DNA of 64,000 nt from Lachnospiraceae bacterium (GTDB lineage: Bacteria > Bacillota > Clostridia > Lachnospirales > Lachnospiraceae): positions 1 to 64,000 of the forward strand of contig JAETQH010000007.1 in NCBI GenBank assembly GCA_021770785.1, read 5' to 3'. The translations under genes and the position numbers were made by a program. The notes under the pieces were generated by a model. It was not told the origin of the DNA, did no database searches, and was given only the letters and a program-made list of their open reading frames with translations. This document shows, in pieces, positions 1-64,000 of the stretch (within the stretch, counting starts at the first letter, position 1; each line of letters starts with the position of its first letter).

Positions 1-885
1 ATATGGCAGGCTCTGGAGAAGGAACAGGATAAAGCAATACATTTTTCAGCATTCTGCGACATTATGGAGAATGGCAGCTATCCTTATTTATGCCTGCTGT
101 CAGGAAACGACAAAATGATTTTAAGGAATCTGTGCAGGCAATATCCCGATATCTCATTAAACGATGCCGTCCTTATGAAAAAAGAATTCCTATATGATAC
201 ATCCCTTCAGGATGAGCGCGTTTCCAATCAGGACGCGCTTTTTTTGAAACGTCTGAAACAGAAATTTTACAGCATACTGGATAACCGCCACTACGCCACT
301 CTGCATTACCGTATTAGACAGGGTATGCGTTTGTATGCCATTCCTAACCACAGGCTGGCAGATAACATACCTTTTCTTTTTCAGCAAGAATATCGTCTAC
401 AGCTATGGTTTCCACAAATCCTGTTCCATATGGGACTGCAGAACTTAGAGGCATGGAAATACAATCCCTCCCAGTACCTGTCTGATACAGGGGAGCTTCG
501 GTTCTTTTTTTATAACACTTTTGAAAATACGGATTCTTCCCAATCCGTAATCATATTCGAGGATATTGTGCACGACCTTGGCGGACGCGAACGTGTCCGC
601 TTTTTTTTGCGGAAACACCGGAAAGCACTGGACTGCCTGCTCATATTGCTGGTTTCAGACCGAAAGGATGCAGTCCAGTTTATGTCTGAGCTGTCCAATA
701 TCCTTCAGAAGCCGGAAAATGCCTGTGTGCATATCTGTTTTTTGGACAAAAAGGCAGACCTGTATCAGACACCTGCCATGCAGAGCGCATATTTTAAAAA
801 AGAAAACCTTTGGCTGCCCGCCATGATTGATTTTGACGACTTTACCGGGCAGTTATCTCTTACAGAAAGGAGTGATCTATATTGA
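1..885 (+). CDS. Unrecognised protein, 5'-partial, upstream partner of the coupling protein
   Basis: The frame is open from base 1, so the gene begins before the window; an internal ATG lies at 64, but the preceding codons (…WQALEKEQDKAIHF…) also read as protein. At least 294 residues are present. I do not recognise the family: no P-loop, membrane segment or signal is evident. The middle has a stretch rich in aromatic residues, and the C-terminal half (VIIFEDIVHDLGG, then LDCLLILLVSD) resembles a Rossmann-like strand/helix alternation. Its stop codon overlaps the TTG start of the coupling-protein gene by three bases (883-885), so the two are probably translationally coupled and the product probably serves conjugation or DNA transfer. 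That role is inferred from position only. Confidence 0.7.
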   Translation: MWQALEKEQDKAIHFSAFCDIMENGSYPYLCLLSGNDKMILRNLCRQYPDISLNDAVLMKKEFLYDTSLQDERVSNQDALFLKRLKQKFYSILDNRHYATLHYRIRQGMRLYAIPNHRLADNIPFLFQQEYRLQLWFPQILFHMGLQNLEAWKYNPSQYLSDTGELRFFFYNTFENTDSSQSVIIFEDIVHDLGGRERVRFFLRKHRKALDCLLILLVSDRKDAVQFMSELSNILQKPENACVHICFLDKKADLYQTPAMQSAYFKKENLWLPAMIDFDDFTGQLSLTERSDLY

Positions 886-3308
886 GTAAAACGTCTTTCC
901 TTACAAGTTACTTTCAAAGTATCAGAGAACAGGCCGCGGAAAATTTAAAGGGAAACCGCGCTATGCTGCCCGTTAATGCCGGATACCTGATCTTATTCCT
1001 GCATATGCTGCATTTTATTTTCAGATTTCTCGTTTCCCTTTACCGACTTGATTACAGCTTTATCCCCCTGCACCCTGTATACCTTGTATTCTGGATAGTC
1101 GCTCCAATACTGCTTTATCTCTATGGCACAAAGTATTCTTTTTATAACTTCCATCAGATAAAGCTGCTCTGCCTGGGAAGCATACTATCCTCCGTTTTCC
1201 TGATTTTGCTCTCACTGATTTACTGCGGATTGTCCCGTATTTTTCTCCCGGCAATCCTGCGCCTTCCCGTGGATGAGGCTTTTACAAAAAATATGGTATT
1301 ACTGCTTGGACGTATAGTAACGCAGCTGCCCCTTATCCCTATCGGCCTCCTCTTATCAAAGGGAGTCTTTTTTGCACTCCGGGATCCTGCGTGCCGCAAA
1401 AAAGTACTGGCATATAAGATAACACATTCCATAGAACCGGAATCCCAGAAAAAAAATGAGATTTCGTATAACATGAATATTGTCCGTGACATAAACACCG
1501 GAAAAAACATTACTATATATGCAAAAGACCGTTTCCTGCACACGCTGATTGACGGGACCTCCGGTACAGGAAAAACGTCCTCCACAATTCTTCCAGCTAT
1601 CCGTGACGACTTAAATATGCGGTGCAAAGCAGAGGATATGCAGAAATTCCATGTAAAGCAGCTGGAATCCGCCGGTCTTATCGCATACTCCCCTCCCGCC
1701 AATACACGAAGTTTTTCCGTCAACGACTGCATTCCTATTGTAAAACAGCCGGAAAGTATATCACCTGCAGACATTGACCACAAACTTAAGGATATACAGG
1801 CGGAGCTGGAAAATATCCGCCTTAATTATCCCATATGCGGACTTACCGTTCTTGCTCCGGACGATTCCTTAACGGACGATGTATGCCGCCTGTGCGATGT
1901 GCGCGGCATTCCATACAACCGGATAGATGCAGTCCGCGATACAGACGGAAAGCACAAAAAGAACACTATCGGACTAAACCCGTTTTACATCCCTACCCAT
2001 ATGGAAGATGAGGCAAAAAACCAGATGATCGTAAAGAGAGCCGTCATTTTTTCCGATGTCATGCAGGCAATAACGGACTTAAAGGGAAAAGCAGACTCTT
2101 ACTTTACCGGTCTGAACCGCCAGATGATTGCCAATCTTGCCATTCTGGTGATGGCAACCGTACCCATATTGCGAAAACGCCAGGCCACGCCTACAGACTT
2201 ACAGGCAATCATCAATAATTTTAATTTACTTACGGAGTACGTTGATAAACTGGAAGAACTGGACCAGAGCACAAAACAGTACGCCTTTATTATCCAATAC
2301 ATACGTGAAGATCTGCTCGGAAAAGGCAGGGATAAAATGGAGGATCAAAGCCGCGGTACCCGTAACATTATCAATGAGTTCCTGCTGATGCCTGCCAACA
2401 GGGAGATTTTCTGTTCGCAGAACAGCATTGATTTTGACCGGGCATTAGCCAATGGCGAAGTTACGGTATGTAACTACAACCTTGCCAGCGGCGACACCGA
2501 TGCCGTTGCATTCGGACTGTTCTTTCTGCTTTCCTTCAACAATGCAGTGTTATCCCGCCCGGGAACGGAATTTACGCGCGTCCCTCACTTTTTCTATGTA
2601 GACGAGCTTCCCGTGCTGATCCATCCTTCACTAGAAAAAAACTTCTCATTATTCCGTAAGTTCCGGGTCGCAATGACTGTTGCAATCCAGACATTGGATC
2701 AGATGGAAAAGAACGAAATCACCAAATATTTGAAAGGCGTCATTCTTGGGTGCGCCCATATCATTGTATTCGGGCGGTCTTCCCTTTCTGATATGGAAAT
2801 TTTCTCTGCTTTGGCAGGCGTGCATGATGTGGCAGAAGTACAGCAGTCAACAACAGAAACTGCCATCACTGACAGTTCTCCGCATTATTCATTTTCCAGC
2901 CGGGAAATGATAACACAGAAGAATTTCCTTGAGGAAATTGATATCAGAATGAAGGATTTTCAGGAAGTTACCTTCTTTACAACCAGAAACGGGCGTCCTC
3001 TTCCCGCTTTACAGGGAATTGTGGAATTCCTAAAACCCACAGACTGGGAGAACATAAAGAGAAACAACATCGCCTTTTATCCGGTTACTGTCAATACGGA
3101 CAGCCCTATTCCGGATGATTTGGATATTCCTGATGACATCATACCCTCCCAGGAGCAGGAAACAAACTACAGCTTCCTTCCTGGAACGCCATTAAGCTAT
3201 TTTCAGAGCGCAGTCAAAAAGCCCATATCGAACAACTCAGGGAATACAGACCAAACACCCCCAAATTCACTGCCTGACGGCAGCGAAAATATTGATGATA
3301 TTCTATAA
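882..3308 (+). CDS. Type IV coupling protein, VirD4/TraG-like ATPase
   Basis: This is the ATPase that would bring the relaxase-bound plasmid strand to the secretion channel at the inner membrane. The N-terminal ~190 residues contain about four hydrophobic segments. A Walker A motif (DGTSGTGKTSST) lies near residues 222-233 and a Walker B-type segment (FFYVDELPVLI) near 571. The tail after ~740 is low-complexity and Pro/Ser/Asn-rich. At 808 residues it is long for a VirD4-type protein because of the multi-TM N-terminus and the tail. The start is TTG at 882, supported by a GAAAGGAG site about 9 bases upstream and by overlap with the preceding stop. The secretion channel genes are 32 kb away (35.3-48.8 kb); no relaxase was found between them. 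Confidence 0.88.
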   Translation: MSKTSFLTSYFQSIREQAAENLKGNRAMLPVNAGYLILFLHMLHFIFRFLVSLYRLDYSFIPLHPVYLVFWIVAPILLYLYGTKYSFYNFHQIKLLCLGSILSSVFLILLSLIYCGLSRIFLPAILRLPVDEAFTKNMVLLLGRIVTQLPLIPIGLLLSKGVFFALRDPACRKKVLAYKITHSIEPESQKKNEISYNMNIVRDINTGKNITIYAKDRFLHTLIDGTSGTGKTSSTILPAIRDDLNMRCKAEDMQKFHVKQLESAGLIAYSPPANTRSFSVNDCIPIVKQPESISPADIDHKLKDIQAELENIRLNYPICGLTVLAPDDSLTDDVCRLCDVRGIPYNRIDAVRDTDGKHKKNTIGLNPFYIPTHMEDEAKNQMIVKRAVIFSDVMQAITDLKGKADSYFTGLNRQMIANLAILVMATVPILRKRQATPTDLQAIINNFNLLTEYVDKLEELDQSTKQYAFIIQYIREDLLGKGRDKMEDQSRGTRNIINEFLLMPANREIFCSQNSIDFDRALANGEVTVCNYNLASGDTDAVAFGLFFLLSFNNAVLSRPGTEFTRVPHFFYVDELPVLIHPSLEKNFSLFRKFRVAMTVAIQTLDQMEKNEITKYLKGVILGCAHIIVFGRSSLSDMEIFSALAGVHDVAEVQQSTTETAITDSSPHYSFSSREMITQKNFLEEIDIRMKDFQEVTFFTTRNGRPLPALQGIVEFLKPTDWENIKRNNIAFYPVTVNTDSPIPDDLDIPDDIIPSQEQETNYSFLPGTPLSYFQSAVKKPISNNSGNTDQTPPNSLPDGSENIDDIL

Positions 3309-3324
3309 AATATAAGGAGGACTT

Positions 3325-4284
3325 ATGAACTATAAAGAAATAGCAGAAACGGAACCTTTTACTGCAAAAACCCCTTTCCATATGAACCCCGGGTGGGAAC
3401 TTTTGCTCGAAAACAGCAATAAAAACTGCAGCCACTCTGAAATCGAACTTTTGCTGCAAAAGCGGATTATCAATCTTATCGACATTGAAATAATGAAGAT
3501 TTTGGCCCACTATCCATACACAAACAGCAATAATATAGCATTCCTGCTTAACCACACGCTGCATCAGGGCTATCAGAAACCATCCTACCTAAGCAACCTG
3601 AATAAACTAAAAAAAGCCGGAATTATTCTTCGATATGCCTTTACAGACACCGCGAAACAAACAGACGGAGTATTGGCTACTGCCTCTCCGCTCCGTCTGT
3701 ACTGTTTATCCCAGGCAGCGTATACATATATGGCCTCCATCACCCCGGACTGCCATCAGGCAGCTACTGCATCCATTTCCACTGTCCGCAAGCTGGAGCT
3801 TGCATCATTAAACCAGTTCCTGATACGGTTCCAGCAGCAATATAGCACCTATATCGCCTCATTGCAATACTTAAAAAGCACAAAAATCGGCTCTACCCCT
3901 TTTACCATTGATGCCGTCCTTTGCTGCAATGCAACACATCCTGTTTTCAAGGGGAATGAGCATATATGGCTTTTTGTGTTCTCCTGCAGGGAGTATGGAA
4001 ACTGGATAAAAAACAACCTTACCCGGCTTAAAATGCTGCACATCTGGATCCAAAGGCACTCTGATGAATACCTTGCGCCATTCGTTATCTACCTGACAGA
4101 AAACCTGTCAATGGCGCTGACGTTATACTCTCACATACAGAACGTGCCACTATTAGAAAGCTTTCCCGTATATTTTTGTCCGGACAGCCTGCTGATCTCT
4201 TCCCCTCCTCTCGATTCAATATATTCATGCGAACTAGAAGAGGACGGACATTTAACGGCAATACGGCATTCTATCTCATTTTAA
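3325..4284 (+). CDS. Winged-helix protein, replication-relaxation-like
   Basis: 319 residues, starting at an ATG with an AAGGAGG site. Residues ~45-135 look like a winged helix: LIDIEIMKILAHYPY, a recognition-helix region around LSNLNKLKKAGIILRY, then a wing ending in LRLYCLSQAAYTYMA. This layout matches the replication-relaxation/MobC-type winged-helix proteins found next to coupling proteins in Gram-positive conjugative elements. It also matches the N-terminal half of the protein at 47752-48768, so the two may be distant paralogues. The gene follows the coupling-protein gene by 16 bases and is probably in the same operon; the hairpin at 4289-4319 closes the unit. A DNA-binding or transfer-control role is inferred. 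Confidence 0.55.
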   Translation: MNYKEIAETEPFTAKTPFHMNPGWELLLENSNKNCSHSEIELLLQKRIINLIDIEIMKILAHYPYTNSNNIAFLLNHTLHQGYQKPSYLSNLNKLKKAGIILRYAFTDTAKQTDGVLATASPLRLYCLSQAAYTYMASITPDCHQAATASISTVRKLELASLNQFLIRFQQQYSTYIASLQYLKSTKIGSTPFTIDAVLCCNATHPVFKGNEHIWLFVFSCREYGNWIKNNLTRLKMLHIWIQRHSDEYLAPFVIYLTENLSMALTLYSHIQNVPLLESFPVYFCPDSLLISSPPLDSIYSCELEEDGHLTAIRHSISF

Positions 4285-4288
4285 ACAA

Positions 4289-4319
4289 TAGCCTCTTTCA
4301 TAATTTTTGAAAGAGGCTA
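4289..4319. terminator. Hairpin at the end of the coupling-protein operon
   Basis: A perfect 12-bp stem (TAGCCTCTTTCA at 4289-4300, TGAAAGAGGCTA at 4308-4319) with a 7-base loop lies between convergent genes. No long T run follows on either strand, so termination efficiency is uncertain. Confidence 0.6.
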
Positions 4320-4350
4320 AATCTTCTTATAATCTTTAAAAACACATGCC

Positions 4351-5196
4351 TTATACCATAACTTCACTCATAATACTTTGAATTGTATTACAGACTTCCT
4401 CAAAAGAAATATCACTGGCATAATCAAAATTATTTTGGTATTTTTTCCAAAGACTCTGCATTTGATGACTAGCTCTGATTTCTTCGATAATATCCATAAA
4501 ATTCTGCATCACATGACCGCTTCCTCGCTTTTTAGTCGTCCGTTCCAATGCCTGTCTTAAAATATCTTTATCACATTCTGTACCACGCAGAACATAAATA
4601 ATATGTATATCATAAAAATCTCTTGGGCGCGTATTGGCAATACTGCGTGACAGCACGGTTTCAATCTTTTCTGCCAGAACCGTCTCCAGATTATAAGCCA
4701 GAATACTAAGCGTCCGATCATCAAATAGCAGCTTAAATGTATACTCAATTTCTCTAGGAGTAATAATATCTCCCGTCGTAACATCAACCGTAAGAGGTAC
4801 GCTGATTGGAGAATAGATTGCTTTAAGGGAAACACGTATCCCTGGATAATCATCTGTTTCTCGTATGTCCGAAATATTCTCTATCGAAAATTTTACATCA
4901 TCTTCTACTTCAACCATACATATCTCTGCAAAAATCGTCCGAATGGATTCATGGGTTAGCGTAAAACCTTTTATTGTCGTATCCAAATCCATAGTTGTCC
5001 GTGTATCCAGTCCAACGATTGCGGAAATCAAGAAACCGCCTTTCAATATAAAATTCTTTTTGTATGGGGAAAGGGAAATTCTTTCCAGCAAGCGTTCCAA
5101 CATATAATTCTGCATGACAAGTTGGGCCGAGATATTTTTCTCAGCCGCCTTTTTCTTAATGAACGCTTTAAGCTGCATCGGATTTTTGGTTATCAC
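4351..5196 (-). CDS. abiEii: AbiEii-type nucleotidyltransferase toxin
   Basis: 281 residues. The N-terminal third carries the nucleotidyltransferase signature of the AbiEii/DUF1814 family: FILKGGFLISAIVGLD followed by RTTMDLDTTIKG (the G-G…D-x-D pattern). The middle has the AYNLETVLAEKIETVLSR and NTRPRDFYDIHII segments typical of the family. AbiEii proteins are toxins of type IV toxin-antitoxin systems; they cause phage abortive infection and stabilise plasmids. The start is GTG at 5196, overlapping the antitoxin stop (GTGA), with GGAGG seven bases upstream. The gene is co-transcribed with the antitoxin gene immediately upstream. Confidence 0.92.
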   Translation of the reverse strand: MITKNPMQLKAFIKKKAAEKNISAQLVMQNYMLERLLERISLSPYKKNFILKGGFLISAIVGLDTRTTMDLDTTIKGFTLTHESIRTIFAEICMVEVEDDVKFSIENISDIRETDDYPGIRVSLKAIYSPISVPLTVDVTTGDIITPREIEYTFKLLFDDRTLSILAYNLETVLAEKIETVLSRSIANTRPRDFYDIHIIYVLRGTECDKDILRQALERTTKKRGSGHVMQNFMDIIEEIRASHQMQSLWKKYQNNFDYASDISFEEVCNTIQSIMSEVMV

Positions 5197-5786
5197 AACA
5201 ATACCTCCATATAACGCAGTATCTTGGGTCCCACACGTAACTGTTCGGCATACTTCATCAGTTTATGAATATTTTTTTCCTTAGAAGCTGCGTATCGCTT
5301 CATTGCTTCATTTACAACTTGAATATCGCTGCCACTTCCACGCACAATATCGCACAACGTCCTTTCAAGATCATATATCATGATGGGATTTCCGCTTGGT
5401 GATTTTATTTCAATAATTCCAAATGAATAATTATCTGGTATAACGCGTCTGATTATGATACTTTCCTGCTTCAGAGAAGGGGCATTATATCCTTTAGGAA
5501 ACGTCATTGTATATTTCGCCGGCGTCCTATCTGAATATCCGAGTAAATACAATGATGTATCATGGGAATAAATCCCTCGTCCATATTTACATTGAAGCAG
5601 ATAAAAGTCATCTTCCCATGTATCACTTCGTATATAGAGCCCCCGCCCATAACGATATAAATCTCCCGTCTCTACAAGCTCTTGCAACACACTTCGATGT
5701 ACCCCACATTCTGTCACCTGTTTTGCAGTAATTGTTCCGCTTGGGGAATTTTCTAATAATAAATTTATTGTATCCTTAGCCTGCAC
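5193..5786 (-). CDS. abiEi: AbiEi-type antitoxin, autoregulator
   Basis: 197 residues: N-terminal winged helix (TITAKQVTECGVHRSVLQELVETGDLYRYGRGLY), then the AbiEi core (GIYSHDTSLYLLGYSDRTPAKYTMTFPKGYN) and the C-terminal DLERTLCDIVRG segment. AbiEi counters the nucleotidyltransferase and represses its own promoter. I use GTG at 5786 because AAAGGAG lies 8 bases upstream; a GTG at 5795 directly abuts the ribosome binding site and is less likely. An inverted repeat overlaps the promoter upstream. Confidence 0.9.
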   Translation of the reverse strand: MQAKDTINLLLENSPSGTITAKQVTECGVHRSVLQELVETGDLYRYGRGLYIRSDTWEDDFYLLQCKYGRGIYSHDTSLYLLGYSDRTPAKYTMTFPKGYNAPSLKQESIIIRRVIPDNYSFGIIEIKSPSGNPIMIYDLERTLCDIVRGSGSDIQVVNEAMKRYAASKEKNIHKLMKYAEQLRVGPKILRYMEVLL

Positions 5787-5808
5787 AGCAATCACTCCTT
5801 TGACTTTT

Positions 5809-5847
5809 CACACATCAAATTATACAAAAATAATGTGTGTTTGTCAA
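5809..5847 (-). promoter_or_regulatory. abiE promoter with overlapping operator
   Basis: On the minus strand TTGACA (5842-5847) and TATAAT (5819-5824) are 17 bases apart, a consensus promoter. CACACAT (5809-5815) and ATGTGTG (5833-5839) form an inverted repeat bracketing the -10 box, as expected for AbiEi autorepression. Confidence 0.8.
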
Positions 5848-5905
5848 TCTCATTAAAACTATAAAACAATATAAGTATGAATACCGTGCACAATCGGCAA
5901 ATTGC

Positions 5906-6730
5906 CTATCCCTTCTTTTGACTTTCCTCCAATTTTTGCCTTAATTTCTCTATCTCCTTCTCATATTTCTCCCTAAGAACTTCCTGTTTTTCATCGAACT
6001 GCGCTTTTATATCAGCTTTTTCCTTCTCATGCTTTCTTTCAATATCCAGCAATTCCACCTTATGCTGATATTCTGAATCTTTTATCTGACTTTCAAGCTC
6101 CTGCACTTTTATATTAAGCTCCTTAATCTGGACATCTCTCTCCTGCATCTGCTTCGGGTATTCCTGATACTCACTTATTTTTGCCTGAAGTTCTGATACA
6201 TTCTGGCTCAAAATATCATTCAGTCTTTCCTTATCAGACAATATAGAGGCATGCTGATCCGCCTTTTCCTGCATTTCCTGTCTTAGTCTTTCTGTTTCCA
6301 TCTGTTCATTATGCAGGCTGGTCTCAATCGCCTTTTTCTCTTTTTCCGCCCCATTATACAATTCTTCATATGTCTGCTTATGCTTCCTGGCACCCTCTAA
6401 GGCTTCCTGCAGCTCGGTGATCATAGCATCCTTGGAGTCCAGAAGTTTCTGTACATCCACCCTTGCTCTGTCATCCGCTGTCGACAGTGCTTTTAGCACA
6501 TCGGCAAATTTTGCCGACAAACACCTTTGATATTTTTCAAATACATTCATATCTTCTGAAAACTGCGGATTTGCTTCCTGTATCTTTTCTCTTTCAAAGG
6601 CTGCCAACAATGCATTCAGTGCAGCATCCTGATTTGAAAACGCCTTCGCTGCCTCCCGAAACCTATCCGCAGTTTCCTGCTCTATGCGAAACGGCGTTGG
6701 AGCCTTTGCTTTTTTCTCAGTACCTGACAT
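5906..6730 (-). CDS. Ribbon-helix-helix plus coiled-coil protein, KfrA/partition-accessory-like
   Basis: 274 residues. Residues ~13-48 (TPFRIEQETADRFREAAKAF, then DAALNALLAAFE) fit a short ribbon-helix-helix DNA-binding domain. From about residue 85 to the end it is one long charged coiled coil rich in E, K and Q. A DNA-binding head with a coiled-coil tail is the architecture of KfrA-type plasmid proteins, though KfrA uses a different head, so this is analogy and not family assignment. It starts at an ATG with AGGAGG. It is divergent from the gene at 6990, and the shared spacer holds repeated GTAATACATTA elements at both promoters, so autoregulation and control of the neighbour are likely. 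Confidence 0.7.
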   Translation of the reverse strand: MSGTEKKAKAPTPFRIEQETADRFREAAKAFSNQDAALNALLAAFEREKIQEANPQFSEDMNVFEKYQRCLSAKFADVLKALSTADDRARVDVQKLLDSKDAMITELQEALEGARKHKQTYEELYNGAEKEKKAIETSLHNEQMETERLRQEMQEKADQHASILSDKERLNDILSQNVSELQAKISEYQEYPKQMQERDVQIKELNIKVQELESQIKDSEYQHKVELLDIERKHEKEKADIKAQFDEKQEVLREKYEKEIEKLRQKLEESQKKG

Positions 6731-6760
6731 GCCTATATCCTCCTAGACTCTTTTTCTTTT

Positions 6761-6788
6761 ATTATACACCATTCTTGCTCTTTTTCAA
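6761..6788 (-). promoter_or_regulatory. Promoter of the coiled-coil gene
   Basis: Minus strand TTGAAA (6783-6788), 16 bases, TATAAT (6761-6766). The first operator-like repeat lies 2 bases upstream of the -35 box. Confidence 0.7.
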
Positions 6789-6790
6789 TA

Positions 6791-6924
6791 TGTAATACAT
6801 TACATAGTTTTTTAGTAAAAAATTTTTTATCTGTATCACAAAAATGTGTAATACATTATAGTGTATTACATTATTTTTTCTTGTATATTCACTGTTTTTT
6901 AATTTTTATGCGTAATACATTATA
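6791..6924. repeat. GTAATACATTA operator-like repeats
   Basis: TGTAATACATTACA at 6791-6804, an inverted pair TAATACA / TGTATTA at 6849-6868, and CGTAATACATTATA at 6911-6924 share the core GTAATACATTA. The outer copies abut the -35 boxes of the two divergent promoters, the geometry expected of operators for the ribbon-helix-helix protein encoded alongside. Confidence 0.65.
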
Positions 6925-6953
6925 TTGATTTTTTGAAATATTTGTTATATAAT
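6925..6953 (+). promoter_or_regulatory. Promoter of the gene at 6990
   Basis: TTGATT (6925-6930), 17 bases, TATAAT (6948-6953). The repeat at 6911-6924 touches the -35 box. Confidence 0.75.
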
Positions 6954-6989
6954 TTAATCAAAGAAAAGTATTACAAAGGCGGTGATTAT

Positions 6990-7325
6990 ATGGCAGCTCC
7001 CCAATTCCTATACGCCGAATATTTAAGGCTATTAGAACGTGTAATTCTCAATAAGTCCGGGTTTTACCACTGCAAACCGGAGACCCTATGTGTACTGCGC
7101 CAAATTCTATACACAGAATATCCGTATCAAGAAGATGACATAGAGTACCTAATGGACATGACAAACTACTACATACGCAAATCAGGATACATTGGCAGAA
7201 AATCACGTTTCCCAATCAGCAAGTATCTTGACGCAATCAGCAAGGATGAGTTCTATATAAGCTCATTTGCAACGCCCGAACAGTTCCCTATGCCGTTACA
7301 AAAAAAGGATACCGAAGTCTCATAA
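6990..7325 (+). CDS. Small unrecognised protein, divergent to the coiled-coil gene
   Basis: 111 residues starting at the ATG at 6990, which has a purine-rich AAGGCGGTGAT upstream; the longer frame from 6933 lacks a ribosome binding site and overlaps the promoter. No family recognised. It is a basic, Tyr-rich, probably all-alpha protein (YAEYLRLLERVILNKSG…YLMDMTNYYIRKSGYIGRKS). Position between the operator array and parBA suggests a plasmid-maintenance role. The terminator overlaps its stop codon. Confidence 0.6.
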   Translation: MAAPQFLYAEYLRLLERVILNKSGFYHCKPETLCVLRQILYTEYPYQEDDIEYLMDMTNYYIRKSGYIGRKSRFPISKYLDAISKDEFYISSFATPEQFPMPLQKKDTEVS

Positions 7326-7340
7326 CTCCGGTATCCTTTT
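7303..7340. terminator. Terminator between convergent genes
   Basis: AAAAGGATACCG (7303-7314) pairs perfectly with CGGTATCCTTTT (7329-7340). The A and T flanks allow termination from both sides, serving the small gene and the convergent parB. Confidence 0.85.
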
Positions 7341-7364
7341 ACCAATTCTACTAATTTTTTTATT

Positions 7365-8309
7365 TTATTTTCCAACCTTTATCAACCACTCTTCAAGCAT
7401 TCCCCTGAATTCCTCTACACGGTCTGCAGGAATCTCTACAGTCAGCTTCTTAATACCCTGTGCTTCCGCATTAAATACGTTTGCGATAGCATCCCGGTTC
7501 ATATTCTTTTTTAGTGCATTCACCTTTGCCTCTGTTATCCGATCCTTGAAATTTTCATATATCCACTGCTGGGTGTCTCCATCAAAGTATGTAAACTTTA
7601 ATATCGCTTTTCTCTTCAGTTTCCCATCATAGTACAGTTCCTGTAATGGTGCATAGACGTTCTCACTGATCGACAGGTTTTCATAAATTGCCGTTTTCTT
7701 GATACCCAGCTCCTTTGCAAGCTGATCTATCCTTTCGCCTTTGCTGTACCGCCTTCTTTTGTAAACATCCATTCTCGATTTGATAATTTCTATTTTCACT
7801 TTCTGCGGAAGTTTTGAAAAGTCCCGGTAAAGGTTTGTATCATCTATAATTCCTCTAGCCTGTTCCTCACTCAGTTCGTCCGCCGCATATACGATGCAGG
7901 CCGGATAGCGATACTTTTCCTCCTCAAACCCCGGTTCCTCACGGCATTCCTGTATGATTTCACAGCTGATATCACGCCTGTTATGTCCGGCCAGTATCAT
8001 ATATTTACCGTCTGATCTTTCCCACAAAATAGGAGGATCCTCGATACCTTTTTCATAAATCGACATCTTTAGTTCAAGATATTTCTCTACCTGGTTATCT
8101 TTCAATCTCGGATATTTATTCCATTCTTCCGGAGCATCCACCATTTTATAAACGTCAACATGAGTTAACTTCTTTTTTCCCTTTTCCGCAATCTCACCCA
8201 GGCCTATTTTTTCCATCGTCTTTGAAACATCCTGTGTAGCGGATTGTGCATTTGCGGATACCTGCCTTAAGAATGCGGCATTATCTACACTACCTTTTTT
8301 GCCAGCCAT
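7365..8309 (-). CDS. parB: ParB-like plasmid partition protein
   Basis: 314 residues. The ParB/Srx-type N-terminal domain spans ~55-150 and includes the ILAGHNRRDISCEI segment (the GHNRR form of the ParB box). It is followed by a KorB/HTH region (GERIDQLAKELGIKKTAIYENLSIS, ~185-210) and a C-terminal part that may dimerise. ParB binds parS centromere sites and spreads as a CTP-dependent clamp in characterised homologues. It starts one base after the parA stop (TAA-ATG on the minus strand). The palindromes upstream of parA at 9451-9605 are the best parS candidates. Confidence 0.92.
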   Translation of the reverse strand: MAGKKGSVDNAAFLRQVSANAQSATQDVSKTMEKIGLGEIAEKGKKKLTHVDVYKMVDAPEEWNKYPRLKDNQVEKYLELKMSIYEKGIEDPPILWERSDGKYMILAGHNRRDISCEIIQECREEPGFEEEKYRYPACIVYAADELSEEQARGIIDDTNLYRDFSKLPQKVKIEIIKSRMDVYKRRRYSKGERIDQLAKELGIKKTAIYENLSISENVYAPLQELYYDGKLKRKAILKFTYFDGDTQQWIYENFKDRITEAKVNALKKNMNRDAIANVFNAEAQGIKKLTVEIPADRVEEFRGMLEEWLIKVGK

Positions 8310-9332
8310 TTACTTCACCACCTTATCTGATTTTTCCTTAACCTTCTCCAGCAATTCATCTGCAACTTCTATCATCTGTTTGTTTGCTGCACAGCTTCTA
8401 TTGTAAACCCCTAGCGGATAATGTTCACGCTGCGAATTATCAATATTGGCATCGTTTTTTATGAAACTCTTGAAGGCAAGCCCCGGTGCTATCTCCTCCA
8501 CCAGCTCGAGGGATTCGGGCAAAGATCTCTTTTTACGCATATCCACTTTATTGTACAGAAACCCCAAAATTTTCAGTTTGGGATTATTCTTGCGCACTTC
8601 CTCCACCTGGGCCAAAACCGGTGGAACGGCTTTCACTGCAAAAATAGCAGGTTCCAGAGGAGACAATACAAAATCAGCCTCTGCCAGCGCTGCAACGTTC
8701 ATAAGCCCCGCCGTTTTATCCATATCTACAAATATAAAATCATAGTAGTTGTCCTTCCGTATGGTTCTCAGACATTTTTCCCATATACGGCCTCTTATGT
8801 TTTGATCCAGTACACCAAGCTGCCCTTCCAGTCCTTCGCACTTAGCCGAACCCGGTATAATATCTAAATTCACATACTCGGTATGCCTTATATATCCCGG
8901 TTCCATAAAGTCGTCATGCATGGAGAAAGCCTCATAGAAGCTGACATCGGGCTGTTCGAGATAATTGGGATAAAGGACACTCGACATGTCCGATTGGCTG
9001 TCAATGTCGATGCCAAGCACGTTATAACCTCTCCGCGAAAGCTCATACGACATATTCATTGCTGTTGTAGATTTTCCCGTCCCTCCCTTATGTGTCCATA
9101 CAACAATTATAACCGGCGATTCGAACCTCATCATCTTCTTGTCTAATTTTGCTGCCTTTGTGTCATCATAGATATTCTGAAGGCTTTCCGGATCCAACTG
9201 CGTCGTATCCATAGCCATCAGGTTCTCCAGCTGCCACTGATTCAGCCCCAATGCCCTATGCCAGTCTTTCATATCCCACTTCTTCTGTTTTAGCAGAGCC
9301 TCCATTTTTTCTTTCCAAGTTTTCTCTGACAT
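8310..9332 (-). CDS. parA: ParA-like partition ATPase with N-terminal extension
   Basis: 340 residues. After a ~70-residue N-terminal part that looks helix-turn-helix-like (KDWHRALGLNQWQLENLMA) comes the deviant Walker A VWTHKGGTGKSTT with lysines at ~82 and 87, then DIDSQSD (switch I/A') and FIFVDMDKTAG (Walker B). This is the type Ia ParA layout in which the N-terminal domain can repress the par promoter. It segregates plasmid copies over the nucleoid. Transcribed with parB from a promoter at 9404-9432. Confidence 0.93.
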   Translation of the reverse strand: MSEKTWKEKMEALLKQKKWDMKDWHRALGLNQWQLENLMAMDTTQLDPESLQNIYDDTKAAKLDKKMMRFESPVIIVVWTHKGGTGKSTTAMNMSYELSRRGYNVLGIDIDSQSDMSSVLYPNYLEQPDVSFYEAFSMHDDFMEPGYIRHTEYVNLDIIPGSAKCEGLEGQLGVLDQNIRGRIWEKCLRTIRKDNYYDFIFVDMDKTAGLMNVAALAEADFVLSPLEPAIFAVKAVPPVLAQVEEVRKNNPKLKILGFLYNKVDMRKKRSLPESLELVEEIAPGLAFKSFIKNDANIDNSQREHYPLGVYNRSCAANKQMIEVADELLEKVKEKSDKVVK

Positions 9333-9403
9333 AATGTCTCCTTCCTGCTGAGTGCTGTATCATTTTCTCCTATGTCGCTTTTTTCTTTCCCATGTCATTT
9401 TTT

Positions 9404-9432
9404 ATGATACTAGATTTTTTTCAATTAATCAA
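9404..9432 (-). promoter_or_regulatory. parAB promoter
   Basis: Minus strand TTGATT (9427-9432), 17 bases, TATCAT (9404-9409). A parS-like palindrome begins 19 bases upstream at 9451, so ParB occupancy could affect it. Confidence 0.65.
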
Positions 9433-9450
9433 GTTTTCTCTAATTATTTT

Positions 9451-9605
9451 TTCCGCCCGGCGGAAAAATCAATATCCTAATCATAAATTCTCCCCAAAAA
9501 TTCCGCCCGGCGGAATTTTTCAACCAAAAAAGATATGTTTGTCCCATATCGAAAAAATCTGCACACTTTCATGAATTATTGTACTCATTTTTCCGCCCGG
9601 CGGAA
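9451..9605. repeat. Three parS-like palindromes, cluster 1
   Basis: TTCCGCCCGGCGGAA occurs exactly at 9451-9465, 9501-9515 and 9591-9605, each in an A/T-run context. The 15-mer is a 7+1+7 palindrome. It lies upstream of parA, and the same palindrome in reverse orientation recurs at 11088, 11127 and 12735. Copy number and placement fit a centromere bound by ParB. Confidence 0.8.
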
Positions 9606-9625
9606 TTTTAAATAAAAACCATTTA

Positions 9626-9655
9626 TTGCACACGATAAAATAATTGTATTATACT
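9626..9655 (+). promoter_or_regulatory. Promoter of the primase-like gene
   Basis: TTGCAC (9626-9631), 18 bases, TATACT (9650-9655). Predicted start near 9662, leaving a ~165-base leader that contains a terminator-like hairpin. Confidence 0.65.
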
Positions 9656-9685
9656 TTCACTATTGACTATTTTATTTTTTAACCA

Positions 9686-9722
9686 GGGGCATTATCAGGC
9701 TTTTGCCTGTTCGTGCCTTTTT
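9686..9722 (+). terminator. Leader hairpin with T tract, possible attenuator
   Basis: GGGGCA…TGCC encloses CAGGC-TTTT-GCCTG and runs directly into TTTTT. It lies ~25-60 bases after the predicted transcription start and ~100 bases before the ATG at 9826. No plus-strand gene lies upstream for it to terminate, so attenuation is the natural reading. The remaining leader to 9825 shows no open frame. Confidence 0.55.
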
Positions 9723-9825
9723 CTGCGCACATATGCCGCACGTGAATCACAGGTTGATTCTAATCAGGACAGGCAAATTGCATTGTCCAACGACTGCTTA
9801 TCGGCAATCGTGAAAGGAGGATGAA

Positions 9826-11055
9826 ATGTCAAATTTTCGAAACGTCTCCAAAAGAGAACCTTGCCCAATCTGCGGAAAACCCGACTGGTGCTCCATTCAG
9901 GAAGCAAGTCCGTCCACGCAGCTCTACTACTGCCGAAGAATTCTTTCAGGCATAGACATTATAAGTCCGGTAAACAACAGGGAATACGTCTATATCAAAC
10001 AAACAACTGACGGTTCCTGTCTGTATAAAGACCGCGAACTATATGATGCCGACCGTGACGAGTGGCTGCTTCAGAACAGCGGATACAATCAGCGGCACCC
10101 GCGAAAGGAACGTCCGAAGCAGATTCCTTCGGATCAGTCCAAAAACCGCATGGCTGATGACACTTTATCAGTTCCGGCAAAGCCAAACCATGAACTCGAC
10201 CTTATATACCGCTCTTTTTTAAAGCATCTGCACTTAAACAAGATGCATGTACGATATCTGGCAAAGGAAGGCTGGCCGATAGAACTGATACAGCGTTCCA
10301 TGCTGCGCTCCCTTCCGGTAAACAACAGTTCCCATTACAACGCATATGACAGGGAACGTATTGCACTGGAACTGATCCATGAATTCAGCTCCTTAAAAGG
10401 CGTACCCGGTTTTTATCAAAAGCAAGACGGAAAATGGACTTTTTCCGGCACATCCGGCATTTTAATTCCGCTATACGATCACAACCACTGCCTATACAGA
10501 CTCAGGATACGCCTGGATCATCCACAGGTTGATGATTCAGGAAAGGAAAAGAACAAGTACAATAATTTTTCTTCTTACTTTGAAACCAAAACGACAACCG
10601 GCGCATTGGCAAACGCATATATAAACGGCTGCCGTTCAGGAAGCCATATCGGATTGTACGACAATCCAGCACATGATGATTACACGGTCTGCTATATTAC
10701 GGAAGGAGAAAAAAAGGCTATCTATGCCAACCACATTCTCCGCATTCCCGTGATATCAATTCCCGGGGTAAACTCATTTAGCAAATTGTTGGAGCAATCT
10801 GAAAACGGTTTTACTGTACTGGATTACCTAAAATCGCGCGGCTGCCGGATACTGATTATTGCATATGATTCTGACAAGTATATTAATCAGTCTGTCCTGA
10901 TGTATGAAGACAAAATCATAGAATTCCTGTCTTTGCAGGACTTCCATATAGGAGTCGCTTTTTGGAATCCGGGCTTTGGTAAAGGGTTGGACGATATACT
11001 TTCAATCAATATCCGTCCGAATTACGAATTGGTCAAGGAAAATACAGGTGTATAG
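9826..11055 (+). CDS. Primase-like protein, zinc finger plus Toprim-like (DUF3854-type) domain
   Basis: 409 residues, ATG with AAAGGAGG. The N-terminus has a zinc-binding motif, CPICGKPDWC with a later YYCRR, as in CHC2-type primase or helicase zinc fingers. Residues ~285-400 read as a Toprim-like fold: CYITEGEKKAIYANH (conserved Glu), GVNSF, LIIAYDSDKY (Asp pair) and GKGLDDIL, close to the DUF3854/phage-primase type. A role in priming on the plasmid is likely given the downstream clamp loader and polymerase genes, but the catalytic domain is not a full DnaG. Flanked on both sides by parS-like palindromes. Confidence 0.75.
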   Translation: MSNFRNVSKREPCPICGKPDWCSIQEASPSTQLYYCRRILSGIDIISPVNNREYVYIKQTTDGSCLYKDRELYDADRDEWLLQNSGYNQRHPRKERPKQIPSDQSKNRMADDTLSVPAKPNHELDLIYRSFLKHLHLNKMHVRYLAKEGWPIELIQRSMLRSLPVNNSSHYNAYDRERIALELIHEFSSLKGVPGFYQKQDGKWTFSGTSGILIPLYDHNHCLYRLRIRLDHPQVDDSGKEKNKYNNFSSYFETKTTTGALANAYINGCRSGSHIGLYDNPAHDDYTVCYITEGEKKAIYANHILRIPVISIPGVNSFSKLLEQSENGFTVLDYLKSRGCRILIIAYDSDKYINQSVLMYEDKIIEFLSLQDFHIGVAFWNPGFGKGLDDILSINIRPNYELVKENTGV

Positions 11056-11087
11056 TTTTGCTATATGCCTGTATTATTTTTTAAAAA

Positions 11088-11141
11088 TTCCGCCGGGCGG
11101 AATTTTCCATGTGAACCTCTCAATTTTTCCGCCGGGCGGAA
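11088..11141. repeat. Two parS-like palindromes, cluster 2 (reverse orientation)
   Basis: TTCCGCCGGGCGGAA at 11088-11102 and 11127-11141. These are exact reverse complements of the cluster 1 sites, so the central base marks an orientation switch across the primase-like gene. Confidence 0.8.
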
Positions 11142-11156
11142 TTTTTGACTTTTTTC

Positions 11157-11185
11157 TTGTCATGCCGCCTTTGATTTGTTATACT
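11157..11185 (+). promoter_or_regulatory. Promoter of the zincin-to-polymerase operon
   Basis: TTGTCA (11157-11162), 17 bases, TATACT (11180-11185). It lies 15 bases after a parS-like site, so ParB binding could influence expression of the replication operon. Confidence 0.75.
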
Positions 11186-11269
11186 GTATAAAACATTTTT
11201 TATTTATGGTTCTGCAGCACGCAGTCCGTTTACTTAATTCCTAGCAGTAGGTCTTATTCACTATTATGA

Positions 11270-11297
11270 GGACATCTTTGATGTCCTTTTTTATTTT
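11270..11297 (+). terminator. Leader terminator, possible attenuator
   Basis: GGACATC-TTT-GATGTCC followed by TTTTTTATTTT, about 80 bases after the predicted start and 45 bases before the ATG at 11343. As at 9686 it lies between promoter and first gene. Confidence 0.65.
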
Positions 11298-11342
11298 GCC
11301 GTGTATATTCAGCGGCTATCTTTAATAAAAGGAGGATTTAAA

Positions 11343-12932
11343 ATGAAGAAAAAACAAAGTCAGCCAATTACTGACGAAATACTTTATCAAATGGGTGTAT
11401 ACTTTCCACCAGGAATGCCGGCTTCAGAATCATTCTCAGGGAATACTGATTTTCTCAAAGGCAACCGTATAATCAGCCTTAAAAGGGAAAGCACTTATAA
11501 AGCTATGCTCCCAAAATTGAACATGCACAGTTTCCTGAACCTGCCTTTCCCTATGGTTGATTATTACTCTGCATCACACTATGACAACATCATTAAGGTC
11601 ATAGGAAAATTCATTCAGGCAAAACTATGCAAAATTAAGAACGAGGATTCTCTGGCTGTTCAGGGAATCCCTTTTTTATCTAATCTTGCAGGAATATATA
11701 AGGATAAATTATCCTTTTCTTTCCCCAATCCTGAAGAACATGGTGGCGCAGAAATTGCAGCGGCAACGCTGAAAACAAGCCATATATTAAGGGTAGAGTT
11801 AATAGGATCTGAAAAAATTGAATTCTACGGAGGCATCGGCTCCACTTCAAAAAGGAAAATGGGATTTTATCATATGAGGAGTAACCCGAATTACAACATA
11901 GGAATTAGTAATGTCATTGATTTTTTGGCACATATGTCTGTATGTAATTGTCTTTACTCAATTATTTCGGAAGATATCTCCCCATTAATATCAAATATTT
12001 TTTCAAAGGAGCTGAATGAGCTTAATGTTGACATCAACGATCACACACTCTCTACTCCATTAATCCGATTTCTTAATGATAAGGAAGCCGTACCGTTGGA
12101 GTTCCTGTTCAGAAGAATTAACAGGCAGGACGGACACCTTCCGTCTTATTACTACAGCCCCGATTATACTCTTTACTCTAAGCTGGTTTACCTGTTTTAT
12201 CAGGTTGCTGATGTATTCCAGGATGTGCAAAATGAATTCCAGCACAGGGAATCCCTTCACAAGAAGATTGCAACAGCATACATCACCAAAAAGAATATAC
12301 CTATATCTATCCAGAAGGCAATGGATAGCTCCGGCTTCCATAACTATTTTGGGTATGTAGAATTCGATGAAGATGTAGACTTAGATGCAGTCAGAAAAAT
12401 AGAAGAGGAGTACAAGGCAATCAACAAGCAGTATTTTTCCGGTTCCAGCTTCATGGAAGTAACATTGCGTTTCCGGAAACTTGGGAAACACAAGGCAAGC
12501 GGTCTGTACTATCCGAGTATACGCAATCTATGCGTGGACATACAGACCCCGTCTTCGTTCATACACGAACATTTCCATATGCTGGATGAGCAGCTTGGCG
12601 ATTTATCCCTTGAGGTAGACTTTGATGCCATTGTAAAGGCATATAAGGCAGAATTCTTAAGGGGAATGCAGAATCTTGATCCTGCAGTAACAAAAAAACT
12701 GAAAGGTTCCAGCAAGTATAATTTAAAGTATTTTTTCCGCCGGGCGGAAATTTTTGCAAGATGCGGAGAGATATACTTCAACCGGATTCTTAAGGTAAAA
12801 AGCTCTTTATTAGAGCCCACCCTTACATATGCCTATCCTGAATCAGAGGAACTGAACAGGCTTATTGAGAAATATTATAAGCAGCTTCTAAACGAGCTGT
12901 CGAGCAGCGCTGTCATAAAAAGGGCAGTTTAA
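11343..12932 (+). CDS. Putative zinc metallopeptidase-like protein (HEHFH)
   Basis: 529 residues from the ATG at 11343, chosen for AAAGGAGG upstream. The only strong motif is FIHEHFHMLDEQ, with HEHFH at residues 408-412, matching HExxH of zincins. A downstream RRAEIFARCGEIYF helix carries acidic residues that could include a third ligand. The rest is not recognised. Zincin domains occur in large polyvalent proteins of mobile elements, but the substrate is unknown. The region encoding RRAEIF contains a parS-like palindrome at 12735. It opens an operon that continues through the OB/HD protein, delta' and DnaX. Confidence 0.65.
   Translation: MKKKQSQPITDEILYQMGVYFPPGMPASESFSGNTDFLKGNRIISLKRESTYKAMLPKLNMHSFLNLPFPMVDYYSASHYDNIIKVIGKFIQAKLCKIKNEDSLAVQGIPFLSNLAGIYKDKLSFSFPNPEEHGGAEIAAATLKTSHILRVELIGSEKIEFYGGIGSTSKRKMGFYHMRSNPNYNIGISNVIDFLAHMSVCNCLYSIISEDISPLISNIFSKELNELNVDINDHTLSTPLIRFLNDKEAVPLEFLFRRINRQDGHLPSYYYSPDYTLYSKLVYLFYQVADVFQDVQNEFQHRESLHKKIATAYITKKNIPISIQKAMDSSGFHNYFGYVEFDEDVDLDAVRKIEEEYKAINKQYFSGSSFMEVTLRFRKLGKHKASGLYYPSIRNLCVDIQTPSSFIHEHFHMLDEQLGDLSLEVDFDAIVKAYKAEFLRGMQNLDPAVTKKLKGSSKYNLKYFFRRAEIFARCGEIYFNRILKVKSSLLEPTLTYAYPESEELNRLIEKYYKQLLNELSSSAVIKRAV
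12735..12749. repeat. Intragenic parS-like palindrome
   Basis: TTCCGCCGGGCGGAA inside the zincin-like gene, in the same orientation as cluster 2 and with the same T-rich left and A/T right flanks. It is retained within coding sequence. Confidence 0.75.
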
Positions 12933-12947
12933 CAAAAGGAGGAACCT

Positions 12948-13934
12948 ATGCCAAAGAACATCTATATTTCAGGAATATCTGATTTTTTTACCAAGACAAT
13001 TGAAACGTCTTTTTATGTAAGAAATATTGCTGAAAAACAAACAAGTGAGAGTAAAAAAAGATATTTAGAAGTCTTGCTTCAGGATTCTACCGGCACAATT
13101 TTTGGCACAATATGGGAAGAATACATGGAAGCGGAATATGAAAGCTATGTGGGAAAAGTGGTACAGATTAACGGAATGGTAGTTCAGAACCAGGATGCAT
13201 CTTATCAATTGATAATAACCCATATGGCGCTTTTGGATGAATACCTGTATTCAGATTACGTTAATGGCATATCTGAGAAGGACACAAAAAGCTACTTGGA
13301 ATTACTCCATAAATACATCGGAGCCGTCAAGTCACAAAATTACCGTAATCTCTTACATCATATCTTTACAAGTATTCCTGATTTTGAAATACTCCCTGCA
13401 ACCTTGAAAGGGCATCACAACTTTAACGGAGGGCTTTTGGTATACAGTGTGAGCGTCACATGTCTTGCAAAATACATGGCTTATTCACTGGAAAAATACA
13501 ATTTAAACCCATCTTATTCCTTGCCCTACAACAGCGATCTTGTTATTGCCGGAGGGCTGCTTCACGCAATCGGAACCGTCAACATGTTAAAGCCGTTTCC
13601 GGAAATGAAACGCATCCCGGAATCAATCCCGTTGAACCTGCATGAACTTACGATACAGTATCTATGCCGGATGCTCTCGCAAAATAACGGATTTAATCTG
13701 ACAGAAGAGGAAGAAAGCCTTTTGATGCATACAATCGGCTGCGTATATGAGAGTACCGACAGGAAACCAATGATTCGTGAGGCTATTATTTTAAAAAATG
13801 CCATTCAGCTTCAGGGCGATGTTTCCAGGCTTGAATACTTTTTATTCAGCAATCAGGACAAGTGCGGTTCAGTATTTGATCCCGCGCTTAATAATTATAT
13901 ATACATACAAAAGGAGCATACGGATAATGGATAA
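12948..13934 (+). CDS. YhaM-like OB-fold/HD-domain protein with altered HD motif
   Basis: 328 residues, ATG with AAAGGAGG. An N-terminal OB-fold (about 20-100, LEVLLQDSTGTIFGTIW) is followed by an HD-superfamily domain: KGHHNFNGGLLVYSVSV with H156-H157, then LLHAIG at ~205. YhaM/CBF1 3'-5' exonucleases have the same OB-HD order and the same GHHN…GG segment. In those the second motif is HD; here it is H206-A207, so a metal-binding aspartate is missing and activity is doubtful. It sits between the zincin-like gene and the clamp-loader genes, so it may be a single-strand-binding accessory of the replisome. That role is inferred. Confidence 0.75.
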   Translation: MPKNIYISGISDFFTKTIETSFYVRNIAEKQTSESKKRYLEVLLQDSTGTIFGTIWEEYMEAEYESYVGKVVQINGMVVQNQDASYQLIITHMALLDEYLYSDYVNGISEKDTKSYLELLHKYIGAVKSQNYRNLLHHIFTSIPDFEILPATLKGHHNFNGGLLVYSVSVTCLAKYMAYSLEKYNLNPSYSLPYNSDLVIAGGLLHAIGTVNMLKPFPEMKRIPESIPLNLHELTIQYLCRMLSQNNGFNLTEEEESLLMHTIGCVYESTDRKPMIREAIILKNAIQLQGDVSRLEYFLFSNQDKCGSVFDPALNNYIYIQKEHTDNG

Positions 13935-14853
13935 AACTTTTATAGGAAATGATGAAGCATTCCTTAACCTTAATTCTTATGCCATGTCCCAGAATCCCGG
14001 TCCCCTCATATTACTGGGGAAACGGGGGCTTGGTAAGCGGCAGGCAGCAATGGATGTCATTGCACAGCTTATGGGATGTGGCAGTGATGAACTGTATAAA
14101 AACCCCGACTTTTTCCTTCTTGACAGGCAACAGGATACCATAAAGGTAGAGGATGTACTTGCTCTCCTTGATAAGAGTTCCCTTGCCGCGTTAAAAGGAA
14201 AAAAGTTTTTTTTGGTGTGCAATGCGGAAAACATGAACGTCCAGGCACAAAATAAGCTGTTGAAATTACTGGAAGACAAGAGCCACACAAATGTCCTTAT
14301 TTTTCTCTGTAACCAGGATGCTTTGCTTGAAACAATAAAAAGCCGCTGCAATATTATTTCATTCGATCCCTTATCCGTAGAAGAGATATCACCATACTTC
14401 TTGGAAAAGGGTATCGCTCGGGAAGAATTACTGTTTGCTGCTTATCTGTGTGACTTTTGCCCCCATGCCATTGAAAATATGGGTGATTGCTATCCCGCAT
14501 TACTGGAAACTTGCAAAAACCTTATGCTGGCCCGGAAAAAAGAAGAATTATTTCAAATACTCCATCTGATCCGGGAGAAAGACCCTGAAAATTTCTACGA
14601 AGTACATTCGGCACATTATTGGGTGGCGCTGCAGATGTTTTATTACCTGTTTGAACAGCTGTTGCTGCAAAAACTGATGATTTCAAAGGCGGAAAACAGC
14701 ATGGACTTTAAGAGCCTTAGCGAGCTTTATTCCTTACCGCATATTTATCAGATCTGTTCCCGACTGTCAGCCCATCAGAAGCAATGGCAAAACAGCAGCT
14801 ATTCCAAAAACGATTTTTTCGATCTGATACGCTGTATGGTAAAAGAGCCATAG
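13927..14853 (+). CDS. holB: DNA polymerase III delta' subunit-like clamp-loader protein
   Basis: 308 residues from the ATG at 13927, overlapping the previous gene's end and preceded by AAAGGAG. The AAA+ clamp-loader fold is clear: ILLGKRGLGKRQAAMDVIA (P-loop with Arg in place of the usual Thr/Ser), KFFLVCNAENMNVQAQNKLLKLLED, and the SRC motif in LETIKSRCNIISF. Delta' is usually catalytically silent and works with DnaX and delta to load the clamp. Together with dnaX, dnaE and dnaN nearby it forms part of a plasmid-encoded replisome. Confidence 0.88.
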   Translation: MDKTFIGNDEAFLNLNSYAMSQNPGPLILLGKRGLGKRQAAMDVIAQLMGCGSDELYKNPDFFLLDRQQDTIKVEDVLALLDKSSLAALKGKKFFLVCNAENMNVQAQNKLLKLLEDKSHTNVLIFLCNQDALLETIKSRCNIISFDPLSVEEISPYFLEKGIAREELLFAAYLCDFCPHAIENMGDCYPALLETCKNLMLARKKEELFQILHLIREKDPENFYEVHSAHYWVALQMFYYLFEQLLLQKLMISKAENSMDFKSLSELYSLPHIYQICSRLSAHQKQWQNSSYSKNDFFDLIRCMVKEP

Positions 14854-14893
14854 CATCCTGTGTCGGATGAACCACAATAAAAGGAGGAACCTA

Positions 14894-16327
14894 ATGCTAT
14901 ATAATTTATACCGCCCGAAAGACTTTACCGAGGTCAAGGGGCAGGAGGACGTGCTTATTACATTAAAAAAGCAGTCTTTCTCCCAGAAATTCGGCCATGC
15001 GTATCTCTTCGCCGGTCATAGAGGCACCGGCAAAACGACAATAGCGCGAATTCTTTCAAAGGCTGTAAACTGTGAACACCCGACAGAAGACGGTCCCTGC
15101 GGGCAATGCCCTAACTGCCTTGCATACGGCACAAGCCTTGATGTGCTGGAACTGGATGCCGCCTCGAACAACGGAGTTGACAAAATAAAGGAAATGCTGG
15201 CACAGACAAAATACCGTCCCGTCCAGCTTAAGAGAAAAGTATTTATCATAGACGAGGTTCACAACCTGTCAACAGCAGCCTTCGACACGCTGTTAAAACC
15301 ATTGGAGGAACCCCCGTCGTACTGTGTATTTGTCCTCTGTACAACGGAACTGCATAAAATACCGGTTACAATACGGAGCCGGTGCGAAGAATATGTTTTC
15401 CATCCAATCGCGCCGGAACCTATGAGGGAGCGTTTAAAAGAAGTGCTGAAAGAACAGAATGCAGTTTGCGAAGAAGACGCGCTGAACCTCATTATACGGA
15501 ATGCCAATGGAGGGTTACGTGATGCTTTGGGCATATTGGAGCAGCTCTTGACAAGCACCGATAACAATATCACGACCGAGGCTGCAAAAAAAAGACTAGG
15601 TTCATTGGACAGCGACCGCATTTTAACAGCATTGTCTGCAATATCTGCTTATGACACCCAATCCGCCCTCAACTGTCTGGATGAATTGACAGGGCAGGGT
15701 AAATCGCCCGCCTTGATAACAGAATCCATATTGTCCGCTTTAATGGATATCATTACCATCAAAACCACCGGACAGCCAGAGTCCGTGCTGCACAGCAAAG
15801 ACTATGTGCAATCTGCCTTAGAAATTGGCAACGGCATGACCTTTGAACGTCTTTACTGGCTGTGTGAACAGTGCTGCGATTTGCGGGGCTCCATAAGGGG
15901 CAGCGCAAATCCCATCATGGATATCAAGCTCGCCCTTATAAAAATGAGCAACCATGAGCTTACAGACAGCGATCCTGCAGTTATGTCAGCAACCATCCGG
16001 AAACTGGAGCAGGAACTGGCAGAACTTAAATCTACGGTCAGAAAACTAATGAGCGCCCAACCTGCAGACAATTCCCGTTCACGGGCAGCGCCTCAAGCCG
16101 GAGGACAGTTCCACACGGCGGATCAGTATGACGTACCTTTTGAAACATCTTCCGGAATCCAGCGGTTTACAGACGAGGAATTATATTCTGTATATGCTGA
16201 AAACTACCGGAAAGAAGGGGATCGGGAAGGAGGGATGCAATCAGACAGACCGGAAGAGCCGGACGGAGAGGAGATTGGAAGCTCCGGCTCCACGCCAGCT
16301 TCCGATCTGTTTAAAATACGACCCTAA
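14894..16327 (+). CDS. dnaX: DNA polymerase III gamma/tau subunit
   Basis: 477 residues from the ATG at 14894 (AAAAGGAGG upstream). Canonical DnaX features: LYRPKDFTEVKGQ at the start, Walker A AGHRGTGKTTIAR, a four-cysteine zinc knuckle (CEHPTEDGPCGQCPNC), LELDAASNNGVD, Walker B VFIIDEVHNLS, LLKPLEEPP and IRSRCEEYVF. Domain III and a short acidic C-terminus follow, shorter than the tau tail of chromosomal DnaX, so it may act mainly as a gamma-type motor. It is the ATPase core of the plasmid clamp loader. Confidence 0.95.
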   Translation: MLYNLYRPKDFTEVKGQEDVLITLKKQSFSQKFGHAYLFAGHRGTGKTTIARILSKAVNCEHPTEDGPCGQCPNCLAYGTSLDVLELDAASNNGVDKIKEMLAQTKYRPVQLKRKVFIIDEVHNLSTAAFDTLLKPLEEPPSYCVFVLCTTELHKIPVTIRSRCEEYVFHPIAPEPMRERLKEVLKEQNAVCEEDALNLIIRNANGGLRDALGILEQLLTSTDNNITTEAAKKRLGSLDSDRILTALSAISAYDTQSALNCLDELTGQGKSPALITESILSALMDIITIKTTGQPESVLHSKDYVQSALEIGNGMTFERLYWLCEQCCDLRGSIRGSANPIMDIKLALIKMSNHELTDSDPAVMSATIRKLEQELAELKSTVRKLMSAQPADNSRSRAAPQAGGQFHTADQYDVPFETSSGIQRFTDEELYSVYAENYRKEGDREGGMQSDRPEEPDGEEIGSSGSTPASDLFKIRP

Positions 16328-16574
16328 ATATCTCCCTGCAATCTATAAACCAAATATAATAGAGGAATGGTATCTGAAGCATTGCCTTGAACGGCATCTG
16401 GATAGCCCTTTGTTTTCCGCGGCGATAAACTGCTGCAGAAAAACAGGGGCTTTTTCTTACGAAACAACGCTTTATCCTGTATTTCTGATACTAAAAAAAT
16501 ACTTATCTGTATACACGGAGCTTTCCATGATACAGGTCATTTACCTTGGCAATTCTGTTACTCTGTATTCCTGA
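16275..16574 (+). CDS. Possible small protein overlapping the dnaX 3' end
   Basis: A 99-codon frame, +1 relative to dnaX, runs past the dnaX stop to 16574. A TTG at 16275 has GGAG six bases upstream, so translational coupling from dnaX is possible. The translation after the overlap (YLPAIYKPNIIEEWYLKHCL, then PVFLILKKYLSVYTELSM) looks protein-like. No homologue recognised. A ribosomal frameshift product of dnaX is an alternative but no slippery site was identified. Its stop lies inside a 10-bp hairpin (16549-16583). Confidence 0.4.
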   Translation: MEAPAPRQLPICLKYDPKYLPAIYKPNIIEEWYLKHCLERHLDSPLFSAAINCCRKTGAFSYETTLYPVFLILKKYLSVYTELSMIQVIYLGNSVTLYS

Positions 16575-16602
16575 CAGAATTGCAAAAACACAAACCAGTA
16601 CT

Positions 16603-16632
16603 GCAGGTGCCATAAGTGGCATCTGCCTTTTT
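16603..16632 (+). terminator. Terminator-like hairpin immediately before the dnaE ribosome binding site
   Basis: GCAGGTGCCA-TAAG-TGGCATCTGC (10 pairs, one G-T) followed by CTTTTT and then AAAAGGAGG of dnaE. No promoter is visible between it and dnaE, so dnaE expression would need read-through. Confidence 0.65.
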
Positions 16633-16646
16633 AAAAGGAGGAACAT

Positions 16647-19600
16647 ATGAATCAAATATCATTTGCACATCTGCATTCCCATACGCCTTACAGTCTGCTG
16701 GACGGATCAAACAAAATTTCCGAATACATAAAACGCGTTAAAGAGCTTGGAATGAAAAGCGCAGCCATCACGGATCACGGGGTAATGTATGGAGTTGTGG
16801 ATTTCTACAAATGCGCAAAGGAAGCCGGGATTCATCCGGTCATCGGGTGCGAAGTATATGTCGCCCAGGATTCCATGTCAAACAAAAACGACCGCGGTTA
16901 TTATCACCTTGTACTGCTTGCCGAAAATAATGAAGGCTATCAGAGCCTTATCAAGCTGGTATCGCTCGGCTTTACAGACGGTTTTTATTACCGCCCCAGA
17001 ATCGATTTTAAGGCGCTTTCTGCCCATCATAAGGGTTTAATCGCGCTGAGCGGCTGCCTCGCCGGAGAAGTGCCCAAAAAGCTCTCACAGGGCAATTACA
17101 AAGGAGCCTGTGAAACCGCAATGCTCTACCAGTCGCTTTTTGGCAGGGATAATTATTTCTTAGAACTGCAGGACCACGGAATTCCCGAACAAAAGAAAGT
17201 CAATCAGCTGCTGGTGCGGATGCATGAAGAGCTGGATATTCCTCTTGTCGCCACAAATGATGTACATTATACAAGGAAAGAGGATGCCGAGGCACACGAT
17301 GTCCTTTTGTGCATACAGACAAAAAAACTGCTGACAGACAAAGACCGCTTGCGTTACGAAGGAGACCAGTTCTATGTAAAGTCACCTGAAGAAATGTACC
17401 AGCTCTTTCCTGAAATGCCGGAAGCTTTGGAAAACACGGAAAAAATAGCGAACCGTTGTCAGGTTGAATTTACTTTTAACCATTATCACTTGCCGCAGTT
17501 TGAAACGCCAAAGGGATATGATTCGTGGGAATATTTAAACAAACTGTGCAGAGACGGACTGATGGAGCGCTACCCCGATTGTTATAAAGAACATGAGGAC
17601 AGACTTTCTTATGAGCTTAACACAATAAAAAAGATGGGATTCGTCGATTATTTCCTGATTACATGGGATTTTATCAATTATGCCAAAGAAAACGGCATAC
17701 CGGTCGGTCCCGGACGCGGCTCCGCTGCTGGCAGCCTTGTTGCTTACTGTTTGAAAATTACGGAGGTTGATCCCAAGAAATACAACCTGCTTTTTGAACG
17801 TTTCCTTAATCCGGAGCGTGTAACGATGCCTGATATTGATATCGACTTCTGCTATGAACGGCGCCACGAAGTTATTGACTATGTTGTGTCAAAATATGGC
17901 AAGGATCAGGTTGCACAAATTGTTACCTTCGGTACTCTTGCCGCTAAAGGCGTAATACGGGATGTTGGACGTGTACTCGGGATACCGGCTTCAACGGTTT
18001 CCCAGATTAGCCAGCTTATTCCAACGGATGCAAAAACCACGCTTGACAGCGCCCTTACAGATGTGCCGGAACTTAAGAAAAAATATGAAAGCAGCGATGC
18101 CATACGGAAGCTGATTGATATCTCAAAATGCCTTGAAGGACTGCCGCGGCATACATCTACGCATGCAGCGGGTGTTGTTATCTGCCCGAAAGAAGTTTCA
18201 TCTTTCGTACCTGTCTGCCTCTCCAGTGAAGGAGCATTGACAACGCAGTTTGTCATGACCACTTTGGAAGAACTCGGTCTGTTAAAAATGGACTTTCTGG
18301 GCCTGCGGACATTGACAGTCATACAAAAGGCAAGGGACGCAATAAAACAGAATTATAATGCCGAGGTTACGTTTGATTACCAGGATCCCTCTGTTTTCCA
18401 GTATATCAGCACAGGACAGACAGACGGTATTTTTCAGCTGGAAAGCAGTGGCATGAAAAGCTTTATGCGCCAATTAAAGCCACAAAATCTGGAAGACCTG
18501 ATTGCCGGAATATCGCTTTACCGTCCGGGACCTATGGATTTTATCCCCAAATATATCAGCGGAAAAGCAGATCCGGCAAGCATCACCTACGAGATTCCTC
18601 AATTAAAGGAAATTCTCGACCCTACTTACGGGTGCATCATTTATCAGGAACAGGTAATGCAGATTGTAAGGGCGCTGGCCGGCTATAATTACGGCCGGGC
18701 CGACCTGGTAAGGCGCGCAATGTCAAAGAAAAAAAGCAAGGTCATGGAGGATGAAAGGAAGGTATTCCTTTCCGGCAATGAGCATGTTAAAGGCTGCATC
18801 AGCAACGGTATCCCGGAAGATGCAGCAAACAGAATTTTTGACCAGATGATTGATTTTGCCAAATACGCCTTCAATAAGTCCCATGCAACGACTTATGCCG
18901 TAGTTGCATACCAGACGGCTTACCTGAAATATTATTACCCGGCAGAGTTTCTTGCCGCACTGATGAGTTCCGTAAGGAGTGATACAGGAAAGACTGCAGA
19001 GTACCTTCTTTTAAGCCGGCAGCTGTCAATTCCCATAACAAAGCCCGATGTCAATTGCGGAAATTTGGATTTTACGGTTCGGCAAAATGCAATTATTTAC
19101 TCTCTGGCATCTATCCGTGATGTAGGCGATAACTGCGTTTCAGACCTTTGTGGGGAACGTTCAAAAAAATCGTTCCAGGACATGAAAGATTTTATTTCAC
19201 GCATGAATTGCTACAGTACCTTCAACAAAAGAACCATAGAGGCATTGATCAAATCCGGGGCTATGGATTGCTTTGGACACACAAGAAAGTATATGATGGA
19301 ACAGTATCCCGAAATTTTAAACAGGATCAGCTATGAAAAAAAGAATGGAATGGCAGGCCAGACCCCGTTATTCAGCCTGTTTGCAGCAAAAAAAACCGTA
19401 CAGGAAGAAGAGTTTCCGCTCTTAACACTGCTTGCGGACGAAAAAGAGGTTCTCGGCATTTACCTGAGCGGGCATCCTTTGGATGAACTTTACCTGCAAT
19501 GGATGTCCGGTGTAACGGCTAAAAGCACCGATTTTCAGCAGACGGAAGAGAGCTGTGTTCTGAAAGACGGGAAAACGGTCACAGTAGGCGGGATAATATC

Positions 19601-20048
19601 CTCAATAACTGAAAAACAGACTCGTCAGAAAAAGAAAATGGCAATTATTACACTGGAGGATCTGGTTGGCAGTATAGAGGTGGTTGTCTTTCCGCAAAAG
19701 TACGATGATTACTGCGAAAAGATGAAAGAAGGGGAAAAAGTTTTTTTTACCGGAACTGTAAAGAATGAGGATGATAAGAATGCAACACTTATCTTTGAAA
19801 AAATGACACCGATAAATGCTTCCATTTCCGAAATATGGCTTCAGTTTTCTAATATTCAGGAGTACGAAAAACTTAACCATAAACTGGAGCAGCTTTATCC
19901 AAGGTATATCGGTGATGTTCAGATAAAGATTTACCTGAGAAATACAAGGCAGGTGAAATGTCTGGATACAACCCGTCTTTTGGTTAATGAGGAATCATGG
20001 AATTCTTTATGCGATTTATTGGGGCAGGAAAATGTAAGACTTAGATAA
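16647..20048 (+). CDS. dnaE: DNA polymerase III alpha subunit (DnaE type)
   Basis: 1133 residues. N-terminal PHP domain (AHLHSHTPYSLLDG, AAITDHGVMYG), then the palm with VGPGRGSAAGSLVAYCL and the catalytic acidic cluster PDIDIDF near 395-401, fingers (IYQEQVMQI), a tandem HhH region and a C-terminal OB fold (VTVGGIISSITEKQT). It has no inserted DnaQ exonuclease, so it is not PolC. GQTPLFSLF near residue 904 matches the QxxLF beta-clamp-binding pattern. Proofreading would need another protein or the PHP domain. Carrying a complete replicative polymerase on a plasmid is unusual and implies partly host-independent replication. Confidence 0.96.
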   Translation: MNQISFAHLHSHTPYSLLDGSNKISEYIKRVKELGMKSAAITDHGVMYGVVDFYKCAKEAGIHPVIGCEVYVAQDSMSNKNDRGYYHLVLLAENNEGYQSLIKLVSLGFTDGFYYRPRIDFKALSAHHKGLIALSGCLAGEVPKKLSQGNYKGACETAMLYQSLFGRDNYFLELQDHGIPEQKKVNQLLVRMHEELDIPLVATNDVHYTRKEDAEAHDVLLCIQTKKLLTDKDRLRYEGDQFYVKSPEEMYQLFPEMPEALENTEKIANRCQVEFTFNHYHLPQFETPKGYDSWEYLNKLCRDGLMERYPDCYKEHEDRLSYELNTIKKMGFVDYFLITWDFINYAKENGIPVGPGRGSAAGSLVAYCLKITEVDPKKYNLLFERFLNPERVTMPDIDIDFCYERRHEVIDYVVSKYGKDQVAQIVTFGTLAAKGVIRDVGRVLGIPASTVSQISQLIPTDAKTTLDSALTDVPELKKKYESSDAIRKLIDISKCLEGLPRHTSTHAAGVVICPKEVSSFVPVCLSSEGALTTQFVMTTLEELGLLKMDFLGLRTLTVIQKARDAIKQNYNAEVTFDYQDPSVFQYISTGQTDGIFQLESSGMKSFMRQLKPQNLEDLIAGISLYRPGPMDFIPKYISGKADPASITYEIPQLKEILDPTYGCIIYQEQVMQIVRALAGYNYGRADLVRRAMSKKKSKVMEDERKVFLSGNEHVKGCISNGIPEDAANRIFDQMIDFAKYAFNKSHATTYAVVAYQTAYLKYYYPAEFLAALMSSVRSDTGKTAEYLLLSRQLSIPITKPDVNCGNLDFTVRQNAIIYSLASIRDVGDNCVSDLCGERSKKSFQDMKDFISRMNCYSTFNKRTIEALIKSGAMDCFGHTRKYMMEQYPEILNRISYEKKNGMAGQTPLFSLFAAKKTVQEEEFPLLTLLADEKEVLGIYLSGHPLDELYLQWMSGVTAKSTDFQQTEESCVLKDGKTVTVGGIISSITEKQTRQKKKMAIITLEDLVGSIEVVVFPQKYDDYCEKMKEGEKVFFTGTVKNEDDKNATLIFEKMTPINASISEIWLQFSNIQEYEKLNHKLEQLYPRYIGDVQIKIYLRNTRQVKCLDTTRLLVNEESWNSLCDLLGQENVRLR

Positions 20049-20060
20049 TTTAATAGTATG

Positions 20061-20094
20061 TACGGGGGTTGGTTGACAGCTCCCGTATTTTTTT
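20061..20094 (+). terminator. dnaE terminator
   Basis: TACGGG(GG) pairs with (CT)CCCGTA, followed by TTTTTTT. It closes the replication operon. Confidence 0.85.
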
Positions 20095-20382
20095 GTTGTA
20101 TTTAATACAAAACGAATATATAATATAGTTGTCTTTGGTTTTCTTTCATCATATGGATAGATAAAAATGGATGGAAGAGGCTGTCATCTTATTCATTCTT
20201 TATCATATATTAGAACAGATATTATACAGATATTAAAACAGTAATTGGTAAAAGGATGTTCCAAAACCCCAGTAAAATCAATGAATACCGGAAATATATA
20301 GGGAAACGGTTAGAAAAAAGTGGAAGAAAATCCACAACCAGGGGGTTAAAACATCATATTTGTAGATGAATTATTTTTGAAA

Positions 20383-20457
20383 TGGATGAAAACTTAGCAA
20401 TAAAGGATGAAAAGAAATGTAATGTGGATGAAAACTTTTGAAGAGTGGAAAACTTTT
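20383..20457 (+). repeat. Short direct repeats in A-rich spacer
   Basis: TGGATGAAAACTT occurs at 20383-20395 and 20425-20437, with degenerate copies near 20405 and 20445. The spacer 20095-20559 is otherwise A-rich with no gene; its end (GGGC…GCCC then T run read on the minus strand, 20533-20560) can terminate the convergent replication gene. Confidence 0.4.
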
Positions 20458-20559
20458 TTCCGGTTAGACAGATAAAAATATGGAAAAATATGGAAAATAA
20501 TGATGAAAAAACAGAGAAAATATAGAAAAAAGGAAAAAAGGGCACAACAAAAAAGCCCT

Positions 20560-21840
20560 CTATGAAGCGAAAATATTAAATACGGACATATTGCGGATAT
20601 AATGGCGGGTCAGGGCTCCAAAAGATTCCACTGGCCTGCGCTTTGCTATGTAGTCATTATATACACACGAGATTGCCTGTTTTACCATGTTCATGTTATA
20701 CTGGATGCACATGGATGCCAGATCACGGTAATCATCATTAGTCAGGATCAATGACGGGTACCGGTGGAATGAACCAATGGAGAACATGGTTAAAAGAGCC
20801 TGCGTGCGTTCAGGATCAGCGTAAGACTCTTTATCATTTGCAAGTTCCAGCACATCATTGAGAGAATCAACATGATTTTTAACTTCCTGCTCGCTTTCCA
20901 AAAGCATAGCCTTACGCATATTCTTCTTAGCGTATTCCTGCTTCATACTGAAAGTTACAGAACTGTCTGAGAAAGAATACTGGAAAATGGCATTGCCCTG
21001 TTCCAATGCTTTGCGGATTACATTGCGTTTACAATATGATGGGAGAAAACCGCGTAATTTGTCAAATGTAGAGGTAACATCTGTTAAATTTGGATTTGCA
21101 GCATCATAAGCAGAGGCGTTATCCACTTCAAGGATCCCCTTTATTGTAAGGCGGAGCGTATTTAGATGATCGACAGCCAGCAGTTCGGAGAGCATATTGC
21201 TTGACAGACTGAGATATCCCCGTCCACCCTCGCTTGCCGGCTTATGATAATTTTTATATTCCGGTATGTATACATTGATATGGTTATCAGAAATACCGGA
21301 ATTGCAAAAGTAGCAATATTCATAGGAACTTAGGATTTCGTTACTGGAACGGATCGTAGCAGGAGTGCAGTCGAGAAGCTCAGCAAGTTCCTTTACACTT
21401 ACGTTCTTTATGAAACCAAGTGTATCAGGCTGTAGGAAATGATATGTAATAAAAAGCTTGATGGCGTTCACCTTAAGTGTCGGCTGGTAGCCATAACGGT
21501 TTTTCTCATTGATATACTTGGTATGTGTAGTGTAAGTACTTTCCCACACAGCCTGGGAGCATGTCCGGCACTGCTCATTCAGCGCATCGCAGACCTCTGT
21601 AACTCCTAATGCGGAAAAACGGCACTTTAATTTGCATACTTCACAATTATGGCATCCGGACTTCTCTTCGTTCAGTTTATCTTCAGATTTTTCATAGACT
21701 TCTTTATAATTTTTCTGAAGTCCGATTGCTTTTGTAATAACCGCTTTACCAATGCGTGCATAGCTGTTCAGTTCCAAAGTAGCGCTCCTTTCCATATCCA
21801 TATCAAAATAGATATTGTATTTATCCATATTACAAAACAC
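20560..21840 (-). CDS. Winged-helix replication protein candidate (DnaD-like C-terminus)
   Basis: About 426 residues. The N-terminal part has a cysteine cluster (CHNCEVCKLKC, later CRTC) that could bind zinc. The middle holds a winged helix (IKLFITYHFLQPDTL, SVKELAELLDCTPATIRSS). The C-terminal ~50 residues (YRDLASMCIQYNMNMVKQAI, SFGALTRHYIRN) resemble a DnaD/DnaB-type helical module. A TTG at 21858 would extend the frame, but it lies at the predicted transcription start, so I use GTG at 21840 with GAGG upstream; ATG at 21828 is another option. Thirteen iterons sit directly upstream. It is either the initiator or a helicase-loading accessory. Confidence 0.6.
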   Translation of the reverse strand: MFCNMDKYNIYFDMDMERSATLELNSYARIGKAVITKAIGLQKNYKEVYEKSEDKLNEEKSGCHNCEVCKLKCRFSALGVTEVCDALNEQCRTCSQAVWESTYTTHTKYINEKNRYGYQPTLKVNAIKLFITYHFLQPDTLGFIKNVSVKELAELLDCTPATIRSSNEILSSYEYCYFCNSGISDNHINVYIPEYKNYHKPASEGGRGYLSLSSNMLSELLAVDHLNTLRLTIKGILEVDNASAYDAANPNLTDVTSTFDKLRGFLPSYCKRNVIRKALEQGNAIFQYSFSDSSVTFSMKQEYAKKNMRKAMLLESEQEVKNHVDSLNDVLELANDKESYADPERTQALLTMFSIGSFHRYPSLILTNDDYRDLASMCIQYNMNMVKQAISCVYNDYIAKRRPVESFGALTRHYIRNMSVFNIFAS

Positions 21841-21863
21841 ATAATATGGTATCCTCAAGTTGC

Positions 21864-21892
21864 ATTATAGAATGTTTTGGCAGAAATGTAAA
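21864..21892 (-). promoter_or_regulatory. Promoter of the replication protein gene
   Basis: Minus strand TTTACA (21887-21892), 17 bases, TATAAT (21864-21869). The first iteron starts 13 bases upstream at 21905, so an iteron-bound initiator could repress it. Confidence 0.75.
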
Positions 21893-21904
21893 TCATGGCG
21901 AAAA

Positions 21905-22926
21905 GGCGAAAAAAAGAGTATCAATTTTTGAAAAAGCATGATATTACAGCAGTTTATGAAGGATATTTAATTGGCGAATAAAAAGGCATCATTTTCCGAA
22001 AATAAAGAAATCGAGGGGGTTCCCGAAAGAAATATAGGACAAAAAAATTTTTTTGATCTTTTTTGGTCGAATAAAAAGGTATCAAAAGGTTAAATATTCT
22101 CAAATTTAAGGTTTTAACATAAAAAAGGCGAATGAAGAGGTATCAAAAATACAATAAAATGAGACGAAGAGTAATTTTTGGCGTAAAAATTTTTTTATTA
22201 TCATCTTGTTTCTGAAAAAAACGGCGAAATTACTGGTTTCATTTTATTTTTTTATGTGATTTGGCGAAGAAAACAACATAAAAAACGCTACATGGCGAAA
22301 AAAAAAGTATCATATTACGATTTCTAATACAGGAAAATATGTTATAAAGCTATTTGATGAATACAAAAAAATGATGCTTGAGAAAAAGGCGAAAAAAAAG
22401 GTATCATTTTCTCTTAAATAATAGACTTCCACTCATTATTAATAAAAAGGCGAAAAAAAAGGTATCATTTTTGCAAGAATTGGATATAAAGTTATATTGT
22501 CAGGACATCAGCCTAAACAATTATTGAAAAAAATAGTAAAAAAAGCGAAGAAAAAGGAATCAAAAATTGTCGATTAGGTACTTGTGTAATGAATAATAAA
22601 TAAAAGGCGAAAAAAGTGGTATCAAAAAAAGTTCTGTATAATAAATATTGCAGTTGACCGAGTGGGTTAATGCGGCGGAGACAATGAAAAGAGCGAAAAA
22701 AAAGGTATCATTTTGTAAAAAAAAGTACAAAAATGGAAAAAGAGGTAAAATCGGCGAAATAATTAGCATCAAAAATATGTATTCTGCATTATGCTTTTGC
22801 CAAACTCCATATTGACTATAATGGTCGGCATTTTATTGTTAAAAACAGGCGAAGAAAAAGGTATCATTTTGTAGGAAAAGAGCAAAAAAACGAATAAAAA
22901 GTAAAAAGGCGAAGAAAAGGGTATCA
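21905..22926 (+). repeat. Iteron array, 13 copies of a 19-bp repeat (candidate vegetative origin)
   Basis: Consensus GGCGAANAAAAAGGTATCA, all in the same orientation, beginning at 21905, 21973, 22066, 22127, 22294, 22388, 22449, 22544, 22606, 22692, 22753, 22848 and 22908. Positions 22388 and 22449 match perfectly; 22753 is the most diverged. Starts are typically 60-95 bases apart in very A/T-rich DNA with no gene. This is the layout of an iteron origin bound by a Rep protein. The spacer from 22927 to 23327 has no iterons and holds the GC-rich structure at 23140. Confidence 0.9.
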
Positions 22927-23139
22927 TTTTTAAGAAGTTATGTATAATTGCATAAAATATAATGGTTCAATACCCTTGGAACATCTTTGCCCGGTAGCGA
23001 AAATGCTAATGGAATAGAAGATGTTTCATGCTATCATACAGCCACAAGTATGTAACTGAATATATAAGCATGTATACGAAGTTCATTAGAAAGAAAAACA
23101 ATAAGAGAAAAGCGGGACAGAGAAACTCATGGAAACGTT

Positions 23140-23206
23140 GAGGACGGCGACCTGATGGGGGCTATCCGGATCTGTGTGGGGTACACGGTGCTGCTGTTTC
23201 GTCCTC
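23140..23206 (+). other. GC-rich structured element beside the origin
   Basis: GAGGACG (23140-23146) pairs with CGTCCTC (23200-23206), enclosing a 6-bp stem CTGTGT/ACACGG with loop GGGGT (23172-23188). It stands out against A/T-rich surroundings. It may be a small RNA, an antisense-type control RNA or a DNA structure; no known family was recognised. Confidence 0.4.
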
Positions 23207-23327
23207 TTCAAGACCGGAAGCCTCTCGAAATCCATATGGAGCGCTCAATAAAATATTGTTGCAAAATATGCTGTTGAATTTTACATCAAATCAGAGTATA
23301 CTAAGGGCAGGAAAGGAGAATGTGATT

Positions 23328-23588
23328 ATGCCAAATATCAAACCAATCTCTGATTTGAGGAATTACAGTGATGTACTCCGTGATGTATCTGTGGGCGCAC
23401 CAGTCTTTCTTACCAAAAACGGACGCGGACGTTATGCAATCATTGACATGCAGGACTATGAAAAAACATGGGCAACCTTAAAACTCATGGGTGAGCTTGC
23501 AAAAGGGAAAAAATCAGGAGAGGAAAAGGGATGGCTTTCGCCCTCGGATGTGAGAGCACATTTCCGGGCGAAGGCAAATGAAGAATAG
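23328..23588 (+). CDS. Phd/YefM-family antitoxin
   Basis: 86 residues from the ATG at 23328 (GAAAGGAG upstream). The N-terminus (ISDLRNYSDVLRDVSVGAPVFLTKNGRGRYAIIDMQDYEK) is the standard Phd/YefM DNA-binding fold. The C-terminal ~30 residues would wrap the toxin. It is followed by the toxin gene with an 11-base overlap. It neutralises the toxin and represses the operon, and probably helps stabilise the plasmid. Confidence 0.92.
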   Translation: MPNIKPISDLRNYSDVLRDVSVGAPVFLTKNGRGRYAIIDMQDYEKTWATLKLMGELAKGKKSGEEKGWLSPSDVRAHFRAKANEE

Positions 23589-23916
23589 CATCCACTACTC
23601 TCCGGAAGCCCAGAACGACATGGACGAGATTTGGGAGTATATTGTCTTTGAATTATGCAATCCGCAATCCGCTGAAAATACCGTAAACAAAATCATGGAC
23701 GCCGTTGACGAACTGGAGAATTTTACAGAAATTGGCGCTTTGCTGTCCTCTGTGACAGATATAGAAAGTGACTACCGATTTCTCATCAGTGGAAATTACA
23801 TGGTTTTTTACCGTGTGAACGGGCAGGATGTGTATATTGACCGTGTTCTCTACGGCAGACGGGATTATCTTCGGATTCTCTTTCCTGATCTGCCGCAGAA
23901 TGACAACGAAGGATAA
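23578..23916 (+). CDS. ParE/RelE-family toxin
   Basis: 112 residues. IHYSPEAQNDMDEIWEYI at the start and YRFLISGNYMVFYRVNGQDVYIDRVLYGRRDY near the C-terminus are the conserved ends of the ParE/RelE fold. ParE members poison gyrase and RelE members cleave mRNA on ribosomes; sequence inspection here does not settle which. It overlaps the antitoxin gene and is closed by the terminator at 23938. Confidence 0.92.
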   Translation: MKNSIHYSPEAQNDMDEIWEYIVFELCNPQSAENTVNKIMDAVDELENFTEIGALLSSVTDIESDYRFLISGNYMVFYRVNGQDVYIDRVLYGRRDYLRILFPDLPQNDNEG

Positions 23917-23937
23917 GACAAAATATGGTAACGATGG

Positions 23938-23967
23938 AACCGCTGGCTGACGCAGGCGGTTTTTTAT
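23938..23967 (+). terminator. Toxin-antitoxin operon terminator
   Basis: AACCGC (23938-23943) pairs with GCGGTT (23956-23961), followed by TTTTTATT. A second hairpin (CTTCGGACC/GGTCTGAAG) follows around 23970-23993. Confidence 0.8.
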
Positions 23968-24128
23968 TGCTTCGGACCAACCTGGTCTGAAGTAATAAAA
24001 GAAGAAAAGATGAAATTGTATTTTACAGAAATGCGTAATCAATTATTGGAAGAAAATTGTAAGGCAATTAATGATATTTATATGAGTAAGACAATTTAAT
24101 GGGATGAATATACACATAATTTTGCTGT

Positions 24129-24168
24129 TTCTGTCTATACTTTATGCTAGGATGAAGCATAGACAGAA
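24129..24168. repeat. Inverted repeat in the spacer 23917-24311
   Basis: TTCTGTCTAT (24129-24138) is the exact inverse of ATAGACAGAA (24159-24168) with a 20-base loop. There is no T run. The rest of this spacer shows only a 29-codon frame at 24010 that I do not support as a gene. Confidence 0.5.
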
Positions 24169-24311
24169 TCCCGTTTCACGCAAAGAAGTGCATGTAATGT
24201 ATAATGTTGTCACCCGTTAAGATATGGAGCAGAAAATGGTGTCTCTTGTACCTGACAGATATAAGAGAAAAGAGAGTCTATCAATGATAGCTCCCTTTAA
24301 TAAATACAGAT

Positions 24312-25772
24312 TTATCCCCAAATATCTTCTAATTCCAGTTGCGTACCACTTCCCGTCTCATAATTTTTAGGGATAAGGTCCGATTTCTCATCATCTGTAA
24401 GGTTATAAAAATATAGGGTAAAAGCCCCTTTGCTCTGCTGGTATTCATATTTTGCAAGTGCAATTTTTTTTTCTACAAATTCGTCCAGCGTCTGCTTTAT
24501 CAGTAAAATGTTGTCTGCTTTTTTCCGCTTTTTAAAGAGTATGATCCGTTGAAAATAGGAATAGTCATAACTCTTTACAAGATGCCCGTCCTCATTGGGA
24601 ATGGAAGATGAGGATAAGGTGATACGCTCTTTTTGCAGGTTGTGATATAACAGCCTGCTTAGGTCAAGTTCCAATGAATTATAACTGCTGGCAGTAACCG
24701 CAATCATCTGTTTTTTGGTAACAGCATCAAACAGTATATTACCGAATGTGACAATGGCATATTCTTTGCCGTCTTTTTCCGGAGTCATCACATTGTCAAA
24801 GAAATTAAAAGTTAACAAAGCTTCTTCAGGGTTATCTTTACTGTATAAACGAAAAGTAGTTCCTGCCATTGTATGGAGCCTTGTTTTAACGTCCTCATAG
24901 CAACGTTTGTTTGGGCGGCTGTTCAGTGCCTTTGCAAGTGTGCCGATTTCGATTGTTATAGCCCTGCTTTCATAAAAATCCAGTTTGATGTTGTTGATCA
25001 GCGTTAATAGAATTTGGTTATCTTTGGAGTCAAATACCTTTAATTTTTGCCGATCCTCAATATGCTCAGAGTCTCCGCTTACGAGCATTTGGAACACCGT
25101 ATTTTCTGCATCAAAGCTAATCAAATCTGCAACATAGGAATCAACTGATTTCTGAAGAGGGACTGAATAGCGGTTTGGCGCAAAAAAAGGAGTATCCAAT
25201 AAAATTTCAGGTTTTTTTGCGAAATAAGCTTCTATATTTCCATCCCAGTAAACAATGATACTGTCAATCAGGTTAATGATCAGATCTATCTGGAACGAGG
25301 ACATAATCTGATTTCTGGTCTTGTCGGATATAAGAGGATATTCAATCAAAAGCGACTTATCATTTTCAGCCCATTCATTTATAGCAGTATTATATTTTTT
25401 AATGGTCGATTCCACATCTTTGGCGTCGTATATTTTCAGAAAACTGTGGCCTGGAAGGATCTCAAAGTTATGCTGGATGGAATAAAACGGATGTTTTTTA
25501 TTCGTTATCTCATATTTTTCAATATTTTCCTGCTGCGCTTTTAACCAGCGGCTTTTTTTCTGTCGGCGCATTTTTACCTGTACACCATAGATAGATTTTA
25601 ATTCTGACTTTCCGGTTTCCTCTTTGACATATTCCCATAACGTATCAGCAATCAGATCATTTAGGTTGCTGTAGATAGGAAATACTTTTAAATGCTCTAT
25701 TTCAAAGAAATTAACCAGAGCCTCATTAAGGTTGTCTGCAAGAGACGATATCAGCTGTTTAGGGTATGCCAT
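24312..25772 (-). CDS. Plasmid replication initiator candidate, tandem winged-helix type
   Basis: 486 residues, ATG with AAGGAGG. Residues ~250-305 (NQILLTLINNIKLDF, IEIGTLAKALN, YEDVKTRLHTMAG) and ~365-470 (LSRLLYHNLQKERI, FQRIILFKKRKK, LIKQTLDEFVEKKIA) look like two winged helices, the arrangement of Rep_3/TrfA-type initiators. The N-terminal ~200 residues are not recognised. It is 1.4 kb from the last iteron, and its own promoter region has an iteron-like sequence at 25835. I rate it at least as likely as the gene at 20560 to be the iteron-binding Rep. Confidence 0.6.
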   Translation of the reverse strand: MAYPKQLISSLADNLNEALVNFFEIEHLKVFPIYSNLNDLIADTLWEYVKEETGKSELKSIYGVQVKMRRQKKSRWLKAQQENIEKYEITNKKHPFYSIQHNFEILPGHSFLKIYDAKDVESTIKKYNTAINEWAENDKSLLIEYPLISDKTRNQIMSSFQIDLIINLIDSIIVYWDGNIEAYFAKKPEILLDTPFFAPNRYSVPLQKSVDSYVADLISFDAENTVFQMLVSGDSEHIEDRQKLKVFDSKDNQILLTLINNIKLDFYESRAITIEIGTLAKALNSRPNKRCYEDVKTRLHTMAGTTFRLYSKDNPEEALLTFNFFDNVMTPEKDGKEYAIVTFGNILFDAVTKKQMIAVTASSYNSLELDLSRLLYHNLQKERITLSSSSIPNEDGHLVKSYDYSYFQRIILFKKRKKADNILLIKQTLDEFVEKKIALAKYEYQQSKGAFTLYFYNLTDDEKSDLIPKNYETGSGTQLELEDIWG

Positions 25773-25810
25773 AGGTACCTCCTTAAACCATGTCCAAAGG
25801 TTTATATGTT

Positions 25811-25853
25811 ATTATAACGCAGAAAATGAAAAAAGGCAAAAAAAGAGTTGACA
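25811..25853 (-). promoter_or_regulatory. Promoter region of the initiator candidate with iteron-like element
   Basis: Minus-strand TATAAT at 25811-25816 with a weak -35. GGCAAAAAAAGAGTTGACA at 25835-25853 resembles the first iteron with one deletion and end changes, suggesting autoregulation, but the match is imperfect. Confidence 0.4.
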
Positions 25854-26004
25854 AGTTTACGATTTCCGGAACGAATGACTTGCGGAAATAGAATAATAAT
25901 GATAAAATGATAAAAACTATTTTTATTTTTTAGCTTACTCCATTGGGGAAAGGCATTGATTTAATTCCTGGAAACAGGTTATATTATGAGAAATAAAAGT
26001 AGTC

Positions 26005-26027
26005 AGCCTCTTATGGGGCTTTTTTTT
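26005..26027 (+). terminator. Leader terminator before the methyltransferase gene
   Basis: AGCCTC-TTAT-GGGGCT followed by TTTTTTT, 34 bases before the ATG at 26061. No plus-strand gene lies upstream back to 23916, so this is another leader hairpin. A weak promoter (TTGCGG…TAAAAT, around 25880-25910) may start the transcript. Confidence 0.6.
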
Positions 26028-26060
26028 GTGCCAAAAAACAAATCATAAAAGGAGGTAATA

Positions 26061-27149
26061 ATGGAAGAAGTAAAAAAACAGTCAAGATTTACCCGGCTGA
26101 AGTATAATGAGGCAAAAATGGGCGCCTATTATACTGATCCGCAGCATTGCAGGTATATAAGCCGTTTCCTGCAGTTTCCGGAGGAAGATGAGGTGTGCTG
26201 CCTGGAACCGTCAATCGGGGATGGGAAAGCAATACTTACTGCTACGGGAAAGATCGGGGAGAATGGGAAAAACCTGAAAATCTATGGAGTTGAGCTTAAC
26301 GATGATACGTATCAGGCAGTAAAGGACACGGAAGGAATTGACCAGTGCCTGAAGGCAGATTTTTTAAATGATACAATCATCAGCCACAACGCGTTTTCCT
26401 TTATATTCATGAACCCGCCATACGGGACATCAGAGGAGAAAACACGGTATGAGGTGGATTTTTTAAAGAAAGTAATTCCGTATGCTGCAAAAGAGGCAGT
26501 TATGGTGTTTGTTCTGCCACAATATGTAGGAATGGAAGAAGAACTTCTGGATGAGTGGTGCAGTCACTTTGAAACCCGCTTCGTATACCGTTTTCAGGAC
26601 ATTGAATACGAGAAATATAAGCAGATTGTGCTGATAGGGCAAAGAAAATCCACGAATGAGCGGGACAAAGAGGAGGAACAAAGGCTTCGGTCTGTTATTT
26701 CCCGTAACAGGGAGATGCCTGTTATCCCGGAAGATTACGACGGCGAACGCCTGGAAGTACCCAAATCTTCTGAAAAAGGCATCGAGGAATTTATGACGAG
26801 GATATTCCACGCGGATGAAGCGGTAAAAGCATTAAAAAGAAGTCCGTTACAAAGAATCCTGATGGATGCCATATGCGTTCCGCCATATCTGATTGACAAT
26901 CTTGCGAGGCCGCCAATCATGCCGTCGGAAGGCCAGATGTATCTGCTTGCGGTTTCCGGTGCAGGGCAGGGATTGGTTGGAAATGAAGAAAATGGCGACC
27001 TGCATTTACAGCGCGGTGTATCAAGGATTGCAAAAAGGAGCGAATATGTGCAGGATGACAGCGGAAACATGAAAGAGGTGGAGATTACATTCCCCCAGAT
27101 CAGTTACAACTTAATAGAATCATCCGGAGCAATCCGGACGCTGCAGTAG
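26061..27149 (+). CDS. Class I DNA adenine methyltransferase-like protein
   Basis: 362 residues, ATG with AAAGGAGG. YYTDPQH near residue 20 and EPSIGDGKAIL (SAM-binding motif I) are followed by the catalytic FIFMNPPYGTSEE (motif IV, NPPY), the order of N6-adenine methyltransferases. The C-terminal third is outside the methylase core and may contact DNA or partners. No cognate endonuclease is adjacent; instead a giant helicase follows. That pairing recurs on plasmids and phages, where it is linked to DNA protection or anti-restriction; the role here is inferred. Confidence 0.8.
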   Translation: MEEVKKQSRFTRLKYNEAKMGAYYTDPQHCRYISRFLQFPEEDEVCCLEPSIGDGKAILTATGKIGENGKNLKIYGVELNDDTYQAVKDTEGIDQCLKADFLNDTIISHNAFSFIFMNPPYGTSEEKTRYEVDFLKKVIPYAAKEAVMVFVLPQYVGMEEELLDEWCSHFETRFVYRFQDIEYEKYKQIVLIGQRKSTNERDKEEEQRLRSVISRNREMPVIPEDYDGERLEVPKSSEKGIEEFMTRIFHADEAVKALKRSPLQRILMDAICVPPYLIDNLARPPIMPSEGQMYLLAVSGAGQGLVGNEENGDLHLQRGVSRIAKRSEYVQDDSGNMKEVEITFPQISYNLIESSGAIRTLQ

Positions 27150-27150
27150 T

Positions 27151-27181
27151 AACGTTTCTCATAAAGGGAAGCGTTTTTTAT
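27151..27181 (+). terminator. Terminator-like hairpin between methyltransferase and helicase genes
   Basis: AACGTTTCTC-ATAAA-GGGAAGCGTT (10 pairs with G-T) followed by TTTTTA. Only ~40 bases remain before the helicase gene and no promoter is evident there, so read-through is implied. Confidence 0.65.
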
Positions 27182-27221
27182 TTTACAGCGCAGAAAATTA
27201 ATAAAAGGAGGATATGCTTAT

Positions 27222-30200
27222 ATGCGGATTTCAGCAAACGGGGCATTCGCCCATGTAGAATATGTTTTTGCTGCAATCAAAGGTTATAAAAAAATAGCTT
27301 TGATATATTCCTGTTTTGAGCGAAGCGAGATAGCATTGAGAGGGTTCACCGCTAATATCAGCATCGGGAATGTAAATCTGTATCCGGAACAGGATTCCGG
27401 TGGGGATATAATGATATTTCCTAAGACACAGACTACTAACTACCACACAAAGCTGATGAAAGGGAAGGAACCCGTAAACCATGCGCTCTGCATATCGGAT
27501 ACACTAAATGAAACGTATATTGTTACTTCAAAGGAGTCGCAGGACAAGGATATTTACAACTGGCTGATGAATCACTTTGATCTGCCGCTGCTGACGGATT
27601 GGATACCTTATTTAAGGGAAGCAGGGAAAGAGTATATGTCCCGGGTTGAGACAAAAGTATATGGAGATATGCCGGAATGGGCAGAAAACGCATTGGTATA
27701 TGAAATGTCCATGACAGAGGCCGTCCTGCAGGAACTGGTAACAAACGGATTAAGGAATTGTATGATAAAGATATCAGGCAAGCCGCAGAAGCCGCTGCAG
27801 TTTGACAACATGGATGATTATTTTATGAAATACGGAAGCTCTTTGATAGAGAATCTGGAAAAGAAGCTGAATCCATTGGTGGAGCTAAAAGACACGGTGG
27901 ATGAAATTGCATTTTTGAAAAAGCGCTACTTCCCACAACAGGCGGCTATCGTAAACGGACTTATGGAATGCATGAGGCACAGTTCTTATGCTTTCCTTAA
28001 CGAAGATATGGGATGCGGCAAGACTTTACAGGGAATGGGTGTTCCGGAAGGATTTTTTGTCAGAATGATCATGGAGGCAAACCATATTTCCGCGGAAGAG
28101 GTATACAAGGACAGTTCACTGGTAAAGTACCGGAATATTATTATGTGCCCGTCGCATCTGGTGGAAAAATGGAAAGAAGCGATACAGACAGATATTCCGT
28201 ACGCTAAAGTGGTAATCATAAAGAGCATTAAGGAACTGTGCCGGCTGCGGAAACAGGGAAAAGCGAGAACCGGAAAGGAATTTTATATACTGAGTAAGGA
28301 AACCGGAAAGCTGTCCTATACGTATGTGCCGCTTCCATCACAAATTAAGAAGAAAAACCCCATTGTTAAACGGTGCAGAAACTGCAAGGACCTGCAGCGT
28401 ATGTCCACGTGGACACAGTGTACCTGTGGGTGCAAAGAGTGGGAGATTGAGGAATGCGGTTTTCAGGAAGTGGGTCTGGTATGTCCGGAATGCAGCCAGC
28501 TTCTGTATCCAGCTGATACGGATGCCTGCTGTCCTTCGGATGAAAACCGGCCGCTTCAGCCATCTGATTTTGCCACGCAGACAAGGGCAAACCATGTCTG
28601 CAGAAATTGCGGCACTTCTCTCTGGCAGCCCGCCTGCGAACCGGTAAACAGGACATTGTCGTTCAAGCCGGTAAGCATCAGGAAAAAGTCATGGGTTAAA
28701 ATGACGCATTGGGCGAACAAAGCAAAGAAGAACAAAAAGACCGTCTGGGTGCATGATAAGTGGAAAGAAGAATACATTGCAGAGAACGATCTTGATGAAG
28801 ATGAAATTACATATCCCAAGATTATGGGCGTACGCAAGTATGCGCCGTCAAGATATATCAAAAAGTACCTGAAAGGTTATTTCGACTTTGCCATTTTTGA
28901 TGAGGCTCATGAGTACAAAGGCGGAGGGAGCGCCCAGGGGTTCGCAATGCATGACCTTGTAAAAGCAAGCCGCTGGCAGCTGGCACTTACCGGCACGATT
29001 GCAGGAGGATATGCAAATCATTTCTTTTATCTGCTTTTCCGTCTGGATCCAAGGAAGATGCGCAGTATGGGTTATACCTATGATGCGGCTGGGGAACGTA
29101 AGTTTGTCGAGAGGTACGGAACCATTGCAACGGAGTACGAGGTGGAAAATGGGAAAAACGGCGATTATAACACAATGTCCAGAGGCAGGATGATAGGTTC
29201 TCCTAAATGCCGTCCGGGAATCTCCCTGAACATATTTACAGATTTTCTTATGGATAAGGCTGTATTTTTAAATTTATCGGATATGAGCTCTTATCTGCCG
29301 CCGCTGAATGAGACGGTTGAGTATGTACCGCTGGAAGATAAGATTTATGGTGTATACTGCGATATCAGAGATAAAATGAAGACAGCAATGATTGAACAGC
29401 AGCTTGGCAACTCGATTCTGGGAAGCTTCTTACAGTTTTCTCTTTCCTACACGGATAAGCCGTATGGCAGGTCAGATATTCTGTCGCCGATAGACGGCGG
29501 AATCATTACGAAAGTCCCGGATTTGTCCTATTTGATAAAAGACGGGAAACTCTTGAATAAGGAAAGGCGTCTTTGTGAAATTGTTGAGCGGGAGCTGAAG
29601 GAAAACAGAAACGTTTTTATTTACTGTGAATATACCGGAAAAGGAGAGGCCCGGGTAACAAAACGTCTGAAGGAAATCATTACCAGGGAATGCGGCCTGC
29701 GTGTGAAAGAAGTTGAGATTCTTGAAAGCAGTAATCCGCCTGCGGAAGAAAGGGAGGCCTGGATGCACCAGATGGCAGCAAAAGGCGTCAGGGTGTTTAT
29801 TACAAATCCACGCTGCGTTAAGACTGGGCTGGATTTTCTTTTTGAGTATAAAAATGAGTTATATAACTATCCCACGATTATTTTTTACCAATACAGCTAT
29901 GACCTTTTTACCATGTGGCAGGCGAGCAGGCGCCATTACCGCCTGAACCAGATCCTGGAATGCCGGACCATATATCTTTTGTCAGAAAGGACAATCCAGA
30001 TTGATGCGTTGGAGATGGTGGCAAGCAAGCAGGTGGCCACCAGTGCGATACAGGGGCATTTCTCGTCTGAAGGCCTGTGTGCCATGGCGCAGGGAGTAGA
30101 TCCTAAGATAAAACTTGCACAGGCAGTCACTGAAAAAACACCGGAGCAGATGAAAGGCTTGAAAGGCATGTTTGATGCTCTGAACCAGTGGCATTCCACT

Positions 30201-30590
30201 ACCGGGGAACGGCAGGAACATAAGCAGATGAAAACCTTTGAGGAATTGACAGGAATAGATATTACAACAAGGGTAAGCCGATCCGGAGGATTATTGTCCG
30301 ACACGGGAGAGTCCATAGACTTGTTTGACCTGTTTGGGTTAAAAACGAATAGTGAAGATCGGATAAAGGAAGAGGAGGAGTTCGAAATGCCACAGGAAGA
30401 GAAAGCTGTTGAGGAAGAAACAATGGAAGAAGATTTACAGGTGAAGCAGGCTGAAGATGCCGGAATAAATTCAAATGCGCTGTTTACTACGTTTTTATTG
30501 GATACAGGTTCCATAGGCGAAATATTCAGTAAAAGCGAAAAAAAGAAAAAGAAAGCCGGCAAAGGGATGCCTACATTATTTAGTATGTAA
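27222..30590 (+). CDS. Very large SNF2/DEAD-like helicase with zinc-ribbon insert
   Basis: 1122 residues, ATG with AAAGGAGG. Walker A is LNEDMGCGKTLQGMG (~266-280); motif II is FAIFDEAHEYKGGG (~556-569) and motif III LALTGTIAGGYANHF. Helicase domain 2 runs from ~780 (NVFIYCEYTGKGEAR…GVRVFITNPRCVKTGLDF…TMWQASRRHYR). Between the P-loop and DEAH lie several CxxC pairs (CRNCKDL, CTCGCKEW, CPECSQ, CRNCGTSL), so one or two zinc ribbons. The extreme C-terminus is GKGMPTLFSM, which resembles a beta-clamp-binding peptide, and the clamp gene is next. It is a DNA translocase or helicase, not a DnaB-type replicative helicase. Confidence 0.82.
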   Translation: MRISANGAFAHVEYVFAAIKGYKKIALIYSCFERSEIALRGFTANISIGNVNLYPEQDSGGDIMIFPKTQTTNYHTKLMKGKEPVNHALCISDTLNETYIVTSKESQDKDIYNWLMNHFDLPLLTDWIPYLREAGKEYMSRVETKVYGDMPEWAENALVYEMSMTEAVLQELVTNGLRNCMIKISGKPQKPLQFDNMDDYFMKYGSSLIENLEKKLNPLVELKDTVDEIAFLKKRYFPQQAAIVNGLMECMRHSSYAFLNEDMGCGKTLQGMGVPEGFFVRMIMEANHISAEEVYKDSSLVKYRNIIMCPSHLVEKWKEAIQTDIPYAKVVIIKSIKELCRLRKQGKARTGKEFYILSKETGKLSYTYVPLPSQIKKKNPIVKRCRNCKDLQRMSTWTQCTCGCKEWEIEECGFQEVGLVCPECSQLLYPADTDACCPSDENRPLQPSDFATQTRANHVCRNCGTSLWQPACEPVNRTLSFKPVSIRKKSWVKMTHWANKAKKNKKTVWVHDKWKEEYIAENDLDEDEITYPKIMGVRKYAPSRYIKKYLKGYFDFAIFDEAHEYKGGGSAQGFAMHDLVKASRWQLALTGTIAGGYANHFFYLLFRLDPRKMRSMGYTYDAAGERKFVERYGTIATEYEVENGKNGDYNTMSRGRMIGSPKCRPGISLNIFTDFLMDKAVFLNLSDMSSYLPPLNETVEYVPLEDKIYGVYCDIRDKMKTAMIEQQLGNSILGSFLQFSLSYTDKPYGRSDILSPIDGGIITKVPDLSYLIKDGKLLNKERRLCEIVERELKENRNVFIYCEYTGKGEARVTKRLKEIITRECGLRVKEVEILESSNPPAEEREAWMHQMAAKGVRVFITNPRCVKTGLDFLFEYKNELYNYPTIIFYQYSYDLFTMWQASRRHYRLNQILECRTIYLLSERTIQIDALEMVASKQVATSAIQGHFSSEGLCAMAQGVDPKIKLAQAVTEKTPEQMKGLKGMFDALNQWHSTTGERQEHKQMKTFEELTGIDITTRVSRSGGLLSDTGESIDLFDLFGLKTNSEDRIKEEEEFEMPQEEKAVEEETMEEDLQVKQAEDAGINSNALFTTFLLDTGSIGEIFSKSEKKKKKAGKGMPTLFSM

Positions 30591-30641
30591 CAGAAGTCAT
30601 TAATGGCAGAAAATATCTGCCCCAAAAAAGGAGGAAAATAT

Positions 30642-31826
30642 ATGAAATTTACAGTGGAAAGTTCAAGATTTGCGGAGTGTATGAGAAAAATTCAGCCCGC
30701 AGTGGGAGTCACCAAGGAGAAAAAGGAGGTTACGGAAAATTCCGTGCGGCTGACCATGACCAAAAAACAAAAGATTAAGGAAGGTTATATTGGCATGGCA
30801 GTCAGCTTCGATGGGAAAAAGCAGTTGTTCAGTGCATTTCTGATTAATGAACTGGAGATGGAAGAAGAGGACTATGATGCATATATTAGCGGTAAAAAGC
30901 TGTGTGACATCACAAATGCCCTGAATAACGGCAATGAAGCGCCGCTATCGTTGGAAGTCGGAAAGAACTGTATCATAAAAAAAGGCGGAAATCAGGTTCA
31001 GATACCGCTTGGCGAGGAACCGGTTATCATCGCGCCGACAAACGACTGGCTGGTGAGAACAACCATGGATACAAAGAAGTTTCTTGAAATCTTGTTTAAG
31101 GCGGGCAGGTTTTATGATTCCGGCGCTGACGGTGTGACAGGTTCGGTCTGCATCCGTTTTGACATGGAGAATGGAAAATTCCAGATGAGCAGCACTGACA
31201 CTTATAAGCTGGCTTTCTATGGGGACAGTGTAAAATATGAGCTGCCTGATTCTGCAAAGGAGGAAGGTTCAGAACAGAAAAAGGAGTTTCTTTATCAGGT
31301 GGATGGAGACCAGTTAAAAATTCTCACAAGGTTTTTGACTGGGAAAAATACGGAGATCTGTGCTTATGAGAAGTACCTGTATTTTAAGAGTGAGGCAGAT
31401 ATCGCTATGTTCATGATTAAAGATGCCGGAGACAACCCATATGCACTCAGCGGGGTAATTTCCATGGCAAATGGGCATAGCAGAGCCAGCAAAATCACGG
31501 CTCTTCCAAAGGATGTACTGGAAATCCTTGATGTTTTCGATGTAGCAAACCAGGGAGAGGAACCCTTCGTCTATATTACAAAAAACAAAACCGGAGGTCT
31601 CTGCTTCAGTACAAAAGCAAAGACGTATAAAGGCATTGTGCCGTGCAAGGTGGAAGGAAAATTTAAGGATATGATACTTAATTCTAAGTTTTTCCGCATG
31701 GTTCTTGATAACTACGACAAGGAAGAAGCCATGAGCATCTTTGTAGGGGACAGCAACGAGGGCATATTGCTTAAAGACGCAGAAGAAACGGAAGATTTCA
31801 ATATTGCAATCAGAATGGCAGAATAG
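30642..31826 (+). CDS. dnaN: DNA polymerase III beta sliding clamp-like protein
   Basis: 394 residues from the ATG at 30642 (AAAAGGAGG). It begins MKFTVESSRFAECMRKIQPAVG like DnaN and keeps features of the three-domain clamp: SADTY-like SSTDTYKLAFY in the middle and a C-terminal domain ending FNIAIRMAE. It is diverged from chromosomal DnaN, consistent with a plasmid clamp dedicated to the DnaE encoded here. A short hairpin (GGCAGA/TCTGCC, 30605-30621) precedes the ribosome binding site. It is probably read from the helicase transcript. Confidence 0.85.
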   Translation: MKFTVESSRFAECMRKIQPAVGVTKEKKEVTENSVRLTMTKKQKIKEGYIGMAVSFDGKKQLFSAFLINELEMEEEDYDAYISGKKLCDITNALNNGNEAPLSLEVGKNCIIKKGGNQVQIPLGEEPVIIAPTNDWLVRTTMDTKKFLEILFKAGRFYDSGADGVTGSVCIRFDMENGKFQMSSTDTYKLAFYGDSVKYELPDSAKEEGSEQKKEFLYQVDGDQLKILTRFLTGKNTEICAYEKYLYFKSEADIAMFMIKDAGDNPYALSGVISMANGHSRASKITALPKDVLEILDVFDVANQGEEPFVYITKNKTGGLCFSTKAKTYKGIVPCKVEGKFKDMILNSKFFRMVLDNYDKEEAMSIFVGDSNEGILLKDAEETEDFNIAIRMAE

Positions 31827-31836
31827 TTGGTTATTT

Positions 31837-31875
31837 GGGGAAAGATGTGTGAATTACATCTTTCCCCGTTTTTTT
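31837..31875 (+). terminator. dnaN terminator
   Basis: GGGGAAAGATGT pairs perfectly with ACATCTTTCCCC over a 7-base loop, followed by GTTTTTTT. Confidence 0.92.
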
Positions 31876-31983
31876 GTATTCAGGCTTCAAAAGAAGATTG
31901 CCGGCAGAGCCGCCGGGTGGGAAAAATTTTCCGGCTCAACGGTTAACCATAGAATGGAATTAATGGCTATAGGAATGTAAAAA

Positions 31984-32037
31984 TGTAAAAAAATATTTTA
32001 CAAACGAGTTGATAATGTGGGAAAATACGAGTATACT
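31984..32037 (+). promoter_or_regulatory. Promoter and operator of the XRE-ImmA-PIN module
   Basis: TTGATA (32009-32014), 17 bases, TATACT (32032-32037) is a strong promoter. TGTAAAA-N5-TTTTACA (31984-32002) lies just upstream of the -35 and is a natural operator for the repressor encoded first. Confidence 0.75.
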
Positions 32038-32067
32038 ATAAACATGGAAAGGGAGGGAAAATACGAT

Positions 32068-32436
32068 ATGTCATTTGATGCTTTATTTGAACAGAGAATA
32101 TTAGTGGGTAAAAAATTAAAGGACTGCATCAGGGATTCAGGCTTCACTAAAATATCGTTCTCTAAAAAAGCGGATATCTCAAGACCTACACTGGATCGCC
32201 TGTTAAGCGGCACGGTTGACAACAAGAGTACATTTGACAGACATATACAAAAAATCCTCAATGTATTAAACATGACCGTGGATCAACTGCTCTCCTATCG
32301 TCCGGTCGGAGAAGTCAAAAAAATAGGTGCAGTGTATTCCTTAAATGCGCCGCCTGAGTATTCAATGGATGAAAAGGCAAAAAAACAGTATGGTCTGCTT
32401 ATGGATGTCATAGACCTTTGTGCAATTTATTATTAA
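32068..32436 (+). CDS. XRE/Cro-type helix-turn-helix regulator
   Basis: 122 residues. I use the ATG at 32068 because GGGAGGG lies 10 bases upstream. Residues ~12-68 form a Cro/CI-type HTH (GKKLKDCIRDSGF, SFSKKADISRPTLDRLLSG, ILNVLNMTVDQLL). It probably represses its own promoter through the palindrome at 31984. The next gene, for a metallopeptidase, starts 11 bases after its stop, the classic arrangement in which an ImmA/IrrE protease cleaves an XRE repressor. Confidence 0.85.
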   Translation: MSFDALFEQRILVGKKLKDCIRDSGFTKISFSKKADISRPTLDRLLSGTVDNKSTFDRHIQKILNVLNMTVDQLLSYRPVGEVKKIGAVYSLNAPPEYSMDEKAKKQYGLLMDVIDLCAIYY

Positions 32437-32446
32437 GGTGATTGTT

Positions 32447-33235
32447 ATGAGTGAAAAAATAACGGCAGAAAATCTTGATCAGGTAATTCGGAAGAATAAG
32501 GAGATAAGCGCGGACATTGAGCAGTGCAGGCAGCTGGTATTCACCCGGTTTAACCGGATGCAGGTAAGTTCACCGCCGCAGCTGGCAATCCAATTACTCA
32601 GGACATATGGGCTGATCCAGATGCCAGTCAATAATCCTTATTTTGGCGGTGCTATTTATGTGAAAGAAGGCAGGCGGATTCCGTTTATCAATACAGCACT
32701 GCCGCGTGTGAATCAGTATTTTGCGGAATGGCACGAATTATATCATCTTTTATTTGATACAGTGTCATTCGACCATCTTATCGAGCCGGAAAACACTATG
32801 GAAGAGAGAAAAGCGGAATATTTTGCTTCCAGGATGTTGTTGGGAAATTTAATGTCGTATTTTTCTGAATTGCCAGAGGATATGGATTTCCGTTCCAAAG
32901 TTTATAACTGCATGGCAGTATTCCAGACGCCATACAAGGCTGTTTTGATTGCATTATACGAAACTGCCGCTCAGACGGAGAATAATGCCCTTATGGATAA
33001 GGTGAAAACATACTTTGATAATGTCCACCCAGACATGTCAGAATGTTTTGCAGAGCTGGGATTGGACAACACACTGGTTCTGCCTTCGTATGTCGTGGAT
33101 GTAAGTTCGCTCCAATCCAAGATTAAAGAATGCGAGCAGGAAAGACCGGATATAAGTTACCACAAAGATAATGAGCATTTTTTGGAGAGGGTTATGAAAG
33201 AAATCAAGCTAGTTGCAGGTGAGTCGTATGTGTAA
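32447..33235 (+). CDS. ImmA/IrrE-family metallopeptidase
   Basis: 262 residues from the ATG at 32447 (AAGGTGATTG upstream). RRIPFINTALPRVNQYFAEWHELYHLLFD contains the zincin HExxH (HELYH), and EERKAEYFASRMLL supplies the downstream acidic ligand, the ImmA/IrrE pattern. Such proteases inactivate a partner XRE repressor in response to a signal, as in ICEBs1 ImmA/ImmR. It is sandwiched between the XRE gene and a PIN-like gene, with an 8-base overlap to the latter. Confidence 0.88.
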   Translation: MSEKITAENLDQVIRKNKEISADIEQCRQLVFTRFNRMQVSSPPQLAIQLLRTYGLIQMPVNNPYFGGAIYVKEGRRIPFINTALPRVNQYFAEWHELYHLLFDTVSFDHLIEPENTMEERKAEYFASRMLLGNLMSYFSELPEDMDFRSKVYNCMAVFQTPYKAVLIALYETAAQTENNALMDKVKTYFDNVHPDMSECFAELGLDNTLVLPSYVVDVSSLQSKIKECEQERPDISYHKDNEHFLERVMKEIKLVAGESYV

Positions 33236-34085
33236 TATACTTAATATACCTCATTACGACAAGTATAACGGTGAAAAGAGAATTGCGCTGCTGGATAATT
33301 CTGCGGTATCATTTATGCTACAGCTTGATAATAAGGGATATAAACCCGACTTAATGTTACAAGGGTATGATGTAATATTTCTGCCAGAGTGGGTTGTTGA
33401 AGAAATTCGGGATTCAGAGTCTAGAGTTCAATATATAGAAAGACTGGAGAATACAGGTGTTCCTATCAAGATCATAAAGGAATACTTTTATAGCAATTTG
33501 ATGGACAAGGAAGAAATTTTCCTATATGAAATAGTAAAAGCAGCTGTATCCAGATTAGGGGATTTAAAAAAATATCTCCGTGAGAATGTAGACAAAGAAG
33601 ATCCGCTGGATATGGAACCATATGAAGACTGGATACGTGAGATGTATACAAACTGGCCAATGGAAGGGGGATTAACGGTCAGCGGACGGGTAAAAAAGAA
33701 AAATGCAGGGGAAATTTCGCTGACTATTTTATCTGAAATATTTTCATGGCATTATCCTGATACGGAGATTTTGACAGTATACACACAGGATTCCGATTCC
33801 TATGTTTTTCAAACGTGTGCTGAGGAACTTTTAAAGAAGGCAGATCACCTAAAAAATGTAGCCCCGGTAAGTGTTACATACCGCTCAAATGATTCCATAC
33901 TTTGCCAGATGTACAGGGATAAGCAGCTGGCAATAGAGGAAATCGGGGATATCCGTAAGGACGCAAGAAATGTGATATATACATTGATGCGTGAAGATAA
34001 TACAGTCGCGCTTGTGACTAAAGTACTGGATAATGAAGAATTTGTTAAGCTGATACAGAATAAATCTGTACAGATTATCTTTTAA
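33228..34085 (+). CDS. PIN-like domain protein, possible nuclease effector
   Basis: 285 residues from the ATG at 33228, overlapping the ImmA gene. The N-terminus has LLDNSAVSFML, then FLPEWVVEEIRDSE, and later NAGEISLTILSEIF and TVYTQDSDSYVF. The conserved acidic residues in strand-turn contexts (D…E…E…DSD) suggest a PIN-like ribonuclease fold. No TM or other domain is seen. With the XRE regulator and the protease it forms a three-gene unit in which this would be the effector; that is inference from gene order. Confidence 0.6.
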   Translation: MCNILNIPHYDKYNGEKRIALLDNSAVSFMLQLDNKGYKPDLMLQGYDVIFLPEWVVEEIRDSESRVQYIERLENTGVPIKIIKEYFYSNLMDKEEIFLYEIVKAAVSRLGDLKKYLRENVDKEDPLDMEPYEDWIREMYTNWPMEGGLTVSGRVKKKNAGEISLTILSEIFSWHYPDTEILTVYTQDSDSYVFQTCAEELLKKADHLKNVAPVSVTYRSNDSILCQMYRDKQLAIEEIGDIRKDARNVIYTLMREDNTVALVTKVLDNEEFVKLIQNKSVQIIF

Positions 34086-34154
34086 AATTAAACGAAAGAA
34101 AGCGGATTATGTACGGTTCATCTCGTCAAATCCATAATAATGTTTTTATGATAT

Positions 34155-34193
34155 GATTAGCGCATCAAGAATACCATTTTTGACGCGCTAATC
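34155..34193. repeat. Long inverted repeat
   Basis: GATTAGCGC-A-TCAA and TTGA-C-GCGCTAATC pair over 13 of 14 positions with an 11-base loop, and flanking ATAT/ATAT extends it. It has no T tract. It could be a protein binding site, terminator or recombination site; the spacer 34086-34406 holds nothing else I can support. Confidence 0.5.
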
Positions 34194-34406
34194 ATGATAT
34201 AGGTATTATAATAAAACAGATATCAGGTACTCAAAGGTCTGTTGTTCATTTACAAACGAAAGTCTTTTTAATCGGTGCAATACTTATTAAAAAGTTTTAT
34301 GCGGTGCGAATGCAGTATTTTTTCGCATAATAAAAAGTATGGCAGAGATTATCTCCGTCATTTTGATATAAAATGAGGTAGATAATTTGGAAATGAGGTA
34401 GATAGT

Positions 34407-34568
34407 ATGAGGTTATTTGAATACAAGAAAGAGCTGGAGAATGTGAAAGGTATTAAATGTACACATGATTTGCTGGATAGCTTAGTTTATCTTGGTTATA
34501 ATCTAAAAACGGCTGATAAAAAATCTGAATATCACCATTATCATCTACTTCACCGCCTGCGCTTATGA
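34407..34568 (+). CDS. Possible small or truncated protein
   Basis: 53 codons, ATG at 34407 with GAGG eight bases upstream. The first ~32 residues (MRLFEYKKELENVKGIKCTH…LLDSLVYLGYNL) look like genuine protein. The rest overlaps the 3' end of the convergent GNAT-like gene on the opposite strand and reads poorly, so this may be a gene start truncated by rearrangement. Confidence 0.3.
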   Translation: MRLFEYKKELENVKGIKCTHDLLDSLVYLGYNLKTADKKSEYHHYHLLHRLRL

Positions 34569-34941
34569 GATTTTCTTTCCATAAATCATTTGTCAGGCTG
34601 GTTACATACAAATCTATTCCTATCTCCCTTGTTGCCACATAGGACATTAAAAAGACTATTCTCGTAGCAATGCTCTGCCTACGGTAACTGCGGGGGATTA
34701 GAATGCTTGAAATATGGACGAAATTGCTGAATCCGGATGCAAGATCTTCACGATCCCTTACACAAAACTGCAATATCAGCAGCTCCTTTTTTTCAGTATC
34801 TCCAATATAAATTTCATAGCGGACATGTTCACCCTTCTTTTTTACAGTTCCTTTGGCAAGAAATAATTTTTCAAAGCATTCGTTCAGGATGCTAATAAAC
34901 GCAAGTTCCTTCTTTTTAAAACGTCCCCGATATTCTATCAT
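34453..34941 (-). CDS. GNAT-like acetyltransferase
   Basis: 162 residues. The pattern SSILIPRSYRRQSIATRIVFLMSYVATREIGIDLYVTS is that of a GNAT acetyl-CoA-binding motif A (V-x-P-x-x-R-x-x-x-I-A-T), followed by WKENLISAGGEV at the place of the usual terminal GF segment. The N-terminal part is less typical. Substrate unknown. It stands alone on the minus strand between the three-gene module and the conjugation operon. Confidence 0.55.
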   Translation of the reverse strand: MIEYRGRFKKKELAFISILNECFEKLFLAKGTVKKKGEHVRYEIYIGDTEKKELLILQFCVRDREDLASGFSNFVHISSILIPRSYRRQSIATRIVFLMSYVATREIGIDLYVTSLTNDLWKENLISAGGEVDDNGDIQIFYQPFLDYNQDKLSYPANHVYI

Positions 34942-35062
34942 TTGTGATTCCCCTATGCATTAGTACGTGTACCCTTTTTCATGGACATTTGCGCCGGAAA
35001 GCGGCATGGCACAAGCTTGATTATTATAACAAAGAAAATGCCTACAAAAAAACAATAAAAAC

Positions 35063-35116
35063 GTGTAAACATTTTACACAAATATGAGTAAAAATAAGCG
35101 ATGGTTTTTGTATAAT
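35063..35116 (+). promoter_or_regulatory. Possible control region of the conjugation operon
   Basis: GTGTAAA-CAT-TTTACAC (35063-35079) is a perfect 17-bp palindrome, and TATAAT lies at 35111-35116 without a good -35 box. This fits an activated or repressed promoter for the operon that starts at 35312. Confidence 0.45.
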
Positions 35117-35180
35117 AATACCATTTTTGAGTTTGTTTTACCGAAATTGAAAAAGAAAAATAATAAAAAAAGGGAAAATA

Positions 35181-35227
35181 GTCAATTGTAGGCAGATGTA
35201 CCGAATCGGGAAGCCGGTACTATTGAC
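35181..35227 (+). promoter_or_regulatory. Structured leader of the conjugation operon
   Basis: GTCAAT (35181-35186)/ATTGAC (35222-35227) enclose GTACCG (35198-35203)/CGGTAC (35215-35220). If transcription starts near 35123 this nested stem lies in the 5' leader. A DNA cruciform or an oriT-like site is an alternative. Confidence 0.4.
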
Positions 35228-35311
35228 GGAAAAGAATCTTCTGATATGATTAAAAGAAGTAAAAGCACATGTGATTTTTATAATTTGATATGAAAAAGGA
35301 GGCTTGCACGC

Positions 35312-35677
35312 ATGTATGACCTGGTGTGCAGGGCCGATACCCTTTTTCTTGCTGCGCAGATCAGAATGGAAGGCATTCTGCTGACAGGGAACGAGTGGGA
35401 TTTTTTGATGGAAGACCCCGAGGACGGCGTATTTGCCACCCTCATTGACAAAGCGGAAGATATCGGCGCCAGCGGATATCAGCTTTTGATGACCATAGGG
35501 GTAATCGGTCTGGTATTCTCGATTATTTTTACGGCAATTTCCCTGCTCATGACATCCAACGCGCAGAAGAAGGAGGAGAAAAAATCACATGCGCTGGTTA
35601 TATGCGTTGCTGGAATCTGTATTTTCAGCGTATTCAGCATAGTCGGTTTTTTCAAATCAATCGGCTCTGGATTATAG
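35312..35677 (+). CDS. Two-TM pilin-like conjugation protein (VirB2/TrbC-like), copy 1
   Basis: 121 residues, ATG with AAAAGGAGG. A ~50-residue N-terminal region is followed by two hydrophobic helices (LLMTIGVIGLVFSIIFTAIS and LVICVAGICIFSVFSIVGFF) separated by a charged loop (NAQKKEEKKS). This is the topology of VirB2/TrbC-type pilin precursors and their Gram-positive counterparts. The protein at 36092-36511 shares the TM-loop-TM half closely enough to be a paralogue. First gene of the conjugation operon. Confidence 0.65.
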   Translation: MYDLVCRADTLFLAAQIRMEGILLTGNEWDFLMEDPEDGVFATLIDKAEDIGASGYQLLMTIGVIGLVFSIIFTAISLLMTSNAQKKEEKKSHALVICVAGICIFSVFSIVGFFKSIGSGL

Positions 35678-35749
35678 TTAGTCACTTGAGGTGGAGGCAA
35701 AAAGCTCCACCTTTCTTTTTTGCGCAAAAATTTGGGAAGGAGGAAGAAG

Positions 35750-36088
35750 TTGGCATCAACAGGAGTATTCAGGGTACCAAGGGAGTTTAAGGATGAAGAT
35801 AAATGGTTCCGCTATTTTACCAAGAAACAGGCACTGGTATTGATACTGGTATTACTGGCGGACTACAAGCTTATTATGGCAGCTGCACCCCACGGTATGG
35901 TTATTGCGGCTGTCATTGTGTCTATTTTAATTACTCTGGTGGCAGGCGGCATGGTCATGATCGAACTGCCGGTAGATGTGATGTTTCTGACAGGGGGTGG
36001 CATTACGCTGGATCAGTGGCTTTTCAGGGTGATGTTAAGGAAATGCCGCCGGGTGTTATATACAAAGCATACACAGGAGGGAAGCTGA
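35750..36088 (+). CDS. PrgI-family conjugation protein
   Basis: 112 residues using TTG at 35750, which has AAGGAGG six bases upstream; an earlier TTG lacks a site. FRVPREFKDEDKWFRYFTKKQALVL at the start, two hydrophobic segments (~32-75) and the ending typical of PrgI/TcpE-like proteins (LTLDQWLFR-type, here ITLDQWLFRVMLRK) identify it. In Gram-positive systems PrgI-like proteins are inner-membrane partners of the VirB4 ATPase. It lies two genes before the VirB4-like genes. Confidence 0.75.
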   Translation: MASTGVFRVPREFKDEDKWFRYFTKKQALVLILVLLADYKLIMAAAPHGMVIAAVIVSILITLVAGGMVMIELPVDVMFLTGGGITLDQWLFRVMLRKCRRVLYTKHTQEGS

Positions 36089-36091
36089 TGT

Positions 36092-36511
36092 ATGAAAGGA
36101 AAAAATAGAAGAAAATGCCATTCAAGGAAAAAGATATGCACAGCGGCGCTTTTTTTATGCGTACTGCTGCTGACGGGGTGCGGGGATGACGGGGAGAGCA
36201 TTTACAATTTCTCAGGCGTTGAACCAAAGGAGATCGACCCGTGGGTATACCTGCAGGATACCGCACTGTCCTCGAACACACAGATACTTGGTTTCGCCTC
36301 ATCCGCAAGCCGCCTTGGGATTACCGTAGGGGTTGCGGGCATCGTTTTTTCCATTCTGTATATGGCGATCCGGATTTTTTTTGCCCGGAACGCGAAAGTC
36401 AGGGAGGAAATCAAGGAGGAGGCCATGATAAAGGGAATGGTGGCAATTATGATTTTCAGCGTCCCGTTCTGGCTGGGGATTTTTAAGCTGGCAGGAGAGA
36501 TGCTGATTTAA
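36092..36511 (+). CDS. Lipoprotein-like two-TM conjugation protein, paralogue of copy 1
   Basis: 139 residues. A signal of the lipoprotein type ends in LLLTGCGDDG, giving a lipobox cysteine near residue 30. The C-terminal half repeats the TM-loop-TM module of the protein at 35312: GVAGIVFSILYMAIRIFF, then NAKVREEIKEEAM, then MVAIMIFSVPFWLGIF. The N-terminal half is unrelated to that protein. It may be a membrane-anchored channel or pilus-like subunit. Confidence 0.65.
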   Translation: MKGKNRRKCHSRKKICTAALFLCVLLLTGCGDDGESIYNFSGVEPKEIDPWVYLQDTALSSNTQILGFASSASRLGITVGVAGIVFSILYMAIRIFFARNAKVREEIKEEAMIKGMVAIMIFSVPFWLGIFKLAGEMLI

Positions 36512-36521
36512 GGAGGAAGCA

Positions 36522-37526
36522 ATGCAGACTATAGATACATTAGTCCGCTCCGTGCAGATAATCGCAGTAATTATCGTGGTTTTACTGGCAATATTCGGCG
36601 CGGTTGGATTTTATTTCATGAAGATACACAGGAGCAGGGTACAGGAGAAACATCTGGATTACAGCCAGTTTAGAAGGCTGGACTCCCTGGAATATGTGAA
36701 ATTCGACGACGTGGGGGAGTACATGGTTGTTGCAGACGGGAAAAAGCGCTTTATCGGGGCAATTGCCTGCAGTGGGTGCGAGTTCCGCGATGCGGAGGAC
36801 GAGGAACGCCTGCAGATTATACGGGGATACCTTTCCTTCATCAATGTACTTGATAACCAGAATATACAGTTTTGGCAGATGGCAAGGGATGTCAACCTGG
36901 ATAAGATGGTAACGGATTACAAGGAGCAGCTCACGAGCCTTCAGGAGAGGCAGTATCTGATGACGCTGGATTATGAAGAAATAAAAAAGGAGTCGGAGCA
37001 GGTTCCGGAAGGTGAAGAAGAACGGTACGACCTGTATTATCAGAAACTCAGGCAGATGCAGAGGGAAATCATGTCCCTGGGCTACTGCGTGGCTCAGCTG
37101 AAAATCCAGGTGCAGTATCTGGAATCCGTCAGCGGCGAGAAAGCAGATCCGCATTTGGATCAGTTGTATATTTACGACTGGACTTATAACGCCATTGATT
37201 TTACACAGGAACTTACGGAGAGAGAGATTTACTCCAAAGCTGAGAAGCAGCTCGAGAACAGGGCGGCGGCGTATATATCCTCACTCCGCAACGCCGGGGT
37301 AAAGGCCCGGATGCTGACAGGAGTGGAAATACTGGAACAGATGCGCCGCTATACACATCCGGTCAGCGCAGCAAAGTACCGCGCTGACGAAATTCTGCAG
37401 TCCGCATATGACAGCATTGCGGTGACGAGCAGTTCCTTAAGGGAAATGGAAGAAACGGTCAGCCAGAACGCATTAAGGGAAATGGCGGCAGAGTTTGCAT
37501 TCATGGAAGAGGAGGAGAATCTGTAG
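36522..37526 (+). CDS. Membrane-anchored VirB4 N-terminal-like protein
   Basis: 334 residues, ATG with AAGGAGG. One TM helix (~8-30) is followed by a domain resembling the N-terminal part of VirB4/TraE ATPases (ADGKKRFIGAIACSGCEF, LQIIRGYLSFINVLDNQNIQ, VNLD) and a long helical C-terminus (~130-330) with RRYTHPVSAAKYRADE. There is no P-loop. It lies directly before the complete VirB4-like gene (stop TAG then ATG), so it is probably a structural partner derived from a VirB4 N-terminus. Confidence 0.6.
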   Translation: MQTIDTLVRSVQIIAVIIVVLLAIFGAVGFYFMKIHRSRVQEKHLDYSQFRRLDSLEYVKFDDVGEYMVVADGKKRFIGAIACSGCEFRDAEDEERLQIIRGYLSFINVLDNQNIQFWQMARDVNLDKMVTDYKEQLTSLQERQYLMTLDYEEIKKESEQVPEGEEERYDLYYQKLRQMQREIMSLGYCVAQLKIQVQYLESVSGEKADPHLDQLYIYDWTYNAIDFTQELTEREIYSKAEKQLENRAAAYISSLRNAGVKARMLTGVEILEQMRRYTHPVSAAKYRADEILQSAYDSIAVTSSSLREMEETVSQNALREMAAEFAFMEEEENL

Positions 37527-39743
37527 ATGAATCGGGAAATTATAGCAATTCTGCTCATAGCGGCATCGGGAATCTTATTTTTTGTAATCATGGCGGTTGT
37601 AATAGTAAGACTGCTTAAAAACAGGGAAAAGCCGAAACCGGCAGGAGAGGACGAGAAGCTGTTCAGGCGGGTATCTGCGGCGCGGGAGATAGTGGCGCCG
37701 GATGGGGTGGATCCGAATCCCCTGTCTTATTTCATTCTGAATGATGCAGGGCATGACGTGTATGTAAGGTGCTTTACCATTGATGCCCTGCCCAAACGGA
37801 CTGCTTTTGCAACGACATTTCCAGCCCTGTTCAACAGCGGGCGGATGCGGGTCAGCGTTTTCATAGAGCCGCTGCCGGAGAGCCGTGCGGCACATATGCT
37901 GGATACGACAATCGTTGAAATCGAAACGAATATTATCAGTGCGGAAAAGAATTACAACCGGAATATGCTCCGCAAGCTGAACGGGAAGCTGCGGGAGACC
38001 GAAGGGTGGGCAGAGCGTATAGAAACAGGCGAAAACAGCCTTTACCATGTTTATTTCCTGTTCGTGCTCATGACATCTTCGCTGGAGGAACTCAATTATG
38101 AGTCGGATTCTTTCCGTAATCTTGCAAAAGAGAAACAGATTACGGTCAGCGCCTGTTATGGCGTGCAGCCGGAAGCCTTTCTGTCGGGAATGCCTTTAAA
38201 CCGCAGGGTAAACGCAGGGATAGGACCTGTGAAAACTGCCGGATTAAAGAGACATACGATGGACAAACTCAGCATCTCCAGTATCTTTAACCATACCCAG
38301 ACAGATTTCATCCATGAAAACGGCGTCGTTTTGGGAAGGAACATGTCCAGCTGGAAGCCTGTGGCGTATGACTGCTATGATACCAGCCATAACGGATATA
38401 ACGTGGTTTTCTGCGGGATGACGGGTACAGGGAAGTCTGCCACGATGAAGATTCTTGCATCCCGGTACATATCCAAAAACGGATACCGTTTTGTTGCAAT
38501 TGACAGTCAGGCAAGGGGAAACCGCGGGGAGTATGCGATGATGGCGGACGTGCAGTGCGGCATTAATTACCAGATAAAAGTCGGAAGCGACATTATTTTG
38601 AATCCCTTTGAGGTTCGGGAAGAAGAGGAATGGTCGGAAATGGACGGCGATTATATGGTGTTAAAGCTGAAAGATAAAGTGGAAGATGCCAGAAGCAGCC
38701 TTATGATCATGGTCCAGGGAAATAAGGGAGCTGCGGATTTTGAACTGACAACCTACCTTGAGCGTGTCATTACGGACATAATAGTGGAACTGTATGAGGA
38801 ACGGGGAATCATTGACGGCCAGGTGGACAGCCTGTTTGAGGAAGGGCTGCAGGAGAAGGAGATTTTGGGAAGCGGGAAAAGGCGGAAAACGCTGCCCACG
38901 ATGACGGATTTTTATAAAAAGGCTTTAAAAAAGGAGCGCGATAACGAGATCAGGGAACACAAGAAAGCCTACCGCATTCTGCTCGACAGCCTAAAGGAAC
39001 GTATCCGGGAACTGTATTACTGTCCAAAGTGTCTGCGCTTCTATACAAGAAAAGAGTATGAGTCGTTAAAGCATATCTGCGGATGCGGGGAAAATGGTCA
39101 TAAGATACAGGCCATACAGGGGGTAAAAAGCTACTTCGACGGACAGAGTAATGTTGTCATAGACAGGAATGTGAAATTTACCAACATAGACCTGTCGCAG
39201 CTTCCGGAAGAGGAGAGGGCGGTTGCCCGGCTGGTGGCGCTCAGCTTTGTAACGGAACATTTTATAAAGAAAAATGCAATTAACCCAAAGAAAATGGAGT
39301 ATATGGGTGTGATCTGCGACGAGCTGCATGAAAATTTCAAGTCCCTGCCTGCCGTACAGAAGCTTGATTATGTTTCCAGGACGTCAAGAAAAAGGCTGGT
39401 GTCGCTGTGGACGGCAACACAGGCATTGAAGGATTACCAGAGGATGCCGGAAACGGAAGCCCTGTTAAAGCAGGCGGCAACAAAATTTGTATTCAAGCAG
39501 GACTATCAGGACCGGAGCTGGGTGAAAGAAGCGCTCAACCTTACAAATGGACAGGCAGACCGCATCCTGGAACTTGGCGGGGATCCTTCGGACAAGAGCG
39601 AGGACCGGAAAGGGGAAGTCTGCATCGTGGATAACGGAAAGGTATGCTTCTGTAAGGTGGACTACTTAAAAGCGGCGGAAGCGGTATTTGTGGAAACGGA
39701 TGCCAGGACACTGCAGGCTATGTACGGAGGCGAGGCAGGATGA
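37527..39743 (+). CDS. VirB4/TraE-like conjugation ATPase
   Basis: 738 residues. An N-terminal TM helix (~4-28) is followed by a VirB4 N-domain and the ATPase core: Walker A FCGMTGTGKSATMKI near 297 and Walker B EYMGVICDELHENF near 595. The insertion YYCPKCLRFYTRKEY…CGCGENGH around 495-525 looks like a zinc ribbon, which is unusual for VirB4. VirB4 powers assembly and substrate transfer of the type IV secretion channel. The gene overlaps the next by ATGA. Confidence 0.9.
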   Translation: MNREIIAILLIAASGILFFVIMAVVIVRLLKNREKPKPAGEDEKLFRRVSAAREIVAPDGVDPNPLSYFILNDAGHDVYVRCFTIDALPKRTAFATTFPALFNSGRMRVSVFIEPLPESRAAHMLDTTIVEIETNIISAEKNYNRNMLRKLNGKLRETEGWAERIETGENSLYHVYFLFVLMTSSLEELNYESDSFRNLAKEKQITVSACYGVQPEAFLSGMPLNRRVNAGIGPVKTAGLKRHTMDKLSISSIFNHTQTDFIHENGVVLGRNMSSWKPVAYDCYDTSHNGYNVVFCGMTGTGKSATMKILASRYISKNGYRFVAIDSQARGNRGEYAMMADVQCGINYQIKVGSDIILNPFEVREEEEWSEMDGDYMVLKLKDKVEDARSSLMIMVQGNKGAADFELTTYLERVITDIIVELYEERGIIDGQVDSLFEEGLQEKEILGSGKRRKTLPTMTDFYKKALKKERDNEIREHKKAYRILLDSLKERIRELYYCPKCLRFYTRKEYESLKHICGCGENGHKIQAIQGVKSYFDGQSNVVIDRNVKFTNIDLSQLPEEERAVARLVALSFVTEHFIKKNAINPKKMEYMGVICDELHENFKSLPAVQKLDYVSRTSRKRLVSLWTATQALKDYQRMPETEALLKQAATKFVFKQDYQDRSWVKEALNLTNGQADRILELGGDPSDKSEDRKGEVCIVDNGKVCFCKVDYLKAAEAVFVETDARTLQAMYGGEAG

Positions 39744-42439
39744 GGGGACTGAAAAAAGCACTGTGCCTTGCATTGCTGTGCATTCCGCTTTTGCTCTGCC
39801 GGGGAATGGTCGTGTACGCATCCCAGTCTGACAGCATAGAGAATGATGTCGATGAAGGGAACAACAACCGCTTTGATACAACATCACCCTGGCTGAAAGG
39901 TACGTCAGACGAGTCTATTTATGGGAATCCCATTGATGCAGGGGAAGAACAGCAGGATATTACCGTGGGCAAGCCCGGACGTGTGGAAAAATACATTGCA
40001 GAACTGCTAAGGAATATAGGCAGTTCCGTTATTGCACTCCTGCAGGATAACATCGGCGCATCCCTGGACAGTATCGTATACGGGAGGGTAGGAAGCGGGC
40101 AGCCCAACAAGGTTAACATCTATGCCTTTGAACTGCGTAAGGGAAATCCTTACGGCGTGACCGCATCAGTATGTTATGCGCTGCTTAGGGGAATGATGTT
40201 CATTTTCCTCGGGATTACTTTTGTGTTCCAGCTGGCGAAATCAACATGGACAGGGCAGACCGCAAAAAGCAGGGATGAAATCAGGAGTATGTTTCCGTCC
40301 ATGGCATTGAAGTTTGCCGCGCTTATCTTAATGCCGTACCTGCTGGACGTGGCGCTGTATGTGAGGGATGTCCTGCTGTACGGCATTAAGGAAGTAACTT
40401 CGCAGATGATAACCGGAGGGGCAACATTATCACTGTCGAAGGCTTTTCTGATTAATGCGGAGCGCAGCGGAACTTTTGTTGATGCCGTCATGTACCTGGG
40501 AACAGTGGTCTTAACGGTTTATTTCGTGTTTTTATATGTTGCCGTGGCCATAGATATGCTGGTCTGTTTTGTCAGTTTTCCCTTTTTGTGCGTACTTCAG
40601 AGCAGGAAGCGGGATCTGCTTGGCGGATGGGTAATGACCGTGTTTTCCAATATCATGACGCCCGTGATAGATGCCGTACTGCTCCTGATTCCATTGCTCA
40701 CAAGCCTGATGCTGTCGGACACGATAAAAGGCGTGGCGGTTATCCAGCTGGTCATGTGCATGCTTCTTATTCCGGCGAGGATCCGGTTTAAGGCGCTGCT
40801 GGGAATCCAGAGCAACGAACGGAACGGCTTTTTGGGAGCGATGGCAATGATGACGCTCACAAGGGCAATCGCATCACGTATCAAACAGGGTGTTGGAAAA
40901 CTCGCAGATGCTTTTTCTGATGCGAGAAAGAGCCGTATGTATGGCGAAATGGCGGATGTTGACAGGGAAGAAGAGGAGTCCTACTTGTCAGCGGCAGAAG
41001 GAAAAAGCAGTCCGAATAACAGACTATCGGAAGATGGAAATAATCTGTCGAGGGTAGATGGCGGACAGGAAAATGGCGTTTCATCTGCGGAAACAGGAAG
41101 CGAAAAACCGGAAGATCAGAATAATGCGCCAGTCCTTGACAGGGAACCAGATGATATTGCAGTCCCTCAGACGGCGGATTATGCACAGGAAGGGTTATCG
41201 TACGGAAACTTTAAAGAAAGGACGGATTTCCCATCAGATATCTCAGGTGCGGATGATGCCGGTACCGGGACTCCGTCTCAAAATAAAAACGATTTATTGC
41301 GGAGCATAGACGGTGCGATGAATCAATCACAGGAAAATCTGGATAAATTGAAGGTAGACCGCGCGGAACTGGTACAGCAGGATAAACAATTGAGGCGCCA
41401 GATGTTGAACCACAGGCGCGGCTCGGAAGAATACCGGGAGCTGGAAACGGAAAGAGCGGATATAGAAAGCCAGACAGCCCGGCTGGATAAGAGAATCGCA
41501 ATGGAGAACGGGCGTCTTAACCAGCTTCGCCAGCAGTCAAGGCAGCTTCATACAGCAATGGGTGTACATGGGACCCCGACAAGCTTTGATGACAGAAGGG
41601 CGGAGATTTTACAGAAAAGGGCGACCATCTCCAATTTTGAACAACCTGAATTTAAGGGTGTTCTTAGCAATGCACAGATGCGGGATTTATACAAGAAACG
41701 CGCTGTAGCGAATGTGGTAAAGGCAGCTGCCGGGACAGGCGGCGGCGCTGCATTAGGGGCAGTTGCCGGCGGCTCAGCAGTATTTTTAGGTGCTTCGGCG
41801 GCAGCACTTTCTTCCGCAGGAGGTATTCAGGCAGGCGGAGGCGCAGGAGAGGCAGCGGTAGATGTATCTATTGAAGCCGGGCGTATTGCGGGAGCGGCTG
41901 CCAGGAGTGGGGGAAAAAGAATTTACCAGGCAGCTGATATGGCGGCATCCGCTTATCTCATGAATAAAATCAGACCTGCAGCAATGCAGGCATCTTTCCA
42001 TATGGATACCGGAACCACGGTGGGCGGTACAGTGGAAGCTCCTACATTAAATAAGGAAGAAACAGAAACAGTAAGCGGCATAAATACCCGGTCCGGTAAG
42101 CAGATACAGGCAGATGTTTCCTATGCAGTGCAGGAAATCCTGAGCGTAGAAGGCACGATGAAGAACAGTACGGCGCTGCGGGCGATGCAGCAGGCCAACC
42201 TGCGTGCAGAGAAAGAGATAGCAGTCATGCGCGAGGAAGGAAAAGTAGTTCTGACCGAGGAGACAATCCGCACAAAAAGGATAGAAGCCCAGACAGCGGC
42301 GATTTCAGAGGCAGTCCTTTTGCAGATGGAAAAGAAAGCCAGATATGACCGCGGATCCGAGGACTATGAAAATGCGGCAAAAATGATTCAGGAACGGGTA
42401 AAACAGATTTTAGAGGACAAGAACCGTCCCTTGGTATAA
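39740..42439 (+). CDS. VirB6/TrbL-like polytopic channel protein
   Basis: 899 residues. A signal-like N-terminus (ALCLALLCIPLLLCRGMVVY) is followed by an exposed region and at least five hydrophobic segments between ~150 and 370 (FIFLGITFVFQLA, FAALILMPYLLDVAL, LGTVVLTVYFVFLYVAVAID, DAVLLLIPLLTSLML and others). The C-terminal 500 residues are soluble: acidic linker, coiled coil (~520-600), a Gly/Ala-rich stretch (~665-710) and a second helical region. TM block plus large tail is typical of Gram-positive VirB6/TrbL proteins that form the inner-membrane pore. Confidence 0.8.
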   Translation: MRGLKKALCLALLCIPLLLCRGMVVYASQSDSIENDVDEGNNNRFDTTSPWLKGTSDESIYGNPIDAGEEQQDITVGKPGRVEKYIAELLRNIGSSVIALLQDNIGASLDSIVYGRVGSGQPNKVNIYAFELRKGNPYGVTASVCYALLRGMMFIFLGITFVFQLAKSTWTGQTAKSRDEIRSMFPSMALKFAALILMPYLLDVALYVRDVLLYGIKEVTSQMITGGATLSLSKAFLINAERSGTFVDAVMYLGTVVLTVYFVFLYVAVAIDMLVCFVSFPFLCVLQSRKRDLLGGWVMTVFSNIMTPVIDAVLLLIPLLTSLMLSDTIKGVAVIQLVMCMLLIPARIRFKALLGIQSNERNGFLGAMAMMTLTRAIASRIKQGVGKLADAFSDARKSRMYGEMADVDREEEESYLSAAEGKSSPNNRLSEDGNNLSRVDGGQENGVSSAETGSEKPEDQNNAPVLDREPDDIAVPQTADYAQEGLSYGNFKERTDFPSDISGADDAGTGTPSQNKNDLLRSIDGAMNQSQENLDKLKVDRAELVQQDKQLRRQMLNHRRGSEEYRELETERADIESQTARLDKRIAMENGRLNQLRQQSRQLHTAMGVHGTPTSFDDRRAEILQKRATISNFEQPEFKGVLSNAQMRDLYKKRAVANVVKAAAGTGGGAALGAVAGGSAVFLGASAAALSSAGGIQAGGGAGEAAVDVSIEAGRIAGAAARSGGKRIYQAADMAASAYLMNKIRPAAMQASFHMDTGTTVGGTVEAPTLNKEETETVSGINTRSGKQIQADVSYAVQEILSVEGTMKNSTALRAMQQANLRAEKEIAVMREEGKVVLTEETIRTKRIEAQTAAISEAVLLQMEKKARYDRGSEDYENAAKMIQERVKQILEDKNRPLV

Positions 42440-42450
42440 CAGGAGGACAG

Positions 42451-43389
42451 ATGAAAAAGGGCAAATTAAAAGTATTGCTGTGCCTGCTTTTATTCTCCCT
42501 GCTTCTTTCGGGGTGCGAGGGAGATTATGGGTATTATGGAAAAGCAGACATTCCCCCGCTGGTGGAGCAGTGGAGGGAAGAGGTGGAATTTTATGCGGAT
42601 ATGTACGGGATTGCCGAGTACGTCGATGTGCTGCTTGCAATTATCGCACAGGAGTCCGGCGGTGATGCGGAAAAAACACCGGATATCATGCAGTGTTCGG
42701 CAAGTGCGGGACTTCCGGCAAATTCCATAACGGAACCGGTTGAGAGTATCCGGCAGGGGGTGTGGTATTTCAGTTCACTGCTCGCAGCAGGCACGGGCAA
42801 AGGCGTGGATATGGATTCCGTAATACAGGCCTACAATTTCGGCGGCGGATACATAGATTACATAGAAGCGGAACGGGACGGACACCACTCGGAAGCAGCT
42901 GCAAGGGAATTTTCCAGCAGGATGTGCGCACAGCATGGATACTCCGTATACGGAGACGTGCTGTATGTGGAGCATGTACGGTCGTGGCTGAGCGGCTCCG
43001 ATGGCATGGGAGAAGGTGATTACGATACCATGCTGGCATGTATGCAGGAATATTTAGGAGTACCGTATTTGTATGGCGGAAGTGGGAAATATGGTATTGA
43101 TTGTTCTGCACTCACGCAAAAAATCTTTAAGTCAGTGGGCATCACCTTGCCAAGAACGGCGCAATCACAATATGATTTTGTGACGCATATTTCGGACGCG
43201 GAAGCAGAACCGGGTGATCTGGTTTTCTTTGAGGGAACTTACGAAAGCGGCACATATATAACCCATGTGGGTATATATGTAGGAAACGGCAGGATGTTCC
43301 ATGCAAGCTCCGGTAAGGGATATTGCTGTTACTCGTCAATAAACACAGCCTATTACCAAAACCATCTTGTCGGTTTTGGGAGGCCGTAA
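42451..43389 (+). CDS. CwlT-like lipoprotein, lysozyme-like plus NlpC/P60 domains
   Basis: 312 residues, ATG with GGAGG. A lipobox (LLLSGCEG) indicates a lipoprotein. Residues ~38-180 form a lysozyme-like domain with IIAQESGGD (catalytic Glu) and QAYNFGGGYIDYI. Residues ~190-312 are an NlpC/P60 endopeptidase with Cys in GIDCSALTQ and His in THVGIYVG. CwlT of ICEBs1 has the same two-domain order and opens peptidoglycan for the conjugation apparatus. Strong marker of a Gram-positive transfer operon. Confidence 0.93.
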   Translation: MKKGKLKVLLCLLLFSLLLSGCEGDYGYYGKADIPPLVEQWREEVEFYADMYGIAEYVDVLLAIIAQESGGDAEKTPDIMQCSASAGLPANSITEPVESIRQGVWYFSSLLAAGTGKGVDMDSVIQAYNFGGGYIDYIEAERDGHHSEAAAREFSSRMCAQHGYSVYGDVLYVEHVRSWLSGSDGMGEGDYDTMLACMQEYLGVPYLYGGSGKYGIDCSALTQKIFKSVGITLPRTAQSQYDFVTHISDAEAEPGDLVFFEGTYESGTYITHVGIYVGNGRMFHASSGKGYCCYSSINTAYYQNHLVGFGRP

Positions 43390-43409
43390 AGAAACAAGGA
43401 GGAAGAAAC

Positions 43410-43961
43410 ATGAAATATGGTAATTTCAAAAAAGCGCTGTTTTCAACACTGGTTACAATTCTGGTGGTTCTGCTTTTTCTGACGGGCACGTTTTTACTGG
43501 TTACGTCAAGAGATGGCACAGGGGAAGACAAATCGCAGACAGAGGACATGGCAGGACAAGAGGAAGTGCCTTTGGAACAGTCGGCCGGACAGGATCCGGA
43601 GCAGTTTTTACAGTCATTTGCAGAGGTTTTGTATACCTACGATACCAGGGAACGCAGGTTTTACGAAGGGACGGAAGCATTTATGACACCACAGGCATAT
43701 GCGGAACTAGTGCCGTTTTCAGTAGGAGAATCAATGGAAAGCGGAGAGAAAATTCCGGCAGTGATATCTTCACTTCGGGAGGCGAAGTGCTATTATTGCT
43801 GCTTTTCAGAGACAGAGGCAGAGGTCATCATGGAGAGCTGTTTTACGCTGAACGGAAGCGGAAACGGGCAGATTATGCAGTATATCAAGCTGAATATCGA
43901 AAAGCAGAGCAATGAGTGGAAAATTACAGGTATCAATGTTTTAGATACTCTGGAACAGTGA
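43410..43961 (+). CDS. TcpC/VirB8-like membrane protein candidate
   Basis: 183 residues from the ATG at 43410 (AAGGAGG). One N-terminal TM helix (TLVTILVVLLFLTGTFLLV), an acidic linker, then a ~120-residue domain (LQSFAEVLYTYDTRERRFYE…, ending WKITGINVLDTL) with the alpha-then-beta pattern of NTF2-like domains in TcpC/VirB8 proteins. These link the inner-membrane and wall parts of the channel. The assignment rests on fold pattern and position. Confidence 0.6.
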   Translation: MKYGNFKKALFSTLVTILVVLLFLTGTFLLVTSRDGTGEDKSQTEDMAGQEEVPLEQSAGQDPEQFLQSFAEVLYTYDTRERRFYEGTEAFMTPQAYAELVPFSVGESMESGEKIPAVISSLREAKCYYCCFSETEAEVIMESCFTLNGSGNGQIMQYIKLNIEKQSNEWKITGINVLDTLEQ

Positions 43962-43969
43962 GGTGGCAA

Positions 43970-44707
43970 ATGAGACAAATAGAGGTGATCTGCGGCATTC
44001 CGGAAGACACCACATCAACCGGACTTGTAGAGAGGATTTGCCAGATGGCATTAGAAAGAGAAGTAAAGGTTGTTATACATCCATGCTTAAGCAAGCAGGA
44101 AGTGGAATATAAGACGTTTTCTATGGATAATCACGAGAATGTGGTTATTCTTCTACAGGAAAATATGGATATGTCGGCATCTTACCAGTCATGGGAAATT
44201 GCGGCACTCAGGGACATTAAAAGAATCCCGGTAGTTGTGTCGGTAGATAGGAAGCACTACGGTACGGATTACATGGCGGTTTTGTATGCTGCGGGGATTA
44301 CGGACGCGGTTTATGAAGAAGATGCCGATGCGGAGGAATTGACGAAAAGAATCCTGTCAAGGCGCTCCAGAAGGGAATCCAGGGAATATTACGGAATCAG
44401 GTCTATGGATGAAGTTGTGTCAGTGCTGGATATTTTGGGAAAAGATACGCTTGAACGGTATGTCTATTATATCAGCGCAGGCATTGATGCCCATAATACA
44501 CAGATCCGCTATCAGGAAGTCCGGGATAAATTAAGTTATGTTGAAAATTGCTGCCTGGCTGAACACCTTCCGGAAAATATCATACAGGAATTACAGTCAG
44601 ATGAGGGATTTGCCTTATATCAGAATACTATGCAGAAAATGAAAAAAGGAAGGGAAAAGAAAATGGGTACAGGGAATTTAAAAGTGGGTCTCAGAATGGG
44701 GCCTTGA
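43970..44707 (+). CDS. Unrecognised protein with receiver-like N-terminus
   Basis: 245 residues from the ATG at 43970. Residues ~3-125 alternate strands and helices like a flavodoxin or receiver fold (EVICGIPEDTTSTGLVERI, ENVVILLQENMD, RIPVVVSVDRKHYGTDYMAVLYAAGITDAVYEED). No obvious phospho-acceptor Asp pattern is present, so it may be a pseudo-receiver like the N-terminus of CpaE. The C-terminal half is helical with no known domain. It sits inside the conjugation operon after the TcpC-like gene. Confidence 0.5.
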   Translation: MRQIEVICGIPEDTTSTGLVERICQMALEREVKVVIHPCLSKQEVEYKTFSMDNHENVVILLQENMDMSASYQSWEIAALRDIKRIPVVVSVDRKHYGTDYMAVLYAAGITDAVYEEDADAEELTKRILSRRSRRESREYYGIRSMDEVVSVLDILGKDTLERYVYYISAGIDAHNTQIRYQEVRDKLSYVENCCLAEHLPENIIQELQSDEGFALYQNTMQKMKKGREKKMGTGNLKVGLRMGP

Positions 44708-44729
44708 GAGAAAAAGGAGGAAATATTTA

Positions 44730-45380
44730 GTGAACGAAACACAGACAAAGGGGAATGAAGACCGCATTTCATTTATTATGGAAGAAATAGAAAAGCTTTC
44801 GACACATATTAAAACGTACAGTGTAGGTTCTTACCCTGTTTTTTACTTACAGCTTCATAGTATTTTGAAAGTACAGGATATCCTTGAGATGCGTCTGTCC
44901 GATGTCTATGAATGTGTACATGGCAATGTGTATGTAAAAGATCAGATTATATGTGATGAAAAGGAAGTGGGACTGAGCGGGGAAGACAGAAAAAATCTGG
45001 CATGGTATGCGATGCAGCGCATAAAGGTCAGGAATACGGAAGAGGAACAGATGAAAGAAATGTATCTTTGCGTTAATAAACAGGGGAAACCGCTTCAAAA
45101 GCAGGTGTATAGAAAAATGCTGGAACGCTCCAGCAGTGAACTGGATCTGAGCAGGGTATACAATTCCGGGTATCTTCGCAGTCTGTACGGCTATCTTGAA
45201 ATTGCATACGGTAGAAAAACCATAGAGGATGTTGCAACAGAATATCAGGTGGAGCGGTATTATCTGCTCAACCGCATTTTTAAAGGCATGAGCATTGAAT
45301 ATGACAGCCAGCTCTTAAATGAGGTGGCAAATATTGATGAGGCCGATTTACAGGAGGACAGATGCAGATTACATCAATAA
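44730..45380 (+). CDS. Degenerate tyrosine-recombinase-like protein
   Basis: 216 residues, GTG at 44730 with AAGGAGG. The order of elements resembles the catalytic domain of tyrosine recombinases: LKVQDILEMRLSDVY (as LRISELLxLxxxDI), a beta region, a gap, then RVYNSGYLRSLYGYLEIAYG (as HxLRHTxAT) and ERYYLLNRIFKGMSIEYDS. The first Arg and several His are not evident, so catalysis is doubtful. It may be a DNA-binding relic used for transfer control. Low certainty. Confidence 0.4.
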   Translation: MNETQTKGNEDRISFIMEEIEKLSTHIKTYSVGSYPVFYLQLHSILKVQDILEMRLSDVYECVHGNVYVKDQIICDEKEVGLSGEDRKNLAWYAMQRIKVRNTEEEQMKEMYLCVNKQGKPLQKQVYRKMLERSSSELDLSRVYNSGYLRSLYGYLEIAYGRKTIEDVATEYQVERYYLLNRIFKGMSIEYDSQLLNEVANIDEADLQEDRCRLHQ

Positions 45381-46255
45381 TAAAAAAACTGAAGGAATTA
45401 GCGCAAAAGAGTCCGGCAGGGGAAGAACTGGCAATGGAGGCGGCAGCAATGCTTTCGCTTCTTATGGCAGGTCAGGACGGCAGATGCACGATTCATCTGC
45501 TAAGGGGAGATATAACCGTATTCTTCTATTCCTCCCTTCCGGATGATGAGGCAGGATTCTGGAGATGCCCCCTGCCCGCAGTAGAAGAAAGATGCCGGAT
45601 TAGGAATGACAGTCGGGCATTCGTGCTGTCAGATATGGGAAAGTATGAAGGATTCCTGATATTGGAAGGATGTCAGGGAGGAAGCGGATTGGCATCAGAA
45701 GATACGGAAAATCTGTTATGGATATTTCAATTATTCTGGTGTACGTGTCTTTTGGCAGATGAGTCAGAGAAGAATTTTTTTACCGATCCGGTAACGGAGC
45801 TGCCGGGAATAGCCGTATTTAAGCAGGCGGTATCCCGGATAATCGCCTCCAGGCAGGAAGGGTATCTTGTTGTTGCCCGGGTTCCGGTGTATTTGGAAAG
45901 ACCGTATTCCGAAAACAGCATGGATTGCAGGCTTCAGGAGCTTGCGGGGTATTTTAGGGAAAAGGAAGGCATAACGGCTTACCGTATTGCGGCGGATATG
46001 ATAGCTGTTCTGACAGATGGCGAAAAGGGGACGGCATTGGATCATATGCAGAAGATTATGCTGTTGCTGCCAGAAACGTCCTTGTTCCTGACATCGCTGG
46101 TGCATATGGAAAAAGAAAAGGTTTTAACGAAGATTCAGGAGGAAATGGGTAAGTTAGGGGAAGGCAGTACCGGGATCGAGACTTCCTGCCCAGGTCCAAG
46201 ACTGCCAATATTCATAAAGGACAGAAACAAGGGGGATGGGAATGGAAAAAATTGA
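45362..46255 (+). CDS. GAF-like plus degenerate GGDEF protein
   Basis: 297 residues, overlapping the previous gene by 19 bases. Residues ~35-130 could be a GAF-like sensor. FTDPVTELPGIAVFKQAVSRI at ~139-160 matches the D-x-LTGLPNRxxF start of GGDEF domains, and AYRIAADMIAVLTD near 205 occupies the place of YRIGGDEFAVLL. The GGDEF signature is therefore AADMI and cyclic-di-GMP synthesis is not expected; it may bind nucleotide or act as a scaffold. A surprising passenger in a conjugation operon. Confidence 0.55.
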   Translation: MQITSIIKKLKELAQKSPAGEELAMEAAAMLSLLMAGQDGRCTIHLLRGDITVFFYSSLPDDEAGFWRCPLPAVEERCRIRNDSRAFVLSDMGKYEGFLILEGCQGGSGLASEDTENLLWIFQLFWCTCLLADESEKNFFTDPVTELPGIAVFKQAVSRIIASRQEGYLVVARVPVYLERPYSENSMDCRLQELAGYFREKEGITAYRIAADMIAVLTDGEKGTALDHMQKIMLLLPETSLFLTSLVHMEKEKVLTKIQEEMGKLGEGSTGIETSCPGPRLPIFIKDRNKGDGNGKN

Positions 46256-46724
46256 CAAACTGCATTGTCTGCGGATTGCTATTGCAGTGTTCTTTGGATG
46301 TATGGCTTTCTTTTTCATTCCTCCGTCCATTGCATATGGGGAAGAGGTATACATTCAGGAGGAAACAGGGGAGAGCGAGCAGGAAAACTCCATATATGAT
46401 GCGTTAAGAGAACGGATACAGGATTCTTGGGAGAGCGGCATGGAAAATTTGGAGGAAGTTAATCCGATAGAAATCAGCGGCAATTTTGCTGAACGGATCC
46501 TGCGTACCATAGCGGCGGCTTGTTACAGCAATTTAAAAAGCATAAAAGCAGGGGCACTGCTGATAGGGCTTGTTTCCTTTGTTTTGGGAGCAGCTATTGC
46601 ACTGTTGGCAACAAAAGACAAGAAAATGCGGAAAACGGCAATCAGCGTCGGTATGATAGCGGTGCCGGTAATCCTTTTGATTATTGTATTTGGTATTTCC
46701 TGGTTTATCAGTATTTTCCGGTAA
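46242..46724 (+). CDS. Signal-bearing two-TM conjugation protein, pilin-like
   Basis: 160 residues from the ATG at 46242, which has AAGGGGG six bases upstream (the ATG at 46236 abuts it). A signal peptide (FFGCMAFFFIPPSIAYGEE), an acidic exposed region, then two TM helices (GALLIGLVSFVLGAAIALLA and ISVGMIAVPVILLIIVFGIS) separated by a basic KDKKMRK loop. The topology matches the proteins at 35312 and 36092, making a third candidate VirB2/TrbC-like subunit in one operon. Confidence 0.6.
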   Translation: MEKIDKLHCLRIAIAVFFGCMAFFFIPPSIAYGEEVYIQEETGESEQENSIYDALRERIQDSWESGMENLEEVNPIEISGNFAERILRTIAAACYSNLKSIKAGALLIGLVSFVLGAAIALLATKDKKMRKTAISVGMIAVPVILLIIVFGISWFISIFR

Positions 46725-46771
46725 CGGATTGATAACCGGTAAAACATATTATTTTAACGGAGGTGCGATCA

Positions 46772-47752
46772 ATGAAAGACCAGTTGTATGAAATTTCAGG
46801 AAAATTTTTAGGCGGAAGAAAAGAGAAAGAACATTCTTATGCGCCAGAAAGGACAGATGGGCATCTGGAGCGTTATAAAAAGCTGATGGATACAGGGGAA
46901 TATATGCAGATGGCTTTTGAAAAGGCAGGAGCAGACGGCACCCTTTCCAAAGTGGACAAGGACATTATTATCTGCATGGCATCAGATGCAATTACGGGGG
47001 ATCCGTATGATCTGCGGTACAAGTCACAGAAGCTGGCGGACGTATACTATGTAAAAGTGGTCAGGGTGGACGATGAAAGTCGTACCGTCTGGGTAAGCCA
47101 CAATGAAGCGCGGAAGGATAAACGTCCGGAAATCGAAGAAGAAATCAATAACCGGCTGAAAAAGGATAACGGGAATGCAAACTTGCGTGTAAAGGGCAAG
47201 GTAATCCGTATCCAGTCTAAAACGGTAGACGGAGAGAACATAGATACGGGCGTATGGCTGGACTTATGCGGTGTCGGAATCTTAGGGTTTGTGTATATCG
47301 GCGACTGGGCAAATACATTTACGTCCGCGTTGAAGGGAACAGTATCTTACGGTGATGTTGTGGAAGTATGCATACATGAAAAAAAGATAAGAAAGCAGAA
47401 GAAACAGGACATTATCTATTATGCCTGCTCCAGAAAGGAGCTGGTAGAGGATCCGTGGGAGCAGAAATCGCTGGAAGAAAAGTATCATGTTGGCGACATT
47501 GTGCGCATTAAGTGCCTGTCACTGAAAAAGGGGCACTGGTTTGGCGAAATCAATGGCTTGGAAGATATCCAGGTATTTACCGAGTACCCGTCATCAGCAA
47601 GAGATTTTCCAATTATTCCGGGCATGGAGTATATGGGAAAGATTTATTACATGAATACAAAGGAACGCTCCTTAAAAGCAAGGGTGTTCCAGGCGCTTAC
47701 GCTGGAGGGATACGAAAAGCCGGAAAATAATCAGGAGGGAGAGGAAATGTAA
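46772..47752 (+). CDS. S1-like repeat protein
   Basis: 326 residues from the ATG at 46772 (ACGGAGG). Three consecutive regions look like S1/OB barrels: KLADVYYVKVVRVDDESRTVWVSHNEA (~93-120), RVKGKVIRIQS…IDTGVWLDLCGVGILGFVYIGD (~147-185), and HVGDIVRIKCLSLKKGHWFGEINGLEDIQVF (~240-272). S1-type barrels bind single-stranded nucleic acid. An RNA- or ssDNA-binding role in transfer or operon expression is conceivable but unproven. I have not seen this type described as a standard conjugation component. Confidence 0.5.
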   Translation: MKDQLYEISGKFLGGRKEKEHSYAPERTDGHLERYKKLMDTGEYMQMAFEKAGADGTLSKVDKDIIICMASDAITGDPYDLRYKSQKLADVYYVKVVRVDDESRTVWVSHNEARKDKRPEIEEEINNRLKKDNGNANLRVKGKVIRIQSKTVDGENIDTGVWLDLCGVGILGFVYIGDWANTFTSALKGTVSYGDVVEVCIHEKKIRKQKKQDIIYYACSRKELVEDPWEQKSLEEKYHVGDIVRIKCLSLKKGHWFGEINGLEDIQVFTEYPSSARDFPIIPGMEYMGKIYYMNTKERSLKARVFQALTLEGYEKPENNQEGEEM

Positions 47753-48768
47753 TGGCTGATACGGAAAAGACAACAGAGAGGGCTGCCCGCGATATAGTAG
47801 GTATGATGGGGTATAAGGCACTTTTTGAGTATATGCCGGAAATGGAGATCAGTGTGCCGGATTCGGATAAAAGAAATTCTCTGGATAAAATTGCCTACTA
47901 TTACCGGAATGAGGAAATTGTACTGTCCGATCTGTATATCGGGTATGTGATAGCACTGTACAAGTATACAATCCCCAAAGTAGTGGCGGAAACGATTCAG
48001 GCATTAGGCAGTTTCTGGCCACAGAAGCGCGTGCCGCGCTATATTGACAGGGATGCGCTGCTCAGCAGGATAAAGAAGATGTGCAGTATGGGGATGCTGC
48101 GCAGGTTTGTCTACACAAAGGAGGGAAACAATATCGTCTTGTATTCTACAACGCCTGAGTTCTGCAAGGTCATATATCAGGCGCTAAAGCTGAATACGGA
48201 TGCCAGACACGAAAAAGACATCCTTCCACCCCTTGAAATCGTGGAAAAAGCAGCCTCGTCACTGATTACAAATGAACTGATGAAAAGTCCGCATTTAAAA
48301 GAGTTTGATTTTATGCCTTCGTATCAGGATAAGGAAAACGGGAAAATCATCTTTAACAGCAGGATTTTTCACGAAATTGCCGGAAAAAATTATGTGACAA
48401 TAGTGGAACCGATGTTTACCCGCGTGGACTTGAAAAGGTTTACGGAATCTGAATGGGACAAGCATTTACAGAAAAAAGTATCTGCTTTAAAGGGGTATAT
48501 GGAGCAGCTCAACAAGGATGGAAATATTGTTCAGGCGGTATTGGTATGTGAGGATTTGGAGGATTTTAAGAAGATTAGCGGTATGGTCTGTACTCTGTTT
48601 CCGGAAAGCATGTTGCAGCATATCTACTACAGTTCGGAGGGTGCAATAAAGAGTGCAGCGTATGACCTGCATAGCAGCCTTGTACGTATTACCAGTGTAA
48701 AAGATGGGGAAGATGGGAAAAAAGTGCTGGGGACTGTTACCTCCCAGCACACATACCCTTTCTTCTAA
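47752..48768 (+). CDS. Winged-helix protein of the conjugation operon
   Basis: 338 residues, TAATG overlap with the previous gene. Residues ~60-150 form a winged-helix pattern (EEIVLSDLYIGYVIALYKYT, RDALLSRIKKMCSMGMLRRFVYTKEGNNIVLY, TPEFCKVIYQAL) comparable with that in the protein at 3325. The C-terminal half is an alpha/beta domain (NYVTIVEPMFTRVDL, VQAVLVCEDLEDFKKISGMV). Both proteins may belong to a replication-relaxation-like group. Probably a DNA-binding transfer or regulatory protein. Confidence 0.5.
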   Translation: MADTEKTTERAARDIVGMMGYKALFEYMPEMEISVPDSDKRNSLDKIAYYYRNEEIVLSDLYIGYVIALYKYTIPKVVAETIQALGSFWPQKRVPRYIDRDALLSRIKKMCSMGMLRRFVYTKEGNNIVLYSTTPEFCKVIYQALKLNTDARHEKDILPPLEIVEKAASSLITNELMKSPHLKEFDFMPSYQDKENGKIIFNSRIFHEIAGKNYVTIVEPMFTRVDLKRFTESEWDKHLQKKVSALKGYMEQLNKDGNIVQAVLVCEDLEDFKKISGMVCTLFPESMLQHIYYSSEGAIKSAAYDLHSSLVRITSVKDGEDGKKVLGTVTSQHTYPFF

Positions 48769-48777
48769 GGAGCATAT

Positions 48778-48909
48778 ATGGGAAGAAAAGAGAAGATTGC
48801 ATTAATGGTTGCAGGAGGGATTATCTTCTTTATTGTAATGTGTAAGGGATACGGTATATGGGCAATTGCAGGCGCGGCGGCGCTTGGGTGGTACTGGAAA
48901 CGTAAATAG
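48778..48909 (+). CDS. Small membrane protein
   Basis: 43 codons, ATG with AAGGAG six bases upstream. Sequence features: basic start MGRKEK, one or two hydrophobic helices (IALMVAGGIIFFIVMC, WAIAGAAALGW), basic end YWKRK. It lies nine bases after the winged-helix gene, so it belongs to the operon. Function unknown. Confidence 0.6.
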   Translation: MGRKEKIALMVAGGIIFFIVMCKGYGIWAIAGAAALGWYWKRK

Positions 48910-48922
48910 AGAGGAGAAGCAA

Positions 48923-49342
48923 ATGAAAAGGAACAAAGAACTTTTTATTGAGATTATAGGACAGATTGCACAGGAAGATTGGCGCAGAAGGCATATTTGT
49001 CTGCCGTCTATTGTTATTGCGATTGCTTTGGAAGCAATTGACTGGGAAAAGAATGAGGTTGAAATAAGCCCAAATGAATTATTTTCGCATCAGGAGGGTT
49101 TCCATGCAAACTCTCCGGTTTTGCGGCATGTCATAATGGAACATAATGATTACCTTGCCACATGGAAGGATCATTCTCAGGAAGCTCCTAATTGGGAGGA
49201 ACTTATAGGAGAAAGCAATTACATAAGGGCCGTTCAATCGCTGCAGGATCCTAAGTATCCGTATTGTGAGGCGAGATATGAATATGAGGCAACCTTGGTC
49301 GGGATAATTGAAAAATATAAGTTGACAGTATATGATGAATAA
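48923..49342 (+). CDS. GH73 glucosaminidase-like small protein
   Basis: 139 residues from the ATG at 48923 (GAGGAG upstream). FIEIIGQIAQEDWRRRHICLPSIVIAIALEAIDW aligns by pattern with the opening of GH73 glucosaminidase domains (IaPSVtIAQaiLESgWG), placing E37 at the catalytic Glu. EARYEYEATLVGIIEKYKLTVYDE matches the closing part (Y…L..II..Y.L..YD). The canonical GWG is lost (IDW) and there is no signal peptide, so it may be inactive or held inside. Last gene of the conjugation block. Confidence 0.5.
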   Translation: MKRNKELFIEIIGQIAQEDWRRRHICLPSIVIAIALEAIDWEKNEVEISPNELFSHQEGFHANSPVLRHVIMEHNDYLATWKDHSQEAPNWEELIGESNYIRAVQSLQDPKYPYCEARYEYEATLVGIIEKYKLTVYDE

Positions 49343-49593
49343 TACATATGGGAAATTGTAGCAGGAGAATATTATAATTTAAGCGTTCATAGTTACTTCA
49401 AGGTGTATGTAGCATAGTAGATTATAAGTCTGTAAGAGGCACTATTTTGGGATGGAATAAGGTATTAAGTTTTCACTTGCTTTTTTTGTGAACGCCCTGA
49501 AATATGGGAATAATCAAAGGAAAATAGTAACTTGCTGAAAGATACTGACGGAAAGTTATTATTAGAAAAATATATTTTGTAAAAGGTACGAGA

Positions 49594-49768
49594 GTGCCAA
49601 ATAAACTGTGTATTTCCTTAAAACTGCCATCAGGGATTATATCAAATCCTCGAAAGCCTGTAAAGGCTGGAAGGCTTACCTTGACAGGCTTCCGAGGATT
49701 TAAGGATGGTTTCTAGGCAGTTTTAAGGGATAGTTTTTCGAAAACAACTTACACACTTAATCTGACAC
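49594..49768. mobile_element. Palindromic MITE-like element
   Basis: 175 bp with imperfect terminal inverted repeats GTGCCAAATAAACTGTGTA / GTGTCAGATTAAGTGTGTA (right end read in reverse). The palindrome continues inward through CCTTAAAACTGCC and AAATCCTCG[A/G]AAGCCTGT on both arms, so the whole element folds on itself. No transposase is encoded and no target duplication was seen. The rest of 49343-50200 holds no gene I can support. Confidence 0.65.
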
Positions 49769-50204
49769 GCCCAAAGGTGTTCCACAAAATTGTTCATTTA
49801 TAGGTGGAGTGTTTGTTCGCTTATTTGTTACTCACAATTATATTTTTTCCTATACTGTCTTTGTCCTGCTGTTTTTGGTCTTTAAGTGTCAGACAGCAAA
49901 TTAACTTTCCTATCTCCTGCACAAATACCGCAGATTAAAATCGAATATTCTAAATATCATCTCTACAATCCTGCCACATTCCATGACATTTTCTCATCTT
50001 GACGAATTCCCGTTCCTGCTGTATAGTTTTTGGTGTAACTGACCGAACAAAAAAAGGAGAAAGAACCCACCCGCAAAGTTTGTTCTTTCTCCCATACCCA
50101 TAGCGCATCTGCCATTCGGGACCGATCGTATCCCTGACGTGTGGCTTTCGTGCACCTGATATTATTATGATAAGAGAAAAATTACTGTTTTGCAAGTTAA
50201 TTCA

Positions 50205-50390
50205 TATAAAATATAAAAGTTCATCACCTCTATGCAATTGTAGTTAATGGGGAACAACTGGCGTATACGTAGAAATTCATGGTGACATTCTGAAAGCTCC
50301 TTCTCGATGGTGTTGATCCTTACGTAGAAACGCTCTGCCAAGCCGTTCGTCATGAATACATGTACGATTTGGTTGCGACTCTCAAAAGAC
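50205..50390 (-). pseudogene. Fragment of a LytTR response regulator
   Basis: Minus-strand translation runs FESRNQIVHVFMTNGLAERF, then YVRINTIEKELSECHHEFLRI and INYNCIEVMNF. It is closely similar to the LytTR DNA-binding domain of the intact regulator at 61653-62402 (FESRNRVVHIFMADGSEERF…). Only ~60 residues survive; receiver domain and start are gone. It marks either an old duplication of the agr-like locus or a recombination scar. Confidence 0.75.
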
Positions 50391-50470
50391 AGTCAGCGAT
50401 AACATCATATTATGGCGAAGCACTTTTGGGATCCTATGTAGCTCGTGTAATGCTGCAAGACAAAATATAA
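50360..50470 (+). pseudogene. Possible remnant of an unidentified coding sequence
   Basis: 36 codons ending at 50470; the last 25 (SAITSYYGEALLGSYVARVM…) look like real protein, while the first part overlaps the LytTR fragment on the other strand. Probably the 3' end of a truncated gene joined here. Identity unknown. Confidence 0.3.
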
Positions 50471-50530
50471 AGACATCAGATTGATCGTCATTTCATTTTA
50501 AGCGACAGAAAACATCGGATTTTATTAATA

Positions 50531-50570
50531 GAAAAACAACATAGCGATACCTACTTGATACCGCTATGTT
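50531..50570 (-). terminator. Terminator of the ABC/two-component operon
   Basis: Read on the minus strand, AACATAGCG…CGCTATGTT (with further TA pairing inside) is followed by GTTTTTC. It lies ~75 bases after the permease stop. Confidence 0.75.
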
Positions 50571-50645
50571 CTTAGAATTATGAGAGTTTATATATTTTTA
50601 GTTATCCTATTTTGAAAGTTAGATTAGTGGATTTGTGTGAATTAT

Positions 50646-51722
50646 TTATGAAACTTGATGTTTTGCAAAAGCTCTACGAGAAATAGCAATACCAATTCCT
50701 ATAAATATAAGTGCAACAGGTACAGCTAATATTGCATATAATACGCCGTTGCTCATTTGACCTACCGACATAAGCGAAATAAACTGAGCGTGATATAATG
50801 GCAAAAGTGCGATAATCCTGAATAACGAACTTGTTTCGGAAACAGGCAGAATAACAGGAAAAAGGTAAATTGCAGCAGAAGCGACTAAGGCTACCATTTG
50901 GCTTTTACATACAGCGGATAGAATCAATGTAACGCCTGTGACACTGACAGCGCCGGTAAATGCTAAAAGGATTTGATATTTAAGCAATGTGCCGCAGGTA
51001 ATATTAAAAGGAATATATCCTTCAACGAAGCCCGCAGGCGCAAAAAGAATACTGCAATCTAACCCGTTACTTCCATAAAGCATAAAAGCATATATAAAGT
51101 TAATTGTCGAAATAGTCGCAGTCATAATCAATGCAGCTAAAATACTTCCAATGATTTTCGCTGCTGCGCATTTTGTCCTCCCATATTTGCTTGTCAGAAT
51201 AATATTATCGACTCCCCCATACTCGCCAGAGAAAACAGGTGCAGTCATAATAATGATAGATAATGATAAAATAATGAATACCCTTACCATATTTTCGCTT
51301 GTTTTGAGCCAGCCGTATGTATATCCAATCTTAATCTCTTCACTCCCAAATACATCGGAAACTCTAAGCCCATTCCAGTTACCGTCTAAATCAGAAAAAT
51401 TACGGAACAAAGCCGATTGCATGGCATTATGGTAAAGATATGCCGCATTCATACCATGTAAATCCTGCGTAGGCTTAAAATCAGTCATCATTTGCTGCAC
51501 CTTTTCATCAGTTAGCGCCCCCTCATATTTTTCTGCAACAGACTTATCAATTTCAACGGCTGTTCGTCCTGTGCCCTCATTACTTATTCCGTCAAAGGCA
51601 TACATATTTTGATATGTTGAAAAGCCTAAAAGAACCGATAAAAGTAGTAAAGCAGCAAAAATAACCTGTGTAAGCCGCTTTGAAAATATCTTCCGTAACT
51701 CAAATTGAATTAGTTTTTTCAT
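50646..51722 (-). CDS. ABC-2 type permease, peptide export/immunity-like
   Basis: 358 residues, start overlapping the ATPase stop (ATGA). One N-terminal TM (TQVIFAALLLLSVLLGFSTY), a ~100-residue extracytoplasmic loop, then five hydrophobic segments (VFIILSLSIIIMTAPVFSGEYGG…, IIGSILAALIMTATIST, LLKYQILLAFTGAVSVTG, MVALVASAAIYLFPVI, LYAILAVPVALIFIGIGIAI). This is the layout of ABC-2 permeases in lantibiotic-type immunity and drug-efflux modules. It acts with the ATPase encoded upstream. Confidence 0.8.
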   Translation of the reverse strand: MKKLIQFELRKIFSKRLTQVIFAALLLLSVLLGFSTYQNMYAFDGISNEGTGRTAVEIDKSVAEKYEGALTDEKVQQMMTDFKPTQDLHGMNAAYLYHNAMQSALFRNFSDLDGNWNGLRVSDVFGSEEIKIGYTYGWLKTSENMVRVFIILSLSIIIMTAPVFSGEYGGVDNIILTSKYGRTKCAAAKIIGSILAALIMTATISTINFIYAFMLYGSNGLDCSILFAPAGFVEGYIPFNITCGTLLKYQILLAFTGAVSVTGVTLILSAVCKSQMVALVASAAIYLFPVILPVSETSSLFRIIALLPLYHAQFISLMSVGQMSNGVLYAILAVPVALIFIGIGIAISRRAFAKHQVS

Positions 51723-52594
51723 TTCTCTGCATCTCCTTTAAAATAGTATAAATATAAATCTTCCAAATTAGGCCGTATCGGTATTGCATTTTCCATAGGC
51801 GGGTGATCTGCAATTATCCGCAATACAGTTTCGCCCCTGTCTGTATTTCGGAGATTGCTCGTGTTAAATGCAGCGGCACATTTCTCTGCATGAGCAGTCG
51901 GAACAGTACATTCCCATACTTGCCCATCAATTTCAGAAGTGATTTCTTGTGGTTTCCCAAAATGAATAATTTCACCAGATTTCATCATTATGATTTCTTC
52001 TGCAATAAATTCTACATCCGAAACAATATGCGTCGATAAAATTACGATACGGTCTTGCGCAAAGGCACTGATTATGTTACGAAAACGTACGCGCTCTTTT
52101 GGATCGAGACCCGCTGTCGGCTCGTCTAAAATCAAAATGTGGGGATTATTAAGCATTGCCTGTGCAATTCCTAAACGCTGCTTCATACCGCCTGAAAAGG
52201 TCTTGATTTTGTGCCTACTTTCCTCAGACAGTCCCACCGCTTCAAGTAGCTGCTTTGATTTTTTCTTTGCGTTTTTTTCACTTAACCCCTTTAAGGCAGA
52301 TATATACAGCAAAAAATCAAGTGCTGTAAATTCAGGATAATACCCAAAATGTTGCGGGAGATAGCCTAAAAGTTCACTGTATTTTTCACCTAACGTCACA
52401 ATGTTTTTTCCATCTAAAACAATTTTTCCGGAAGTTGGTGTCTGAATGTTGCACAACAGCCGCATGAACGTAGTCTTTCCTGCTCCGTTTGCACCTAACA
52501 AGCCATAAACTCCATTTGACAGTGTAATATTCAAATGTTTTACGGCGGTTTTGGAGCCAAATTTTTTGGTCAGATCGATAGTTTTTAGTTTCAT
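51719..52594 (-). CDS. ABC transporter ATPase
   Basis: 291 residues. All motifs are intact: Walker A GLLGANGAGKTTFMRLL (~33-49), Q-loop YLPQHFG, signature FSGGMKQRLGIAQ, Walker B ILILDEPTAGLDP and the His switch VILSTHIVSD. The C-terminal ~70 residues are the extension typical of ABC-2 partners. It starts at an ATG with AAAGGAG. Its promoter region carries a direct repeat that fits binding of the OmpR-type regulator encoded upstream on the same strand. Confidence 0.92.
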   Translation of the reverse strand: MKLKTIDLTKKFGSKTAVKHLNITLSNGVYGLLGANGAGKTTFMRLLCNIQTPTSGKIVLDGKNIVTLGEKYSELLGYLPQHFGYYPEFTALDFLLYISALKGLSEKNAKKKSKQLLEAVGLSEESRHKIKTFSGGMKQRLGIAQAMLNNPHILILDEPTAGLDPKERVRFRNIISAFAQDRIVILSTHIVSDVEFIAEEIIMMKSGEIIHFGKPQEITSEIDGQVWECTVPTAHAEKCAAAFNTSNLRNTDRGETVLRIIADHPPMENAIPIRPNLEDLYLYYFKGDAEK

Positions 52595-52666
52595 ATAAAC
52601 TCCTTTCTCTATAAGGGGAATTACGTGTAATATGCAAAAAAATACTCCCCTTGTGACTTTACGGAG

Positions 52667-52699
52667 AGTATAAAAGGTAATTATCTACTTTTTATCTAC
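52667..52699 (-). promoter_or_regulatory. ABC operon promoter with regulator direct repeat
   Basis: Minus-strand TATACT (52667-52672) has no good -35; in its place GTAGATA occurs twice with an 11-base period (52682-52688 and 52693-52699). A helical-turn direct repeat over a weak -35 is characteristic of OmpR/PhoB-type activation. Confidence 0.65.
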
Positions 52700-52708
52700 A
52701 AATAAAAT

Positions 52709-53884
52709 TCAATATTTTGTTTTGAAAAATGCGGTCACCTTTGCACCATCCGCAATATTCTCAATCTGCAGGTAGCCACCGTGATGTTCACAGAGTAGCT
52801 TACATATATAAAGCCCTAATCCAAAGTGTTTAAAATGATCGGATTCCTCTGTGAAATATGGGTTAGCAGCTTTGCACAGAACATCTTTGTTAAAGCCTTT
52901 TCCATCGTCAGATACCGAAAGTCGTAAGCCGCCATCACTAAATTCAAAAGTAAGCGTTACCGCAGCACAGGCGTAACGGACAGCATTCGCAATCAGATTA
53001 TTACATACCTGTGAAACAAATTCTGTGTCAATAGACAGTTCATGTATAAAGGTTTTGTTTTGCCGATATAACTTTTTTCCCTTCTGTATACATACAATTT
53101 CTGTGCTTTCATATAAGGAAGATAAAAATGGCTGCAAAAGAACTGTTTTGTATTCCGGTTGTGTATCTTCCAAACGCTGAAGATTACTCATGCTGGCTAC
53201 ATATGTTTCCATCCGAGATATATGCTTTCCCATCGTAACTGCAGTTTCTCTGGTCTGTGTGTTATCGCTTGCCTGTAGCATTTCATCATAACCTTTCAGC
53301 ACCGTAAGCGGGGTTCGCAGGTCATGAGCAAAAGCAGCGTTAAGCCGTTTGCGATCCTCAACCTGCCGCCACATCTCTAAAAAATTATTTGCAAGTTTAG
53401 TCCGCATAATTTCAAAAGAAGTACAGAGCTGCCCTAATTCGTCATTACTATCATATTCGATCAAAAAATCAAGATCATTATTTGCTATTTTTTCAGATGC
53501 CGCCCGCAATTCCGCAAGCGGTTTCTTCAGCTTATCCTTATAAAATAATAGTACCGCCCCTATGATACACAAAGCAGAGTAAAGTGGTGTTGCAATAACA
53601 GGAATTAACGCTAATAGTGCTATTGTACGTTCGTCCTGTTCTGCTAATGAAACTGGTGTACTGTTAATATAAGCACCGTCCCCTAACTGTTCACCATGTT
53701 CATTCGTTAAATAATACTTTTCGCCGGATATTGGGTAAGAATCTCTAATAGTATTTGTCATACTGTTGCATAAGGAAGCTGTCATTACAGAAAGGATAAG
53801 TGCAAGCATAACAAATATTACCACATAAAGCATAAGACTTTTCCGGAGAGATAAACCCCGTCCTAGGTGTCTTACTTTATCCAT
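52709..53884 (-). CDS. Sensor histidine kinase
   Basis: 391 residues. TM1 (~17-40), extracytoplasmic loop (~41-88), TM2 (IALLALIPVIATPLYSALCIIGAVLLFY), HAMP (KLKKPLAELRAASEKIANND), HisKA with phospho-acceptor FAHDLRTPLT near residue 187, then HATPase with CNNLIANAVRYA (N box), VSDDGKGFN (G1) and HFGLGLYICK (G2). The ~50-residue sensor loop is of moderate size, compatible with peptide or membrane-stress sensing. It overlaps the regulator gene by 13 bases. Confidence 0.92.
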   Translation of the reverse strand: MDKVRHLGRGLSLRKSLMLYVVIFVMLALILSVMTASLCNSMTNTIRDSYPISGEKYYLTNEHGEQLGDGAYINSTPVSLAEQDERTIALLALIPVIATPLYSALCIIGAVLLFYKDKLKKPLAELRAASEKIANNDLDFLIEYDSNDELGQLCTSFEIMRTKLANNFLEMWRQVEDRKRLNAAFAHDLRTPLTVLKGYDEMLQASDNTQTRETAVTMGKHISRMETYVASMSNLQRLEDTQPEYKTVLLQPFLSSLYESTEIVCIQKGKKLYRQNKTFIHELSIDTEFVSQVCNNLIANAVRYACAAVTLTFEFSDGGLRLSVSDDGKGFNKDVLCKAANPYFTEESDHFKHFGLGLYICKLLCEHHGGYLQIENIADGAKVTAFFKTKY

Positions 53885-54579
53885 TTATACCCACACCCCC
53901 AAACTGTTTCAATATACACTCGGTTTGTGTATACAGCAATTTTCGTACGTATTCTGCGAATATGTTCGGCCACAACATTGCTGTCGCCGTCGCTGTCATA
54001 ACCCCAGATGCGTTCATATATCCTTTCTTTGTCAAAAACCTGTCCTGGATTTTGGGATAGCAGTTCCACGATGTCAAATTCCTTTTTGGCAAGGCCGAGG
54101 CGTTTGTTCGCAAAAAACAGGCATCGCTCCGAATAGTCAATTGTTAATTCACCGGAAAATCTAATCTGCGCTTCAAAGCCCCGCCGTGTTTCCCGACGCA
54201 GGTGGGCAGATACTCTGGCTTCAAGCTCCATAAGAGAGAACGGTTTGACTATATAATCGTCACCTCCGGCAGCAAACCCTTTAACCTTATCAGTATCTTC
54301 AATTCGTGCAGTCAAAAAAAGAATAGGACAGGATATATGGTCACGAATGCGTTCACAGATCTCCAGCCCAGTTGAGCCGGGCATATTTATATCGAGCAAA
54401 ATAATGTCTGGCTGTCGTTCTACTTGTTTCAGTGCTTCTGTTCCATTTGTGGCAGATAAAACAAGATAACCCTTACTTTCAAAAAAGCTGCGAAGCATTG
54501 ACACAATATCTGCTTCATCATCAGCTATCAATATTTTCGTTTTTATTTTTCGCACCTCCAACCTATAGTATAAAACCAA
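53872..54579 (-). CDS. OmpR/PhoB-type response regulator
   Basis: Receiver domain with ILIADDEADI, phospho-acceptor LLDINMPG and TARIEDTD, followed by a winged helix (FSGELTIDYSERCLFFANKR, VAEHIRRIRTKI, IETVWGCGYKW). The start is unresolved. The longest frame uses TTG at 54579, but this lies before a TATACT-like box and before the GGAGG. The best-spaced codon after GGAGG is AUA at 54546, followed by KTKILIADDEADI, where relatives normally have Met. GTG at 54555 overlaps the ribosome binding site. It probably activates the ABC operon through the repeats at 52682-52699. Confidence 0.9.
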   Translation of the reverse strand: MVLYYRLEVRKIKTKILIADDEADIVSMLRSFFESKGYLVLSATNGTEALKQVERQPDIILLDINMPGSTGLEICERIRDHISCPILFLTARIEDTDKVKGFAAGGDDYIVKPFSLMELEARVSAHLRRETRRGFEAQIRFSGELTIDYSERCLFFANKRLGLAKKEFDIVELLSQNPGQVFDKERIYERIWGYDSDGDSNVVAEHIRRIRTKIAVYTNRVYIETVWGCGYKWIK

Positions 54580-54599
54580 ATATAGCAGATATTTTTCAA

Positions 54600-54785
54600 C
54601 TATTTATCTACTCTTATACCGTCTTTTCTGCGCGCGTCAACAGGTTTTTCTGCATTCTTTGGTATTAACCACATATAACCAAGTTTTGAAATACCAGGTA
54701 TGCGGTTATCTTCGCATAGTTTCTGTACACGTCTCTCTGAAATACCCCATTTCTTTGCTGCTTGCGGTGAGGACATATATTCCAT
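54600..54785 (-). CDS. Small excisionase-like helix-turn-helix protein
   Basis: 61 residues, ATG with AAAGGAT. MSSPQAAKKWGISERRVQKLCEDNRIPGISKLGYMWLIPKNAEKP is the compact MerR/HTH_17 fold of excisionase-family DNA-binding proteins, with the typical trailing W-x-IPK-x-AEKP. It lies ~20 bases before the response-regulator frame on the same strand. It may control that operon or be a relic of an excision module; no integrase is nearby. Confidence 0.8.
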   Translation of the reverse strand: MEYMSSPQAAKKWGISERRVQKLCEDNRIPGISKLGYMWLIPKNAEKPVDARRKDGIRVDK

Positions 54786-55094
54786 AACTCGCTTATCCTT
54801 TCATCAAATTTATTTAATGTAATTATATACGGTTATCCGAACAATATCAAGTACCAATTATAAAGCTGATTTTAAAACGTAGAAGTGCTTTTGATTAGAT
54901 TTAAATCTTGTAAATATTCCATTGCTACAGAGTACTTTGATTGATAACCGTTCATTTTGTAAATGAATTTCAAAGCAAAAGTTGTATTGGTAGGTATTAG
55001 GCACTTTTATGGTCACCGATTTGAATAGGATACCATTAAGCAGAATTATTACGTGTTGATTCGAAAAAATTACGAGAAATTAAATGCGTAAACA

Positions 55095-55130
55095 TATAAT
55101 GCTAAAATATGAAAAAAGGAGGAGAACGGT
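55095..55130 (+). promoter_or_regulatory. Possible RiPP operon promoter -10 and ribosome binding site
   Basis: TATAAT at 55095-55100 with no recognisable -35, followed by AAAAAAGGAGGAG before the ATG at 55131. The missing -35 suggests dependence on an activator. The rest of the divergent spacer (54786-55094) is A/T-rich with nothing else I can support. Confidence 0.4.
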
Positions 55131-56360
55131 ATGGACAATAAATGCATGAGTTTTTCTGATTCCACTAAATTTATGTTTAATGCAGATTCGGTCATTATAT
55201 TTAATAGATTAAACGGTCAATGGATAAAAATATCAAGGGAATGTTATGAAATACTTAGAAACTGTATGAGCGAAAAATTAACAGAGGAAGAAATGCTTTC
55301 TAGGCTAGCAGATGAAGAAGATCGGGCTTATATAAGGAAGATGCTTGATTTGTTAGATTCTATGGGATGTATGTATAGGAAAACAGTGCAAAAAGTCAAC
55401 AATGTCAGTTTTGCAATTACACACCGTTGTAACCTAAAATGTATACACTGTATGGTAAATGCACAGTATGGAAATGAACAAACAGATTATTTTGATACAG
55501 AAACCATATGCAGGTTGTTGAATAAAATAGTTTCGGTTGAACCTGAAGTTGTTGTTCTGACAGGTGGGGAACCGCTGCTTAGAAAAGATTTCTTGGATAT
55601 ATTATCACACTTAAGAAGCAAGTATAGCGGAAAAATAACATTAATGACAAACGGCACGTTATTTAATTCTCAAAATATTACTCCTATCATTGAAAAAGTA
55701 AATAATATAGATATTAGTCTTGATGGCGCTGATGAAGAATCCTGCTCTGTTATAAGGGGCAAAGGTGTATTTGATCGAGTAGTTAATAATATAGATATTT
55801 TAAAACAAAAAGGTTTTGAAAATATTTCACTTTCAATGGTGTTGAGTAATAACAATTTACGTTATGCACAACAGTTTTTTGAACTTAACAGAAAACTTCA
55901 TACATTTCCAATGCTAAGAGCATTGTCCTATGAAGGTAGAGCTAAAGATAATAAAACATTATTGGAGAATTCTTTGACAACAGATAGAATTTGTCAGGGA
56001 AGTGACACCAACTCTAATATAGAACAAAAATGCTGCTGTTGTACAGCTGGGTATGATCAAATTACTATAGAAGCAAATGGAGATATTTTTCCATGTAATT
56101 TATTTGGATCAGAAGAGTTTAAATTAGGAAACATAACAAAGATAGATAATTTAATGGATATTTTAAACACGAACAAAGGAAGCTTTGTGTGTCGAGCAAT
56201 AGAAAAATATGAACCTGACAAATTTTTGAAATGTAAAGAATGCAATATTAATTATTTATGCTGGTCCTGCCTCTATCCAATGTATTCTTTGTCAGATGAT
56301 GAATTTGAAGAGCGGTGTAAGGCAAAGAAACAGTTATTATCAAATGTTTGGGAGGAGTAA
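55131..56360 (+). CDS. Radical SAM/SPASM peptide maturase with N-terminal PqqD-like domain
   Basis: 409 residues, ATG with AAGGAGGAG. Residues ~1-85 (SVIIFNRLNGQWIKISRECYEILRNC…MLDLLDSMGCMYRK) look like a PqqD-type RiPP recognition element. The radical SAM core starts ITHRCNLKCIHCMV, with cluster cysteines C100, C104, C107, then VVLTGGEPLLRKDF (GGE motif). A SPASM-type C-terminus carries CCCC near 300, IFPCN near 321 and CKECNINYLCWSC near 367-380, enough ligands for auxiliary clusters. It probably installs crosslinks on one or both precursor peptides encoded downstream. First gene of the RiPP operon. Confidence 0.9.
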   Translation: MDNKCMSFSDSTKFMFNADSVIIFNRLNGQWIKISRECYEILRNCMSEKLTEEEMLSRLADEEDRAYIRKMLDLLDSMGCMYRKTVQKVNNVSFAITHRCNLKCIHCMVNAQYGNEQTDYFDTETICRLLNKIVSVEPEVVVLTGGEPLLRKDFLDILSHLRSKYSGKITLMTNGTLFNSQNITPIIEKVNNIDISLDGADEESCSVIRGKGVFDRVVNNIDILKQKGFENISLSMVLSNNNLRYAQQFFELNRKLHTFPMLRALSYEGRAKDNKTLLENSLTTDRICQGSDTNSNIEQKCCCCTAGYDQITIEANGDIFPCNLFGSEEFKLGNITKIDNLMDILNTNKGSFVCRAIEKYEPDKFLKCKECNINYLCWSCLYPMYSLSDDEFEERCKAKKQLLSNVWEE

Positions 56361-56365
56361 GTTTT

Positions 56366-57412
56366 ATGAACTTTTCCGTTTTTTTTACGAATAGATGCAA
56401 TATGAATTGTAGTTACTGCTATGAGAAAAATAAAAAAGAATGTTCTATGAGCTATGAGATTATAGATAAAACCATTGATTTTATTGTAAGCAAAAAGCAT
56501 GAAAACCCAACGGAAAAACTGTCAATAGTGACACATGGAGGGGAGCCTTTACTTGAATTTGAAAAAATCAAATACTTCGTCTCAGCGTTGAAAAATCGCA
56601 TAGAGAACGTGAGTTATATAATTACAACGAATGCAACTCTTTTAAACGATGAAAATATCGATTTCTTAATCAAAAATTATGCTCAGATTTCTATAAGTAT
56701 TGATGGAAATGAAAAGGCACATAATAGTAATCGAATTTTTCACAATAGAAGAGGGAGCTTCGATATTGTTATACAAAATTCTAAAAAAATACTTGATAGA
56801 GCTCCGTTTGATATTTGCGCTAGAATGACAGTTAATCGAAAGAATGTAGAGTATTTGTTTGATGGAGTTAAATGGCTTTTAGATTTTGGATTTGTTTCTA
56901 TTTCACCAGTTCCGGATCAGTATGATAATAATTGGACAGATAGTGATATGAATGAATTATATAATCAAGGGGTCCAAATTATTGATTATCTAAAAGGGTA
57001 TAAGGGAGATTGTAAAGTAGACCTTATTGATGATGCACTTGTAAGATGCATGAATTCTGCATGCGATGGGGGAAGGACAAGCTTCACTATTGATACTGAT
57101 GGTAGCATATATCCTTGTCTGGCAGCGGCTGGAGTAAGCGAATTTGTAATAGGATCTGTCGATAATGGTATTAATCACGAATCAGTTGAGCGCATTTTGG
57201 AGTGGGCGCAAGCAAAAAACCAAGCATGTATTGGATGCTCTCGTTATGAGTATTGTGATTGTACTAGGTGTAAGATAATAAATAAAATATACACAGGAGA
57301 TTTGAATACGCCAATCGTAGCAATATGTAATATAGAAAATGTAAAAATAAGGCTATCGCAATACTATCAAAAGGTGTTTCCTAATGGTCAAAATGCCCTA
57401 AATAAAGAGTGA
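56366..57412 (+). CDS. Second radical SAM/SPASM peptide maturase
   Basis: 348 residues from the ATG at 56366; GGGAGGAG overlaps the end of the previous gene. The core begins at once: FFTNRCNMNCSYCYEK (C11, C15, C18), with THGGEPLLEF as the GGE motif. There is no N-terminal recognition domain. The C-terminal SPASM region has CMNSACDGG, SIYPCLAAAG and CIGCSRYEYCDCTRC. The gene ends 16 bases before the first precursor gene. Having two maturases, only one with a recognition domain, suggests two modification steps or one enzyme per precursor. Confidence 0.9.
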   Translation: MNFSVFFTNRCNMNCSYCYEKNKKECSMSYEIIDKTIDFIVSKKHENPTEKLSIVTHGGEPLLEFEKIKYFVSALKNRIENVSYIITTNATLLNDENIDFLIKNYAQISISIDGNEKAHNSNRIFHNRRGSFDIVIQNSKKILDRAPFDICARMTVNRKNVEYLFDGVKWLLDFGFVSISPVPDQYDNNWTDSDMNELYNQGVQIIDYLKGYKGDCKVDLIDDALVRCMNSACDGGRTSFTIDTDGSIYPCLAAAGVSEFVIGSVDNGINHESVERILEWAQAKNQACIGCSRYEYCDCTRCKIINKIYTGDLNTPIVAICNIENVKIRLSQYYQKVFPNGQNALNKE

Positions 57413-57428
57413 AAGGAGGAAATGCAAT

Positions 57429-57593
57429 ATGAAAATCAAGAAAATTGATACATCTATACCATTAAAGGTAGTCGCTCAGGCTTGCACAAATATGTGCGAA
57501 GAAACAGTTTGGGCCGGTAAAACCTCTAAAGAGGGAAATGCAGGTGGATGCTGGACAGCAACTGGTTATACGGCTCGCGGCGCATTATTCTAA
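57429..57593 (+). CDS. RiPP precursor peptide 1
   Basis: 54 residues, ATG with AAAGGAGG nine bases upstream. The N-terminal MKIKKI and the following ~11 residues resemble a short leader. The core has C19, C23 and C41, with QACTNMCEETVWAGKT then NAGGCWTATGYTARG. It shares the MKIKKI start and the pattern QAC-x3-C-x2-T-x(1,2)-W-x-G-[KR]-T-xn-GC with peptide 2. Likely substrate of the adjacent radical SAM enzymes and exported after leader removal. Confidence 0.85.
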   Translation: MKIKKIDTSIPLKVVAQACTNMCEETVWAGKTSKEGNAGGCWTATGYTARGALF

Positions 57594-57637
57594 AATAGCA
57601 TTTTTTCTGAAAAAATAATATAAAGGAGGGATTCGGC

Positions 57638-57808
57638 ATGAAGATTAAAAAGATCGCAAGTACAGATGTCAACTTAAATGTTCGCGGTCAGGCTTGCGGA
57701 GATGACTGTACTGAAACCAAAATCTGGGTTGGCAGAACTGATGGCAACACTTCTGGCTGCGTAATTTACAATACTGTATACACGCCTAAAACTAACACCC
57801 ACTTATAA
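57638..57808 (+). CDS. RiPP precursor peptide 2
   Basis: 56 residues, ATG with AAAGGAGG. Leader-like MKIKKIASTDVNLNVRG is followed by a core with C20, C24 and C41 (QACGDDCTETKIWVGRT, then GNTSGCVIYNTVYTPK). Spacing of the first two cysteines, the Trp-x-Gly-Arg/Lys-Thr block and the final Gly-Cys matches peptide 1, while the C-terminal tails differ. This may be a two-component product or two variants. The hairpin at 57854 follows. Confidence 0.85.
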   Translation: MKIKKIASTDVNLNVRGQACGDDCTETKIWVGRTDGNTSGCVIYNTVYTPKTNTHL

Positions 57809-57853
57809 GGGTAACTGCTCACCATAATTGACCATAGGGCATATGACATATAT

Positions 57854-57884
57854 GGGAAAGGTACTTATAGCTGCCTTTCCCTTC
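57854..57884 (+). terminator. Partial terminator after the precursor genes
   Basis: GGGAAAGG (57854-57861) pairs with CCTTTCCC (57874-57881), followed by TTCTT. It separates precursors from the protease and exporter genes and could give more precursor mRNA than enzyme mRNA. Confidence 0.65.
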
Positions 57885-57900
57885 TTAAATGGAGATTTAT

Positions 57901-58890
57901 ATGAATAATGATGTTATTGTATTAATAGATACGGGTTTAGATAAAGAGATATACAGGAATCGCATTGTTGGCGGCATTCATTTCTATATAGAAGACGAAA
58001 TGATATGTTGCGATAAAAATTATAATGATGATAATGGCCATGGAACTGCGTGCGCAGATGTTATTACTAGAGTATATAAGAATGCTCGTTTTTTTGTTAT
58101 AAAGATTTTAAATTCAGAAGCGGAAACAAATTATCCGCTCCTAGAGATGGCTATGGAATACTGCATCTCCCTAGAATATAGACTTATTAATCTAAGCTTG
58201 GCAATGTTACAAGAGGATAGTGAAAAAAAACTTAGAGAAATATGTCAATGTTTATTGAATAGAGGAAAAGTAATTGTTGCATCTGTCTACAATGGGGAAA
58301 AAAAGTCATTTCCCGCACTTTTTAGTACTGTAATAGGTGTTAGAGGGAATCGATTTGAGTTACATCGTGAATATTGGTTTGATAATAATAAAGAAATACA
58401 ATGTATTGGAGATTTGACACCAATATTTACAAGGTGGGATAGGGAAAAATTTTATCTATTTGGGGGGAATAGCAAAGCATGCGCATACATTGCAGGGTAC
58501 ATTATAAAAACCTGCGCTGATGAAAATATAGAGATTAATTTTAATAATGCTTGCTGTATATTAAAAAAGTATGCTGTTCGGACAGAGTGGAAAGAAATTG
58601 AGATCAATTGCAGTAAAGAGCCCCATATATATGAGAATTGTTTGTTTAAAGACGAAATAAATAAAAAGGTTAAAGAGCTTTTATATAGAATAACCGGAAA
58701 TAAGGAAGTACTTAATATTGGAATATACACAAGTTTATTTGATGAGAATGTATTAAATAGGGATACTTGTAAGAAATTGATAAAACTAATAGAAGAAACA
58801 TTTAATATAGTTATATCCGAAAATCTTATTGATTATGACAGTATAGGTACGCTTAGCGGAATGACAAATATGATTGAACGTCTTATTTAA
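57901..58890 (+). CDS. Subtilisin-like (S8) protease with acyl-carrier-like C-terminal domain
   Basis: 329 residues from the ATG at 57901, which has GGAG seven bases upstream (the ATG at 57889 has none). No signal peptide, so it acts inside the cell. The triad is visible: D10 in VIVLIDTGLD, H47 in DDNGHGTACADV and S191 in GGNSKACAYIAGY, with N131 as a candidate oxyanion residue; GNSKA replaces the usual GTSMA. Residues ~253-329 match an acyl carrier protein in pattern (VKELLYRITG…LIKLIEETFNIVIS…IGTLSGMTNMIERLI), but the carrier Ser is Arg. It probably removes the leader peptides. Confidence 0.82.
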   Translation: MNNDVIVLIDTGLDKEIYRNRIVGGIHFYIEDEMICCDKNYNDDNGHGTACADVITRVYKNARFFVIKILNSEAETNYPLLEMAMEYCISLEYRLINLSLAMLQEDSEKKLREICQCLLNRGKVIVASVYNGEKKSFPALFSTVIGVRGNRFELHREYWFDNNKEIQCIGDLTPIFTRWDREKFYLFGGNSKACAYIAGYIIKTCADENIEINFNNACCILKKYAVRTEWKEIEINCSKEPHIYENCLFKDEINKKVKELLYRITGNKEVLNIGIYTSLFDENVLNRDTCKKLIKLIEETFNIVISENLIDYDSIGTLSGMTNMIERLI

Positions 58891-58929
58891 TATAACGCTA
58901 TAAATCCGAAAGTGGGCAGGAGGATTAAA

Positions 58930-60639
58930 ATGAAAAAAATCAAATTGCTGATGGAAATATTTAATTTTGTTAAAATAAAAAAACGAATATACATCATTGG
59001 ACTTTTGCTAATGTTTATTAGTAGTGTTTCCAAGATAATGCTTCCTTTTTTTATATTGAAGATTTTGGATAATGCTATTTCATATAATAACATGAAACTA
59101 TTGATTCGCTATACAATTGGGATGATTATTTGTACTCTTTTAGGTTCACTTTGTGACTATGTGTACCAAATAATGCTTAATCATTATAATCGAGAGTTGG
59201 TGGTTAGCTTGAGAAACGATTGCTTTGATCATTTGGAAAGGATGTCGGGTGACTTCTTGACGAGTTATTCTAGCGGAGATGTTTTTACTTGTTTATATAG
59301 AGATGTTGAGGAAATTCCAAATATACTTACAACTTCCTTATTAAATTTTATATCGAATATTATATTAATAATTGGATATGCATATTATTTAGTTACTTTA
59401 CAGTTTGACTTATTGCTAATCCTAATAGCTTTTCAAATAATGATTTTTGCTATTCAGAAGAAATATAATTCTATAATTGAGAAATCATCAGAACATACGA
59501 GAAATGCTATATCATCATTAAATAGTTCAGCACAAGAAATGATAAGTAATTTATTCGCATTTAACGAAGGAGGATTAAAATCTTATTTTAGAAAAAAGCA
59601 TAATAATTTAGAAAATAATTTTGCAAAATCGTTTATAGAAAATATGACAAATATGATAAAGAATAACCTAATATTATCAGGGGTGAATTTAATATCTATG
59701 GCATCTATTTTATGTTATGGAGGAATGAAAGTGATTGCCGGAAGTTTATCCTATGGCGGCTTAGTTACATTCAACATTTATTCTCAAAGATTTATGGGGC
59801 CCATTATGAATCTTGTTCGTTTTAACAATGATTTAGTAGCATGCATGGTTTCATGGGAGAGATTACAAAAACTTTTAAATATAGAAAGTACAGTTGTTTC
59901 TGGAAATGAAAAGATAGATTTGACTGGTGATATAATATTCGAAAATACAAGATTTAAATATGAAGAAAGTAAAGATTGGATATTAAATGATATGTCTCTA
60001 ACAATATTTAAAGGGAAAATTCATGCTATTGTTGGAAAGAGTGGATGTGGTAAAACTACTCTTATTCATTTGCTTTATAGACTGTGGGATGTTGAACAAG
60101 GGAAAATCAGCATAAATGGAAAAGATATAAAAAGAATCGAAATAGAATATTTAAGAAAACAGATAAGCATAGTTAGTCAAAACATTTTTTTGTTGGATGA
60201 TAGTATATATAATAATATTGTTTTAGGACAAGCAATTACTCAAGAAGAGCTAGAAGTTGTATTAAAAGAAGCTGAATTAGATGTATTTATTGAAAATTTA
60301 CCAAACAAACTTAATACAATGGTTGGTGAAAACGGTATAAAGCTTTCTGGTGGAGAAAAACAAAGAATTTCTATAGCAAGAGCTTTAATACGAAAGAGTC
60401 CATTACTTGTATTTGATGAAGCGACCTCAATGTTAGACAATGACACAGAGGACAAAATTATTTCAATATTATTAAAGTCGTTTCGGGATAGAACAATAAT
60501 TCTTATAGCTCATAGGCTATCGACTGTAAAAAATGCTGATATTATTTATGTTATAGACAACGGACATGTGGGAGAGAGTGGAACACATGAAGAACTATTA
60601 CATATAGGTGGATTATATGCAGAACTTTACAATATTTGA
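58930..60639 (+). CDS. ABC exporter, fused TM and ATPase domains, no peptidase domain
   Basis: 569 residues from the ATG at 58930 (AGGAGG upstream; a GTG at 58912 overlaps the site). Six TM segments lie in ~1-290, then an ATPase with Walker A GKSGCGKTT, Q-loop IVSQNIFLL, signature LSGGEKQRIS, Walker B LLVFDEATSMLD and H-loop IAHRLST. It lacks the N-terminal C39 peptidase of many bacteriocin exporters, which fits the separate S8 protease. It most likely exports the matured peptides. No terminator was found after it. Confidence 0.93.
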   Translation: MKKIKLLMEIFNFVKIKKRIYIIGLLLMFISSVSKIMLPFFILKILDNAISYNNMKLLIRYTIGMIICTLLGSLCDYVYQIMLNHYNRELVVSLRNDCFDHLERMSGDFLTSYSSGDVFTCLYRDVEEIPNILTTSLLNFISNIILIIGYAYYLVTLQFDLLLILIAFQIMIFAIQKKYNSIIEKSSEHTRNAISSLNSSAQEMISNLFAFNEGGLKSYFRKKHNNLENNFAKSFIENMTNMIKNNLILSGVNLISMASILCYGGMKVIAGSLSYGGLVTFNIYSQRFMGPIMNLVRFNNDLVACMVSWERLQKLLNIESTVVSGNEKIDLTGDIIFENTRFKYEESKDWILNDMSLTIFKGKIHAIVGKSGCGKTTLIHLLYRLWDVEQGKISINGKDIKRIEIEYLRKQISIVSQNIFLLDDSIYNNIVLGQAITQEELEVVLKEAELDVFIENLPNKLNTMVGENGIKLSGGEKQRISIARALIRKSPLLVFDEATSMLDNDTEDKIISILLKSFRDRTIILIAHRLSTVKNADIIYVIDNGHVGESGTHEELLHIGGLYAELYNI

Positions 60640-60881
60640 TTTTATGTTAGTAACTTGCTTCTCTTCCGAGAATAGTCATCCTTCTTTAAACTTGATATTC
60701 ATATAGAATAGCTTTTTGACAGACATAGCATGCCAGTATCTTCATTATTTCCACATTTTGTATATTGCGATTTCCGGCGGACACTTTTGCGGAGCAAACG
60801 GCCATCTTACATTACCAAACGGTCACCAAAAAAATGCTCGTTGGTGTAACAGACCTAAGCTTAGGTTTGCTTGATTACAAT

Positions 60882-61007
60882 TCATTTTAAAGGGATTTTG
60901 GAGTCAATGAGATGCGTTAGCATCGGCATAGCCTTTACCATTGACACCGGAATTTCCTTAAAATACTGGCCGTTCAAAAACACATCTACGGACGCTGGGC
61001 TTCGCAT
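60882..61007 (-). pseudogene. Possible gene remnant in the 60640-61264 spacer
   Basis: A 41-codon minus-strand frame reads as ordinary protein (VDVFLNGQYFKEIPVSMV, then KAMPMLTHLIDS) but has no ribosome binding site and no recognisable family. It is probably a fragment of a lost gene. The remainder of this 600-base spacer shows no gene, and the promoter for the following operon could not be placed securely. Confidence 0.35.
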
Positions 61008-61264
61008 AATGCATATTTACAAAACTCATTATAAAATATGTGAACGGAACCATGAGACAGAGCCAATTTATATACGCTCTGTTTTCTTTTTTAGCCACTT
61101 CCACTGCAAATTTGTTTATTAGACTTATATTCTTTTTTATCCAGTCTATATCTTGCTTTATAGCCTGAGATTACTCATTAATGCGTATATAAAATACATT
61201 ATATAGTTGTAATTAATTGATTGATTTTTATGTAAAATAGAAGTCAGAAAGGATGATACACACT

Positions 61265-61681
61265 ATGGAAACCAAAAACCGTATTCGAGAACTCAGGAAG
61301 AGCATGAATCTGTCCCAGGAGACCCTCGCCGCCATCCTCGGCACCTCCCAGCAGGCGGTAAGCCGCATGGAGAACGGAGCCTATGACATACCCACAGACC
61401 TGCTGGTAAAGATGGCGGATTCATTCAACGTTACCACCGACTACATACTCGGACGCACCGACATCAAGCGTGACTTAAGCGGCCAGGTGCGTATGAATCA
61501 TGAAATGGACAGGTATTACGATATTGTATTGCGCTACCAGCGCCTGACGGACATTAATAAAAAGACCTTAATGACAATGCTGGAACGGCTGGAGCAGGCG
61601 CAGGGCGAACAGGAGAAACTTGTAACAGGGAATTTACACCGGAAGGAAAATGATGTGGATGATGAAGATAGTGGTATGTGA
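61265..61681 (+). CDS. XRE-family regulator of the agr-like locus
   Basis: 138 residues from the ATG at 61265, 12 bases after AAAGG; the ATG at 61253 sits on the ribosome binding site. METKNRIRELRKSMNLSQETLAAIL, then TSQQAVSRMENGAYDIP is a canonical Cro/CI HTH (~5-60) with a helical, Gln/Glu-rich C-terminus. Its stop overlaps the response-regulator gene. It probably gates expression of the quorum-sensing genes. Codon use is more GC-rich than in the RiPP operon before it. Confidence 0.9.
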   Translation: METKNRIRELRKSMNLSQETLAAILGTSQQAVSRMENGAYDIPTDLLVKMADSFNVTTDYILGRTDIKRDLSGQVRMNHEMDRYYDIVLRYQRLTDINKKTLMTMLERLEQAQGEQEKLVTGNLHRKENDVDDEDSGM

Positions 61682-62402
61682 CGATGATATGCGTTTTGCG
61701 GCGGAACTGGAGGAAATGGTGCGCCGCGAAGCGGCGGATGCGGGGATCAGTGTAGAGACGGAAGCTTATTCTGATGGCGACACTCTGGTTGCAGACATTG
61801 AAAAAAGTTACCGTTATGATTTGATTTTTCTTGACATAGAGATGGAGAGGGTAAACGGAATAAATGCTGCGCGGCAGATACGTCGCATTGATCGAGCCGC
61901 TCTCCTCATTTACGTGTCCGGCTATGAACAGTATTTAAAGGAGCTGTTTGAGGTGGAGCCGTTTCGGTTTCTTTCAAAGCCCGTGGATGTGATAAAGTTC
62001 CGAAAATACTTCCGTGATGCCTGTGCCCGCATAGGAAATACGGAAGCCTATTATCACTTTTCTTTCAATAAGGAGATTCGGAAAGTTGCGGTCAGGGACA
62101 TCGTATATTTCGAGAGTCGCAACCGAGTAGTACATATATTCATGGCAGATGGCTCCGAGGAGCGTTTTTACGGCAGGCTAAACGCTGTTGAGAAAGAGCT
62201 TTCAGAGGGGTGTCAGGAGTTTCTGCGGATACACCAGTCGTTTCTCGTGAATTATGGTTATATAGAGAAGATGAACTTTTCTTTGGTGACGGTGCTCTTC
62301 GGGAACGGGAACCGGATTGACCTGAAGATCAGCGAAGACAGAGAGAAGGAGGTGCGATCACGGCTTTGCAAGATGGCAGGAGGGAAGGCGGTGGACGGAT
62401 GA
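61653..62402 (+). CDS. AgrA-like response regulator, receiver plus LytTR
   Basis: 249 residues using ATG at 61653 (GGAAGG six bases upstream); ATG at 61659 or 61662 is also possible. Receiver: KIVVCDDDMRFA, phospho-acceptor LIFLDIEMERVNG, KPVD. LytTR DNA-binding domain from ~135: IRKVAVRDIVYFESRNRVVHI, FYGRLNAVEKEL, FLRIHQSFLVNYGYI. AgrA-type regulators activate the agr promoter after sensing the cyclic peptide. A truncated relative of the LytTR part lies at 50205-50390. Confidence 0.92.
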   Translation: MWMMKIVVCDDDMRFAAELEEMVRREAADAGISVETEAYSDGDTLVADIEKSYRYDLIFLDIEMERVNGINAARQIRRIDRAALLIYVSGYEQYLKELFEVEPFRFLSKPVDVIKFRKYFRDACARIGNTEAYYHFSFNKEIRKVAVRDIVYFESRNRVVHIFMADGSEERFYGRLNAVEKELSEGCQEFLRIHQSFLVNYGYIEKMNFSLVTVLFGNGNRIDLKISEDREKEVRSRLCKMAGGKAVDG

Positions 62403-63703
62403 ATCCTATATTTACCTATGTCGGCAGCCTGCTGACATCATGCTTTTACATACTCATTATGCATAAATTAATGAAGGCATTCTTCTCCTGCCCATCGGGA
62501 AACCCGCTGCGTTTTGTGGTATGGACCGTTTATTACATCCTGCAGGTGGTTCCCATCATAGGCGTGGTCATATCTCCGCCGGTAATGTTTTCCCTAAATA
62601 TGTCACTTGTACTCATAATCAGTTCTATATCATACGATGCAGGCATAAAAAGGCACTGCATCTTTTCAGTGCTGGTGTGTGCCGTGTGGATGCTCATGGA
62701 GATTTCCGTTGATATCATTCTAAGACTGGCCGGAATGGAGGGGTGGGAATTGCAGACGGCGGGAACCGTCATCTCATTGATGCTCATGTATCTGCTTGCC
62801 ATAACCGCGGGGCATTACGTGAGGCGGACAGAACAGCGTGACATTCCGTTCCGGTATGCCGTTGCGGTTCTCACTGTTCCCGCTGGAAGCGCCTACCTGA
62901 TGCACAACATTTTCCTGATAACAGCGCAGCATGAGGAATACACGTCGTTCGCCATCATCTCGGGTATCCTGCTTCTCCTGCTGATCTACATGATATTTGA
63001 GGTCTATGACCGCATGGTGGATGATGCAGAGGCTCAGGAGAAGAATCTGCTTTATGAACAGGAGCTTGACCTTTTAAACAGACATGCGCAGGAACGTGAG
63101 GCGTACGACATGGAGATGAGGCGGCTACGGCACGATATGAAGCACCATATGTCGAGTCTGTTGGGGATGCTGCAGGGGGATGATACGAAACAGGCAGAGG
63201 AATACGTGCGCGGAATGCTTCAGGGAGCCTCAGAATGCCGGGCAGAGGATGTTTCCCGGACCGGAAACGCCATCGTGGACAGCCTTGTAAATCATAAATG
63301 TGGCATCGCCAGAGCAGAGGGTATCGTCTTTGATGCCAACGTGTTTCTGCCTGCTGAGCTACCTTTCCTGGGCGGACATCTTACCATAGTGTTCGGGAAC
63401 TTACTGGATAATGCGCTGGAAGCATGTCGGGAAGTTGGGGAGGGAAAGCGATATGTCACGCTGGACGTCTCGTATGAGAAGGAAGTCCTTATGATTGCCG
63501 TTACAAACCCCTACCGCGGGGAACGGAGGAAAAACCGCATGGGGAAATACGTTACAACAAAGAAAGACTGCAGGAGCCACGGACTGGGACTCTCTTCTGT
63601 GGAGCAGGCGGCGGAAGCCTACTGCGGGCAGGTAGTTGCAGATGGGCAGGACGGCGTGTTCAGGGTATCGGTGGTGATGTACGGCAGCGAGGGGCAAAAA
63701 TGA
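62399..63703 (+). CDS. AgrC-like sensor histidine kinase
   Basis: 434 residues, ATGA overlap with the regulator gene. About six hydrophobic segments occupy ~1-205, the usual AgrC sensor. The kinase part has RRLRHDMKHHMSSLLGML (phospho-acceptor His), FGNLLDNALEACREV (N box) and SHGLGLSSVEQAAE (G box), of the HATPase_c_5 type. AgrC binds the extracellular cyclic peptide. The candidate peptide gene follows 117 bases downstream. Confidence 0.92.
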   Translation: MNPIFTYVGSLLTSCFYILIMHKLMKAFFSCPSGNPLRFVVWTVYYILQVVPIIGVVISPPVMFSLNMSLVLIISSISYDAGIKRHCIFSVLVCAVWMLMEISVDIILRLAGMEGWELQTAGTVISLMLMYLLAITAGHYVRRTEQRDIPFRYAVAVLTVPAGSAYLMHNIFLITAQHEEYTSFAIISGILLLLLIYMIFEVYDRMVDDAEAQEKNLLYEQELDLLNRHAQEREAYDMEMRRLRHDMKHHMSSLLGMLQGDDTKQAEEYVRGMLQGASECRAEDVSRTGNAIVDSLVNHKCGIARAEGIVFDANVFLPAELPFLGGHLTIVFGNLLDNALEACREVGEGKRYVTLDVSYEKEVLMIAVTNPYRGERRKNRMGKYVTTKKDCRSHGLGLSSVEQAAEAYCGQVVADGQDGVFRVSVVMYGSEGQK

Positions 63704-63760
63704 CGTGGATACTCGTATTTATTACGAGCAACAAAAAGAAAATGCCAAAAGATATATACT

Positions 63761-63792
63761 GAAATATAGTAAAAGTAATTTTACTATATTTC
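63761..63792. promoter_or_regulatory. Large palindrome upstream of agrD
   Basis: GAAATATAGTAAAA (63761-63774) and TTTTACTATATTTC (63779-63792) are a perfect 14-bp inverted repeat with spacer GTAA. There is no T tract beyond the arms. It lies 28 bases before the agrD ATG and is a candidate regulator operator or control hairpin. Confidence 0.65.
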
Positions 63793-63820
63793 GATATATT
63801 GATAAGGAGGTATTTCGCAT

Positions 63821-63964
63821 ATGAAACCGACAGGCAGAAACATATTGGCAAAACTGATGAAAAATGTAGCAGGAAAATCAGCACAGGCAGCCGCAGAAAG
63901 CAGATGTATGTATATTTACCACCAGCCCAAGCAGCCGGCAGGACTGAAGAGGATCAAAAAGTAA
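63821..63964 (+). CDS. agrD: AgrD-like cyclic lactone/thiolactone autoinducer precursor
   Basis: 47 residues, ATG with AAGGAGG ten bases upstream. The layout is that of AgrD: amphipathic N-terminus (MKPTGRNILAKLMKNVAGKS, then AQAAAESR), a Cys at 29 beginning the ring segment CMYIYHQP, and a basic C-terminal tail KQPAGLKRIKK. The cysteine would form the ring with a downstream carboxyl after AgrB cleavage. No agrB is present before the window ends, so it is expected just downstream. Confidence 0.88.
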   Translation: MKPTGRNILAKLMKNVAGKSAQAAAESRCMYIYHQPKQPAGLKRIKK

Positions 63965-64000
63965 ATCAGATGATCCCATAGAAATATTACTGGATAGCTC

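What the first reader, a model, noticed from the sequence alone, without database searches (positions are those of the whole stretch)
55131..60639. Compact plasmid-borne RiPP locus: two SPASM maturases, twin precursors, carrier-fused S8 protease, exporter
Seen: two radical SAM genes with CxxxCxxC cores and Cys-rich C-termini, two small genes whose products share MKIKKI and the QAC-x3-C…W-x-G-[KR]-T…GC pattern, an S8 protease, and an ABC exporter without C39 domain, all on one strand with short spacers. Known: SPASM radical SAM enzymes install thioether or carbon-carbon crosslinks in sactipeptides, ranthipeptides and relatives. Inference: this is a complete modified-peptide pathway whose core pattern (three Cys, conserved Trp-Gly-Lys/Arg-Thr) does not match a RiPP class I can name.
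Basis: partly seen in the sequence, partly recalled or inferred. Interest (0 to 1): 0.92.

Follow-up and report, generated by a model that had tools for sequence, protein, structure and literature searches.

The report
Mobile two-peptide radical-SAM RiPP cassette
A gut bacterium carries, on what looks like a mobile element, a compact set of genes that most likely makes, trims and exports two small chemically cross-linked peptides, probably weapons against rival bacteria, and it belongs to a family of such gene sets that the curated libraries searched do not name.

Summary
One strand carries two radical-SAM/SPASM genes 5 bp apart, twin small genes, an S8 protease with a C-terminal carrier-like domain, and an ABC exporter in which no C39 domain was found. 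I assembled 30 loci with the paired maturases from Clostridia, three of them on circular plasmids of C. difficile and P. sordellii. A precursor gene was found in 29 of 30. No precursor of 28 matches NCBIfam or Pfam better than E 0.026, and neither maturase reaches any listed cut-off. The nearest relative (Pseudobutyrivibrio) keeps both precursor types, so this looks like a two-peptide product. Best reading: an anti-bacterial RiPP. The maturase pair cross-links Cys residues, the carrier-protease cuts after a conserved Gln, and the exporter releases the peptides. Family and architecture are shown; chemistry, cut site and activity are inferred. New variant of a known kind. Residence on a plasmid is plausible, not proven.

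The parts
55131..56360 (+). rSAM1: radical SAM/SPASM maturase, 409 aa, with an N-terminal beta3-alpha3 domain of RRE-like topology
   Evidence: Pfam Radical_SAM and SPASM; best NCBIfam StsB 104.8 bits, cut-off 625; model pLDDT 86.3 with strands 12-16, 20-25, 31-35 and helices 36-47, 52-57, 62-77; Foldseek best hits 5why/5wgg (CteB, name recalled), SkfB, SuiB, TigE, with TM only about 0.5
56366..57412 (+). rSAM2: PapB/CteB-like radical SAM/SPASM maturase without N-terminal domain, 348 aa
   Evidence: PapB profile 210.6 bits, cut-off 340; nearest solved kin 5wgg E 3.6e-28; cassette clade 98/92
57429..57593 (+). Precursor A, 54 aa; predicted core 57480-57590 (residues 18-54) after Gln17
   Evidence: orthologue in L126 with 68% core identity
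57638..57808 (+). Precursor B, 56 aa; predicted core 57692-57805 (residues 19-56) after Gln18
   Evidence: orthologue in L126 with 59% core identity
57854..57881 (+). Hairpin between precursor B and the protease gene (possible partial terminator or mRNA stabiliser)
   Evidence: fold of 57809-57890, -21.1 kcal/mol for the whole stretch, 10-pair stem; the consensus terminator scan does not list it
57901..58890 (+). S8 protease (residues about 1-235) fused to an acyl-carrier-like domain (about 250-329, window 58648-58890)
   Evidence: QhpE 98.1 bits, cut-off 165; Foldseek subtilisin BPN' E 1.4e-11; triad 28 of 28; carrier domain
58930..60639 (+). ABC exporter, permease + ATPase, no C39 peptidase domain found
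   Evidence: found in 26 of 30 loci, window included
61650..62402 (+). LytTR response regulator, likely regulator
   Evidence: Pfam LytTR; found in 7 of 30 loci, window included
62399..63703 (+). GHKL sensor kinase (AgrC-like, recalled), likely regulator
   Evidence: Pfam HATPase_c_5; found in 7 of 30 loci, window included
51719..52594 (-). ABC ATPase, possible self-immunity transporter
   Evidence: homologues beside the cassette in L119, L126, L136, L156
50646..51722 (-). Permease partner of that ATPase (possible immunity)
   Evidence: position only; no Pfam hit and no blastp hit among neighbours
52709..54498 (-). Response regulator with Trans_reg_C domain (53872-54498) and sensor kinase (52709-53884), perhaps controlling the possible immunity pair
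   Evidence: Pfam Response_reg, Trans_reg_C, HisKA, HATPase_c

Best explanation
The locus makes a two-peptide, bacteriocin-like RiPP. rSAM1 holds the leaders of precursors A and B through its N-terminal RRE-like domain and works as a pair with rSAM2, which lacks such a domain. Together they install thioether (or other minus-2-Da) cross-links that involve the conserved Cys residues, most likely including a Cys-to-Asp/Glu side-chain link in C-x2-D-C of the ranthipeptide type. The S8 protease, probably cytosolic and held near the maturases or exporter by its carrier-like domain, then cuts after the conserved Gln (VVAQ|AC and VRGQ|AC). The ABC exporter without C39 secretes the trimmed peptides. 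The LytTR/GHKL pair regulates the genes, and the reverse-strand ABC pair may give immunity. Shown here: the genes, the family, the precursors' conservation, the folds and the carrier homology. Inferred: leader binding, pairing of the enzymes, bond type, cut site, protease location, export, regulation, immunity and anti-bacterial use.
For: rSAM1 and rSAM2 adjacent in 29 of 30 loci (coordinates; exception L111). Precursor in 29 of 30. rSAM2 of the cassettes forms one clade, 98/92, 27 of 30 put in the tree. rSAM2 scores best against PapB, whose enzyme links Cys-Xn-Asp for n = 0-6 (PMC9413430, abstract). C-x2-D-C in 25 of 28 aligned precursors. At the aligned leader site before the core, [DENK][VILA]xx[QE] is met in 23 of 28, a V-like residue stands in 28 and Q/E in 25; anywhere within 7 residues of the core's first Cys the pattern occurs in 27 of 28, 5.3 expected by shuffling leaders. 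[quoted passage not shown]). Thuricin CD needs TrnC and TrnD as a complex for two precursors (PMC12093266, abstract and introduction). A/B lineages kept apart: core identity A-A 68%, B-B 59%, window A-B 43%. The sister CcpM systems include SacP23, a bacteriocin cluster with S8 protease and acyl-carrier-related protein (PMC10731318, passages).
Against: No product, mass or activity is known. Precursor A of the window has M in place of the Asp (CTNMC), and one R. albus copy lacks the first Cys. The RRE was not confirmed by sequence: no RRE in the PDB search, hhalign to PqqD-like proteins only 9%; Foldseek TM to known maturases is only about 0.5. The leader pattern was chosen after seeing the sequences; window A and B have K and N, not D/E, at its first place, and 3 of 28 have no Q/E at the cut position. 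LytTR/GHKL homologues occur in 7 of 30 loci and the ABC ATPase in 5 of 30, window included, so regulation and immunity are weakly tied. The cut-off for PapB was not met. The A/B argument rests on two loci.
Confidence: 0.72

Rival explanations
1. Sactipeptide variant: the Cys residues are linked to backbone alpha carbons (for example of the conserved Thr, Trp or Gly-flanked residues), with rSAM1 as the main catalyst and rSAM2 a partner, as for TrnC and TrnD.
For: rSAM1's best NCBIfam model is the sactipeptide maturase StsB, 104.8 bits, and its fold neighbours include SkfB. Thuricin CD shows that one of two paired enzymes can do the chemistry (PMC12093266, abstract).
Against: rSAM2, present in all 30 loci (partly by how they were chosen), is PapB/CteB-like, and the Asp before Cys2 is kept in 25 of 28 aligned precursors, which a Cys-to-Asp link would explain.
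Confidence: 0.25
2. The maturases make carbon-carbon links at the conserved aromatic residue (W-x-G-[KR]-T), as in streptide, WGK or cyclophane peptides; the Cys residues form disulfides or bind metal.
For: rSAM1 matches the WgkB profile (87.8 bits) among others, and SuiB is a fold neighbour. The [WYF]-x-[GAN]-x-[TS] motif is in 21 of 28.
Against: WgkB cut-off is 650. The aromatic motif is absent or shifted in 7 of 28, while Cys2 is in 28 of 28. Lys/Arg in the motif is not conserved.
Confidence: 0.12
3. The product is not a weapon but a signal or a protein cofactor made from a peptide, as in the Qhp system, whose protease QhpE is the nearest named relative of the S8 protein.
For: QhpE profile E 4.6e-28; LytTR/GHKL regulators near 7 of 30 loci.
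Against: QhpE cut-off not met (98.1 against 165). None of the six cassette proteins is an oxidoreductase by Pfam, though the neighbours were not annotated systematically. Six or eight precursor copies in one locus (L133, L111) and an exporter in 26 of 30 point to a secreted product.
Confidence: 0.15
4. The cassette is decayed or silent in this lineage.
For: In Lachnospiraceae bacterium 1XD21-87 (L125) the otherwise identical rSAM2 gene is interrupted by an insertion with a 10-bp target repeat and a transposase-like ORF.
Against: All six genes are open in the window, and the precursors show pN/pS of about 0.3.
Confidence: 0.08

Closest known systems
CcpM / CLI_3235-type bacteriocin systems (TIGR04068, TIGR04066, TIGR04069), e.g. 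SacP23
   Same: Cys-rich precursor, SPASM maturase, S8 protease, acyl-carrier-related protein and ABC exporter
   Different: Here there are two maturases, neither reaching the CcpM cut-off; TIGR04066 was not seen among the rows listed for the six window proteins; the carrier domain is fused to the protease; the precursor core is C-x2-D-C
Ranthipeptides of the PapB (freyrasin, name recalled) and SCIFF/CteB kind
   Same: rSAM2 is nearest PapB by profile and CteB (5wgg, name recalled) by solved structure; Cys-Xn-Asp spacing is within PapB's tolerated range
   Different: Cut-offs not met; no run of Cys-X3-Asp motifs and no six Cys in 45 residues; a second, different maturase is present in all 30 loci kept
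Thuricin CD (two-component sactibiotic; TrnC/TrnD)
   Same: Two maturases and two precursors in one cluster (PMC12093266, abstract and introduction)
   Different: Sequences not compared here; thuricin CD peptides have three nested thioether links with N-terminal Cys, here C-x2-D-C plus one distant Cys
Ruminococcin C (RumMC1/RumMC2) and gnavucin D
   Same: Radical-SAM peptides of gut bacteria with anti-bacterial activity (PMC8188230 and PMC13239113, passages)
   Different: RumMC1/2 are highly homologous to each other and both predicted to carry an RRE; gnavucin D has one maturase gene named and no protease gene found; our two maturases are of different kinds
QhpE protease of the quinohemoprotein amine dehydrogenase system
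   Same: Nearest named family of the S8 domain
   Different: Below cut-off; a carrier domain is added

Membership tests
Radical-SAM RiPP biosynthetic cassette (general) | Small conserved precursor gene beside radical SAM/SPASM genes in many genomes | tested here: met
   29 of 30 loci
Radical-SAM RiPP biosynthetic cassette (general) | Leader-binding RRE domain | tested here: inconclusive
   beta3-alpha3 topology at high confidence; sequence profile tests weak or negative
PapB family ranthipeptides (NF047865) | Maturase over the curated cut-off of 340 bits | tested here: not met
   rSAM2 210.6 bits; rSAM1 68.7
[quoted passage not shown]
   C-x2-D-C in 25 of 28 precursors and no run of such motifs
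PapB family ranthipeptides (NF047865) | Thioether to a non-alpha carbon | not testable with these tools
   needs MS/MS and NMR
SCIFF ranthipeptides (TIGR03974) | Maturase over cut-off 425 and six Cys in about 45 residues | tested here: not met
   rSAM2 125.7 bits; 2-4 Cys per precursor
CcpM / CLI_3235 systems | CcpM maturase over cut-off 500 (TIGR04068) | tested here: not met
   rSAM2 147.9, rSAM1 71.1 bits; control loci L047 539.1 and L122 581 pass
CcpM / CLI_3235 systems | TIGR04066 protein | tested here: inconclusive
   not among the rows, which are complete for the precursors and the protease but only the best 25 for the maturases and exporter; other nearby genes were not scanned with NCBIfam
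CcpM / CLI_3235 systems | Acyl-carrier-related protein with an S8 protease | tested here: met
   as a fusion; hhalign 95.2% to the separate carriers of sister loci
StsB sactipeptide maturases (NF045574) | Cut-off 625 bits | tested here: not met
   rSAM1 104.8 bits
WGK radical-SAM RiPPs (NF050035) | WgkB over cut-off 650 | tested here: not met
   rSAM1 87.8 bits
Two-component RiPP bacteriocins (thuricin CD-like) | Two distinct precursor lineages kept together | tested here: met
   window and L126 only
Two-component RiPP bacteriocins (thuricin CD-like) | Synergistic anti-bacterial activity | not testable with these tools
   needs bioassay
QhpE proteases (NF049966) | Cut-off 165 bits | tested here: not met
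   98.1 bits

The most novel reading that the evidence does not exclude
The C-x2-D-C peptides are a new RiPP class of Clostridia in which two unlike SPASM enzymes, one leader-binding and one PapB-like, act as an obligate pair to build a cross-link pattern over Cys-Asp-Cys and the downstream [W/Y]-x-G-x-T...Cys that no known class has. A protease with a dead carrier-protein domain acts as the assembly hub, and two complementary peptides are needed for activity.
Probability: 0.3. Interest if true: 0.82.

Novelty: new variant of a known kind. Interest (0 to 1): 0.62.

Why it matters
It defines, from sequence alone, a widespread family of maturase-pair peptides in gut and environmental Clostridia, including plasmids of C. 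difficile and P. sordellii, that no precursor model of NCBIfam or Pfam covers. It predicts the core peptides residue by residue, a Gln-specific leader cut and an obligate enzyme pair, all testable in E. coli. It also offers a way to ask what a carrier-protein fold without its attachment Ser does in peptide maturation, a question the related CcpM systems raise too.

Tried and rejected
Viral contigs: no relative of rSAM2. Plasmid collection by DNA: no match to the cassette; by protein: 11 records, of which four were opened and three were real cassettes; the fourth (Staphylococcus casei, L040) has lanthipeptide-type genes. Other precursor copies in the own genome: one further weak match (36%, E 0.0125) in a 215-aa frame, not convincing. 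RRE by sequence: not confirmed (in 107 I first picked some wrong reading frames, so only 108 counts). Promoters: 40 found, 37.3 expected, so nothing to say. The hairpin after precursor B is not listed by the terminator scan. The dN/dS script stopped before the R. albus comparison, so only the five window-L126 rows are used. DNA search among 60 relatives: apart from the window's genome the listed matches lie in the ABC part, plus one 41-base match in the protease part.

The other 44 have weaker matches (E 9e-31 or worse), most with titles of other phyla, and were not examined. Many weaker protease hits were not opened either. The loci were found through the protease or rSAM2 and chosen for having the maturase pair, so the counts for those genes are partly by construction; the precursor count is less so. 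The tree used 27 of 30 rSAM2 (L131, L134 and L144 left out). The precursor alignment A8 holds 28 precursors; those of L039, L041, L111, L113, L116, L117, L127, L134 and the second of L135 were left out as a second motif group or near copies; the L131 row was entered one residue short.

Considered and rejected: chance small ORFs; class I lanthipeptide (no LanB or LanC in the rows for the six window proteins); SCIFF, CcpM, PapB, StsB and WGK membership.

Full report
What is there. Window 55131-60639 carries six genes on the + strand: rSAM1 (409 aa), rSAM2 (348 aa), precursor A (54 aa), precursor B (56 aa), an S8 protease (329 aa) and an ABC exporter (569 aa), with gaps of 5, 16, 44, 92 and 39 bp. 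Both maturases have one CxxxCxxC and a seven-Cys SPASM-type set. The best named models are StsB (104.8 bits, cut-off 625) for rSAM1 and PapB (210.6 bits, cut-off 340) for rSAM2; none of the 25 rows listed for either reaches its cut-off. No C39 domain was found in the exporter.

The family. A protein search of the plasmid collection with the protease gave a C. difficile plasmid (p_TW11) and two P. sordellii plasmids with the same gene set. Searches of 145 relatives with the protease, of 392 order and 391 class genomes with a protease profile, and one scan of named genomes with an rSAM2 profile gave more; chosen hits were opened. I kept 30 loci with the maturase pair, window included. By script, rSAM1 and rSAM2 are in 30 of 30, the protease in 28 of 30, and the exporter in 26 of 30; some loci end at contig ends. 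The two maturase genes are adjacent in 29 of 30; L111 is the exception. A precursor was found in 29 of 30, not in Peptostreptococcus sp. D1 (L142). Hosts include Lachnospiraceae, Clostridiaceae, Peptostreptococcaceae, Oscillospiraceae and Peptoniphilaceae. The cassette rSAM2 proteins form one clade against CcpM and sister enzymes (98/92; 27 of 30 used).

The precursors. Twenty-eight aligned precursors give the consensus MKIKKIxxKxxxxxVxxQGCxxDCxxxx[Y/W]xGxTxxxxxGCxxxxxxxTAKTxxxW (the tool prints Y, the Y/W choice is mine from the rows). Cys2 is invariant. C-x2-D-C is in 25 of 28, [WYF]-x-[GAN]-x-[TS] in 21 of 28, and an aromatic residue lies in the last three residues in 25 of 28. The best matches of the 28 are E 0.026 in NCBIfam (far below cut-off) and E 0.028 in Pfam, each in one member. 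Small ORFs with C..DC and at least three Cys number 46 of 1338 ATG-started small ORFs in these loci; by my reading 43 are cassette precursors, spread over 27 loci. L112 (GTG start) and L132 (C..NC) make 29. A second group (L039, L041, L111, L113, L116, L117, L127) keeps C-x2-D-C but adds upstream Cys.

Two peptides. The nearest relative, a Pseudobutyrivibrio MAG (L126), has both precursors in the same order. Core identity is 68% for A with A, 59% for B with B, and 43% for window A with window B. The precursors change less than the enzymes: pN/pS is 0.25/0.76 (A) and 0.28/1.0 (B), against 0.37/0.77 for each maturase and 0.48/0.65 for the protease; these are uncorrected, short and near saturation at silent sites. 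This pattern fits a two-peptide product but rests on two loci. R. albus L133 has six copies and L111 eight.

The protease and its extra domain. The S8 domain models as a subtilisin (pLDDT 79.9, with two loops below 50; Foldseek subtilisin BPN' E 1.4e-11). Read from stop to stop, 28 of 28 cassette proteases keep Asp, His and Ser. With ATG starts one row, L141, seemed to lack Asp and His, which was a start-codon artefact. Residues of about 250-329 are related to the separate carrier-like proteins of sister loci (hhalign 95.2%, E 2.7e-8), and their profile finds acyl carrier proteins in the PDB (best E 2.9e-4). The column that I aligned by eye to the carrier Ser is Ser in only 2 of 17 (Arg in the window), while the separate carriers of L046, L115, L121 and L124 keep [DE]-S-[ILM]. 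The fused domain is therefore probably a docking module and not a carrier. The sister loci include CcpM systems: L047 and L122 pass the CcpM cut-off. SacP23 of Paenibacillus polymyxa is such a system with S8 protease, acyl-carrier-related protein and reported activity against MRSA (PMC10731318: title and passages seen).

Cut site. At the aligned place before the core, 23 of 28 leaders fit [DENK][VILA]xx[QE]; V/I/A stands at its second place in 28 of 28 and Q or E at the cut position in 25 of 28. Anywhere within 7 residues of the core's first Cys the pattern is met in 27 of 28, against 5.3 expected after shuffling leaders, and in the second group in 5 of 7 against 1.9. The pattern was set after looking. 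[quoted passage not shown] I therefore predict cuts after Gln17 (A) and Gln18 (B), giving cores of 37 and 38 residues.

How it likely works. rSAM1 has an N-terminal beta3-alpha3 domain at high confidence, the topology of the RRE as I recall it (RREs resemble PqqD, PMC7470986, passages); rSAM2 lacks it. Sequence tests did not confirm an RRE, and the fold matches of the whole protein are modest (TM about 0.5). Thuricin CD is the precedent for two maturases acting as a complex on two precursors (PMC12093266, abstract and introduction). PapB links Cys to Asp or Glu in Cys-Xn-Asp with n = 0-6 (PMC9413430, abstract), and the constant Asp of C-x2-D-C lies within that range. I therefore favour a ranthipeptide-type Cys-Asp link by rSAM2 plus at least one further link by the pair. 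This is inference; the Asp is Met in window A.

Surroundings. Downstream lie a LytTR regulator and a GHKL kinase, found near 7 of 30 cassettes, window included; on the reverse strand upstream lies an ABC ATPase found beside 5 of 30, window included. Regulation and immunity are therefore plausible, not shown. The contig is 113,354 bp with a T4SS coupling protein, a ParA-like ATPase, a clamp-loader subunit and a DNA polymerase III alpha subunit. Its ends do not overlap, so plasmid or integrated element is open. In a DNA search of 60 genomes, only the window's own holds the cassette; the other listed matches lie in the ABC part, plus one of 41 bases in the protease part, as expected for a mobile cassette.

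Prior knowledge. Paper searches showed no title or abstract start that describes this family; of the papers listed I looked into nine at most by abstract, section or passages. Most subscription papers are not held, so this does not show that it is unpublished. A 2026 rumen survey calls ranthipeptides by TIGR03973 (PMC13289728, passages).

Verdict. The locus is a member of a coherent, uncurated family of maturase-pair RiPPs: a new variant of a known kind, with a real but unproven chance of new chemistry.

Noticed in passing
L125 934-2188 (aligned to window 56535-56544): In Lachnospiraceae bacterium 1XD21-87 the otherwise identical rSAM2 gene is interrupted by a 1.25-kb insertion with imperfect inverted ends, a 10-bp target repeat and a 373-aa transposase-like ORF.
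   Followed up: partly
L145, L146, L148, L149, L151: A sister group with three radical SAM genes (four in L145) and short precursors holding a C..DC unit such as CLNDC, CMNDC or CKKDC; probably another uncurated RiPP family.
   Followed up: partly
L130 3584-4588; L141 8673-9683; L144 12476-13486: These proteases keep the triad but have lost the usual GHGT around the His, and in L141 and L144 the full frame needs a TTG start.
   Followed up: no
window 14867-20048: The element carries its own DNA polymerase III alpha subunit and clamp-loader subunit next to conjugation and ParA-like genes.
   Followed up: partly
L206/L207 (contig C32 95936-110033): Farther along the same contig lie an AgrB-like gene, a second LytTR/kinase-like pair and Tad-pilus-like genes, judged by eye from translations.
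   Followed up: no
L133 7216-8766; L111 3311-17097: Arrays of six (R. albus) and eight (G434) precursor genes per locus suggest diversification of the product.
   Followed up: no
L138 9119-9571, L139 4272-4643, L140 9086-9472: PapB-like maturases followed by a small basic protein of 123-150 aa, a different pairing.
   Followed up: no
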